A stretch of DNA of 64,000 bases from Pegea sp. RAD2-039 (Eukaryota; Chordata; Thaliacea; Salpida; Salpidae): the NCBI GenBank assembly GCA_034620365.1, contig JAQGEQ010000332.1:372001-436000 (forward strand), written 5' to 3'. Shown in pieces: positions 1-64,000 of this stretch; position 1 is the stretch's first letter, and each line of letters starts with the position of its first letter. Position numbers and translations under genes: made by a program. The notes beneath the pieces are model-generated. The model saw only the letters and a list, made by a program, of their open reading frames with translations. It was not told the origin of the DNA and made no database searches.

Positions 1-840
1 TGCCGAGGTCTATGACTGAGGATACTCGTTCAAGAATAGATCCATTGATGTAGTATTGGTTGCTGAAGTTGGCAGCTGGCTTACGGGAGAATGTTATAAC
101 TTCAGACTTTGTTGGCTGGATTTTAAGTTGCCAATTCGCAGACCAGTTTTCTACAATATTTAGTGCAGTTTGGAGTTTTGAGTGAGAACCAGATAATAGC
201 TTGATGTCGTCTGCATACACAAACACACTGACATTGTCTACTGTTATTAGTCTTCTGATGAGGTCTTCAATGAAATTCAAAAAGAAAAGTGGACCCAGGA
301 CGGAACCTTGAGGAACGCCGCTGGTGACTTTACTAGGAGTAGATAAAGATCTTTCTACACGGTTTCGTTGGGTTCTACCTGATAAGAAATCTTCAATCCA
401 TTTTAAGATAGAGTTGCTGATTTTTATGATTTTCAATACAGTAATGAGCTTGTTGTGTGGAACAGAATCAAAAGCTTTAGCAAAATCAAGGTATATGATG
501 TCACATGGAGTATTACTTTCGTAATGAGCTGTAAGCTCATTGAAAAAAGTGAGATGTTGAGTCAAAGAAGATCTTTGCTTAACAAAGCCATGCTGGACAT
601 CAGATATTAGATGATGCTTCGTCAAATGGCTAGTTATATGGTTGTGAATGATATGTTCTTGAGTTCTGCAGATAACCGAAGTCAGCGAAACTGGTCTGTA
701 GTTAAGTGCAGTGTTTCTGGGAGCCTTCTTATAAATTGGAGTAATAATAGCATTCTTCCAAATTTGTGGAAGTCTTCCCTTCTTAAGAGTCATGTTAAAG
801 AGTAGCGATAAGGGTAGCGCTAAAGAAGAAGTACTTCAGA
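1..840 (-). mobile_element. Non-LTR retrotransposon RT fragment (CR1/Jockey type)
   Basis: The reverse complement reads as one uninterrupted RT frame running off the left edge of the window. In order it shows RLPQIWKNAIITPIYKK, LNYRPVSLTSVICR, LISDVQHGF, DIIYLDFAKAFDSVPH, SGVPQGSVLGP and the catalytic VFVYADDIKLL, then a thumb-like part. These are the standard RT blocks of CR1/Jockey-type LINEs. A stop lies just upstream of the first block, so the copy is 5'-truncated and lacks endonuclease and ORF1 here. It is the best-preserved RT in the window; the fragments at 19.3 and 38.5 kb belong to the same or a close family. Confidence 0.93.
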
Positions 841-1115
841 AGAATAGTAGCAGAAGAAAATGTCATAGTGTTTGTGTATGCAGATGATATCAAGTTATTA
901 TCTTGCAATCCTTCAAAACTTGAAACTACACCTGTATGAGTTACGAAAACTGTAGAAAACTGGTCTACGAATTTGCAGCTCAGAGTCTATCAATGGAGTT
1001 ATTATTTAACGAATATCTTTGGTCCTAGACCTTTACATTGCTTTATTATCTGACTTTAAATGGCACATTTATGTTTCCAATATCTGTAGAAATTCAATGA
1101 AGCTTATGATATATT
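838..1115 (+). mobile_element. Decayed RT fragment, opposite orientation
   Basis: The plus strand encodes VFVYADDIKLLSCNPSK, then VENWSTNLQL and, after stops and frameshifts, a DFKWHIYVSNICRNSMKL block typical of the region after the RT active site. It matches the minus-strand RT that ends at the same point, but points the other way and is older and broken. Both copies contain the YADD region, so they overlap in content. They are therefore two insertions and not one element with an inverted 5' end. Confidence 0.85.
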
Positions 1116-2299
1116 TCATTAATTCTAATTAATGACCATGAAATGATTAGCTAATCTAAATTAAACAATACAAATTTTCAAAAGTTGCACCTGTTGAATA
1201 GCAGTACTAATTTTTTTTTACCCACATGAAACAAATTCTTTTTACATTAGGTTCATAGACGTTAGAAGAAATCTGTAATTTTGCTCTTGATTTATTATTA
1301 GTCTTTTTAAAAACCATTCTTACTTTACAGATTCTCACCTGAGTATGTAAAGAATAGTTGTAAGCATTGATATTGCACTTGATATATTGTAACAGCTTGC
1401 CATAGTCATTTAGTATTTTTCATTAATGATCAAGTAAGAACTTCAAAAGCATAGAGAAATAAGGAACATTTTATTAAGTTGACTGTTATTTTCATACTTG
1501 ATAAACGTAATCAGTTAATGAAATTTTTAAATAAAACTGAATATAACTCAATTGTTAACAAATGTGATCCTGTCAATAGTTTTATTAAATTTACAGTTAA
1601 TTCCCGTAAAATGAAATTTGAGTTAGTAATAAAATCTCACAATGTGTATATTTAATGAAAATACGTTGTAAGCTTTATATACAATCGAAAATAAACCATT
1701 TGATGTTTAACGTCAATATGAATTACAATTTTATTGATGTTTTGGTATTATTTTCGACATGGCAAAACATATATTTGTAGTATTAAAGATAATTTGTTGT
1801 TTCTCATCTTATTTTAAACTTTCTTAAAATTAAGTTATAATTTCTTTTAAATTTTTATATTCAGGACTAAACTTAACTAAATGTTGGTCTGGAATCTTAT
1901 TATGAGCTTCTAAATATTAAAACTTTCTGGTATTTTAGTATTTAATTTAAAATAGAAAAGCGTGGTTTGCAATAATATTTTATCGTTTCATAAATATTTA
2001 TTATATATATTTAAATAAATATTATAATTTTTGAAATCTTCATTAAATCAGTTTAAAAACTTTAACAAAGATTTCTTTCATTCAAGACAGACTTTATTTT
2101 TTATTAGTATTAGATTTAATTCGAACATAAAACTTATTGGTCATTTTATCTGTGTCATAATGTTTATAATTTTGAAATTTTTGTTTTGCTTTTGTAGAAT
2201 TTTTAAATAGATTTTTAGAAGATTAACTAGAATTAAAAATATACTTTTATAAATAAGTTGCAGCAATTGAGTCCTATTGTAGTATCAATAGTTGCTAAA
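1116..2299. other. AT-rich upstream region, no gene seen
   Basis: AT-rich sequence with long A and T runs and no open frame of note. It must hold the promoter of the palmitoyltransferase gene that starts at 2300, but no distinct core element can be picked out against the AT background. Confidence 0.5.
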
Positions 2300-5200
2300 A
2301 TGACAAATTTTGCCAAAGTGTTACCTGTAACAACATCATTCCTCATGGTCATTGCCCTTGCTGCTACATTTTTCGCCATTCCGTAAGTATATTTGTTTTA
2401 CTTTGAACATTCATCACCTTTACAGGATTTCTTTGGCTGAAGTAAATAGAAAATGTGATTATTTTGTTTTTTAGTTGTAAATTTCAGTAATTTATTTCAT
2501 CTAGTAGTATACTTGTAAGCTGTTGTTAGACAAACTATTACTTTAATTTAAATATTTAGAGGCAGAATCATGTTCAGTGAAGTCTCTCCAGGATTGATAA
2601 TATATACTGCAGTAGTATATGTTTATTCAACAATCTATTTCATAATAGCAGGAAACAAAGATCCTGGAGTTTTACCAAAATGTAAGTTAACTTTCAAAGA
2701 GTCTATGAAAAATTAATTGAAATATTAAAGTGAGCAATATATATATACATTTATATCATAAAATATACATGATAAACACTGTATATTCTTTTTAAATTTG
2801 CTTTATTTGTATTGCAGTAATGTCTGCTTCTGATCTTTAAGAAGGTTAACATGAAATAATGTTAAAATGTTAAAAAGTCAATCAGCATTATTAGTTTAAA
2901 AATCTTATTTTTAAAAAATTATATTTTAATAATCAACCAGAACATAGTATATTTTTGGTGGTATTTCTTTCTACAAATAGGCATAGGAATAATGATAGAT
3001 TTAATTTATCAAATTTTCCACTTCTATTATTAAATTTTTTTTATTTTTTATTTTAAATATATAAATGCGAAGGAGGGTGCCTAAAGAGAGCACATCTCAC
3101 TAACACGCATTCTCAGGAGTTTTTATGGTTTTTCTCAGGAGTTTTATATGTCTCCACTTGGGGTCGAACCCGGTACTTCATGGCTAGATGTACCTTGTAG
3201 CTAGGTGTAGTAACCGCTTCGCCACCAAGCAGGACATAAAATATGCATTTGAATTTAAATAAATTCATGGCTCAAATATGGAGATAGATATTACACTTAA
3301 TCACAAAATTTATAGCTGAATTTATTTTGTTTATTTTATTAAACTATTTTTAATCACATTTATACCTTTTAATTAATAAATTTGTGCTTATATTCTGATA
3401 AAAAATATTTGAAAACTGTATATAATATTTATATGACACAGGTGAGGCTCTTGAGGCTGATGATTCCACAGTTCCAGTCTTTACTTGCACAATCGTCAAA
3501 GGTGTATCAATTCCAAGGAAATGGTGTAGTACTTGTAAGTTTTACAGACCTCCAAGAGTGTCCCATTGCAGCATATGTGATTCATGTATTGAGGTAATTT
3601 GTAATTTTTCATTCAATCACATTGACTAAAAGCATTCTCACTAGAAATTTGATCATCATTGCAATTTGTTGAACAATTGCATTGGATCAAAAAATTATAA
3701 GACTTTTTTACTCTTCCTTTCTACATTCTGCATAAGTCTGATCAATATTATAGTAATAACTCTATGGTATATCATTCGAAAGACATCTGCCTCTCCTAAT
3801 GGTCCTTCGGTTCCAGTCATTGTTTCGCCGGAGGTTATTTTATCGTGAGTGAAATGAAAAGTACCTTTTTTTAATTATGAACTTCTGATTTTCTTGCTTT
3901 TGGTCAGATCTTAATTCTTTTCTAGAATTTGTAATTAGTTACATTGAAATAAACAGTGTTTTAAATGTTTTATTGCAATTAATAGTAGGCAATACTTTTA
4001 TAAATTCTTTAAACAGCTTAGCATTGCAATTATGGACTGAAATTATTTAAGGTTTAAATTTATTTTTAAAGTTCAACTTGCTTTAAATTGTTTTTTTTTC
4101 TATAAACTTAAAATTAATCTGCTGTGAGATTTTTGGGTGAATTTTTTAAAATTTGATTTGAACAAACTATTTGTACAAAAAGATTTGTTTGGTTAATTTA
4201 AACTTGATTTATTCATTTATTTAAATATTTTTGATTAATTTAATTTATGTTAAGATTTTTTAAACTTTTTGATCTTTGATACCAATTATTAGATTTGAAG
4301 TGTTTTCTGTAAACATTTATAAGCTTTAGTGTACTAGAAATTTTAAAAGCTGCAGATTTAAACCTGAACAAGAATTAATTTAAATTTATATTTTTTACAG
4401 AATTGTTCTAGTTATTATTGCTGGTATTTCTTTTCTACCAATTTTTGGATTAATTGTTTTTCATTGTACTCTTCTTATAAGAGGAAGAACAACCAACGAA
4501 CAGGTTTGAGAATTTTTTTCAATGTTTCTATTTTAAAGGCAATTCCGAATTTTGATAATTTGTTTTGTTGAATAGTTAGAAATTTGTTTGCATTGACTAA
4601 TAGCCTAAATATTAGACTTCCAAAAGTTTGCTGTTCGAAAATTTGTTTTATTACAGTATTCATTTATATCAGTAACATCTTTTTTCTTGTAATTCGCTTA
4701 TATAATTGAAGCTAAATTTTGTTATAATTTTTCATTCATATTAACCCAAAATATGTAAGTTGGTTTTGGATCATTTGTTTAATTTTAAATGTCATTGTTT
4801 TTTTTATCTTATCGATTTTGCAGTAAGGTTGAAGATTAAACTTTGCAACAAAATTGGTCGTTTTAAAATCTTACGTCAATTAATTTATTTGTAGGTTACT
4901 GGAAAGTTCAAGTATGGAGCAAATCCGTTTGATCTAGGATGGAAGAAGAACAGCATTCAGACCTTGTGCTCACCTGAGAACCCTACGTAAGTTCAAGTTT
5001 AAACTGAAAATAATATCTATCAAAAATTTTCTCTGTACTCAAAACTGTAAAAGCAATCTTAAATATTGCCATGCAAATAAATAAATTAAGGAAAAAAACC
5101 TATAAGATTTGATAAATGCATACTCAACATTTTATTGTGGTCTGAAGGTATAAAATGACATCGGCAGCTGATATATCTAGTAACACTACTAAGGTTGCTT

Positions 5201-6341
5201 CACGCTACGAAAAATCAGCACCACTCGATAATAAAAAGGTGATAGTTCAAATAAACAATCTCATTATATTAATACTTTCTTCTAATGGAAAAAGCAAATT
5301 ATTCAAGTTTCCTAAAAATGTGATGTTTTGTTTTCCTTCCGTTTTTCTGTAATTAGTTATTAACTTCCTGTCACTTGCTTCTTAAAAATTTATTTTATAT
5401 CTTTTTCAGAATTAATTTTTAAATTGTAGATGAAAAAAATCATCTTTTGTAATTACTGAGATTTGAGTTTTGAAAAAATTTCAGCTTGCTACTTTAATTT
5501 TGTGGTTTAATGATTAACTAGCAAATATTCTATCTATTTTCTTAACAAACGGCTTTCAAACACATCCTTTTTAGCTCCAATAAATTCTACACATGGTTAA
5601 AGTTTATAATTTCACCTCATTTATGTCTTAAGATTCCTGGAAATGGAGATGCTGAATTTATTAAAAAAAACAGAAGTCTATCATCCCCTTCTACCTCATC
5701 AACTGATAACCGAAAAAAGTAAGATCAATAGTTCTTTATTCCTAGCTGGTTTTCATTGTTTTCAGTGAGTCTTCAACACAAAAAAACAAGGATCATGATT
5801 TTCCAAAGAAATCAGCTAACCGAAAAGACCATGAGACCAAAGTGAGTTTATCACAATCTTGTAACTTCCGCTAATATCTTCATTTTTAGGTTGAACAGCT
5901 TTTCAAACTTTCAACTAATCCAGACTGTTTCCAGGAGCATCTTTTCACTGATTCACATACTAAACAAGTAACTTTAGATTGATGTCATGAAGTTTCGTAC
6001 ACAATAAAACTGGTTTTAAATGTTTTTTTTTAAACTTGAAGACTAATTAAGCCCAATAAATTAGAGCCTTTGCTTGGGCTGTTTGATTTTTATAAAAAAA
6101 ATATTGTAAATGAGCTTCATCTTATGTGCCAAAACAACTCCAATTTTTCCAGATAATAATCTTATATCTTTCAAAACCTTATTTTATTGTGACTTTTCAG
6201 GAAGCAGAAGTCGATTTTCCGAATGATGAGAGGTATTTTGATTTCGTTGGAACTTCTGAAAGTGGAATCGAAACTATGGAGATGGTATCTTTTATGACAC
6301 ATCATGATGAAGACACAATTGACCAAAATTCAAATGGTTAA
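2300..6341 (+). CDS. ZDHHC5/8-type palmitoyltransferase (11 exons)
   Basis: Exons: 2300-2382, 2560-2681, 3442-3593, 3645-3844, 4401-4503, 4895-4986, 5148-5238, 5633-5718, 5766-5841, 5890-5967, 6201-6341. All junctions are GT/AG and the frame holds throughout (407 residues). DHHC enzymes attach palmitate to protein cysteines at endomembranes or the plasma membrane. Two N-terminal membrane segments precede the cysteine-rich domain: [15 protein letters not shown], then DHHC at residues 122-125, and all zinc-ligand cysteines and histidines are present. Two further membrane segments follow, then the TTxE motif (TTNE, 216-219) and VTGKF plus NPF, which are hallmarks of the ZDHHC5/8 branch. The tail is Ser/Lys-rich and much shorter than in vertebrate ZDHHC5/8. 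Odd: DHHC is followed by NLLNNC, where the family has PWVNNC. The downstream pseudogene is a partial tandem copy. Confidence 0.9.
3030..3237 (-). mobile_element. tRNA-derived SINE in intron 2 of the palmitoyltransferase gene
   Basis: On the minus strand, a GC-richer head contains a perfect pol III A box (TGGCGAAGCGG) and a perfect B box (GGTTCGACCCC), spaced as in a tRNA. A body follows, ending in an A-rich tail of AAATAAAAAAT type at about 3030-3060. The same place in the duplicated copy (about 7920) lacks the element, which shows it is an insertion. The last 50-60 bases before the tail resemble the minus-strand LINE 3' ends at about 41.06 and 52.46 kb (shared blocks such as CCT.AAGAGAGC and CTAACA), as expected if the SINE uses that LINE's machinery. 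Confidence 0.85.
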
Positions 6342-7508
6342 ACCTTACACATTCGTCGGCTATGTGAACATTTTTTTTATTTTAAAGGTTGTTCAAGATG
6401 TTAGAATGAATAAAGATCTTATCCACTCTATTTGAATGAATTCTGAATCTGCTTCCAAATCCATTTTTCTAACAATTAAGCAAATCTCATCAACTAATCT
6501 TCACTCTTAATTGATTACATTGAAGACTTTCTGTGACATCTCTTTGACAGAAAAGGGGAAAATCTTATTCATTCTTACTTATAAACAGATGTAATGAGAA
6601 GATAACTCTGAGTTATTGATCACAACTGTAAATTATGTACTTTCTTTACTTTATTTACCTTTCCAATTACTATGATTACTATTTGGAATTTCTGCAAAAG
6701 AACAAATTATGTTATACCTGGATTACAAATTTAAAACTTAACATAAAAACTATTCAGTAAATATATAAACGGATAAAATGCATCATGTAGTAATTAATCA
6801 CAAATTATTTTCTATATTCACTTATTCTTCATTAATTTTATTGCTTTAACGTTTATTTTCATTAATCTCATATCAATATAACTAAGTTCAATTTTGCATC
6901 AAAATCAGAAATCCATTTTTGCATTTTCTTGTATTCTTTTTTTAAGTTAATGTTTGTTACAAAACAACTGATCGTAATGTTGCTGAGTAGCTTTCTATAA
7001 CTTTTCTAACATTTTATTCCATCTTCATATAAATATTTACTGTACCAAACTACTTATCTCGTTTAAATTAAAAGAGTCCAAAGATATAAAATAGAGACTA
7101 ATACTATTTACTTCAAAATGTGACTTAATTAGTAGTTAACAGATGGAAATGCAGACAGTTTAACCCAGAGATAGATTTATATTACAATGCAACACAGGAT
7201 AAAGTTTTGTTATAGAATCTTATAGATAGTCAACATTTTTGATTTCTCAGTTTAGAATAAATTGAACTCTTTCAATTATTTTTGTATTATCTACAGAGTA
7301 TAGAATTATGGAAACGCCTTATGTGAAATCAGCAGCTGGAAAATAATGTTGTAATTTTAAACTTTTTTCATATGATTATTGGGTTTTGCTTTTAAAGTAT
7401 ATTTAGAAAACTTAATATGCCTTTCCTGACTTGACTAGTTAATTATATATAAATTGACTATTTTCAATTGAATTATAGCTAGTCATCTGCAGATGCATAT
7501 CTTGTCTG
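6342..7508 (+). repeat. 3' flank of duplication unit 1
   Basis: Non-coding sequence after the palmitoyltransferase stop. It is repeated with clear similarity at 9518-10650. Both copies end in the same words (ATCTGCAGATGCATATCTTG, at about 7487 and 10628), which marks the right boundary of a tandem duplication. No gene is seen inside. Confidence 0.85.
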
Positions 7509-9517
7509 AAGATCCAGCAGGAGACAAAGATCCTGGAGTTTTAACAAAATGTCAGTTAACTTATAAAGAGTCTATGATGAATCATTTGATATATTAAGCT
7601 GAGGATTATTGAGCAATATATATGAATCTTTTTAAGTTCTTCAAATTAATATAAATTTTGTAGTTTAATTCTTAATTTTGTTTTATTTTTTGAAATAATG
7701 ACTGCTTTTGATGTTTATGAAGACTAACTTTAATTAATGTTTCAATATTAAGAAGTCAATTATCCTGATTAGTTTAAAAATATTTTTTTTTAACAATTTA
7801 TATTTCATTGTTCAAGCAGAACAGAATATATTGGTTAGTTTGTGCTATTTCTTAAAAAAAAGCATAATAAAGACCACAGATTTACTTGATCACATTATCG
7901 ATTTCTAAAATTAAATTTTGTATATAAAATATGAATTTAAATTTAAACAAATTCCTGGTTCCATAATGGAGATTGATTTTATACTTAAATACAAATTTCA
8001 TTGCTGAATTTGTTATGTTTACTTTATCAAACTATTTTTAATTAATTTTAGACAATTTAGATAATACATTTGTGTTTTTGCTTATGTTTAGGTTACTGGT
8101 AAGTTCAAGTATGGGATCAATCCGTATGATCTTGGATTGAGGAATATCAGCATTCAGAACTTGTGCTTACCTGAGTACCCTATGTAAGTTCAAGTTTAAA
8201 CTGACAACAAATTGTAAAAAAACCTTTTCTGTTTACTCAAAAATTTAAAAGAAATCTTAGATATTGCCATGCAAACAAAGTAAATTAAGGAAAAAAACCT
8301 TTAAGATTTGATAAATGCATATTCAACATTTTAGTTTGGTTTGTAAGTATAGAATAAAATCAGAGTCTAATTTATCTAGATACATTAAAAAGATTGCTTT
8401 AAGCTTCGAAAAATCAGCATCACTCGATAATAGCAAGGTTGTAGCTAAAATAAACAGTTTCATTTAATGAATAATTTCTTATAACGGAAGAAGTAAATTG
8501 TTTCAATTTTTTGATAATCTAATGTTTTGTTTTCGTTCCTATCTTCTGTAATTAGTAACAAATTTTCTCTGACCTTTATAAATTTTATTGTATATCTTTT
8601 TACTACATATTAAATTGGAGATGAAAAAATCATTTTTTGTAGTTACTGAGATATGATAGTTTCAGTTTGCTACTATAATTTTATTTTTGATGATTAAACA
8701 GCGAATATTTTGTTTATTTATTTAACAAAAGGCTTTATAACACAACAATTTAAGTTTCGATAAATTTTACTCATTGTAAAAGTTTATATTTTCACCTCAT
8801 TTTTGTCTTAAGATTCCTGAAAATGGAGATACTGACTTTCTTAATGAAAAAAAAGTCTATCATCCACCTCTACCTCATCAACCGATGACAGAAAAAACTA
8901 AGATCAATGTTTCTTTATTCCTAGCTGGTTATCATTGTTTTTAGTGTGTCTTCAACGCAAAAAACCAAGGATTACGACTTTCTCAACAAATCAGCTAACC
9001 GAAGAGACCATGAAACCAAAGTGAGTCTATCCTATCTTCTAACTTTTGCTAATATCTTCATTTTTAGGTTGAACAGCTTTTCAAACTTTCAACTAATTCA
9101 GACTGTTTCCAGGAGCATCTTTTCACTAATTTATTTACTAAACGAGTAACTTTAAATAATTGTCATGAAGTCTCCTACAAAATAAAACTGGTTTTAAATG
9201 TTTTTCAAAAAACTTGAAGACTAATTAAGCCCCAAAAATTAGAGCCTTAGCTTGAGCTGTTTGATTTTTATACATAAAAGATCTTTAATAAACTTCAACT
9301 TGTGTGCAGAAACAATTCCAATTTTTAAAGATGATAATAATATGTCTCAAAACCATTTTTTAAGGTGATTTTCCAGGAAGCAGAATTTGATTTTCCGAGT
9401 GATAAATAGTATTTTAATCTCTTTGGAACTTCTGAAGGTAGAATCGAATCTATGGAGATGGTATCTTTTATGACACATAATGATGAAGACACAAATGACC
9501 AAAATTCAAACGGTTAA
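7509..9517 (+). pseudogene. Partial tandem copy of the palmitoyltransferase gene, catalytic exons deleted
   Basis: The copy begins inside the equivalent of exon 2 (GDKDPGVL, about 7523) and keeps intron 2 sequence to about 8060. It then jumps to the equivalent of exon 6 (8092-8183, [15 protein letters not shown]). Equivalents of exons 7 (8347-8438), 8 (8815-8900), 9 (8945-9020), 10 (9068-9146) and 11 (9377-9517) follow. Exons 3-5, which carry the zinc/DHHC domain and membrane segments 3 and 4, are gone. The exon 11 copy has TAG after about 11 codons and the exon 7 copy looks frame-shifted. Exons 9 and 10 remain open with good splice sites, so a stable transcript is possible, but no acyltransferase could be made. 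Confidence 0.92.
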
Positions 9518-10650
9518 TTTTTAGATAATTGTCGGCTATGTGAAGAAGATTCTTTTATTTTAAGGTTGTTCAAGACGTTAGGATGAATAAAAATAAATTT
9601 TGAATCGGTTTCCAAATCCATTTTTCTAACAATTAAGCGAATTTCATCAACTAATCTTCACTCTTAATTGATTACATTGAAGACTTTCTGCGGCATCTCT
9701 TTGACAGAAATGTTCTTACTAAAAAGCAGATGTAATGAAAAATTAACTCTGAGTTATTGATCACAACTTTAAATTATGTACTTTCTTTACTTTTTTTACC
9801 TTTCCAATTACTATATTTACTATTTGGAATTTCTGCAAAAGAACAAACTATGTTATACCTAGATTACAAATTATAAACTTAACATACAAATTATTCAGTA
9901 AATATATATGCGGAGAATATGTGTGTTGCATTTATTGATGAATAAAAATATTCTTCTATTTTCACTTATTCTTCAATTTCTTTATTGCTTTAAAGTTTAT
10001 TATTATTAATCTCATATCAGTATAACTAAATTCAATTTTGCATCATAATCAGAAATCCATTTTTGTATTTTCTTGTACTCCCTTTTTAAGTTAATGTTTG
10101 TTGCAAAACAACTTATTCTGTTTCTGGGTACCTTGGGGTACTTTTCTGAAATTTTTTTTCACTTTCAAATAAATATTTACTTTACAATACTACTTAGCTT
10201 GTTTCAATTTTAAGAGTGAAAAGAAATAGAAAAAAGACTAATACTGTTTACAGTAAAAATATGACTTAATTATTGCTGAACATATGCAAATGCAGATGGT
10301 TGTACCCAGATACAGATTTATATCACATTGCATAACAGGGTAGAATTTTGTTATAGAATCTTATAAATAGTCAAAATTTTTTGAGTTCTCAGTTTAGAAT
10401 TAATTGAACTGTTTCAATTATTTTCGCATTATCTACAGAGTATAGAATTATGGAAAGGCCTTATGTGAAATCAGCAGCTGAAAAATTTTGTTGTAGTTTG
10501 AAACTTCTATCAGTTGGTTGTTGGCTTTTGCTTTTAAAGTATATTTAGAAAACTTAATATGTCTTTCTTGACTTGACTAGTTAATTATATATAAGTGGAC
10601 TATTTTCAATTGAATTATAGCTAGCCATCTGCAGATGCATATCTTGTCTA
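9518..10650 (+). repeat. 3' flank of duplication unit 2
   Basis: Counterpart of 6342-7508, alignable over most of its length with small insertions and deletions. It ends after the shared ATCTGCAGATGCATATCTTG. The whole duplicated segment in unit 1 is about 2650-7508. No gene seen. Confidence 0.85.
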
Positions 10651-13600
10651 AAGAGGAAAATACAGACAACAAGAGAACAATACAAACATCCAAAAAAAAG
10701 CTAAATTGGTAATTTAAAGATTAACCTAAAATTAAATTAACGTAATCCTAAAAGGATTATTTTCTAAGATTTCATTCATTTATAGAATTTGGCTACAAAA
10801 AACTTGTCCTTAATGTTTAATTTTTTTACAGAAGCAAAATAATAATTAGACTACTTGGAACGATAAAATAAAAGAAGTTAGTCTGACAGAGATAAAATTA
10901 ATTTGCAAGAGAAATATTGGGTTAATCAAATATTATTTCTTTACAAAATTTTTTGTTAACTTTTCTTACATATTTTATGAGCATATTGATATTAAAAAAT
11001 AAGTATGAATTTTTCTATCTTTTCTCTAGTAGTTTGTGGCGATATAAAATATCTTTCTCTAAAGTTAAGTTAAAGGGTATACTTGTTTAGTATGAGTAAT
11101 AGTTATTTTGTATATTAATATATCTTGTGATATTTAAATAACTTTAGAACTGAAGAATTAATTGTTTACAATCAAATGATCAGTCATTTAAGAGATCATC
11201 ATATGGTATTAGACATCGCACATCACTTAGATTAGAATTCTTCAAATATTGAAATCTGTACCCAAAATGTCACTTTTCTTATTAAGACTGCAACCATTAT
11301 AAAATTCATAATTCCTGTGGCATAGTCAATCTCGATTTTGCTAGGATAATTCAATTATAGCCCACAAAAAATACTAATTTTTGTTTTTTGGCAGATAAAA
11401 ATCACCAGCTATATCTTGAAGCATATTGAAAACCACTCAATAGGTAGAATCTAATGAGTTCGTGCTGATATTTTTCTACTCCTAGTCTAGTCAAGATTGG
11501 TGGTCTGCAGAGATATGTTTTACAGCCCCTTCTAATTAAAACTTTTGATGAAGACCTCATCAGCAGTAGATGATTTTGGTGTGTTTGTATAATCAGATGA
11601 CATCAAGCTATTTTCATGCAATCAATTACATTTTCGAGTAGCTCTACACGTTGTAGAACAATGGCTTAAAAGCTTGCAGCCCAAAGATTCGCACACAAAG
11701 CCTTATACATTTTTCTTATCGATAAGCTGAAGTTGAACCGTTGCATAGAGAATGCTGTCTTTTTATTTTTAACGCTAACAGTATGTATTTTTTCTGTCTT
11801 TTATGTAAATTGTCGACAATGGCGATTTCTACTAGCAGTTAAGTGGCTCTACCAAATGAATTTATTAAATGGTTCTGTTCAATTTGGTTATAGCGAGTTT
11901 AATGATTGTAAAAAAGATTTTAGTTTACACCTTTATCTCCAAAAACGTTTTGCTTAGTAATACTGTATTGTAAAACAATTGACTCTTATCTTTATTTAAA
12001 AATGTATCATAAAACAAAATAATACTAATAAGTCAGTTAAAATGATTAAAGCCCGCAGCTTGTTTTGGTATACATAGATTTTGTTTTTGAAATATATCAA
12101 TAAAAGATTCTATTTTGAACTTAATTCTTTGTTGCTATTATTTCTTCATGCTACATTAAAACGAAATATTTTTTGGTTATCTTAGTAATGTTAATATTTA
12201 CTTTGACCATAAATAATTTCTTATAAAATAAACAAAAACTTTTTGAAAAACTTGTAATGTTTTAATTATTTAACATCAAAGATTTTTGTTCATAAGAAGT
12301 GTATTGTTGTAACGTAAAGAAATTTGTTCATGGCCAAGCAATGAACTGTAAATTTTTTCTTTGATTTAATTGCAGTAAATTTTAGTATTCGTTTTTAGTG
12401 CATTAGGAAAAAATTTCCAACAAGAAATAAAAACTTGCATATTTAAATAAGAAATAATTCATTAAAATTAAGATTTAATTTTTCTGCTTTGTTTCACTGA
12501 TAATAGTCATTACGTAAAATACTTGTTTTTTAAATGAGATCTTAGCATTAAAACTCAAAGTTACTACACGATTAGACTACTATATCAGGGTTACCAGCCT
12601 TGATTCAAGTTTAAGAATCTTTTATTTGTTTTCAAAACCTTTTGAAAAAATTATAAAACAGTGTTTGCTTTATATTAAATTAATTATTTGTATTTATTGC
12701 ATTAAAAAAATATTTTTATAACATAAATGTATCTTACCTATATTTATATCATTACTTAAAGTTTTTAATATTTTTTGTAAAGTTCGAAAAATTTTGTTTA
12801 TTTCACTTTAATTACATCAAGTTTTAGGTTGAACAGCTATGTATTATTACTAATTTTCATTATTATTATTTATTATTATTGATATGCATTAATACTAAAA
12901 GTGATTATTTTACTTGCATGTAAATAATATATACAACATTATACTCATTTATATCAATTATTTATTCAATTTATTATTATTTTTTTATTTTTTTTTTTAA
13001 ATATATATTTGTTTTTTATACAAGCAAGTTTAAGTATAATAAGCAATTTAATATTATATTTAATTGCTTTTAAAAAAACAGCATGTTCTGTTGAGTATCA
13101 CTGGTTATGCTATAATTTTATTACAAAAATGTTTTTTTTAAATAAAACTGGCTTTACAACAATACAAAGTAAAATTTTTTCTCTTTTTTTTATATAAATT
13201 TATATATATATCTAAAATATAGATATTTCAACACCTTATAATTAGATATTCATAATATTTTTGCTTAAAGTGAATGCAATAAATAAAATTATTATTTCAA
13301 TTTTTTAAATGGTATTCACCTTCTTTTACTTAACTTAGATGTTGTTTCTACTGTCTTGCTTTTCTTGTTTATTCATTTACTAACTAATAAATGTATATTT
13401 AATTTGAATTATTCTTATTACTCTATAATAAGCGTTGGAATATATTTTTTTCTCAGAAACCAAACTTTCTTATAAATCATTAAGAAATACTTTTATTTCA
13501 TAAGACTTCTGCAAATAGTTGATCTATCTATCTTTATCTATCGTACTCACTACTAATATATTTCAGGTTAAATAGGATTTGATTAGGTTTTTCTATAACT
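10651..13600. other. AT-rich intergenic region with an RT remnant
   Basis: Apart from the RT remnant at about 11.48-11.72 kb, it holds AT-rich sequence with long homopolymers and TTATTATT microsatellite-like stretches (about 12.84-13.02 kb). An ORF at 11733-11957 follows the RT remnant directly; its product is hydrophobic and unlike any family I know, so I do not call a gene. Confidence 0.5.
11478..11720 (+). mobile_element. Strongly decayed RT remnant
   Basis: The plus strand retains GATGAAGACCTCATCAGCAG, GTGTTTGTAT and GATGACATCAAGCTATT, the nucleotide remains of the EDLI...VFVYADDIKLL segment seen intact at the left edge of the window. Several stops and frameshifts break it. Confidence 0.75.
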
Positions 13601-14602
13601 ATGTGGAAAAAAGAGTAAGTTTATTAGAAATAAAATTACTTCGTCCGAATAAAAGTGAAAAAAGAATCAATTTAGATCAAATGATTTAATTTCAAAACCT
13701 CTGTTTAAACAACCTAATACTTTTAAATAAATTAAAGTTTTTTTAAAAGCAATTTGATTCTTATATTTTTTATTCAGGGAATATTTATCTAAGTACAATG
13801 TACTTAAATGGAGTAACTGCTTCGTGGTATTTCTTCAATGCATCCTACTCTTTACTCCAATGTCTATGCTTAGATCGTCTGAACAGTTGGAGGTGCCCAA
13901 AAAGCCATTAATTTCAGGTGAGAATTAAAAAAAACCTAACTAGATATTAAATAATATGTTTCTAAATGAAATTTGTTTCAACTTTGGATCTTAATATTTT
14001 AATTCTTACATTTATTCCATAATTAATATAGATATTAAGATACTGAAACTGATTAATATTTTTGTATAGATTTGTTGGTTGGAGATAGAGTTTACTCATG
14101 TAAGCTGCCTTTCTTTGCCTTTTGGCTACTGCTCGTCTCACTTGTGATTAGTTTTATGATTACCAACTTCTCACGCTCACCAAGATCTCTACTTATTAAG
14201 CTGAATGCTGTATTTGCTTGCATTTCCCTTTCTGGTAATGATAAAGCTTTTTCTTACATTTTTGTATAAATTATCAACTTTTGATATGGCAAATTAAATA
14301 GAATTTATAAGAAAAATCACATATAATAGAAAAAACTTTGATATTACAATATTTATATACTTATCCATTATTTTTTTCTAGCCTGGGCCATGGGCATGAA
14401 CGCTATACAAATGCTTTATCAAGATAGCGCTTATGAAATAAACTGTTATTTTTTATATATCGTTTGCTGGTTTCAACCAGCGCTACTTTTATATGAAAGC
14501 TTAAAAATCCTCTCAATGGTTATTGAGGTATATGAACATTATATTAAAAGTGTAGATTTTTCTGAAGCTGAAGATGAATATATCAAAGAAGAGATGGTTT
14601 AA
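13601..14602 (+). CDS. Small four-pass membrane protein, possibly Jagunal-like
   Basis: Exons: 13601-13614, 13778-13917, 14070-14234, 14382-14602. GT/AG junctions keep frame and give 179 residues. Four hydrophobic segments are visible: about residues 15-35 (CFVVFLQCILLF), after LPFFAFWLLLVSLVISF, around LNAVFACISLSAW, and CYFLYIVCWFQPALLL. The tail is acidic (EAEDEYIKEEMV). I do not recognise it with certainty. Length, four-pass layout and the polar NFSRSPRS link between segments 2 and 3 resemble Jagunal/JAGN1, an ER protein of about 183 residues, but the shared residues are too few to assign it. The start ATG is followed by a good GTAAGT donor after only 14 bases; an upstream exon cannot be excluded. 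Confidence 0.7.
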
Positions 14603-16069
14603 CTTTCATTTCTTTCGCAAATATACTTTAAAAATAAAACTTTTCAAAATATCTTTATTTTTATGTGTTCAATTTATCTCCGAAATTTATACATTTAGAC
14701 AGATTCAATAAACACCTTAGAACGTTTTGAAAAATGAATATACAACTTGTAGTAGAAGATCTAAACATTGGATTCCAAAATATTATTTTCAGTTTGTTTT
14801 TAGTTATTAAAGATTTGAAAGAAAATGTAGATATTAGTCATCAATAAAAAGTTTATCAGTTTAGAAAATATTATTCTAATAAAAGTTTTATTATTGAATG
14901 TTATAGCTACTATTACTTTCGTTTTTTAAACAAATATATGTAACAGTCTTATTTGCTTATGTTTGTAATTATTAAATCTAATGCAAACAAGTTTTAAGAC
15001 AAAGTAAAACAAAAGTAATAATACAATTTCAGAGAAGCAATATATTCTGTATACTGAAATAATAACAGCAGTGAAAATGATTTTTCTAAACTAGCTCTTA
15101 CAACATAATTACTTTCAGTTTTCAAAAATGATGATATATAACTTACAGATAAATATTTACAGCAAATATAAAATGTAAAGTCATATGCTCTTCTATAATG
15201 TAAATTGTTATACAACTTTATTTTTATCATTTTTGGTCAAACTGCTTGTTTAATATTGTTTGTATTTTGTTGTATTTTTAGCTTTTGTATTATTTTCCTA
15301 ATATTTTGATGCAAAAGCAAGCAAACCTTCTGATCGTTATTCTGCTCCTAGTATTTATATAATAGTCAATTGTTTATTTTAACAGTATGAGCAATGCTTA
15401 TAGAACATATTTTGATTTTACCTATTTGAGTTAAAAAGCGGTTAATTGAATTTCTACGAAAATGAAAAGGATATATTTGTTATTATAGGATATGAGTTTA
15501 AGCAAGGTCACATTGTCACTTACCTGTTGAAGTTGTTTTTATTGTCAAGATAAAAAATGATTAAAAGATTCGGAAAATTTTTCAAAACAAAATATCTAAA
15601 ATAGGTTAAATTTGTTTTATCAATAGCTATGTCTACAATAAAGAGTAAACAATTTGTAAATGTTCTAAATTTGTTTAAACGAAAAAACTGTTATAATTAA
15701 TAGCTTATAAATAATTTAAAAACATGTTCTAGAAAAAAAACAGGTTATTTTTAATTTCGAAAAACATATAAACTTACAGTAATTTAAATTACTCCTTAAA
15801 ACTTACATATTAATTACACAAACCTATAAGCTGCTGTCACCTATAAAATATCTTTTAATTGTTTTTTTTTTAAACAATTTTAAAAATTGTTAATTTGCTG
15901 AAAATTGTAAAATTTTTTAGTTTCGATAAAATTCTTTTTCATTGACATTCATGAAACTGCAACTTTGTAAGGCAATACATTAAAAACATAAATGAAATCA
16001 GAACGATTTACCAGCCTTAGTTTTCACTCATAATTCTTTTATGATTATATTTAAACAAAATTTTAAGTT
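14603..16069. other. AT-rich intergenic region, no gene seen
   Basis: It starts with the likely 3' UTR of the four-pass protein gene (AATAAA-like words near 14630). The rest is AT-rich with no supported feature. A minus-strand ORF at 14994-15230 has low-complexity composition and no splice or family support. Confidence 0.5.
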
Positions 16070-16273
16070 TTAGAAAGTACTAGATTGATTTCGTTCAATA
16101 TTTTCAATTGTAGGAAGATATTCCTTTAAATAATCAAGAGACTGAACTTTATTACCGGAATAAAATGATTGCATCACACGAATCAGTGCACTTTTCTTTA
16201 AACTTTTCCTACTTTGATAGCAACTGTGTGGTTGCTGAGAGATTGATGAATCAAGTAACTGATTTGATAACTG
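16070..16273 (-). CDS. Candidate terminal exon of an unidentified gene
   Basis: The minus strand is open for 68 codons and ends in TAA (complement of 16070-16072). It begins right after an AG (TTCATAG|CAG) that could be a splice acceptor. The peptide has ordinary amphipathic composition (for example KSALIRVMQSFYSGNKVQSL, then DYLKEYLPTIE), unlike the K/N/F/I strings of random AT-rich frames nearby, and the stretch is less AT-rich than its flanks. I do not recognise it. Upstream exons would lie to the right (16.3-17.6 kb), where I found none I could join. It could also be a fragment of a dead gene. Confidence 0.3.
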   Translation of the reverse strand, partial: QLSNQLLDSSISQQPHSCYQSRKSLKKSALIRVMQSFYSGNKVQSLDYLKEYLPTIENIERNQSSTF

Positions 16274-17711
16274 CTATGAACTAATACTAGTTTGTTGTTA
16301 ACAGGGAAGACGTTAAACCTAAGGAAAGTCAGTTTGTGATTAATCTTTTTAAATGGAACAACAAAAGTAATCTTCGAAAAGATTAGTTATTTAAAAGTCA
16401 TTTTAAACCAACTAAATAAAATTTTCAAAAAAAAACTTTGTAACTGAACAAAAAAATAGAAACTATTTCGCCCAAAGCGGAAAGTTGTCTTGGATTTTAT
16501 CAAAAATTATGTATCCTATTATTAATAAATTTTGTAAATTAACTTTGAACTTTTCTGATGCTATCAGCTAAGTATACCTTAAGTTTAATATATTTAACGA
16601 GAAACGTTTAGGTACTAGAAATAATCTAATTCGATATACAGATGATACTGCATAAAGTGTTAACTATATAGTATTTTTTAACTTTTAACTATAAAGTATT
16701 AAGACAAATACTGTCTCTCATTACAAATATTTTGCTAATGTAAATCAAGCAAGATGGTAAACAGAACTAATGTAACATCTTAAGGATTGACCTTAAAACA
16801 GCCAATTTTGTCTCAAACTCCCTATTGAATAACCGTGGGTAGTTTCGAACACAGACTTTCTAGTCCTAAGCTTTTGTAAATAATGTCAAATTTCAATTTT
16901 GAATGCAACAAAAAATGGCATAAAACCAGAATAGAATTTAAAGGAAAGTATTTTAAAATCTAACTTTTTAAGTTTATCTCGATTAAAATAAGAATTTAAA
17001 TCTGTATTAGGAAACGATGCTTAATTTAATGGCTCAGAATTTTCATGACGGTTCTCAAGAAACTTTAGTTGTCTTATAAAGTTAATTAAAACCCTTCTTA
17101 TCAATAATACTTTGACTAAAACTTGTGTTTTATAAACTTTTTTTTGAAGTTAAAGTTAACAGACAAATATTGAGAAAGAAAGGAACTAAGAACACAACAA
17201 ATATACTTAATAGATAAAATTAAAAGTTAAAATAATTATTTTCCTTTTTTTTCTATAAAATAAAAATATTAGATTAAGGTGATAAAGAAAACTGATTTAG
17301 GTAAATCCCCATTCAATTTGTGTAATCTACATATGGTTATACTAATTGAGTTTACATGAAAACTAAAAATATTGATTTTGTATTTTGTATTTTCTTGTGG
17401 TTAATAAAATTATAATTCTTGTACTATGTTATTTTAAGACGAAATATTTACAAAGCATTTTTAATAGGCATCTTTTTTGTGTATTATTATTAAGATGTAT
17501 TATTTATAATAGGATATTAATTTACTGTAAAATATTACCTTTAGCATTTTAATTAAATGTAAATTAATCAAATAGATGACTAGGATTTCATCACTAATAA
17601 TTTGCTTCTATTTATTATTAATATATTTTAATAAACACATAGTAAAAACATTCAAAATTTATTTAAACTAAAATTGAGTAATATTTCATTCAGATTTGTT
17701 AAAAGGGACTT
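16274..17711. other. AT-rich region, nothing firm
   Basis: A slightly GC-richer patch at about 16.80-16.88 kb stands out but has no clear frame. Otherwise AT-rich non-coding sequence. Confidence 0.4.
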
Positions 17712-17951
17712 ATGGATATCCCACATTTAATCATTCCAACATTGGAAGAGCTCATAGCTTCAATTCTAAACGGTGAGCAAAATGATTTGAATAGATCACG
17801 GGCTCTGAGTGAAATTTCTGGAAATATACCGCTTCAAAACTTTTTTGAAGACCTCTTACCACCACCACCATTAGTTACAAGACCGCCTCAAGTACGTTTC
17901 ACTGAAGATAATAAGGAGAATGTTCCAGAAAATCCAAATGATCGAAACTAA
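17712..17951 (+). CDS. 79-residue protein with a KEN box, unidentified
   Basis: Single open frame from ATG to TAA, with an in-frame TAA four codons before the ATG. The composition is clearly protein-like in an AT-rich desert. An N-terminal helix-like part (IPTLEELIASILNGEQ) is followed by RSRALSEISGN, which resembles but does not match a destruction box (RxxL spacing is off). Then come FFEDLLPPPP, a Pro-rich link and DNKENVPEN, a canonical KEN box for APC/C-Cdh1. Small, disordered KEN-bearing proteins include securins and other cell-cycle substrates, but no family can be named from this sequence. It may be a complete small gene or the only visible exon of one. Confidence 0.45.
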   Translation: MDIPHLIIPTLEELIASILNGEQNDLNRSRALSEISGNIPLQNFFEDLLPPPPLVTRPPQVRFTEDNKENVPENPNDRN

Positions 17952-20900
17952 AATGTAAATTGTAAATGAACATTAAGCATTTATGAAGTATTTTTAACAC
18001 CTTGGTTATTTTTGGCATGTTTGTTGTTTAGACAGAAAATTGAATTTTATTCAATTAAATTTATTTTAAAAATTATATATGAAGAATCTATAACGATTAT
18101 GAAGAATTTATTATTTTTCAGCTTTTGTTGTCAAAAATTTAGCTATAAAAATGCTTGTTAAGAGGCAAAATGAATAAATTTGTTTGCCTAAATGTGTTTG
18201 TTTATCATGGTCTGTGCATGTTTTTTAAGATGTTGTAGCATTTTAGCCTTTAATAACTAGTAATAGCTTTTAAATACTCACAGCGTTATATTGAAAACAA
18301 CTTGTGTATATTCCATTAGCAGCTAATATACAAAAAATAAGCATAAAACTAAGGACAACTTTATATTGATTAAAAAAATATTTATATGAAAGTAGTTTTA
18401 TACTAGCTCAACATTCCTAAGCTAATAAAAAAGTTTAATATTTTAAGAGATATTGTTTAAACACTTGAATAAGGAAGAGAATAAATGTTAAATGTAAGTT
18501 AAACTTAAATTTTATAGAAATTATATCAAAAAACTATTTTTGTCAAATTTCATAGTTGTCATTCATATATTTTATGGTAGGTTATTTTTTAATTTTAGAT
18601 CTACAACAGATAAACATGTTTCTCTAAAAAATTTCTACAAATTTTTATGGTTTATTTAGTGCTATTTCAGGTTACTGGTTATTATAATGATAAAGTAACA
18701 TCAAAACTCTAATGACTGATTTAAAAGATAACTTTTTGTTGATATTTTTATACATATTTATCTCATTGTTAATTACTAGTTTAGTATTAAAGCCTATTTA
18801 TTTTTGCTTATTGTAATGCATGAAATGATAGCTATTTTTTAATTCTATGAAAGTAATTGTATAAAATATAAAATAAAATAAATATGAAATAATAGTCAAT
18901 TTCTGCTTATATCATAACTTCAAAGTTTTGTTGAACAATACTTGATTTGTTATGTCTTGTTGATTTATTTATTTAATATATTTATTTAGTCATCTCTTGA
19001 AACATTCTCTTATTTGTCTAATATAATAATACATTAACTACATTAAATACTACATTAGTTCCTAAAGAAACAAAAGGGACTTACAGTACAAGTATAAACA
19101 AGTATAAAGATTTTAAGTTACAAATGCTATCAACTTTAGAAATAATAGCAATCCTTGTGACATCTTCTATTGCTATTTTGCTAAAGTGTTTAATCCTGTC
19201 TAACTTAACAAGCTCAAAATTGTCTTGTAACAAATAAAAACAGAAAAGCTTTATCTTAAATTGAAGTGATGATTATTTATGAAGTAAAACCCAACAAACT
19301 CAAATACATCTTTATATATTTTTCGTAAAATCATCATTAGTGTTACTCAGGGTTCTGTTTTAGGTCCCTTGCTCTTTTTACTTTTTATAACAGACCTTTT
19401 CAGAAAAATAGAATTAGCAGATTATGTCAGTGTGTTTGTTTCTGCTGATGACATTAAGATATCATCTTGCAATCCTTCAAGTCTTCAAACAGCTCTACAC
19501 GTAGAAGGAAATGATCTCTGAACTGGCAGCTCAGAGTCCAGCCAACAAAGTTTGAACTTATAACTATCTATTGTACACTAATTTTCAAGATTTATTATTT
19601 TACAAATATGTTTTGTCCTAAAACTTTGCTTTAGCGTTTAGCTGATTTAAAATGGTGCATTTATGTTTCAAAAAATTTGACAAAATCAATCAACCTTACT
19701 AACCGTAATATAGATATCTTTGGTTTTACGTATTCATACTTCAATATAAATCTTTTCAAATTGTACATACGTCTTATCTTTGAATAAATTAGGAGATGGA
19801 TGCCATGTCAAGTGGATGATACCAACAAATTTAATCATAAACTAATTTTTAAATTTTTTACAAGTTAAATTAAAGGGGGTAATAAGTTAAGGAAAACAAT
19901 TTATAATCTCAGCTTATTTAACTGTTTAGTTGTCAAAGAACTCTCGTTAAAATAAAAAGTAAACTGTAGAGCTCAGCATAAATAAAGGAAGTTGATGTAA
20001 AAAATTTTAATTTTATTGAATTAATGCAGAACAAATAATACTGTTAAAATGTTTACTTATTAAAGATTTTCAAACAATTCTTAGTTTATCGAATCAAAGT
20101 CAAATCTATCTTAACTTGGGTACTATTTTAAAACAAACCTAAATAGTTATTTTTCAAAGCAGAATAAATATTGTAAGTTTAATTTTTCACCTGTGTTTAT
20201 TTTTAGTTATTACATATAGTAAAACAAAACACCTGCAAAAACGTTAACCTAGTTTAGGTAGGCCAATTCCTGATATTCAAATCGATTTTTCTCATTTATT
20301 GAAAAATGTTCATCATAGAAGGTAATAACTAGAAGAGTAACTTGACACCTATAAGTTTCCTTTCTGTTTGATTGTTAAATAAGATTAGGACATAAAAGTT
20401 TATGTGTGTTTGTAAAATACTTTAAACAAATTTAAAATACTTTGAAAGAAGCAAACAATAGTTTTAATGTAACGCTGATTAAATAAAGCTCTACAGAGTT
20501 ACTGATTATGAGAAAATTTAATTATAGTCGACCTTCCATAAATACATGAAGATATGTTAGAATTCAGATATCGAAAAATTGTGAAATATTTTGTTGTATT
20601 GCCAAACGATAGCCAAATATAAAACAAGAGATTTATCTATATTAATATTTCTTCATACTTGATGCAAGAGATCCTAGGATGTTATCCTAAAAGAACTATT
20701 TATTTGCGTCATTAAATAATTAGGTTACAATTTGATTGTTTAACTAAGTAGACTCTGTAAAAGTAAAATTTTCATTTAATCTCAAACAATTTAATTGTAT
20801 ATTTAAAAATTTGATTTTTATTTATAACCGATTATCAGTTGTAATAGCTAATTGATAGAAATGTCAAAAAACTGTTTCCTGTATTCAAACGAATTTTCTT

Positions 20901-23415
20901 ATAAATAAAGGTAGAACGAATAATTAATGGTACTTTGAATATCTGTTTGAATTCATAACTTATAAACTGATCTACTGTAAAAGGTTTATTCTATAATTTC
21001 CATAATCAAGCAATAAATTTTAAAATCAGCCAAGTAGCACTGAAAGCGAAAAAAATTAGTTAAAAATGAATTGCTTAAAAAACTAAATATATTAAATCTT
21101 ATTACAAAACAAATAATAAAACAAACTATTTTTTATTCTTACTATGTCTAAATAGTTCACTACAAGCACAATTGCATTTTTAGTGAAAAATTGGAGTGAA
21201 GAGGAAATGTTTTGACTAAATCAAGACCATGAACTACCCCCCAAGATTTAAACAAAGATTGTTACAGTAAGCAAAAGACAGTTAAAATACAAGTTCAATG
21301 AAAATCATGCAACAATTTTTGTAAAACGGTAATAAGCTAAATAAATCCATTGATAAAGTATTAATTAATAATAATAATAACATTATAATACTTAATTACT
21401 ATAAAACTGACAAAAATGTCAAGAAAATAAAAAATAAATAATTTAATTTATAACAAAGTAAAAAATAATATTTTAAAGAGATTTTGTTTGCTGAATTATC
21501 TAAACTATGAGAATTTATAGAAAAACATTATTTAACCATCAAAAATAAATTAAATTAAAAGAACGGGCAGACTTATATGGATATAGATAAATATCTTATA
21601 ATGGTTCATAACACCCATTAATCCAGTTGGATAAATATAGACCTTAAAATTTAAATATTTTAGTTTGATTTATAAATATCATGTAATTTTGATGACTGGC
21701 ATATAAATGAAAAAATAAAAACAGATTATTAAACTTAAACTAATGAGATAGCACATTTATAATCAGTTTTATCCTAATAGTAATTTTTAACATAGTTATC
21801 TAAAAAAATTCATGTTTTATTGAAATGAAAAATGATAATTCAAGTTTTGTTTAATCCAAATCGCAACAGTTGAAGAGTTTGTTTTAAATATTCAGTATGT
21901 ATGAATATAACAAAAGATTTTTAGTATGGTGATGAAGATAGTTAATCTTATAGATAATGAGCAATAGCTTAAAGGTATTGAACTTGTAAATTTTGCTTAA
22001 GAGTTGTTTTCTGATTTACTTTTGTTTATTGCCATTTAATTTGGCTTGATGCTTATTAGCTAACACAATCACTAGTGTTTTAAAACTTCTGAATTTATAA
22101 ACTTAGTATTTATAGTCTCTGATGTACAAGTCTGAACAAGTTTTAATTCTCTTAAATACTTGAGATTTTTAAGTATTTCTAAATATCTTCACATTATTAA
22201 TAGAAAAGTTATATTTATAAATATTTATCAAATGCATTTCTTATATAATAGAAAAAACACCTAAAAAAGTTAAACAGAAAATTAAAATGTTACTTAAATT
22301 TTTACCCGCCTGAATCACGAGTATTAAATTGCAGTATTGCTCAATTTAACGTATGATTATTTGAGGTCAACTTTCTTAAAGTAGGCTAAATATTCTGATT
22401 ATGGCGTGACTTGATTAGTATAAATAACCTCAAGTTTAGTTATTCTCATTTAGTACCTGCTTGAGTCGACAGAGCTTGTGGTTAGCTCAGAATAAATCTG
22501 TAGTAGAAAAAGTTTTCAGTTATATAAAATTTAATTATCAATTTTATCTATAAGAATTATTAAAAATATTTTTTTTCTTAGATTTATTTTATTGGAGTCA
22601 TTCAAATTCGGTATTTAATCAATCTAAATGTCTTATTCTTGTTATTTATTATTTACAGATGCCAAGTAATATGATCTAATTTGTTTTCATCCTGCTTTAA
22701 ACTATAAGATAAATAAATTTTTAAAATTTTTATATAATTTTTTTAACATCTTTCTAAAAGTTTAAATCATAGCAATCATTGTCAATATGTTTATGTAGTT
22801 TTTATTTGTACTATCTATTCACGTTTTCAAGTTGTTTAGAACTTTAAAAACAATAAACATGGTTATTCTGAAATAATAATTTAGAGTTGTTTTTTTGGAG
22901 TCTATGCAAAACATGTGTAATATATTAAAGGTTTTTTTCCACAAAATAAGTTTTTTTAAACTTTATCTAAATTTTCAATTCATTCAAACTTTGTTTTGTT
23001 TTTTTATAAACACTTTTTTTGACACAAAAATTTATTTCCATGTTAAAAAATATCATAGTCTTTTGTTTGTGACTTCAAAAATTGTCTTCCACTTTTTTTT
23101 GAAGTTTTTTTTTATTCTGTCTTCATATATCGCTTACATAGTTATTTCAAAAAACAAAACAGTCTGTGAAATTTTCTTAACAAATTAAATGAAAGTTTTA
23201 ATAAATTTAAAGTTATCAAAAATGAAAATCAAGCTTAAAAGCTTTAATATCAAAATGAATAAATTTAATAATGACATCAAATTATAATTTTATTACTATA
23301 TAAGTAGAAATCATTTTTTTATTTTTTGTTTTTACCAAATCTAATTACAATAATGTTTTTTTATAAATGATGCAGGTTTTAAGAATTAACATTTTTATAA
23401 TCACAGTTTTATACA
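17952..23415. other. AT-rich intergenic region with an RT remnant
   Basis: No supported gene. It contains the RT remnant at 19.31-19.76 kb. The ORF at 22895-23188 encodes mostly F/K/I/L/S and matches a T-rich stretch, so it is best read as chance. Confidence 0.5.
19310..19760 (+). mobile_element. Decayed RT fragment
   Basis: The plus strand reads TQGSVLGPLLFLLFITDL, then VSVFVSADDIKISSCNPSSL (the catalytic YADD is now SADD) and, after frameshifts, LQLRVQPTK-like and DLKWCIYVS blocks. It is the same family as the fragments at 1-1115. It is broken in several places. Confidence 0.88.
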
Positions 23416-26400
23416 ATGAAGAAATTTATTATAACATTTTTTTCAATACTTGAACTTATATTTTTATCAATAATAGTTTGTGATTCAGAAACAAACAAGT
23501 AGGTTGTTTTAAGGTTTATCTTAACTTTTAGATTTTGTTTTGGTTAGTTTTGGTATAAATTATAGACTACTGAAAAGTTTACTTAGTAACTTATCAGATT
23601 TAGCTAACCTTTAAACAAATATTCCCTTGATACAGACCCTTGATACCAGTAAGTAAACTCGATGGAAAAAAATCTACTATCAGGATTGAAGAAAAAGGCA
23701 AAATTATTTTGAGTAATGATATTAATTCAAAATCATTAGTCTCTTCATCATCAAGAATACTTTATAATCAGGTTATTATATCAATCATTTGTTTAGAAGG
23801 GTTAAATTTTGTATGTCTTAGTTGAAAATGTAAAAAAATTTAATAATTGTGCTGTTTATAGGATGGAAATGAAATTGAAATTATCACATCGTTGAATGAA
23901 GATCTTTTCAAAGTGGTTGGTAAATCGCTGGAAGTGAGTATACTTTTGATAAACTCCCTATCTTCCACTAATATTGAATTAAAATATTTGAAAATTCATT
24001 TTCTTGATTGTTGATATTTTTCAGGCATTCCCTTTTGATGTAGAAGAATGGATTCTTATATTTAAAGCAAAAGAATTCTCTTCCTTTAGATTAGAAGTCA
24101 ACTCTAGGAGGTGAATGTTGGAAGATTTTGTACAATTTTATAATTTTGTTTTTATGCAGAATGACTTACATCTGTTCATCAAAAGGATGTTGGAATCAAA
24201 ATCATGGAAAATTTGCTTTAGGTGATATTGTCATCGTGAGAAAAACCCAGCTTACAGTTTGTCTGGTTGAAAGCAGAAGTGGACCAGAGAGGTCACTTAC
24301 ATCCCACTGTCGAGCGCAAAATAAACTTCTGAATATGTTTTCAGGTGGAGCTTCAGTGTTGGTGAACTAAATCTTCAGCTTTCAGGACTAATTTTCATAT
24401 TTTTCTTGTGCTGTTTGCTATTAGTAGCATTTATTAAAAAATACTTTGTGAGTTTTTATATAAGCTGATCAAGCAATTGGTTTTAAAGTTTAACTATTTA
24501 TTAGAATACATTTAAAAATAGAAGCTATCCGGTAGCATTTCAAGACGCTAGTATTCAGACAGAGATACATGAATCTAGACTACCGACAGAAGATCAATCG
24601 ACCACCATGATTGAGTCTTCTGCAGTTGAGATGGAATATAATTCAAGATTTCTTCAAGACTTTGAAATCCTTGAGTGTTTGGGCAGAGTAAATAATTATT
24701 TCATGAGTTGTTTCAATGATTTTTCCATGAGTTTTTAACGAAACTTTTATAAATTCAATTGAAGAACTTATTCAAAAATGACTGAAAACTGATTTACACA
24801 AGAATGTATTTTAATACGATTGTTGGTAATTTAGTGATTAGATCTACATCTAACATATTACTGTAATAAGAATTATTTTATTGTCAACAGGGAGGATTTG
24901 GTATTGTATTCAAAGCTCAAAATTCTTTGAATAGTTGCATATATGCCGTCAAGCGAATTTTGTTACCACAAAAGTAAGTTGTTTTGCATTTTATCAATAT
25001 AATGTTTCACCACTTTAGTTAATTTCTGTCTGTTTTTAATTACTTTTATTACTACTGCTTCTATAATTATACTTTAAAGCTATGACGATCGCCAGAAGAT
25101 GTTGAGAGAGGTCCGTGCTCTTGCTATTTTGGATCATCGATCAATTGTTAGGTTTTATAATGCTTGGCAGGAGTCTCCTCCTAAACAATGGCAAGAAAGG
25201 CAAGATTCAGTAAATCCTTGCCTACAAGGGTTTGTAAAAGATTTCTAAATAAATGCTCTGTTATGAAAAATGTTTATATGTTTATTTGAAGCTATTTACA
25301 TTAAGTTGTAACAATTTTTGATTAAACTTCAATTTCGTCAATAGAAATGGGAACTCTTTTACCGATTCATTTTCCTCTGATGAAAGCATTCCAGTTAATA
25401 TGAAGTCACACTCAGGAAGTATGAGCCATACTTCAAGTTCAATCATATTCATGACTGACGACTTAAGCAAGACTACAGCTGCTACTCGTACTGATGATAG
25501 TGAATTACTTCACGATCTCAACTGTAAAACAGTTGGTGCAGGAAAATGGATGTTTAAATATCCCAAAAATACAGAATCACAAACAGAAACCACATTCGAG
25601 AATAGTTCCTCTTCTATCGTGTTCGACTCAATAGCATATGCTGAGGTAAGTCCTTGTACTTATCACAACCTGACATCTTAGTTAATATCACGTATTATAT
25701 AGGACGATGCCCACATATTTTCAAAACGAAAGTTGCAAGTTAAAAATAGTAAAATACGGAATAGATATCAATGTACACCTAGTAAAACTGGTCAGTTAAA
25801 ATAGGTGAGATTAGAACATGGCTTTATTTGACAAGTATTTATTTGTTTAGAAAAATCAAAACAAACGTCAAAAGGAAAAACGTCAAGTACTACTCCGGAT
25901 TATGGTCGAATGTACCTATTCATTCAAATGGAGCTCTGTCGAGACGAAAGTTTGCGTGACTGGCTTCAAACAAAAGTAGATCGTAACCGCAAAGAATTTC
26001 TTAATATTTTTAAGCAGGTATGGAATGAAAATAAATCTCTTTAATTCAAGCAAATCAATTAATTCGATCTTGCAATCTTACAGATTCTTGATGCAGTGAT
26101 CTACATACATGCCAAGCATTTGATACACAGGGACCTTAATCCATCGAACATCTTCTTTTCACTAGATGGTGTCATCAAAGTCGGTGACTTTGGACTTGTG
26201 ACTACCAACAAAGTAATAGAGATGTCTTCTTCAAGTCATCATTTCTTGAATAAAAGTTCCATTCATACTGAAGACGTCGGAACTCAAATGTATATGGCTC
26301 CTGAGCAGGTTTGTTCATATCTCACGACTAAATTTTCTGTTGAATTCGAAATTTCCATTCTTAGATGACCAGTAGTACTTATACGGACAAAGTAGATATA

Positions 26401-26707
26401 TTTGCCCTTGGAATCATCTTGCTTGAACTATCAAATACTTTTAACACACAAATGGAACGAATTTGTGTTTTAAGTAATGCAAGGACTAAGGGAACATTCC
26501 CTAAACAATTCACGGAAAACTACCCTGATGAAGTACTTTTGATATAATTTTATTATTGTTATTTTTAAGTTTGTCGTAAGATACAACGACTTGAAACAAA
26601 TTTATTTTTGACAGAAAAAAATAACAGCAAGGATGCTTAATAAGGATGCCAACCAAAGGCCGTCTGCTCTACAAGTCCTTGATTTTTTCAATTCTTTGGA
26701 TATCTAA
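23416..26707 (+). CDS. EIF2AK3: PERK-type eIF2-alpha kinase with a short lumenal domain (15 exons)
   Basis: Exons: 23416-23498, 23636-23771, 23862-23933, 24025-24110, 24160-24291, 24345-24447, 24505-24687, 24891-24973, 25080-25229, 25345-25645, 25703-25790, 25851-26017, 26084-26308, 26365-26532, 26615-26707; frame is kept (689 residues). PERK spans the ER membrane and phosphorylates eIF2-alpha on ER stress. Residues 1-23 look like a signal peptide. The lumenal part keeps recognisable PERK blocks ([32 protein letters not shown]) and then meets the membrane segment (about 184-200) directly, so it is about 180 residues instead of about 500. The kinase starts near 256: GGFG 266-269, AVK with K286, helix-C E303, a long insert (about 330-485), HRDLN 543-547, DFG 563-565, [19 protein letters not shown] and the TQMERI block are PERK-like. 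N547 replaces the usual catalytic-loop Lys. The exon 5-6 junction uses a weak GTCACT donor and a 53-base intron, but conservation supports it. Confidence 0.92.
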
Positions 26708-27604
26708 GAAGAAAGTGTTTTTCTTTCTCTTCTGCTTCTTTCTAGCCTTATCAAAATCCTCTTTTCAAAGTTGCAGTATTTGTTTAAAGTATAAAAGTTT
26801 ACATTAATTGAAATGAATACTTTCGGGCTAAAAAACTTTTTTTGTTTCTGAAGTCGAAAACAACTTAAATGCCTTCTAGCCGGTCTTCAACTTATTATTA
26901 TTCATTTATAATCACGAGAATTAACATTTTACTTTCGAAAATTTTTACTGCGGACTTTTTACTGAATTTTAACTATTTTTAAATGAATCTTGTTTCATAC
27001 TTTTTTGCACTTCTATGCACAAATATCTCAATCAGATTAACCTATAATAATGATACATTTTATTTACATTTAACCGTTACAGATGTATTGAAATAATGAT
27101 TTCGTGTTTGTTAAAAGTGTTTTTTAATTACAAAATATCATTTTACTATTGATACTAAGGAACCTTTTGTAAACTTTTTTAGTTGTACTTTTCCTACACC
27201 GTGAATTAAAACTAATAAACAGTTCTCTCAAAATTTAAGAGTCGCTCCAAAAAAGTTGACAGGATGTAGACAGGCATTTAGATGAAGTATTATAGGATTT
27301 GTTGAATCTTCTAAACAAGAAAATCAATATGCTAGCTGCTAGTTTTGCTTTTACTGTAAATAATGTGAGAGCAAAAATATTTAAAGAAAATAAATTTTGT
27401 TAGATTTTATACTGCTTGATCAAGTATAAATTTCAGAGAAAGTTTGGTTTTAACTTTTACTAAATGATGCTATTTTTGAAGAAAAAACTAGATTAAATGT
27501 AGCTTGCTTGACGTGTGATATAAATTGTTGAACTTATAGATATATTTTTTTATAATATACCCTTGAAGTTGAAAGCCTATAGTTTATCTAAGAAATTATT
27601 ATAC
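26708..27604. other. 3' flank of the PERK gene
   Basis: Likely 3' UTR and AT-rich spacer between the kinase stop and the start of the satellite array. No other feature seen. Confidence 0.5.
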
Positions 27605-30600
27605 TTGAATACTTTACAGAGTTTAAATCTTTCCATATTAAGTTGAAAAAAGAAACCAAATTAGTTTTAAAAGTGATTCAAAAACATGTTTTGTAATCAC
27701 GATTTCACAATTCATACAAATTGCTTTTGGATTTAGATTAAATTTAAAAATCAGTTTTATCTGATTAAAATAGTTAAAATAGTTATAAACTCTGTAGAGT
27801 TTAAGTGTTTCCATATTTAGTTGATATGAACAACTCAATCAGTTTTACAATTGATTCAAAAACATGTTTTGTAATTAGGATTTGACGATTCATACAAATT
27901 GGTTCTGGATTGAGAACAGATTAAAATATGAATTTTTTAAATCTAAAATAATTCAAATAGTTAGACACTTGTAGAGTTTAAATCTTTCCATAGTAAGTTA
28001 AAAAGAGAAACCAAATCAGTTTTAAAATTGAATCAAAAACATGTTTTGTAATCAGGTTGTTCACAAATCCTACAAATTGCCTTTGGATTTAGATCAAATT
28101 TAAATATGATTTTTCAATAATTAAAATAATTCAAAAAGTTGGATACTTTGGAGAGTTCAAATCTTTCCATATCAAGTTAAAAAGAGAAACCAAATTAGTT
28201 TTAAAATTGATTCAAAAACATGTTTTGTAATCAGGATTTCACAATTCTTAAAAATTGACTTTGGATTTAAAACAAATTTAAATATGATTTTCAAATAATT
28301 AAAATAGTTCAAATAGTTAGATACTTTTTAGATTTGAATTCTTTCCATATTAAGTTGAAAAGAGAAACCAAATCAGTTTTAAAATTGATTCAAAAACATG
28401 TTTTGTAATCAGGTTGTTCACAAATCCTACAAATTGATTTTGGATTTAGATCAAATTTAAATATAATTTTCAAATAATTAAAATAGTTCAAATAGTTAGA
28501 TACTGAATACATTTTAAATCTTTCCATATTAAGTCGAAAAGAGAAACCAAATCACTTTTAAAATTGATTCAAAAACATGTTTTGTATTCAGGATTTCACA
28601 ATTCATACAAACTGCTTTTGGATATAGATCAATTTTAAATATCAATTATATATAATTAAAATTGTTAGATACTTGTAGAGTTTAAATCTTTCCATATCAA
28701 GTTAAAAAGAGAAACCAAATTAGTTTTAAAATTGATTCAAAAACATGTTTTGTAATCAGGATTTCAGAATTCTTAAAAATTGACTTTGGATTTAAAACAA
28801 ATTTAAATATGATTTTCAAATAACTAAAATAGTTCAAATAGTTAGATACTTTATAGATTTTAATTCTTTCCATATTAAGTCGAAAAAAGAAACCATATCA
28901 GTTTTAAAATTAATTCAAAAGCATGTTTTTTATTCAGGATTTCACAATTTATACAAATTGCTTTTGGATTTAAAACAAATTTAAATATGATTTTCAAATA
29001 ATTAAAATGGTTCAAATAGTTAGATACTTTATAGATTTTAATTCTTTCCATATTAAGTTGAAAAGAGAAACCAAATCAGTTTTAAAATTGATTCAAAAAC
29101 ATGTTTCGTATTCAGGATTTCACAATTCATACAAACTGATTTTGGATTTAAATCAATTTTAAATATCAATTATATATAATTAAAATTGTTAGATACTTGT
29201 AGAGTTTAAACCTTTCCATGGTAAGTTGAAAAAAGAAACCGTATAAGTTTTATAATTGATTCAAAAACATGTTTTGTAATCAGGTTGTTCAAAAATCCTA
29301 CAAATTGCTTTTGGATTTAGATCAAATTTAAATAATATTTTTAAATAATTAAAAAAATTCATATAGTTAGATACTTTGTAGAGTTCAAATCTTTCCATAT
29401 CAAGTTAAAAAGAGAAACCAAATTAGTTTTAAAATTGATTCAAAAACATGTTTTGTGTTCAGGATTTCACAATTCATACAAATTGCTTTTGGATTTAAAA
29501 CAAATTTAAATATGATTTTCAAATAATTAAAATGGTTCAAATAGTTAGATACTTTATAGATTTTAATTCTTTCCATATTAAGTTGAAAAGAGAAACCAAA
29601 TCAGTTTTAAAATTGATTCAAAAACATGTTTTGTATTCAGGATTTCACATTTCATACAAACTGCTTTTGGATATAGATCAATTTTAAATATCAATTATAT
29701 ATATCTAAAATTGTTAGATACTTGTAGAGTTTAAACCTTTCCATGGTAAGTTGAAAAAAGAAACCATATCAGTTTTAAAATTGAATCCAAAACATGTTTT
29801 GTAATCAGGTTGTTCACAAATCTTACAAACTGCTTTTGGATTTAGATCAAATTTATATATGATTTTTAAATAATTAAAAAAATTCAGATAGTTAGATATT
29901 TTGTAGAGTTTAAATCTTTCCATATTAAGTCGAAAAGAGAAACCAAATCACTTTTAAAATTGATTCAAAAACATGTTTTGTATTCAGGATTTCACAATTC
30001 ATACAAACTGCTTTTGGATATAGATCAATTTTAAATATCAATTATATATAATTAAAATTGTTAGATACTTGTAGAGTTTAAATCTTTCCATGGTAAGTTG
30101 AAAAAAGAAACCGTATAAGTTTTAAAATTGATTCAAAAACATGTTTTGTAATCAGGTTGTTCAAAAATCCTACAAATTGCTTTTGGATTTAGATCAAATT
30201 TAAATAATATTTTTAAATAATTAAAAAAATTCAGATAGTTAGATACTTTGTAGAGTTCAAATCTTTCCATATCAAGTTAAAAAGAGAAACCAAATTACTT
30301 TTAAAATTGATTCAAAAACATGTTTTGTAATCAGGTTGTTTACAAATCTTACAAATTGATTTTGGATTTAGAACAAATTTAAATATGATTTTTAAATAAT
30401 TAAATTAATTCAAATAGTTAGATATTTTGTAGAGTTTAAATCTTTCCATATTAAGTCGAAAAGAGAAACCAAATCACTTTTAAAATTGATTCAAAAACAT
30501 GTTTTGTATTCAGGATTTCACAATTCATAAAAACTGCTTTTGGATTTAGATCAATTTTAAATATCAATTATATATAATTAAAATTGTTAGATACTTGTAG

Positions 30601-33600
30601 AATTTAACTCTTCCATAGTAGGTTGAAAAGAGAAACCATATCAGATTTAATATTGATTCAAAAACATGATTTGTATTCAGGATTTCACAATTCATACAAA
30701 TTGATTTTGGATTTAAATCAATTTTAAATATCAATTATATATAATTAAAATTGTTAGATACTTGTAGAGTTTAAATCTTTCCATGGTAAGTTGAAAAAAG
30801 AAACCGTATAAGTTTTAAAATTGATTCAAAAACATGTTTTGTAATCAGGTTGTTCAAAAATCCTACAAATTGCTTTTGGATTTAGATCAAATTTAAATAA
30901 TATTTTTAAATAATTAAAAAAATTCAGATAGTTAGATACTTTGTAGAGTTCAAATCTTTCCATATCAAGTTAAAAAGAGAAACCAAATTACTTTTAAAAT
31001 TGATTCAAAAACATGTTTTGTAATCAGGTTGTTCACAAATCTTACAAATTGCTTTTGGATTTAGATCAAATTTAAATATAATTTTCAAATAATTAAAATA
31101 ATTCAAATAGTTAAATGCTGAATAGATTTTAAATCTTTCCATATTAAGTCGAAAAGAGAAACCAAATCACTTTTAAAATTGATTCAAAAACATGTTTTGT
31201 ATTCAGGATTTCACAATTCATACAAATTGCTTTTGGATTTAGATCAAATTTAAATAATATTTTTAAATAATTAAAAAAATTCAAATAGTTAGATACTTTA
31301 TGAGTTCAAATCTTTCCATATCAAGTTAAAAAGAGAAACCAAATTAGTTTTAAAATTGATTCAAAAACATGTTTTGTGTTCAGGATTTCACAATCCATAC
31401 AAATTGATTTTGGATTTAGAACAAATTTAAATATAATTTTCATATAATTAAAATAGTTCAAGTAGTTAGATACTTTATAGAGTTTAAATCTTTCCATAGT
31501 ATGTTGAAAAGGGAAACAGAATCAGTTTTAAAATTGATTCAAAAACATGTTTTGTAATCAGGATTTCACAATTTATACAAACTGCTTTTGGATTTATAAC
31601 AAATGTAAAAATGATTTTCAAATAATTAAAATAATTCAAATAGTTAGATACTTTATAGATTTTAATTCTTTCCATATTAAGTTGAAAAAAGAAACCAAAT
31701 CAGTTTTAAAATTGATTCAAAAATATGTTTTGTAATCAGGTTGTTCACAAATCCTAAAAATTGAATTTGGATTTAGATCAAATTTAAATATAATTTTCAA
31801 ATAATTAAAATAGTTCAAATAGTTAGATACTTTATAGATTTTAATTCTTTTGTATTAAGTTAAAAAGAGAAACCAAATTAGTTTTAAAATTGATTCAAAA
31901 ACATGTTTTGTATTCAGGATTTCACAATTCATACAAATTGCTTTTGGATTTAAAACAAATTTAAATATAATTTTCAAATAATTAAAATAGTTCAAATAGT
32001 TAGATACTTTGTAAAGTTCAAATCTTTCCATATCAAGTTAAAAAGAGAAACAAAATTAGTTTTAAAATTGATTCAAAAACATGTTTTGTAATCAGGATTT
32101 CACAATTTATACAAACTGCTTTTGGATTTAAAACAAATTTAAATATGATTTTCAAATAATTAAAATAGTTCAAATAGTTAGATACTTTATAGATTTTAAT
32201 TCTTTCCATATTAAGTTGAAAAAAGAAACCAAATCAGTTTTAAAATTGATTCAAAAATATGTTTTGTAATCAGGTTGTTCACAAATCCTAAAAATTGAAT
32301 TTGGATTTAGATCAAATTTAAATATAATTTTCAAATAATTAAAATAGTTCAAATAGTTAGATACTTTATAGATTTTAATTCTTTTGTATTAAGTTAAAAA
32401 GAGAAACCAAATTAGTTTTAAAATTGATTCAAAAACATGTTTTGTATTCAGGATTTCACAATTCATACAAATTGCTTTTGGATTTAAAACAAATTTAAAT
32501 ATAATTTTCAAATAATTAAAATAGTTCAGATAGTTAGATACTTTGTAAAGTTCAAATCTTTCCATATCAAGTTAAAAAGAGAAACAAAATTAGTTTTAAA
32601 ATTGATTCAAAAACATGTTTTGTAATCAGGATTTCACAATTTATACAAATTGCTTTTGGATTTAAAACAAATTTAAATATGATTTTCAAATAATTAAAAT
32701 AGTTCAAATAGTTAGATACTTTATAGATTTTAATTCTTTCCATATTAAGTTGAAAAAAGAAACCAAATCAGTTTTAAAATTGATTCAAAAATATGTTTTG
32801 TAATCAGGTTGTTCACAAATCCTAAAAATTGAATTTGGATTTAGATCAAATTTAGATATGATTTTCAAATAATTAAAATAGTTCAAATAGTTAGATACTT
32901 TATAGATTTTAATTCTTTTGTATTAAGTTAAAAAGAGAAACCAAATTAGTTTTAAAATTGATTCAAAAACATGTTTTGTATTCAGGATTTCACAATTCAT
33001 ACAAATTGCTTTTGGATTTAAAACAAATTTAAATATAATTTTCAAATAATTAAAATAGTTCAAATAGTTAGATACTTTGTAGATTTTAATTCTTTTGTAT
33101 TAAGTTAAAAAGAGAAACCAAATTAGTTTTAAAATTGATTCAAAAACATGTTTTGTATTCAGGATTTCACAATTTATACAAATTGCTTTTGGATTTAAAA
33201 CAAATTTAAATATGATTTTCAAATAATTAAAATAGTTCAAATAGTTAGATACTTTATAGATTTGAATTCTTTCCATATTAAGTTGAAAAGAGAAACCAAA
33301 TTAGTTTTAAAATTGATTCAAAAACATGTTTTGTATTCAGGATTTCACAATTCATACAAATTGCTTTTGGATTTAGATCAAATTTAAATATGATTTTTAA
33401 ATAATTAAAATAGTTCAAATAGTTAGATACTTTGTAGAGTTCAAATCTTTCCATATCAAGTTGATAAGAGAAACCAAATTAGTTTTAAAATTGATTCAAA
33501 AACATTTTTTGTAATCAGGATTTCACAATTCATACAAATTGCTTTTGGATTTAGATCAAATTTAAATATAATTTTCAAATAACTAAAATAGTTCAAATAG

Positions 33601-36600
33601 CTAGATACTGATTAGATTTTAAATATTTTAATATTAAGTCGAAAAGAGAAACCAAATCAGTTTTAAAATTGATTCAAAAACATGTTTTGTAATCAGGATT
33701 TCACAATTTATACAAATTGCTTTTGGATTTAGATCAAATTTAAATATGATTTTTAAATAATTAAAAAAATTCAGATAGTTAGATATTTTGTAGAGTTTAA
33801 ATCTTTCCAAAGTAAGTTAAAAAGAGAAACCAAATCAGTTTTAAAATTGAATCAAAAACATGTTTTGTATTCAGGATTTTACAATTCATACAAACTGCTT
33901 TTGGATATAGATCAATTTTAAATATCAATTATATATACTTAAAATTGTTAGATACTTGTAGAGTTTAAACCTTTCCATGGTAAGTTGAAAAAAGAAACCG
34001 TATAAGTTTTAAAATTGATTCAAAAACATGTTTTGTATTCAGGATTTCACAATTCATACAAACTGATTTTGGATTTAAATCAATTTTAAATATCAATTAT
34101 ATATAATTAAAATTGTTAGATACTTGTAGAGTTTAAACCTTTCCATGGTAAGTTGAAAAAAGAAACCGTATAAGTTTTAAAATTGATTCAAAAACATGTT
34201 TTGTATTCAGGATTTCACAATTCATACAAATTGCTTTTGGATTTAGATCAAATTTAAATATGATTTTCAAATAATTAAAATAGTTCAAATAGTTAGATAC
34301 TTTGTAGAGTTCAAATCTTTCCATATCAAGTTAAAAAGAGAAACCAAATTAGTTTTAAAATTGATTCAAAAACATGTTTTGTATTCAGGATTTTACAATT
34401 CATACAAACTGCTTTTGGATATAGATCAATTTTAAATATCAATTATATATACTTAAAATTGTTAGATACTTGTAGAGTTTAAACCTTTCCATGGTAAGTT
34501 GAAAAAAGAAACCGTATAAGTTTTAAAATTGATTCAAAAACATGTTTTGTATTCAGGATTTCACAATTCATACAAACTGATTTTGGATTTAAATCAATTT
34601 TAAATATCAATTATATATAATTAAAATTGTTAGATACTTTGTAGAATTTAACTCTTCCATAGTAGGTTGAAAAGAGAAACCATATCAGTTTTAAAATTGA
34701 ATCAAAAACATGTTTTGTAATCAGGTTGTTCACAAATCTTACAAATTGCTTTTGGATTTAGATCAAATTTAAATATGATTTTTAAATAATAAAAATAATT
34801 CAAATAGTTAAATGCTGAATAGATTATAAATCTTTCTATATTAAGTCGAAAAGAGAAACCAAATCAGTTTTAAAATTGATTCAAAAACATGTTTTGTATT
34901 CAGGATTTCACAATTCATACAAACTGCTTTTGGATATAGATCAATTTTAAATATCAATTATATATATCTAAAATTGTTAGATACTTGTAGAGTGTAACTC
35001 TTCCATAGTAGGTTGAAAAGAGAAACCATATCAGTTTTAAAATTGAATCAAAAACATGTTTTGTAATCAGGTTGTTCACAAATCTTACAAATTGCTTTTG
35101 GATTTAGATCAAATTTAAATATGATTTTTAAATAATAAAAATAATTCAAATAGTTAAATGCTGAATAGATTATAAATCTTTCCATATCAAGTTGAAAAGA
35201 GAAACCATATCAGTTTTAAAATTGATTCAAAAACATGTTTTGTAATCAGGTTGTTCACAAATCTTACAAATTGCTTTTGGATTTAGATCAAATTTAAATA
35301 TGATTTTTAAATAATTAAAATAATTCAAATAGTTAAATGCTGAATAGATTTTAAATCTTTCCATATTAAGTCGAAAAGAGAAACCAAATCAGTTTTAAAA
35401 TTGATTCAAAAACATGTTTTGTATTCAGGATTTCACAATTCATACAAACTGCTTTTGGATATAGATCAATTTTAAATATCAATTATATATATCTAAAATT
35501 GTTAGATACTTGTAGAGTGTAACTCTTCCATAGTAGGTTGAAAAGAGAAACCATATCAGTTTTAAAATTGAATCAAAAACATGTTTTGTAATCAGGTTGT
35601 TCACAAATCTTACAAATTGCTTTTGGATTTAGATCAAATTTAAATATGATTTTTAAATAATAAAAATAATTCAAATAGTTAAATGCTGAATAGATTATAA
35701 ATCTTTCCATATCAAGTTGAAAAGAGAAACCATATCAGTTATAAAATTGATTCAAAAACATGTTTTGTAATCAGGTTGTTCAAAAATCCTACAAATTGCT
35801 TTTGGATTTAGATCAAATTTAAATAATATTTTTAAATAATTAAAAAAATTCAGATAGTTAGATACTTTGTAGAGTTCAAATCTTTCCATATCAAGTTAAA
35901 AAGAGAAACCAAATTAGTATTAAAATTGATTTAAAAACATGTTTTGTGTTCAGGATTTCACAATTCATACAAATTGATTTTGGATTTAGAACAAATTTAA
36001 ATATGATCATCAAATAATTAAAATAGTTCAAATATTTAGATACTTCATAGAGTTTAAATCTTTCCATAGTATGTTGAAAAGGGAAACAGAATCAGTTTGA
36101 AAAATTAATTAAAAAACATGTTATGTTATCAGGATTTCACAATTTATACAAACTGCTTTTGGATTTATAACAAATGTAAAAATGATTTTCTAATAATTAA
36201 AATAATTCAAATAGTTAGATACTTTATGAGTTCAAATCTCTACATGTCAAGTTAAAAAGAGAAACAAAATTAGTTTTAAAATTGATTCAAAAACATGTTT
36301 TGTAATCAGGATTTCACAATTTATACAAATTGCTTCTTGACTTAAAACAAATTTAAATATGATTTTCAAATAATTTAAATAGTTCAAATAGTTAGATACT
36401 TTATAGATTTTAATTCTTTTGTATTAAGTTAAAAAGAGAAACCAAATTAGTTTTAAAATTGATTCAAAAACATGTTTTGTATTCAGGATTTCACAATTCA
36501 TACAAACTGCTTTCGGATTTAGATCAAATTTAAATATGATTTTTAAATAATTAAAATAGTTCAAATAGTTAGATACTTTGTAGAGTTCAAATCTTTCCAT

Positions 36601-38230
36601 ATCAAGTTGATAAGAAAAACCAAATTAGTTTTAAAATTGATTCAAAAACATGTTTTGTATTCAGGATTTCACATTTCATGCAAATTGCTTTTGGATTTGA
36701 AACAAATTTAAATATAATTTTCAAATAACTAAAATGGTTCAAATAGCTAGATACTGATTAGATTTTAAATATTTTAATATTAAGTCGAAAAGAGAAACCA
36801 AATCAGTTTTAAAATTGATTCAAAAACATGTTTTGTATTCAGGATTTCGCAATTTATACAAACTGCTTTTGGATTTAAAACAAATTTAAATATGATCATT
36901 AAATAATTAAAATAGTTCAAATAATTAGATACTTTATAGATTTTAATTATTTCCAAATTAAGTCGAAAAGAGAAACCAAATTAGTTTTAAAAGTGATTCA
37001 AAAACATGTTTTGTAATCAGGATTTCGCAATTTATACAAATTGCTTTTGGATTTAAAACAAATTTAAATATGATCATCAAATAATTAAAATAGTTCAAAT
37101 AGTTAGATACTTTATAGATTTTAATTCTTTCCATATTAAGTTGAAAAGAGAAACCAAATCAGTTTTAAAATTGAATCAAAAACATTTTTTGTAATCAGGC
37201 TGTTCACAAATCCTACAAACGGCTTCTGGATTTAGATCAAATATAAATAAGATTTTTAAATAATTAAAAAATTCAAATAGTTAGATACTGTGTAGAGTTT
37301 AAATCTTTCCATATCAAGTTAAAAAGAGAAACCAAATTAGTTATAAAATTGAATCAAAAACATGTTTTGTAATCAGGATTTCACAATTTATACAAATTGC
37401 TTTTGGATTTAAAACAAGTTTAAATATAATTTTCAAATAATTAAAATAGTTCAAATAGTTAGATACTTTATAGATTTTAATTCTTTTGTATTAAGTTAAA
37501 AAGAGAAACCAAATTAGTTTTAAAAGTGATTCAAAAACATGTTTTGTATTCAGGATTTCACAATTCATACAAATTGCGTTTGGATTTAGATCAAATTTAA
37601 ATATAATTTTCAAATAACTAAAATAGTTCAAATAGCTAGATACTGATTAGATTTTAAATATTTTAATATTAAGTCGAAAAGAGAAACCAAATCAGTTTTA
37701 AAATTGATTCAAAAACATGTTTTGTATTCAGGATTTCACAATTCATACAAACTGCTTTTGGATATAGATCAATTTTAAATATTAATTATATATATCTAAA
37801 ATTGTTAGATACTTGTAGAGTTTAAATCTTTCCATATCAAGTTGATAAGAGAAACCAAATTAGTTTTAAAATTGATTCAAAAACATGTTTTGTATTCAGG
37901 ATTTCACATTTCATGCAAATTGCTTTTGGATTTATAACAAATTTATATAATATTTTTAAATAATTAAAAAAATTCAGATAGTTAGATACTTTGTAGAGTT
38001 CAAATCTTTCCATATCAAGTTAAAAAGAGAAACCAAATTAGTTTTAAAATTGATTCAAAAACATGTTTTGTAATCAGGATTTCAGAATTCTTAAAAATTG
38101 ACTTTGGATTTAAAACAAATTTAAATATGATTTTCAAATAATTAAAATAGTTCAAATAGTTAGATACTTTATAGATTTTAATTCTTTCCATAGTAAGTTG
38201 AAAAGAGAAACCAAATCAGTTTTATAATAT
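27605..38230 (+). repeat. Tandem satellite array, about 170-180 bp unit, about 60 copies
   Basis: The array is continuous from the first TCTTTCCATATTAAGTTG to the last, truncated unit near 38230. Each unit carries, in order, CTTTCCAT.T.AAGTTGAAAA, GAGAAACCAAAT.AGTTTTAA, AATTGATTC, the near-invariant AAAACATGTTTT (a perfect 12-base palindrome), TTTCACAATTCATACAAA, TTGCTTTTGGATTTAGATC, and a variable AT part. Two monomer classes differ in that part. Long units (about 178 bp) have ATAATTAAAATAGTTCAAAT. Short units (about 170 bp) have ATCAATTATATATAATT. Another variable spot is GGATTTCACAATTC versus GGTTGTTCACAAATCC. Local higher-order periods of about 534 bp (31.85, 32.38, 32.91 kb) and about 526 bp (34.99, 35.51 kb) equal three monomers. 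The copy number is estimated from length. Confidence 0.97.
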
Positions 38231-38239
38231 TAACCCATA

Positions 38240-39364
38240 TTTTCACAAATAATATCTACTTGGGCCAAAATTTTGAACGCATAGGTTTTACCACATTGCA
38301 ATGCGGTCTCTATAATTCATATGCACCCTAAAAGCATATAACAGTGAACTATTACTTAAAAGGGAAGAACTCACAGTTTAGAAATGGCAGTGTTGGCAAT
38401 GTTATAACGGTTTAACTTTTTCATGAACAACACGAGTGATTCTGACATGACAATATATGATGGCAACTGGTTCCATATAGAGTAATGACCTTTTTGTGTG
38501 GGAGAGAATCAAACGCTGTAGCTAAATCGAGACTTATCATGTCACAATGTATATTACGTTTATAATTCAGCCCTAAGCTCATTGCGAAACGAGAGATGTT
38601 GAGTCAGTGAAGATCTCTGTTTCACAAAGCCATGTTGGACATCAGATATAAGATGGTGTTCCATCAAATGACGGGTCATATGATTGTGAATGATATGTTT
38701 TTGAGTTCTGCAGATAACTGAAGTCAGCGAAACTGGTCTGTAGTTAAGTGCGGTCTTTCTGGGACCTGTTTTATTAATAAATACGAATGCTATATAAAAA
38801 AATATATAAATAAACAATATATAAATATATATATTATAAAAACGCTATTAAATTGATTGTTTACTAACTCAGCTTTATTTTCTGGCTTCATCACGAGCTG
38901 GTCGCTGTTATCAAATAAGGGAGGTAAATGAGATCTCGCTGTAAGCTTGTGATTTATGAAACCAAAAAACTTTTTCTTGCTAGGTGAAGATAAAACAGTA
39001 CTTTCTCTTCCCAAATAGAAATAGATTTCTTGTAAGCTATACAAAGATCTGTATCTGTATGGGGGATCTAGATTTGTACAGAGATTTGTTGGAAGGGTCT
39101 GTTTTAGTATGTTTGTATAGGAGGTTTTTTAAATGTTGTAAATTCCTTAAATAACTAGGCAAATGTGGTTTTTTTGCTGATTCTATAAAAAGGTATGAAT
39201 TTTTCGATAGACTCCTTAGTGACGTTAGTAGACCTTGTGTATATAGTATTGGTGTCTTCTGAAGAGTTGAAAACAGAAATCCAATCAACACCTGAGTGAA
39301 ATTTGTTAATACCATTATAGTTTCCACAATAAAAGTTTCTTTTGCTTGAAGTTTTAACGTGCAT
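38240..39364 (-). mobile_element. Broken LINE: linker, pre-RT and RT start, then a 3'-end-like segment
   Basis: On the minus strand, 39327-39037 encodes a linker-like stretch (KPHLPSYLRNLQHLKNLLYK). The next frame gives LTARSHLPPLFDNSDQLVMK and NKAELVNNQFNSVF, the usual lead-in to a CR1-type RT. After about 70 bases of TA-rich sequence that replace part of the RT, 38780-38460 encodes TALNYRPVSLTSVICR, LISDVQHGFVKQRSS and DLATAFDSLPH. The YADD half is missing. The segment at 38240-38450 shares a block (CAGTTTAGAAATGGCAGTGT, then GGCAAT.TTATAACGG) with 41.23 and 52.62 kb. There it precedes a tail shared with the SINE, so it is probably LINE 3' UTR. The element ends flush with the satellite array. 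Confidence 0.88.
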
Positions 39365-40599
39365 AAAAAAAAGTTTGATGGAGCTTGAATTCAGTCATGT
39401 TTTGATTGCATGTCAGTACAAAAGGTTCTTTTTGATCAACGTAGATAATTAACTAAAAAGAAGGAAGGTTCAAAACAAATATGATGTTCTGAAGTTTTTT
39501 CAGATATGTTTAAGGGATTTGCTTCAATATAAATCAAACGAACCTAGTAAATCATATTCTTGTGATATGACTTTGATCTCAAATCATTTTAAAAGCTGTT
39601 TCATGAAATTTTATAAAATCCAAATTTTAATGGGTTCAGTTTTAAAAAGAGAAATAAATTTTCGTTAGTAACAAAATTAATTAACTACTCATTATGCACA
39701 GTTTGTTGGTATAATACAAATTTTTACACTATTTTTTTTTTTGAATAAAAGTTTCTTACTCTTTAGAGTCGATGTAAGTAGTAATTTCACATGATCAAAC
39801 CTCATCAAAACAAACAATATTTGGAATTAACTGACAAATACAACATTTTTTTAATGAGAGCTGCATAAAAAAGTTTACCTAAGATAGTAACTTTTCATTG
39901 TAGTAATTTTTAGCAATTACCACCTTACTAAGTTCTTAATCACAATTTCTATAAAACAAGCAGTTTTATAAAAAGTTTTATAAAACATTATTAGAGCACT
40001 TTATACCGAGAACAAAAGAGATGATTTTTTCTATAATCACCTAAGATGAAATAGATAGCAAGAGCTAATTCTCCAGCGCCTTTGTTAATATAAAGAAAGC
40101 TCTTGTTGACCAAACACATTGGACAATAAAGAAGCTACTTGAGTGATGATTAATATCCAAGGGTGTATGCCACAAGCTGACTTATTTGTTAGCATTTATG
40201 ACGTTGATAATTTCTTCAATATATATAATTATATGCAGTCATCTAACAGCGAAAACATAGTCAGAAGCAACTCATCAGGCCCTTTAGCTAATATTAAGGA
40301 ATCTACCGGTAAACAACCATATGTCATACTTTGCTCTATTGTATAAATTTATTAGACACTTATCCAATGAATGAATATGAAGGTATACATAACTACAGCA
40401 CCGATCAAAATGCTGGAGTTGTTCTGGAAAAACAAGTTAGCTAATATTATCTTTCAAGAGTCTTACTATTTGATTGCTATTAAGAAACTTATTGATGTCG
40501 AGGAGAAGCAAATCAACAATCATATTTATCTTAATAATCTGTACAAGCTAGATAACAATTAATTTTAAAGTAAATTTATACTGATTCTGCTATTGATTT
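39365..40599. other. Spacer with two short ORFs, no supported gene
   Basis: AT-rich sequence. Two adjacent plus-strand ORFs (40143-40346 and 40371-40562) have slightly more protein-like composition than the surroundings. They show no known motif, and in this stretch I cannot join them by splicing. They may be remnants of a retroelement whose RT piece follows at 40.69 kb. Confidence 0.35.
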
Positions 40600-41340
40600 T
40601 GGTATTCCGTAGTCTTTACGATGACTGTACTCTTAGCACTTTTTTTTTAATATAATAGACTATTCTACTTCACTAAATAGTTTAGAAAATTTGTTTTTTT
40701 TGGCTGACGATGCCAAACTATTGTTTGCTGATCTGTATTCGTCTTAAGTTTCTAATATTGAAGCAATTCCACTAACAAGTAATTTTATTGGTCAAATGTT
40801 TAAGATCAAAGCACTAAATCTACATCAACTAACTTAGATTTTGACTAGAAAAAAGTTTCCCAATATCTGGTTATTCAGGCTTGAAAATAATCTTCCTTAA
40901 CCACTAAAGGTAAACATAAAATAAACATGCAAACTAATTGTTAAGAATTCACTGAGCTGCCTTATACCAAACCCAAAAATCGTTTAATTCAACAATTATT
41001 AGGACGAAAATAACACTTTTCAATCAAGGTGTTAAACTTATTTATTTTTTACAGAAAATGCAATAGAGGATGCCTGAAGTAATAGTCTGCTAGCACAAAT
41101 TCCTTAAAATAATAGCTATTAAATTATAAACATAGAAAGAAAAAGATGTAACATGTTGCATTTCAAAAGTCCTCAAAAAATAAAGCAGTGATTAATTAAA
41201 TAGAATTTTGTTAATATAAGAAATGGGAAATATCACAGTTTAGAAATGACACTATTGGCAATATTATAACGGTACAACTTCTGCTTGCAGAAAACGAGTG
41301 ATTATGATATGAAAATATCTGATGGCAGCTGATATGGTTA
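40600..41340. mobile_element. Retroelement remnants in duplication unit 1
   Basis: At 40.69-40.92 kb the plus strand keeps LADDAKLLFADLYS and further RT-thumb-like remains (TNFIGQMF, NLHQLT-like) in several frames. At 41.04-41.30 kb, in minus orientation, is the LINE 3' end block (GGCAATATTATAACGGTAC) plus the GCCTGAAG...GCTAGCACA tail. The same order of pieces recurs at 52.05-52.70 kb. Confidence 0.7.
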
Positions 41341-41783
41341 ACAATTACGATAATGTCATTGATCTTAAGAATTTTAAGCTACTACAAGAATTCTACAAAA
41401 ACTATCTACTCTTTGCTAATCAAGTAAAATAATCGAAAAAGAAATGCTTTCACTACAAAAATTAAAAAAAGCTGAATATATTTCTCAAACTTTGTTTTGT
41501 TTTCTTTGATAAAAATTTTTTATAGATAAACAAACTCTACTTATGTTTAACCAAGTTTTATTTAACTATCATACATCAGAGCAAAATCATCAAATACACG
41601 ACAATAGCGGACAATCTAAGCAGATCTTGTTAATAAGTTTAACTATAAGACAAAATCGTCAGATTAAAATCAACTGCAGAACAACAGTTGTTTAAAAGCT
41701 TATGTATAGATGTCTTAGAGTTTCACTATAGACCAGTTAGTCATTTATAGGTCTCCGTTCGTCGCTAGAATGATATACAGAAA

Positions 41784-43328
41784 CTAATATTTTTTCTTTA
41801 TTTTACCTTTAATTCTTAAGTCAAGTATTTGAGGAACTTTTTCTTGTCGACGGCGAGTTTCTGCTTCTCGTTGAAACATTGCTTTATGTTGTTGTTTTTG
41901 TCGAGTTTCCTCCTGCTGTTTGCGATCTCTCATGAGCTTTTCTTGTTGAGCTCTTTCTTTAGCTTCCTTTTGTTGTTGTAGAAAAGCTCTTTTTTCCTCT
42001 TTTGCACGAAGTTGTTCTTGTTTTTCTCGCTGTTCGCGCTGTTCTTGCTGTCTTCGATTAGCAATCCCTTGTTGCTCAAAAATTTCTAAAACGCGTTTTT
42101 TCATTAACTTGTCCGATTGTTTTTGACAATATGCTCGCTCTCGATGGAATCTTCTTTCGTTTTCCATTCGATGATCGGTCTCTACTCTTTGTCTTACTTT
42201 TTCTTCTTGATTCTTTTGCTGTATTTTTCTCCATTCTGCTTGTTGTTGACGCTGCTTTTCTCTTTCATATTCTTGTTTTCTTCTTATTATTTCTTTTTCA
42301 ATAATTTGTTGTTGCTCTTTGTCTACTTTTTGACGACGTACTTCTTCTTTTTGACGACATGTTACCTCTTTTTGACGGCGATTTTCTTGTTGTATTAGCA
42401 GTTGGCGACGTTTTTCTTCTTGTGCTCGAAGAAAAAGTTCTTCGTTTGCTTTTTGTCTACGTCTTTCTTGTTGCTGTTGCTGTTCTTGTCGAATTTTTTC
42501 TGCTTGTTGTTTTTGTTCTATTTGACGACGTGTTTCTTCTTTCTTTAGTAGTTGGCGACGTTTTTCATCTTGCAGTCTTAGAAAAAGTGCTTCTTTTTCT
42601 TCTCGACTTCGTCTTTCTTGTTGCTGTTGTTGTTGCTGTCGAATTGCTTCTGCTTGTTGTCTTTGTTCTAAGAAAGCTTGTTGTCTTTGTTCTAAGAAAG
42701 CTTGTTGTCTTTGTTCTAAGAAAGCTTGTTGTCTTAATCTTATGACACTATCTCGAAGAAGCGCAGTTTTAGCTCTCTGCATCATCATTTCTTTTTCTAG
42801 TATTTGCTTTAGACGATTACTTTCTAGTTCTTGTCGACGACGAGCTTCTTCTAACTGTTGTTGGCGATGTTGTTCATATCTTTGTTGTTGTAATTGCTGC
42901 TGTTCTTTTGCCATTTGATCTTTTTCAAGAAGTTTTCGGTTTTGTTCTATTTGTGCATTGCGACGAAATTGTTCTTGTTGTTTTAGTAGTTGAATGCGTT
43001 TTTCCTCTTGTAATTGACGAATATACTGTTGTTGCTTTCGTTGTTCTTCACGAACTGCTTCTTCTTGTGTCAATCTAACGCCACTTTGTAGTATAAGTAA
43101 AGTTTGAGCATGGAATAGTTTCTCTCTTTTTTCATTTTGTTGCTGTTGATGCTGACGTTCTTCACGTTGTCGACGAAAGGCTTCTTGTTGCTGTTGTTGA
43201 CGACGTCTTTCTTCTTGTTGTCGGCGATGATTTGCTTTTTCTTGTTGACGAAGCCTATCCTCTGACTCTTGTTTCTGTTGTCGAAGAAACTTATTTTCTT
43301 CTTGTTGCTGATGTGTACGATGGTCCAT
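41784..43328 (-). CDS. Q/E/R/K-rich coiled-coil protein, paralogue 1 (514 residues)
   Basis: Single open frame from ATG (MDHRTHQQQE) to a Lys-rich end (LDLRIKGKIKKKY). Almost the whole chain is Gln, Glu, Arg and Lys with Leu/Ile/Ala at intervals, as in trichohyalin-like long helices or coiled coils. There is no signal peptide or membrane segment. Internal repeats: RQQAFLEQ three times in a row (residues 199-222), and one 50-residue unit near 254-303 (EKRRQLLKKEETRRQ... EELFLRAQ). The paralogue at 53627-55105 shares both ends and the general plan. A TATA box lies about 60 bases before the ATG and an AP-1-type site just upstream of it. Function is unknown; a structural or cytoskeletal role is only a guess. 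Similarity in database searches will be dominated by composition. Confidence 0.88.
   Translation of the reverse strand: MDHRTHQQQEENKFLRQQKQESEDRLRQQEKANHRRQQEERRRQQQQQEAFRRQREERQHQQQQNEKREKLFHAQTLLILQSGVRLTQEEAVREEQRKQQQYIRQLQEEKRIQLLKQQEQFRRNAQIEQNRKLLEKDQMAKEQQQLQQQRYEQHRQQQLEEARRRQELESNRLKQILEKEMMMQRAKTALLRDSVIRLRQQAFLEQRQQAFLEQRQQAFLEQRQQAEAIRQQQQQQQERRSREEKEALFLRLQDEKRRQLLKKEETRRQIEQKQQAEKIRQEQQQQQERRRQKANEELFLRAQEEKRRQLLIQQENRRQKEVTCRQKEEVRRQKVDKEQQQIIEKEIIRRKQEYEREKQRQQQAEWRKIQQKNQEEKVRQRVETDHRMENERRFHRERAYCQKQSDKLMKKRVLEIFEQQGIANRRQQEQREQREKQEQLRAKEEKRAFLQQQKEAKERAQQEKLMRDRKQQEETRQKQQHKAMFQREAETRRRQEKVPQILDLRIKGKIKKKY
42663..42734 (-). repeat. 24-bp tandem repeat in the coding sequence (RQQAFLEQ x3)
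   Basis: Three nearly identical 24-base units (plus strand AAGAAAGCTTGTTGTCTTTG...) encode RQQAFLEQ in tandem. The paralogue has the motif once (LRQQAFLEQRQREEAI), so the expansion happened after duplication, or contracted in the other copy. Confidence 0.93.
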
Positions 43329-43386
43329 CTTACAAATTATTCCAGTGAGTAGTTTACGAACTGTTTTTTTTTGAAAGATCAGACGT

Positions 43387-43394
43387 CTTATATA
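43387..43394 (-). promoter_or_regulatory. TATA box of coiled-coil gene 1
   Basis: The minus strand reads TTTACTATATAAGACGTCT, with TATATAAG about 60 bases before the ATG. The same core, TTTACTATATAAGA, sits upstream of the paralogue, although most of the surrounding promoter has diverged. That conservation argues for function. Confidence 0.7.
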
Positions 43395-43429
43395 GTAAAA
43401 AGAGTATGATTCATTGAAACATTCATAAC

Positions 43430-43436
43430 TGACTCA
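43430..43436. promoter_or_regulatory. AP-1-type site (TGACTCA)
   Basis: A palindromic TGACTCA lies about 36 bases upstream of the TATA box of coiled-coil gene 1. I did not find an exact match at this position upstream of the paralogue. Single 7-mers arise by chance every several kb, so this rests on position. Confidence 0.35.
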
Positions 43437-44269
43437 CCCTCTAGTAAAAACAAATACTGACATCAAAAATGTAAGATTAGAAAGTTTCAAAGGACCTTAT
43501 TAAAAAAAATAATAGATAATACTGTTTGTTATCCAAGCTCTTCAATTAAATTAAAGCAAATATAATTATAACGGGATGTTATTTAGAAATTCAAACTTCC
43601 TTAGTACATAAACGTTTTACACAAAAACATCAGAATTAGTTTCCTTTGGTTTTAAAAACTTCAGTTATAATCTACGTAATTAAAGATATAAAGTTAATTA
43701 CTATAAGCTAATTACTGGAGTTATTAATCGAGTAAATAAACTAACCGCGTAAAACTAAACTTAGTAAAATTTAATTTAAGAATCATCATAAAAAACATCT
43801 AAATACAGTCAAATATTAAATTATATGTAGTATTTTTCATCATCATATCATATTTTTAAACTATTTTCAATTATGATTTAGTTGTTAGCTGCAGTGAAAA
43901 TAAGAATTTTATCAATGTTTTCTTTTCTTAATTATTCTTGTTTTAATTAATTTTATGTAATTTTAAGTTTTAAGTTTGTTGAAATCATATTTTTTTGTTT
44001 TGATACAGTAAGTAAAATAAAAGTTACTAGGATTGAATTTCCTTTTTTCCATAAACATTTTTTATTAATCTTTTTAAGTTTGATTACTGGTTACTTTTTC
44101 TTTCTATCGATATTTTTATTTGATAAAAATAGTTACATAACCTATGCAGTATGAGTAATTAAGTTTTTGAGTTTATATATATTATAGTTTAATTTAAAAC
44201 CGATCAAAATTACGACTAATCAGAATGGTTTGCTGATTTATTAATTGGATGAACTATTTAAAAGAAAAT

Positions 44270-45130
44270 TAAATTCATTAATTATTTAACACGATGATTC
44301 ATTTCTGGAAAACGATTTTTCGAAATTTAATTTTCTTAACATCTTCAACCAAGTGAGTCACCTTCTTTTGAGTCACACCAAACGACTAATTCCTTCCTCA
44401 CATGTGAGTCAACCATTTAAGATATTTTAACTATGACGTAATTTCACTTTTTAAAGTAAATTAACCTAAATGAATCCGATTACGAAAGCTACTAATGACC
44501 AACTGCATGTCATCAATAAAGAATTTTCCGAAGTGATGACTTATATGCATGTTGTATTGGCATCGGTTTGTATATAACATGCTAAATAAAGAATAATTTT
44601 ATCATTAATCGAATACAACTTTTTTAGGTTATTTAGTCTATTAAAAATTTAAAACATCAATTGAAAACGGAAACATGTATCAACTTTTAAGTTCTTGCTT
44701 TTAATTTCGATTTTATAAAATTAATTATTATAAAAAATCAGGCATCCGATCATACCTATAGTAAATTCCCTTCCGTTTATTCAACTTAAATTATCTTTAA
44801 TTAAAACAATGCATAAAAAATTTATTGAATGTATCCAAACGATTTCTTTTGAGAAAACATTTAAAAAGTTAAAAAATACTAGATGAAAATGATTTTTAAT
44901 GGATAGGAAAATTAAAAAAAAATTTAAATTCATTAAACTTTCTACACGTTTGATTTATATCTGGGAAACAATTTTTATAAATTTAATTATCTTATAATCT
45001 TCAGCCGACTGAATGACTCTTTTTGGTTCACACCAAACGACTAATTACTTCCTAAAATGTGAGTCAACTGTTTAAGATATCTTAACTATGATGTAATTTC
45101 ACTTTTTGAAGTAAGTTAATCAACTGGATT
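44270..45130 (+). repeat. Direct repeat, two copies about 660 bp apart
   Basis: About 200 bases at 44270-44470 recur at 44930-45130 with perhaps 75-80% identity by eye. Shared anchors are CACACCAAACGACTAATT, GTGAGTCAAC, TTTAAGATAT and TAATTTCACTTTTT. The intervening sequence may be part of a larger, more decayed tandem duplication. Confidence 0.8.
44354..44411. promoter_or_regulatory. Cluster of three AP-1-type TGAGTCA sites
   Basis: TGAGTCA occurs at 44354-44360, 44369-44375 and 44405-44411, about 1 kb upstream of the minus-strand coiled-coil gene. The second copy of the surrounding repeat keeps only the third (45060-45066). Three exact copies in 58 bases is far denser than chance for this base composition, but a regulatory role is inference. 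Confidence 0.4.
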
Positions 45131-48100
45131 ATGTTCAAATGAATGACATTTAACAGGAAGCTTAAATTAATCATATTTACTTATAGCTCAACATTTATCT
45201 TTCTTTTTTGGTTCACAGCAGTTAATTTTTTATACGAAGAAGTAGCTGTTATTTGAGTTTTCAGTGTATGAACGAACCCACACAAGTTGTTTTGAAAATT
45301 ATTTATATCTTTTTGGAAATAAGGTGAATTAAAATTTTATCCTTTAATTTTTATTTACGATTGCTAAAAATAATAATCTTTGAACCGTTGTAGATGCAAT
45401 TCTTATTTGTTTTATTTTGATGATAATATACAAGTTATCGCACCGTGAAATCTAGAATTCAATGTAATCAAACAGTAAAATTTATTTTAAAGACTTCTGT
45501 TGGGGATTGATTCTTATTTGAAGATTCTTTTGAGAAAAATTCTTCTTATTTGGTGTTTTCCAAAAATCTACTAAATCAACGAACGACTTTTAGATTGAAA
45601 CAAATCAACGATCAATTTAATTAGAATTGAATAATCCTAAAAGTGTTTACAAGGTAAATAATTAATAAGTTCATAATGTAAATTTATGCTTATTCTGTAT
45701 GATAATTGCACATCAATAGTTCTATTTGTTTACAAATTCTAAATGTAAGATTTTTTGTACAATTTTATCTTGATTAAAAATGAAGTTTTTGGAAATTTCT
45801 TGCATAAGGATTGATTCTATGTATATTTATCTTTATTTAGTCTGATATATGTTATGCTTAACAAATAGACTTAGAATTTTATGGTTAAGATAACTCATAA
45901 CTTAAGTAAGCTGATAGCTTATAAAATAATTTGCAACGATAACTTATTAAGCTTATAATTTAATGAGGTAATTTTAAAAGAAACTCTTTTTTAACAGTCA
46001 CATCTCTATTTTGTGTTATCTAATCTGAAAATTTGTGTAATAGCAAGATCAAAATCTTCATAAGAGATAGAATTGTATTGGACAAATTGGACTGAAATAT
46101 AAATAATAACACTGCTTTTTAGTTCATATAGTTAATAATTTTTTCTATGGCAGAGAAAGTTTTACTAAAATAAAGTTTTGTTGATTGTATTAGTTTTAAC
46201 ACATCAACGCATTTTTGTTATTTATTAATGCTAGAAATAAAAACATTTTAAATAAATTGATATAGACAACACAAGTAGCTGGTTGTTTAAACTAGCTTAA
46301 AGCATTTCTAATAGCTGCTTTGATCAATTTCTAGAATAAATCAAATCATTAGGAATACCGTAAGGTGGCGCTTTTAAGCTTTATTTATACCAAGTTTTGT
46401 TTACAGCAGCCTTTGGATTGAAATTTGGCCTCTAAAAGGTGTAGCTGTAGTTACAACATAAGTTGCTTGTAAGTAAAATATAATCAGATATATTCTTGAT
46501 AAACTGCTGATCAAGTCAATTGACATTTTAGCAAACTATATTTTTGTCAAAAGAAATCTGAAGCATCGAAAAGCAAGTCGACACAATGACTACAGTTAAC
46601 AGCAAATTTGTAGCAAGGTCTACATGTAACTGTGCTACTCTATAACTCCTATTGAGGTCTTATAATTAACCAACATTAGATATTTAGCGAAGACTGAATA
46701 TTTTAAATATTGCTGTATCAAATTAAATTTTTAAAGTTGTTTAACTTCTAAACTTCTTACTGCTTTTTGTGTTTCTTTTACATCTATTGATTCCCTCAAA
46801 ATATTTTGAATTTACTTGTCAAAATTAATCAGATTAATATTAATTTACTACAACTGAAGCATTAACTTAAATTTTTGTTGTAAGCTCATTGAGCTAAACA
46901 GTAGGACGTCATCCAGCTTTTGGACTCACTGTACTACATATATGTTTTGGTTCTTTGGTTTGATGCTTCTAATAAATCAAAAGTTTTGGCTATTTTATGT
47001 AGCAACACCGATTTTTGACATATCTTGAGTAGTGACGTCTTTAAATTTAACCATCTTAAATTTCAACATTAAAGAGCTTTATGAGATGTCATTTTTACTA
47101 AACCTTACAGAGATTTTTTTCACATTATTCCTCTGTAGATTTTAAATTAGTTTAAATTTATGGCGTCGCTAGTATTCTTTAAAGTAGCTATTAAGCCATA
47201 GATAAGCTGGTGAAGCCTAAATGATGATATGTTGTATCATCGTTGTAACAATTTAATTTATTCTGGTCTCTTTTTCTGTCAGCATGTCCCATAAAACAAA
47301 ATTGATGGTACTTTTAAGTTGATGTTATGAAGCGAATAATTTACGGATCATTAACATTTTCAATCATCGCATAAAATTTCTAACTTTTTCCAGCGATACA
47401 AACGTTATGTAAATTGCTTTTGCGTTTCTTTAATCTCTTTTCATTTTTATCAAAAAACGTATTCTGTTTCATTATTTTATTGGAGACTTGTCTTGCTGAC
47501 GAAACCGGAGGTTTCAAGCATAAATTTAGGAGATCTGCCTTCAGTCTGTTATCAAATGAGTGGTTATTCAAGCATAGCAAGAGAAATGGTAGTTATAGTT
47601 TGAATTGTTAAAAATGAAAATTTTTAGACTATTTATTTGGAAATCTTTTGTCACAGAAATAATTAAACCAATAACTGCTTTATAATTGTTTTATTAGCTG
47701 TGATGAGAAATAAATTACTATTGACTTTTAAAAATTAACTTATATAGTACTATCTAATTAGTTCATATATTTATGTCATACAAACATAAAATTCATTTAG
47801 ATATCAAGGTTAAATAAAACGTTGCTAATGATAAGTGAACGAAAAACTCTAAATTAAGTAAATAGCATTTGTTTTGTTTAAATGTAGTAACTAATATTAC
47901 ATCTTATCGAGAATTAAATACAATATATAATCTTAATGTTTAGGGAAAATTTTTATGTCGACAGATTCATATAAAATCTGTTCAAAAGTCTTAATTATTG
48001 TATTTAGATTTTTAAGTTAAAACTTTAATTTTTGTTTAATAAATTACGTAATTTTCTTTGAATATATGATATCTTACAATATATGAATATCTAATATGCT

Positions 48101-49993
48101 CACTTTCTTCTTGTATTTTGTTGGATTAAAGTTATTATTCATTTTCTTTATTTTAGGTATGTCTTTGCAGTGTTGTTATTCTTCCTATATTAATTTTAAG
48201 TTATGATGCTTTGAACCTTTTCGCTATTTTAATTTTTTTGTGTTTTTATAAGTGATAATGGATTTGTAAAATGTAGTCACGCGTTCAAAAAATATGTAAT
48301 TAAGTATTCCTCAATATTTGTTTTACAGTTACTTTTGTAAAAATTTTAGTTCATATAACATTTGAGATATAATAAATAGCATGGTTTTCTGGAGTCAAAA
48401 ATGCAATTTAGTTACGCATTGCTGAGCTGTTACAGTTAAAAAGCAATTACTGTATTTCATACATATTATAAAATATTTTTGTAACTTGATTTTGTTTCTT
48501 TATTTACGATTTTTGCTTGATACTTAGCTCGCTAAATAGTTTTAGAATGTATAAGTTTTTAATTAGTTGTAATACAAAGCAAAAATCCTTTTCACATAAA
48601 GTACTTCAATTATTTTTACTATTAACTACTTCTTATTACTTAAGTTTACAGTACAAGAGACTTCAATACAGTTCTCAATAAGAACAGCTGAAATCAATTT
48701 ATGTAAGCGACATCAAACATAATTTGTTTTCTAATAAAAGATGAGTTCCTTTTCTTAAGCAGTTTCTGGTACCCAAGGGACTGGTGCTGGAGACAGCTAT
48801 GTACTTTTAGTTTCTTAAAGCTATTTTTTTACCTCCTAAAAACAAAAAAAACAAAACTTTAAAGGAAACCGATTTTCTGACGTTATCTTGGTCATACAGA
48901 ATCGTTATTCACACAAATCGAGCAATTTCATGTTACTAAGCAAATACTTTGGTTAACAAATTTTTTAGAACCACATATACATTAAACAAATCACTTTTCA
49001 ATTGTTATAATCAAACATGTTTAGTCAAACACATAAAGTTATACAAGATATATTTAAATTAGGTCTTTGTCTTGGTATTAAGTGAACACAGTTTTAATTA
49101 AATTGTTACAGAGAATTATTCAATTTTCTTCTCTTAAAAATAAACTAGATTGCTTTGTATATTGTTTGTTTTTCCTACGTAATTACAATAAAGTAAAATT
49201 TTTAGTGTGTTTTTGGGTTGGTAAATATTAATTAAGATATGTTTTGTTTATCTGTTTAACTATTTATTAGTTCAATCTATTTATTTATTTTTAGTATTTA
49301 CCCTATCAAAAAGATCAAACTAAATTGATGTTGACTCATCTAAGTCAAATAAAAGTTTATTTTACTTTTAAGATACGGTTGTTAATAAAATAATATTATG
49401 ACATTAATAATTAAATGGTCGGTCTTAAATGTCTTTAAAAGGAGGGATTATTTATCTACTTTGAAATTGCATTATTTGATTGAAGAAATTAATAAGAAAC
49501 ATGCATTTGAATTAAAACCTTCTAAAACTTTCTGAAAAGTTAAAAGAGTTAATAAAGTTACAAGACATAGTAGTAAATAGAAGTAGGACTGCTAAGTTTT
49601 ACTTTACAGTCGTTTAAAGTTTGAATCAAACTTTTTTCATTGATCCTCGGATATGGAGAGAGAAATAATCCTTTTTCTGTCAACAACAGTAAATTTTCTA
49701 TAAAAAGAAGTGGCTAGGGTTCTAACATTCAGTTTATGCTCGAATATTTTCGAACAACTATTTAGTAAATTTTGTGGATTTTTGAAAACTTTTTTTCAAA
49801 GTTGGACTTAACGGTGGTAAGTTGCAGTTATTCAGAATAATTGTCAGCTGATATAATCTAAACTTTTACTTCTATTGCTTATTAAAGTACTTCTATCATT
49901 TGTTTTGTTTTTCTATAAAAATACTTAATTTATGTAATTGCAAAAGATAGAGTTCATTTTAACAAAATTGCGACTATTATAGAAATCATCAAG

Positions 49994-50676
49994 ATGAGAC
50001 TGCTCTTGAAAATGATTCTTCTAGGAACAATTCTATTGATGATTACTTCAGTCTACCATGTATTTCTTAGATATATTAATCCTGTCAAAATAATCAATTT
50101 GTAAACTATAATATAATCGAAAATACATATATATTTATATAATACTAAAGTAAACCAACGTAAAATGATTTCGCTATTTATAATAAAATTGCAAAACATA
50201 TTTTCTTACTATTAAAGGCTTATCCTGTAAATGAAAAAGAAGTTAGAACCAAAAAATCAATTGATTATACTGCTGGAGGTATTCTTACAAACCAAGTTTG
50301 TTAAAATTTTCTAGAATTATTTTTTTTTTGAATCATTGATTTATAGGAGCTCATTGATATCTTTGCAAAACAAGGAAATGACCGTGAAGAAATAAACCTT
50401 TTACTTCATGAGTACAATGTAAGTGGAGTAGTAATCGGACCAGAAAGTGAAGGAATACAATTAGCAGCTAAGGAAACCGACGAATGGTATAAACAGCGAC
50501 AAATCAAAGACAGTTTTAACCCGGAAACTCTAAAACCTTTTAATGTAACTTTCCCAAAATTTGGAAGTCATAATTATTCTACTTACACTCGTGAAGAACT
50601 TCCTGATAATCTTAAAATTGATTATGATAGGTTGTGGGATGAGTATAGAAGCTTAGAGGCTAAGAAACAAAATTAG
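49994..50676 (+). CDS. Small secreted protein, unidentified (3 exons, 157 residues)
   Basis: Exons: 49994-50059, 50218-50295, 50347-50676, all introns in phase 0. Exon 1 encodes just a signal peptide (MRLLLKMILLGTILLMITSVYH). Exon 2 gives AYPVNEKEVRTKKSIDYTAG and a few more residues. Exon 3 carries the rest (ELIDIFAKQGNDREEINLLL ... LPDNLKIDYDRLWDEYRSLE). It has no membrane segment after the signal and no cysteine in the mature part. Three N-glycosylation sequons (NVS, NVT, NYS) are present. I do not recognise the family. A signal peptide on its own exon with symmetric introns is common in secreted proteins of invertebrates, including parasites. The exon 2 donor (CAA|GTTTGT) is weak; the more obvious GTATTC donor would break the frame. 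Confidence 0.8.
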
Positions 50677-51999
50677 TGCTTTCAAATAATTCAAATGTTT
50701 TATTTTTGTATGTATATTCTGGTGTTATGGTTTTATAGTATTTTGTAATAATTTGCACATAAACCGTTGTTTTGGCGTTTTGTACAGTTCGTTTTTCCTC
50801 GCTAAGTTGACTTAAAATTAAAGCTTAAATATTAGAACAAACTTGTAGTTTTTTTGGAAAGGCTTCAGCTAGTAATAAACCAATAAATTTTAATAGTGAC
50901 TGGCGGTCAGTGGTTGGTGATAATCGCTGAGTATATGATAATACTTAGTGATTACTGATTAGTGATTGTAAAATTGTAAAATTGTCTTTTGAAGAGCAAT
51001 ATCTTAGTTTCCAAAAACAATAGTCTTGTGAGTTTGTAATTGGCATCTTTAGACCAGCAACTGGTAGTCAGTTTACTGTATTTTATAAGAGAAGTCGGTA
51101 AGAGAATCCAGCTTAGCAACTACACAGTGATAGCTTCATTTAATTTTGTTTAATGAATATCTCTTGACCGCAACATAAATACACATATGATTAACTTTAA
51201 ACAACATCTAAATAAAACGTAAAATCATATGTCACAAACTTATCCAGTGCATGAAATTTAAAAGAGAAAGTTTTGTTAAGATCCTTAATTGAAAAATGGT
51301 TTTCCTTGATTTGTCCTGTTTTCGATTTTTAAACATTACCAACATATGCTATGTACATGATTTAAAACTATTATTATTCATATATTATTTATATTTATAT
51401 AATAATATTATTATTCGTTAATCGTTAATTATATTGTTACATTATATTAAACTTTATATTAAATCATTATCTTTTTTTCGACCCTGTTTTAAGTTCTTTT
51501 TATTGCTCATTATCCTACAGCTATGTATCTTCTCAGTGAAAGAGTACTATCACTATTTCAACTAATAGAAAATACAGAAAAAGAACACTAAATTACAGAA
51601 TTTTTTTCACTAATAATTTCTGTCAAGTCTTTGGATAAATCATTATACAAAATATTCAAATTTACCTTCTCAACAACGTTTTGCTCTCGGATTATTAATT
51701 TGGATGATTCTTTCATCCAAGATTATTTAGTGACCAACTCTCGTCCTGTATCCATCCATTGTCCTGTAAGCAACTTTACAGCAAATAATTTAATAAGCAA
51801 CACAATCTATATAAACATTTAATAATCTTTGCCTCAATTTCCCATCTGATATAAGTGAAGACTCTAGGAAATTTGAAGTTAAGCCCAATCATATCTCTTA
51901 GATCCAGAAATTTCTTGAATATTAACAATATTAATATTCTTGAACATTAAAGACGCTACTTAAAATTTTCTTAAAGATTTTCATGTGGTATTTTCCATT
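50677..51999. other. AT-rich region, no supported gene
   Basis: 3' flank of the secreted-protein gene, then AT-rich sequence with TTAT/ATAAT runs near 51.37-51.46 kb. The ORF at 51631-51822 has no recognised motif and no convincing splice partners. Confidence 0.45.
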
Positions 52000-52700
52000 A
52001 CAGCACTTTTAGCCATCTTTTTTAAATGTTTTTATCAGTATATTATAGAATGTTCTACCTCACTAAATAGTTGTTAAAATTTATTCTTTTGCTAACGATG
52101 CCAAACTTTTTGGTACTTAATGAGCTGTTCTTTAATTATCTTAAGTTTTTACTAATCTACTAATCTTGCAATTCCACTAAAAAATAATTTTACTAGTCAA
52201 AACGTAAAACTTCTAGGTGTAAATTTACATCAACCGGCATTAATTTTAACACTAAGCAATTTTTTTAATGTCTGCTCATTATGGCTTGAAAATCATCCTT
52301 CTTAACGACTGAAAAATGCCTTGAGTTAAACATGTAGTTTATTTTTTTTTTAAATTGGGTTCATATGCCTTGTAGCAAACTCTCAAATCTTTAATAGCAA
52401 GAAATAGTTGTACGTAAATAAAACTTTTTACTCTATATATTTAATCTATTTATTTATCAAAAGAAATGTGATTGAAGGTACCTGAAGAGAGCCCCTCCTG
52501 CTAACATATATTTTCACAAATAAAACCTATAAAGTTAGAAAAATAGCAAGAAAAGATGTATAACATTGCATTTCACAAGTACTTAGAATGTTGTTACTAT
52601 AAAAAATCGAAAAAGAATCACGATTTAGAATTGACAATGTTGGCAATATTATAACCGTTCAAATCATGCAGATAATGACACGACACTAATTAATGCCAGC
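52000..52700. mobile_element. Retroelement remnants in duplication unit 2
   Basis: Counterpart of 40600-41340. The plus strand at 52.09-52.33 kb keeps LANDAKLF and QNVKLLGVNLHQPAL, typical of the segment after an RT active site. In minus orientation, 52.44-52.70 kb is the LINE 3' end with the tail GGTACCTGAAGAGAGC and the GTTGGCAATATTATAAC block. Confidence 0.75.
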
Positions 52701-53200
52701 TGGTTCTTTGTACTAATTGTATGTATGGTATGAGAAAACTATTTTGATTAAAGTACTAACTGATATGGGATTAATGAGATGTAATATGTGTTGTCTGAAT
52801 AAATATAATTTGAGGGAACGACTATGGGAGTCTTTTGTCAAGGTTTAGAGCTTAACTCCATTCAATAGAGTCCTAATCTGGATTAACATGTTTCAAAGCT
52901 TAAATTTGTCTAAACATAATTAAAAAGAAAACTCTTCATTAGATGTGGCATACCGTTTGCTTAAACAGCTTGAGCACCAAAATGAGTTTAAGTTAACTTG
53001 TTTGTCAACATCAAATGAAACATATTTAATTTATTTGCATGTTAAGCCTCAAGTAATTTTGCTGAAGTTTGGCCATAGACTCCAGTTCTGAGTAAAGCCA
53101 GAAAGGGATTTGTGTTCATAAAACCAAGACTAGATGAACAATATCATAGCATAAAGATAGTTGAAAGGTTTTTGTGTTGTGCTCCGTAAAATTGAAAAGA
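52701..53200. other. About 500 bp present only in duplication unit 2
   Basis: The two duplication units align up to about 41.33 and 52.70 kb, and again from about 41.34 and 53.19 kb (AATTACGATAA). The sequence between is extra in unit 2: an insertion there or a deletion in unit 1. No gene or repeat ends recognised in it. Confidence 0.55.
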
Positions 53201-53626
53201 ATTACGATAACGTGATTGATTTAAGAATTTTAAGCTGCTACTAGAATTCTACAAAAACTCTCTACTCTTAGCTAATCAAGTAGAATAATCAAAAAACAAA
53301 TGCTTTCACTACAAAAATTAAATAAAATCCTCAAACTTTGTTTTGTTTTCTTTGACAGTATTTCTTATCGATAAACAAACTCTTTACTTATGTTTAACCA
53401 AATTTTATTTCATTATTATACATCAAAGCAAAAGCATCAAATACACGACAATAGCAGACAATCTATGCAGATTTTTTATACAAATTTAACTATGAGACAA
53501 AATCTTCAGATTAAAATCAACTGCAGAACAACAATTGTTACAAAGCTGATGTAAAGATATAAATTTCACTAAAATTCAGCTAGTCATTTTTAGGTCTCCG
53601 CTCGTCGCTAGAATGATATACAGAAA

Positions 53627-55105
53627 CTAATATTTTTTCTTTATTTTACCTTTAATTCTTAAGTCAAGTATTTGAGGAACTTCTTTTTGTCGACGGCGAG
53701 TTTCTGCTTCTCGTTGAAACATTGCTTCTTGTTGTTGTTTTTGTCGAGTTTCCTCCTGCTGTCTGCGATCTCTCATGAGCTTTTCTTGTCGAGCTCTTTC
53801 GTTAGCTTCCTTTTGTTGTTGCAATTTAGTTCTTTTTTCCTCATTTATACGTAGTTGTTCTTGTTTTTCTCGCTGTTCACGAAGATATTGCTGCTCTCGC
53901 CGTCGATGGTTAGCATTCGCTTCTTGCTCAAAAATTTCTAAAACGCGTTTTTTCTGTAACAGTTGTTGTTCCTTTTGATAGTTTTCTCGTTCTCTTTGGA
54001 GTCTATTTTCTTCCCTCTTTCGACGACTGGCTTCTGCTCTTTCTTGACGAAGTCTTTCTTTTTCTCTTCTCTGTTCTTCTTTTTCTCTACGTTTCTGTTG
54101 TTCTCTTTCTTCTTTTTGACGACGTGCTTCTTCTTTTTGACGACGTGTTTCTTCTTTTTGACGACGTGTTTCTTCTCGTTCACAGCGTTTTTCTTCTTGT
54201 TTTAGTAGGTAACAACGTTTTTCTTCTTGTGCTCGGCGAAAAATGTCTTCTTTTTCTTCTCGACTACGTCTTTCTTGTTGCTGTTGTTGTTCTTGTCGAT
54301 TTTTCTCTGCTTGTTGTCTTTGTTCAGTTTGACGGCGTTTTTCTTCTTTCTTTAGTAGTTGACAACGTTTTTCTTCTTGCGCTCGACGAAAAAGTTCTTC
54401 TTTTTCTTCTTGTCTACGTCTTTCTTGTTGCTGTTGTTGTTCTTGTCGATTTTTCTCTGCTTGTTGTCTTTGTTCAGTTTGACGGCGTTTTTCTTCTTTC
54501 TTTAGTAGTTGACGACGTTTTTCTTCTTGTACTCGGCGAAAAATGTCTTCTTTTTCTTCTCGACTACGTCTTTCTTGTTGCTGTTGTTGTTCTTGTCGAT
54601 TTTTCTCTGCTTGTTGTCTTTGTTCTGTTTGACGACGTGTTTCTTCCTTCTTTAATAGTTGGCGACGTTTTTCTTCTTGCGCTCGAAGATAAAGCTCTTC
54701 TTTTTCTTCTCGAATACGTCTTTCTTGTTGCTGTTGTTGGTGCTGTCGAATTGCTTCTTCTCGCTGTCTTTGTTCTAAGAAAGCTTGTTGTCTTAATCTA
54801 ATGGCACTATCTCGAAGAAGTGTAGTTTTAGCTTGTTGCATCATCATTTCTTTTTCTAAAAATTGCTTCCGACGATTCCTTTCTATTTCTTGTCGACGAC
54901 GAGCTTCTTCTAACTGTTGTTGGCGATGTTTTTCTTCTTGTTCCCGGCGAAGAGCTTCCTGTTGCTGTTGTTGCCGACGTTTTTCTTCTTGTTGCTGACG
55001 ACTAGTTGCTGCTTCGTGTTGACGAAGCCTTTTCTCTGACTCTTCTTTTTGTTGTCGACGAAACTTCTTTTCTTCTTGTTGCTGTTGTTTAATTCGGGGA
55101 TCCAT
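53627..55105 (-). CDS. Q/E/R/K-rich coiled-coil protein, paralogue 2 (492 residues)
   Basis: Single open frame from ATG (MDPRIKQQQQEEKKF) to the same C-terminus as paralogue 1 (VPQILDLRIKGKIKKKY). Composition is dominated by Gln, Glu, Arg and Lys. Three near-perfect 50-residue repeats (residues 144-293) begin EEKRRQLLKKEETRRQ and end with EEK-E-(I/L)FRRAQ. A short REETRRQKEETRRQKEEARR run follows. The 50-residue period is not a whole number of heptads. The RQQAFLEQ motif that is triplicated in paralogue 1 is single here. The 70 bases after the stop codon are nearly identical to those of paralogue 1, and the TATA core is shared. Function unknown; a structural role is a guess from composition. 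Confidence 0.88.
   Translation of the reverse strand: MDPRIKQQQQEEKKFRRQQKEESEKRLRQHEAATSRQQQEEKRRQQQQQEALRREQEEKHRQQQLEEARRRQEIERNRRKQFLEKEMMMQQAKTTLLRDSAIRLRQQAFLEQRQREEAIRQHQQQQQERRIREEKEELYLRAQEEKRRQLLKKEETRRQTEQRQQAEKNRQEQQQQQERRSREEKEDIFRRVQEEKRRQLLKKEEKRRQTEQRQQAEKNRQEQQQQQERRRQEEKEELFRRAQEEKRCQLLKKEEKRRQTEQRQQAEKNRQEQQQQQERRSREEKEDIFRRAQEEKRCYLLKQEEKRCEREETRRQKEETRRQKEEARRQKEEREQQKRREKEEQRREKERLRQERAEASRRKREENRLQRERENYQKEQQLLQKKRVLEIFEQEANANHRRREQQYLREQREKQEQLRINEEKRTKLQQQKEANERARQEKLMRDRRQQEETRQKQQQEAMFQREAETRRRQKEVPQILDLRIKGKIKKKY
54227..54676 (-). repeat. 150-bp tandem repeat in the coding sequence (50 residues x3)
   Basis: Three units of exactly 150 bases, differing at few positions, encode the 50-residue repeats; a partial fourth follows. 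The low divergence between units points to recent expansion or ongoing homogenisation. Paralogue 1 has one comparable unit. Confidence 0.93.
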
Positions 55106-55225
55106 TTTGCAAAAATCGATCGTAGTTCGAGCTTATGAACTGATGCTTGAAAAACGGAGAAAAATTTTCTCAGAATTTACCCGAGTAATAATTTCAAGTA
55201 TGTTTGAAACTTCAAATCAAGACTT

Positions 55226-55233
55226 CTTATATA
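55226..55233 (-). promoter_or_regulatory. TATA box of coiled-coil gene 2
   Basis: The minus strand reads TTTACTATATAAGAAGTCT about 120 bases before the ATG, twice the distance in paralogue 1. It matches the paralogue's TATA core base for base over TTTACTATATAAGA. Confidence 0.7.
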
Positions 55234-55299
55234 GTAAAGAGAGAATGGCTCATCGAATTGATTTACTGTTCAATCATTTACGACTGTCATAAGATTATG

Positions 55300-58200
55300 A
55301 ATCATCAGTTCTCAAACACTCTAAATCTCAAAATAAATGGTTTCAATAAATGAAATTTAGTCTCTTCTGTCCTTTTGCTTGAAGTATAGTCTTATAGCAA
55401 CTTAAATCATCTCATAAGGTTCATTCGCATAATCCTTCTTAGGTATAGAATTTCAGCAGAACAAAAGTTTGGAAAATATGTTTTCCTCTGTAAAACATCT
55501 ATTAAACTATACAAAATCTGAAAGTATTTAGTTAAAATTGTGTAAGTTATTACAATGAATAACTAAATAAAAGAAATATTCTATTTATTTTTCAAATAAA
55601 AATTGCTGTTTTAATTAATGGATATTTAATATAATAGTTAAAACATTTTAAAAAGCGACTTTGCTACATCAATAAACGATATTATAATCAAAAAACCTAT
55701 AAAAAATATTAAGATTAAAAAATATAAAAGAGAGATATCTATTTCTGTGAAAAGTAATTAAAAAATGATCAAGGTCGTTAAATGATTTAATTTAGACAAT
55801 TATTTTTTGCTTTAATCAATACAAGTGTTAATCCAGTTTTATCTTAAAATTAAGGAGTTATAAGTGTGTTTATAAGGATAGTGATCTTATTATTTCGTAC
55901 TTATAACGTTTGTTATTTTTGTTTTTAAATATCCTCTGTTTTCTTTTTAAATGATTTTCTTTTATTAGTGATGTCTTAATCCAGTTATGGTATGAGGTTA
56001 TTTTTTGTTTTGCGGTTAAACTTTTGTAGATGTTTAATTATACATCAGTTTCTATAACTTTGTTTGGGGATAAAAAACTTTAGACCGGACCTCTGATGAT
56101 GTTTTCCATAAAAATATATTTTTTTAAATCGTTATATTAAAAACAACAACGATTTTAATTAAAGTAAGAAGTCTGAACTTTTACTAAAAGTAAAAAAACT
56201 CATTAATTATATAAATAAATGAAGTAATAATTTTAATAATTAAGTCAATGCATATGATAACTTTTCATTATACACTTTAGTACATTTATGAATTATATTC
56301 ATTTGAATAAAACAGTCATTAGAACGTGTTAAATCATTCTATATTTATTATGTGATCTATCTATTCTAGAAAGCACTTTGGGTGAATTATGCTCATTAAA
56401 TCTTTTTATTTAAGGTATAATAAAGAAGATTTAATCAGAGCATAATCCATTAATGTTTAAAATTACTAAAGTTTTCTTGCTGAAAAAAATGTTATCATTA
56501 AAAAACTGGTTTCCAAGTTTTGATTACATATTACTTTAATACAGCATATATTCTTATTTGAAATTCTCAACATACAAATCTTTGGCTATCTCTAAAGAGA
56601 TGTTTAAACGAGAATATATTTTTTAAATATGAATATATTTATTTCAAAACTGGAATAATTAAATTTATTCTGAAGTTAAATTTTCTTTCCATAAAAGTTT
56701 TTTAAGAAGTTTTGCCGAAAATTAAACTTAATATCATACAGTCTTATTGTTTCACTTGTTCTATAAGGTTTTCAAAAGCAGTTTGAACATGTCAGAAATT
56801 ACACAAAAAGTCTCAAGTTTAGGTGTTCTATCTATTTTTCAAATCGTTAAGAAAAATTTACCGATGGTTTTATTGACAAATTTTTATTTTAGTTGATGAC
56901 AAATTGAGTCGATTTGACTGGAATAATATCTGTCAAAAGTTTGAAAGTACTACAGAAGATCATCTTTCAACATACTACTTTCAACATAAGATTAAAAGTA
57001 TTACAACTGGTAATAGATACAGTTTTCCAGAAGTTTTGACGCCATACTTTAGTTGAATAAGATTATAAACTAATAATTTCTGAACTTTCGACCTTTATGG
57101 AAATTTCTGGGAAACTATTGGACCTTACCTTAGTCCTTTTTACATGCTTGAGTACACTTAATTTTGTATCCCTTACGAATTTTTGATTGGCAAGTTGGTG
57201 GTCCACTTTTAAACAATAAACTGATTACTTGTTGAGTGCCCAAAAACCATAAGTTTGTTCAGCTGGCTGGCTCGAGCCGGAGGGACTTTCATCTAATTGT
57301 TTTCTTTTTACGGATTATGTACTATCACAATGGACAAAAGGTTATTTCTAATGTTCGCAACTTACAATTTTACCTTTCAGATTTAGAGTAACTAGCATTG
57401 CGTAGTTTACATTTGAAATATAAAAAATACTTTTAAAAAACAATTCAAAAAATTTGTGAAAAAGTACTGTAAACATTTTGTGAATGGTTTTCTCTTCCTT
57501 TTCTCTTACCGAGCTATTATTTAATTTAGTTAATTTTTGCTAAAGCTTCGTTTTAAGGAGTTTTTTAACAAAGCTTAAATGGTTCAATTACTTTTTTTAA
57601 ATAATCAAGAATCACAGTGTAAAAAAATCCAAATGGTTGACTACTATGAAAACGTAATGACTCATTGGTATTACTCAAAAATAGGATTTTGTAGGTTTTT
57701 GATTTAAGGATATTAAATTTCAAATGATTCATTCTCGGAAACGAATTGGAGTTTTCAACTGTTTTATAATTTAAATCACCAAAGCAGAGCAAACAGAACT
57801 AATCTAAAAAGTATATAAATTCTAATTACTAAACAAATTTGTATGAACTTATCTAGTATACCTTTGATAATATGTTTTAACTGAAAACAAATTGATTGAA
57901 TTAAATATCTAAAAATGTTTTTGAAACCCTTCAAGTTAATTGATTAAATTTATTTGAAAAATCTTCGTCTTGAAATTAAAGATTGCGTGTCTTTCACTAA
58001 ATATTTATTCTTTTACTGATTCAATAGCGATCCGATTGCGCGTAGGACTTCTTAGGCGAGGATACCGTGTTCATTTAGTATCAACCTAAATGATATTTTT
58101 AACGGTTTCGCACTTTAATTTTTATTGTAACCAAACTTTTAAAAGCGTTTTGACAACATATAACTAAAGGAGAAGCTGCGATTAAAAAAATATTAGTTTA

Positions 58201-58342
58201 TAACTTGTTTTCCTTCCCAATTAATTTTATATTTAATTTTACTTTATTTAATTAATTTTGATTTATTGTTTCTAGTATAAAAGTACAATAGGAATTCCTG
58301 TATAAATCATACATAATCATACTTGTACTGAGCTGAATTATC
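55300..58342. other. AT-rich intergenic region, possible weak retroelement remains
   Basis: Mostly AT-rich non-coding sequence. At 56.89-57.05 kb the plus strand is open and protein-like (DDKLSRFDWNNICQKFE, then STYYFQHKIKSITTGNRYSF). A minus-strand ORF at 57565-57792 (LKFNILKSKTYKILFLSNTN) faintly resembles an RT thumb. Neither is strong enough to name. A short GC-rich patch (GCTGGCTCGAGCCGGAG, about 57.27 kb) stands out. Confidence 0.35.
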
Positions 58343-58730
58343 GGTCTACATAATGTAGCGTTTATCACGCCCGCTTGACATGCGACGGGTCTTAAGTTTG
58401 AGCCCGGGTAGAACCATATTTGTGGCAAGTTAAAGTTCATAACATTACGGGTAGAAGCGCCCTGTGAGTCTGTTTAATGACACTTCTCGGAGACGCAATA
58501 CTCCAATTTAAAAGCCAGAATTGGAGCATCCTAGACAGTTGTCAGTGTACTCAGTGTCGTTCAGGCAGCTCCTAGGAGACTAGCTGGGCGCAGCAACATC
58601 ACTCCGTATCTTAGGGAGCATAACAATGTTGGCGTGGTATCCTACTGTATGGGCTAGACCCGAAGATCCAGAATTTCTACTTTAGCTTTCAGCATAGTCT
58701 TTCTCGGCCAAAGCACGCCTTTAATTAATC
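58343..58730 (+). mobile_element. tRNA-Val-derived SINE
   Basis: The head (58343-58415, 73 bases) follows a tRNA-Val layout. The A-box region is ATGTAGCGTTTATCACG, the anticodon stem-loop CCCGCTTGACATGCG has anticodon GAC (Val), the B-box region is AGTTTGAGCCC, and it ends GAACCA. Acceptor and T-arm pairing is imperfect, so it is a tRNA-derived head and not a working tRNA. A GC-richer body of about 300 bases follows, ending near 58.72 kb before AT-rich sequence resumes. The exact 3' end and target duplication are not clear. It differs from the SINE at 3.0-3.2 kb. Confidence 0.8.
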
Positions 58731-59594
58731 TTTGTTGTTTATCTTATAACTTATAATTTTGAATAAACTAAGTAGCTGTGTTTCTAAATAGACTGTCAGT
58801 AAATAAACTTTGCATAGAATCTATTACAGATATACTTAAATAGTACATAAAAAAAGTTCATTTTAAAAAATTTTAGTACTTTAGAAACATTATAATCAGT
58901 TAGTTTAAAGTGTTTCTTCTTTATTATAAAAGTTTGATAATGTTAATTACTAGTCAATTGGCAAGCAAGACAAATTATAAACGTCAATACCAAAGCATTA
59001 AGTGTTGGTTATGTTGTTTAAAAGCTCTAATAAACGTCAGAAAAGTTTATTCTGAGCTAAAAAGGTTATAAAAGTGTCCTAAGAACTGAAAAAACTTTTT
59101 TGAAATTTTTTAAAAAACATATGCATTGGAAATTGCAATTCATTTAGAAAAAATTATAATTTAAAAGTTAAATTGCTCAATAGTTGAGAACCATCAGACA
59201 GATTTAAATTAAATTATTTGGAAAACTTGAAGTTAAACATAAACCATAATTAAGAACAGACATTATTTAGATAATTTATCTGTTGCTACTGTAAAATAAT
59301 AATTATATTTTTATGTGATGCATCTCAAATGTAAAAAAAATCAATTATCTTTATTTAATACAATTTGCAATATTTTAAGTTATCTTTAATATAATTTAGT
59401 TAATACAAAACTTAAATTGTCTTAGGTTGTCTTATTTTAAAAATCAATGTAACATCTTGCTATCTCAAAACTACAAATTTTATGACTTAATTTCAGGAAC
59501 GTATCACAAATCGTTTAGATTATAACAAATGAGTTTACTTTATTTATGTTTAAAAAAACAGGCTTACATCAAATTTGCTTTTATAAGAAAGAAA
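58731..59594. other. AT-rich region, nothing seen
   Basis: No open frame or repeat that I can support. Confidence 0.5.
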
Positions 59595-61190
59595 AACTAA
59601 TTTAAAAAATTGTTCTTTTAACAATTAAAAAGCAAATACATTTACTTAAATCATACAAAAATTGTTTTATACTAAGAGAAAATTTGGAAATTTCATATTT
59701 TGCAAACTGTATATCTGATTAGTGACTTATGATAAATTCTATATTTGATTTAAAAAAAGATTTAAGTACAAAAATAAATTAGTGCGCTGGTTTTATACTA
59801 ACTATCTTTGATTGATGTATGTGGTTGTGTGAGAGATCTGTTTGTTTGTAGGACTTTCGAGGATGGTGTATCGAGTTCAATCCCTAACCTGCCCCTTTTT
59901 TTCTAAAAAGAAAAATGTTATTGTACAAGTGTTATTTTAAAATAATACAAGGAAGTCAAATAATTTAATTTGTAAATTTTAAATATATGCTTTTTTTATT
60001 TTCCTGAAAAAGTTTATATATGTTTAAAAAACTTCCTAAACGTTTTATTTAAACAGCAAATAGGTTTTATAAATTTTCTTTAAAGCACCAACAAATTTTG
60101 ATATTCTTCATATAAATTTTTAACATTTATAACATTAATATAAGAAATTTTTTTAAAACAATGATTATTTAGGAATATTTAATTATATTTTTGGAAACTG
60201 CATTTCTATAATTTGAAATGTAGTTCAGCTTTTGTGATTTTCAACTAGATATATTACATAGAATTATTTGTGAAATTTTAATAAAAGCTTTATTCATTAA
60301 TTCTTAAAAAAATAACATTTGAGCCGGTTAATTATCTAATAGAAAACAGAAATATTTGCTTAAGGCTACTTCTATATCTAGTGTGGTTGCTAAGCTATTC
60401 ACAATTTATATTCGATTTCTAACACCGCTTGACTATGTGATGTTGGTGCTGACGTCACTGGTAATAGTCAAGATAATTAGTTTGATAATTAGATGTTTAA
60501 TTGAGTAATTGAGACAAAAAGCTTGTGGAAACACAAAGTATCAGAATCAAAATAACTGACTGATGACAAAACTAAAAAGAGCAGAATATTAAAATTATAT
60601 AACTGGGTTTCTTCAATTAGGATTTTTATTATATAGGAAGACTTAAAATTAATGTTTTAAATTGATATTTTTGATATCAAAATCTGTTGTTTTTTTAAGA
60701 AATTTTGTAAGACGTATTTGTTGTTCTAATAAAATCTTTTGGAAACCTTATAATTAAATAAAAGTTTTTTTCAAGAAAATGAAACAAATCATAAATTTAT
60801 AATTCACTAATTACATTATTTGGCTTTCATGTATTTTACATTAACATTTATAATACTGTTTTTTGTACAAAAAAAAATTTTCAAAACAAATAAGCCATGT
60901 TAAGGATCGAACTCGAACCCCAGCCTTGAAAGTCTTACGAATTAAAAGACCCTCCACACAACCACATAAAACAATCAAAAGGAGTAAATATAAAACCAGC
61001 GTACTAATTTATTTCTGTACTGAATGATTTATCAAATCAAATATAAAATATAAGAGGAAGTATTTCAAAAGTCACCAAGCAGATATACAGTTTGGAAATT
61101 AAACAAAATTGTTAATATTTTAAAATCTTAAACAGTTTTTGTATCAGATAGGTAACATTATTTGTTTTTAAATTGTTAAGAATTTATATT
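59595..61190. repeat. Inverted repeat of two tRNA-like elements
   Basis: The left arm (about 59595-60060) aligns with the reverse complement of the right arm (about 60735-61190) over some 450 bases with moderate divergence. Paired anchors are CAAACTGTATATCTG, AAATAAATTAGT.CGCTGG, TATGTGGTTGTGTG and GAGTTC.ATCC. Each arm holds a tRNA-like core: an A-box-like TGGTTGTGTGG and a B-box-like GAGTTCRATCC about 52 bases apart, on the plus strand at 59.82-59.89 kb and the minus strand at 60.97-60.90 kb. The 675-base spacer shows no gene. These are two SINE copies in opposite directions, or one foldback element. Confidence 0.8.
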
Positions 61191-63329
61191 AAATAAATTA
61201 AAGTAATATAACTTAAAATGAAACTAAAACTTCTATAAGACGTTTATAAACTTTTCCGACGTTTTTTAGTGCTTGCAAACAAGAAAAGCAGCACTTAAGA
61301 GAATTTTGCAAAAAGTCATGATGAAGAAAAAGTGTATGACTTAATCAATGATTTGATAATAAATTGATGACTTATTTCAAAATTTATTTACATTTAAAAC
61401 AAAGTGTCAGAATTTATGTAAATGTAGTTACAGAATTGAAAATTATTTTAGTTATAATATAGCAAAGAATTTGTTTTATTCATAAAATATTACTTTATTC
61501 AAAACCTTTAAAAATTTTAAAACAATATTTAAGAATTTATTTAAAAAGTTGTTACGAACTTTATAGACTTTGGTTTAGTTGTAGTTTTGTAGATATTTAA
61601 CCAGCTGTAAAATCTCTCTAAAACTGTTGTTTTGTATCAAGGTTCAATAAATTATACAATGTATTTTTCTTTATTAGTAAAGTAACTATCATTTCTTTAT
61701 ATAACTGAAAACCTCTACAGCAAAATCGTTGATTATTGATCAGCATGAAATACTTACCTTGATGAGAATTTATGCATTAATTAATAGATCTCGGTTTAAA
61801 TTTACTTTTTTTAATTTTGACATTCCCTTAAAGATGCTCAAGGCAAAAAAATTCCATGTAAATTGATCAAGAATTCAATTTCTGTTTATGTTTTTATTAC
61901 AAAAAAACTCGTATTACACTTTGCTTGTAAAATACCAGTTTAGTCTGGCATCCAGATTAAAGGAGAAATGTAAAAACAAAATAAGCTTCATGTAAATCAG
62001 ATTCACTAGACTTATCAAAGTTTTTGACCATGTCAATAGTAAAGTTATTTTCTCCACTAAGCCTGTTTAGCATATTGAAATTAGTTCACATGAATACTAA
62101 GTTAAAGTAAAATAGAGGTTGCTTTGAATCATTTACTACAAAAAACGGATTAACAAGAATTGTCTCCTTACCCTTCACTCTTGTGATAATTTTATTAATA
62201 AAAGATATAAAACGAGTATTCTGCAAGTCTCCTTATAGAATCTATGGTAATTGAAGATATAAATAATACCCCTTCGATGCATCACGCCTACAAAAATAGG
62301 GAGGTTTGCTGTCCTTGTTATTATTAACTCGAAAGCGCCAAATGATAAATTCGGGAGTATTAGTAATGTTGAAACGATAATAAAGCAAGTTGTTTGGAAG
62401 AGCGCTGTCATTTTTGCAAAAAATTAAAGTTTACAGAAAACTAAAAGAGTTTTAAATAAAAGAAACAAATTTTAAAAACATAATTTATCTTACTTAAACC
62501 TGTCTTCCCTTATCAACTTAATATTTCCTTTGTTTCTCAATGTGTTTTACTTTGTTTTAAAAATCATCATTCAAGCATATCCAGTACGGTTGTTTTCTGC
62601 TGAAGCAGGTCATAGTTAATATTACTACGATTTGTCAACAGTCAAACTTACTAAATTAATTTTTCAAATAAAAAAAAATCTGATTTAAATAGTTTATTAG
62701 TCTAAGATTTAAATTTTGAATATGTTGGATTATAATGACTCGTTTGTTTTTCTTAATTTTTAGAGAAAAAATCATTTTAATAATAATATCTAAGTTTATA
62801 CCACATGCAACTTAAGGTTTTAAACCTTATTTTAGTTCAACACTTGTAAGTTAAAAGTTTTTCTTCCAAAAAACATACTTATTAAACTTAAAATAAGTTG
62901 TTATTCTTTTCAAATCCTGACTTCGTAAAAACCAAAATGAGTTCAATACATAATTGTAGAAGATAACCTAGTATAATAAATTTTTAAAGATGAAAAAGTT
63001 GTTGATATACACTGTGAAAACATAATATTTGTAAACTAAAAATATCATTTTCTAATGAGCATTTAGTTAAATTAAATTTGAAAATACTCTACAAAATTTT
63101 CCTTTTTCAAATTCAAAGGTTATATTGTTGTAATAAATGGTAACGTTGACTTTTTTAACTAAAAAAAGATATTAAAAATCTACAGAAAGATACCTGTTTA
63201 CAAGTGTTAAAATTTTTTTTAGTAAAATGTGTACACAACAACATTTTGTTGTGATTTTATAAGATATTTGCTTTTAGTATGTAAGATTTTAGTAGAAATT
63301 TGCCACCTGGTAAGGGTTAACACTGATTT
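61191..63329. other. AT-rich region, no supported gene
   Basis: AT-rich sequence. A minus-strand ORF at 62175-62411 begins with a hydrophobic stretch that could pass for a signal peptide. It continues into unremarkable sequence without splice or family support. Confidence 0.45.
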
Positions 63330-63402
63330 TGCTCTATCCGGGAATTGAACCCGGCCCGTTTGCTTTCAAAGCAGCGCTGTTTACCATTCAGCTATAGAGA
63401 CA
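63330..63402 (-). tRNA. Degenerate tRNA-like sequence, anticodon TGA (Ser-like), probably a pseudogene
   Basis: The minus strand shows an A box (TAGCTGAATGG), a D-stem GCTG/CAGC, an anticodon loop TTTGAAA (anticodon TGA), a perfect T-arm CCGGG-TTCAATT-CCCGG and an acceptor-like TAGAGCA. The acceptor stem pairs only with a one-base slip or mismatches. The anticodon stem has just three pairs. The long variable arm of a tRNA-Ser is absent and no T-run terminator follows closely. A tRNA pseudogene or the head of a SINE fits better than a working tRNA. Confidence 0.6.
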
Positions 63403-64000
63403 TTTGCAAATCGTATAAAAGTTGTATAAATACTTTATTTCTTCAATTCTTTTGAAGATCATACTCTACTGAAAACAAACACCAAAAATAAAAGTTAAAA
63501 ATATACAATATATAATTAATTACAATCAAAATATACATTCAAAACCTGTCAAAAAATTTTAAATTTATATTTTAATTAAAAAACTAAATACAATTTTGAG
63601 GTTTTGCATAGTTTCATTAGTAATTTTGATGAATTTTATCAATTCTATTTCAATCAATTAATTTCATTTTTATCTTTAACCTAATTAATACAATTTTATA
63701 AGTACCTGTGTAAGAATTAAAAATATGTTTTTATTATTTTACTTTAAGTGTTTGTATTACCATAAATAATCTTATGGATGTACTTAGAAGTAATTTATAA
63801 ATTATTAATTAATTAATAAATAAATGTTTAAATCGATTAAACTAGAGAATTTGCAACCAAAATAATATTTGTGTATAAGTGAACTATAATCACTATTTAC
63901 AGTTATATAAATAAATAAAATCTACTTTAAAATCGCTTTCATCACTATTACAATTAAAATTTTAAATAAATTTATTTTAATAATGATCTAATCAAATATT
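63403..64000. other. AT-rich end of window, nothing seen
   Basis: No open frame, repeat or RNA feature recognised. Confidence 0.5.

Follow-up and report, generated by a model that had tools for sequence, protein, structure and literature searches.

A duplicated PERK gene in Pegea sp. without its C-terminal lumenal half, owing to one in-frame deletion

The window analysed here, a stretch of 64,000 nucleotides from Pegea sp. RAD2-039 (assembly GCA_034620365.1, contig JAQGEQ010000332.1, positions 372,001 to 436,000 of the forward strand), carries a PERK gene on its plus strand at 23416-26707. The gene has 15 exons and 14 introns of 49-203 bases, and encodes 689 residues that end at a TAA stop codon (26705-26707); its 689-codon frame is free of internal stops, and all 14 introns are bounded by GT-AG splice sites. 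Exon 1 (23416-23498) supplies a signal-peptide-like start, with the signal peptide itself (residues 1-23) judged by eye, and is joined by in-frame GT-AG splicing to exons 2-6 (23636-23771, 23862-23933, 24025-24110, 24160-24291, and 24345-24447). Exons 2-5 and the start of exon 6 (23636-24381) encode residues 28-182, the N-terminal half of the lumenal core of PERK, as recognised by phmmer. A transmembrane helix follows directly (residues 184-200, 24385-24435), placed from the sequence, an AlphaFold model, and its likeness to a second PERK gene of this genome on contig C4, with whose membrane segment window residues 183-203 share 71% identity. The earlier note had described just this succession of signal peptide, lumenal blocks and then the membrane segment, and the in-frame exons 1-6 bear it out.

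The remaining exons 7-15 (24505-26707) encode a cytosolic juxtamembrane region and an eIF2alpha-kinase domain with a kinase insert, identified through PF00069 and the PERK kinase structure 3qd2. The latter was the best match of the window kinase domain (E 3.2e-82, 279.6 bits), whereas the top-scoring GCN2 chain reached 184.4 bits, which assigns the kinase to the PERK type rather than to GCN2. The window kinase scores well, and the kinase of the C4 gene higher still, both against PF00069 (170.3 bits, versus 158.6-160.8 bits for the window kinase) and against 3qd2 (321.7 bits, versus 279.6 bits for a slightly longer window query). A Pfam search of the window protein returned kinase families only, with no match to the lumenal part.

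At the level of structures, window residues 30-181 align with the lumenal crystal chain of mouse PERK, 4yzy, from its residue 3 to residue 165 out of 301 (E 1.1e-15), where the alignment ends, and phmmer matches to the PERK lumenal chains 4yzy, 5v1d, 5sv7, and 4yzs ranged from E 1.1e-15 to 1.3e-13. The human PERK lumenal part has about 485 residues. The lumenal part of the window protein comprises about 155-160 residues, compared to about 435 in the full-length C4 paralogue (37%), which confirms an earlier estimate that about one third of the usual domain is present. By the numbering of the 105-403 construct in the structural report PMC4474532, the last lumenal residues correspond to about position 267 of human PERK. 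The tetramer helix and strands of PERK are placed at human residues 375-397 in that report, so the tetramer subdomain is absent from the window copy; the juxtamembrane lumenal region, which is present in the C4 copy, is likewise deleted. A single-sequence AlphaFold model computed without an alignment was uninformative for the lumenal fold (mean pLDDT 45): it gave helices at residues 2-19 and 175-203, was confidently helical solely at these hydrophobic ends, and contained a block of pLDDT 67-87 from residue 181 onward.

A hidden exon encoding the missing lumenal half was ruled out, as the introns flanking exon 6 measure 53 and 57 bases and the half was found only on C4. The earlier note had argued similarly from exons lying 50-110 bases apart; its argument holds, although the spacing needs correcting, with introns of 49-137 bases between exons 1 and 6. 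Across the genome, seven matches to the missing half were found, six of which were on C4, and contig C43 yielded only one match, to the membrane helix, with E 9.5.

PERK is usually regarded as a single gene per animal. A search of the genome (105.7 Mb, 387 contigs) with window residues 30-334 returned 63 matches, among which those to the lumenal part were confined to the window locus and to C4:230638-234216 (minus strand), while other contigs matched the kinase part. The C4 locus contains a full-length PERK gene (C4:234449 to 229168, minus strand) of 21 exons and 977 residues, which has longer introns of 301 and 700 bases, where the gene model is least certain. Its lumenal residues 33-330 align to positions 3-299 out of 301 in that crystal chain (E 3.2e-43), the juxtamembrane stretch MFDLWWMLASSCLTRFQSG precedes its membrane helix, and its catalytic loop is the canonical HRDLKPSN. 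The window copy as the organism's sole PERK is ruled out by this gene, and the full-length C4 PERK has probably remained the normal ER-stress sensor. This changes the question that the earlier note had raised, namely how PERK here senses ER stress without a sensor: the oddity vanishes once the whole genome is considered, while membrane or constitutive sensing may still apply to the paralogue. The same note had named a second full-length PERK with the window locus silent as evidence against its reading, and the first half of this, the second gene, exists on C4.

The relationship between the two genes is that of a segmental duplication. Positions 20988-27436 (plus strand), a 6.4-kb segment, duplicate the C4 PERK locus and hold the gene together with about 2.4 kb on its 5' side and 0.7 kb on its 3' side. 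When the window was compared to C4:215600-255400 by blastn, this segment appeared as three collinear pieces of 71-74% identity interrupted by a 2.08-kb deletion; beyond it there were five short matches of 73-427 aligned bases, and the scarcity of matches outside the segment makes a local segmental duplication likely. At the deletion, the blastn pieces overlap exactly at 24382-24384, the left piece ending at position 1966 of the reverse-complemented C4 sequence and the right one beginning at 4045. These three bases (plus strand) form the junction, a TCA codon for Ser183 with a 3-base microhomology, at which the equivalent of C4:231354-233434 (2,081 bases) is gone. The deletion is in frame: exon 6 now continues midway through the membrane exon, and the sequence removed comprises the tetramer subdomain, the juxtamembrane region, and the flank on the lumenal side of the membrane helix. 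Because mammalian PERK is full-length, the full-length state is ancestral. The window gene is thus a duplicated PERK (EIF2AK3) paralogue whose C-terminal lumenal half was lost by one in-frame microhomology deletion.

Beyond the gene, a satellite array at 27609-38228 (178-base unit, 60.4 copies, 85% matches) begins about 170 bases past the duplicated segment; elsewhere, this satellite gave only two diverged matches, on contig C260, in a search that skips very common words and missed the array itself. Pieces of non-LTR-type reverse transcriptase lie around the segment at 2-835 (minus; PF00078, E 2.8e-37), 19288-19518 (plus), and 38563-39390 (minus), the last two judged by eye. Further afield are DHHC palmitoyltransferase exons at 3426-3845 (plus; PF01529, E 5.6e-29; connected by eye from two frames), two similar Gln/Glu/Arg-rich open frames of 549 and 501 residues at 41784-43433 and 53627-55132 (both minus) that are apparently a local duplicate pair, and a weak tRNA match at 63330-63400 (minus; 31.3 bits, Rfam threshold 29).

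Apart from the deletion, the window copy carries smaller changes at positions that are otherwise conserved. Alignments with the C4 copy and human PERK place a loss of 10 residues relative to the C4 copy (the LLKSHKLSST region) at about 24052-24057 (plus strand), just before the presumed dimerisation strand, and conserved glycines near this strand are replaced (G111K, G112A, G119R, and G125R in window numbering); the strand itself was placed from an alignment with PMC4474532 and not from a computed model. In the catalytic loop, HRDLKPSN has become HRDLNPSN, with Asn547 encoded by an AAT codon at 26138-26140 (plus strand). Lysine occupies this position in the C4 PERK, a GCN2-like gene, and IRE1 of the same genome, and in all 18 distinct loops from the 30 best other kinase loci (a loop seen more than once entered the count a single time, and loci with no recognisable loop were left out). 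This lysine is the only member of the catalytic set that the window kinase lacks: by alignment, the glycine loop, the VAIK lysine, the alpha-C glutamate, HRD, the asparagine, DFG, and APE are all present, and the AVKRI lysine and the HT of the activation loop are intact. LIM kinases carry HRDLN, yet are active. An asparagine at this position therefore does not prove that a kinase is dead, judging by that analogy.

Other components of the stress pathways were also found in the genome. IRE1 is present, with a lumenal core corresponding to residues 9-277 of 2hz6 (roughly assembled sequence), as is a GCN2-like gene on contig C114, where an HGTP_anticodon2 match (E 2.7e-5) and a kinase match lie on the same strand, and eIF2alpha is encoded with its Ser51-type site LLSELSRRRIRS. 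Two candidate explanations were rejected on these grounds: the copy as a replacement for a missing GCN2, given the gene on C114, and a lumenal reduction common to the genome's other lumenal sensors, given the lumenal cores of the C4 PERK and of IRE1 (the latter from rough sequence). A search for relatives in viral contigs found four stretches that fit a pattern, none of them confirmed. Separately, clustered protein kinase genes whose long frames run without interruption (G000:C265:335286-381761 and C75:1987-115766) suggest kinase expansions in this lineage.

We evaluated whether the window copy is still a gene. Among 681 aligned codons the copy has no stop, while simulated neutral drift (started from the C4 sequence, with a mutation model of AT-rich targets and doubled transitions) produced on average 6.7 stops at a branch divergence of 0.05, 9.7 at 0.08, 13.6 at 0.11, 15.9 at 0.13, and 17.9 at 0.15, and none of the 300 runs at each of the five settings was free of stops. 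All 13 coding indels between the copies comprise whole codons, in a protein alignment that can reveal indels of this kind only. The disrupted frame and lost splice sites of a pseudogene are not seen, and the intact frame and splice sites, as read from the sequence, argue against a long-dead locus.

Rates of change point to weaker constraint. Pairwise dN/dS (NG86) was 0.32 (bootstrap 0.24-0.41), with 0.27 for the lumenal part, 0.22 for the N-lobe, 0.27 for the C-lobe, and 0.57 for the insert. The NG86 dS of 0.52 probably overstates synonymous change here: divergence at four-fold sites was 0.31 (46 of 181 differ), close to that of noncoding sequence (differences at 199 of 1029 aligned bases in introns; identity of 78% in the 5' flank and 75% in the 3' flank), and by this yardstick the pairwise dN/dS is about 0.5. 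With mammalian PERK as the outgroup, private changes at 426 sites numbered 40 in the window copy and 11 in the C4 copy (chi-square 16.5), distributed as 20:5 in the lumenal part, 3:1 in the N-lobe, and 17:5 in the C-lobe. Relative to the sites available, the window-private changes were 3 of 87 in the N-lobe and 17 of 189 in the C-lobe, a small contrast. A hand calculation with either the four-fold or the noncoding yardstick gave an amino-acid rate on the window branch of about 0.8 of neutral, near enough to neutrality that the protein may be under weak selection. Overall, the frame is preserved, and the protein it encodes appears from the sequence to be loosely constrained or shifting in role.

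These rates bear directly on the first alternative, that the gene is decaying, as a duplicate left to drift after the deletion in which no stop codon has arisen so far. Such a history would fit the 3.6-fold excess of changes over the sister copy at conserved sites, the lost glycines and catalytic lysine, the near-neutral amino-acid rate by four-fold sites, and the satellite array and retroelement fragments that adjoin the copy; it is hard to reconcile with the absence of stops where drift would have left about 7-18, with splice borders kept at every intron, and with a frame that survived 13 whole-codon indels. The evidence from the frame spans the whole time since the duplication, and with a very recent deletion, decay might have only just started. 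On balance, we consider decay doubtful.

What the copy might do depends on what the lost and retained lumenal parts contribute. According to passages of a review (PMC10511038), deletion of the juxtamembrane region nearly abolishes the association of PERK with BiP in mammalian cells, while BiP binds the PERK lumenal core in vitro at a site that those passages leave undetermined; given the in vitro binding, the retained half might still bind BiP. With the tetramer subdomain and the juxtamembrane region gone, the usual reading of lumenal unfolded protein would be lost, and by analogy the window protein should have lost at least part of its coupling to BiP and to unfolded protein in the lumen. In the accounts consulted (PMC10511038, PMC8616143), PERK without its lumenal domain answers lipid-bilayer stress, the lipid-saturation response of such mammalian PERK survives exchange of the membrane helix, and an amphipathic stretch flanking the helix is dispensable in IRE1-alpha. 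Drosophila PERK without its lumenal domain is described as expressed, located in the ER, and used as an allele that senses lipid-bilayer stress (PMC9901744). The window copy keeps the membrane helix and has lost its lumenal flank, which in IRE1-alpha and PERK seems dispensable in those accounts.

A second alternative builds on this background: the copy could be a working eIF2alpha kinase that no longer depends on lumenal sensing, with low constitutive activity or activation by lipid-bilayer stress via the membrane segment, as in PERK engineered to lack the lumenal domain. Its catalytic motifs are intact except for the HRDLK lysine (AVKRI lysine, DFG, APE, activation-loop HT), its N-lobe has just three private changes in 87 sites, the substrate eIF2alpha is encoded with the LLSELSRRRIRS site, and Drosophila and mammalian PERK lacking the lumenal domain are reported to respond to lipid stress (PMC9901744, PMC10511038, PMC8616143); since the helix flank is dispensable in IRE1-alpha, its loss is no argument against this alternative. 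The catalytic-loop lysine, however, is gone, the C-lobe also changed fast (17 versus 5) and not the lumenal part alone, and a constitutive eIF2alpha kinase would be costly, the last being an argument rather than data. An active kinase of this kind seems unlikely. The weakest alternative, that the window locus really holds a full-length PERK from which 2.1 kb went missing in assembly, draws on the locus being known from one assembly, and is very improbable because the copies differ at about 19-29% of bases (introns, flanks, blastn pieces), which leaves no room for a collapsed C4 copy, the junction sits on a 3-base microhomology that kept the frame and spared the splice sites, the missing half was not found on C43, and the window copy has further private changes.

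The best reading of the sequence is that of a kept, apparently stress-uncoupled PERK paralogue with a probably weakened kinase, standing beside the true sensor. In this paralogue, a membrane-anchored and kinase-weakened protein would partner full-length PERK, forming mixed dimers through the well-kept kinase N-lobe, and these dimers would tune, and most likely dampen, eIF2alpha phosphorylation, much as IRE1-beta is proposed to act on IRE1-alpha. Mixed lumenal dimers are doubtful given the conserved glycines and the 10 residues lost near the presumed dimer strand. With the catalytic-loop lysine changed, membrane or constitutive sensing is no more likely than a role as a modulator with an impaired kinase. 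Anatomy and precedent modestly favour damping, through the lost lysine, the small number of private N-lobe changes, and the example of IRE1-beta. Taken as a whole, our leading but still tentative explanation is a deletion-born paralogue that may act as a kinase-weakened partner dampening full-length PERK, with the C4 gene as the sensor; within it, the duplication and the deletion are nearly certain.

Several known systems help to place this gene. Compared to metazoan PERK/EIF2AK3 (human, mouse, and the C4 copy), it is alike in its type I layout, the N-terminal half of the lumenal core, the membrane helix, and an eIF2alpha kinase with a long insert and most catalytic motifs; it differs in lacking everything lumenal past WNFSVG (from about human residue 267 on), in having HRDLN for HRDLK, and in missing 10 residues before the presumed dimerisation strand. 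As an ER-membrane kinase that probably has no working lumenal sensor, it resembles PERK engineered to lack the lumenal domain, as described for mammalian cells and for Drosophila PERK-deltaLD (PMC9901744), but the window copy is natural, retains about 155 lumenal residues, has a full-length PERK alongside, and has an altered catalytic loop. Vertebrate IRE1-beta (ERN2) is, as presented in a review (PMC8528705), also derived from an ER-stress sensor by duplication, has an altered kinase, and coexists with the canonical sensor. That review reports the proposal that IRE1-beta is a dominant-negative paralogue that suppresses IRE1-alpha; a suppressing role of the window PERK copy is purely putative, with a compatible anatomy. 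Among the titles and abstract openings listed in a literature search, with subscription journals largely outside its scope, there was no natural truncated or duplicated PERK, which is no proof of absence. Unlike the window copy, IRE1-beta keeps its lumenal domain.

We tentatively propose that one deletion released this PERK paralogue from lumenal sensing, and that the paralogue may have been kept as a decoy or a membrane-responsive regulator of full-length PERK. If this is true, the gene would be an evolved counterpart of the laboratory PERK made without its lumenal domain, and would be to PERK what IRE1-beta is to IRE1-alpha. If the copy has been kept, it would be a natural experiment on the purpose of the lumenal domain, and would show whether PERK signalling through the membrane only, or through a partner only, serves an organism.
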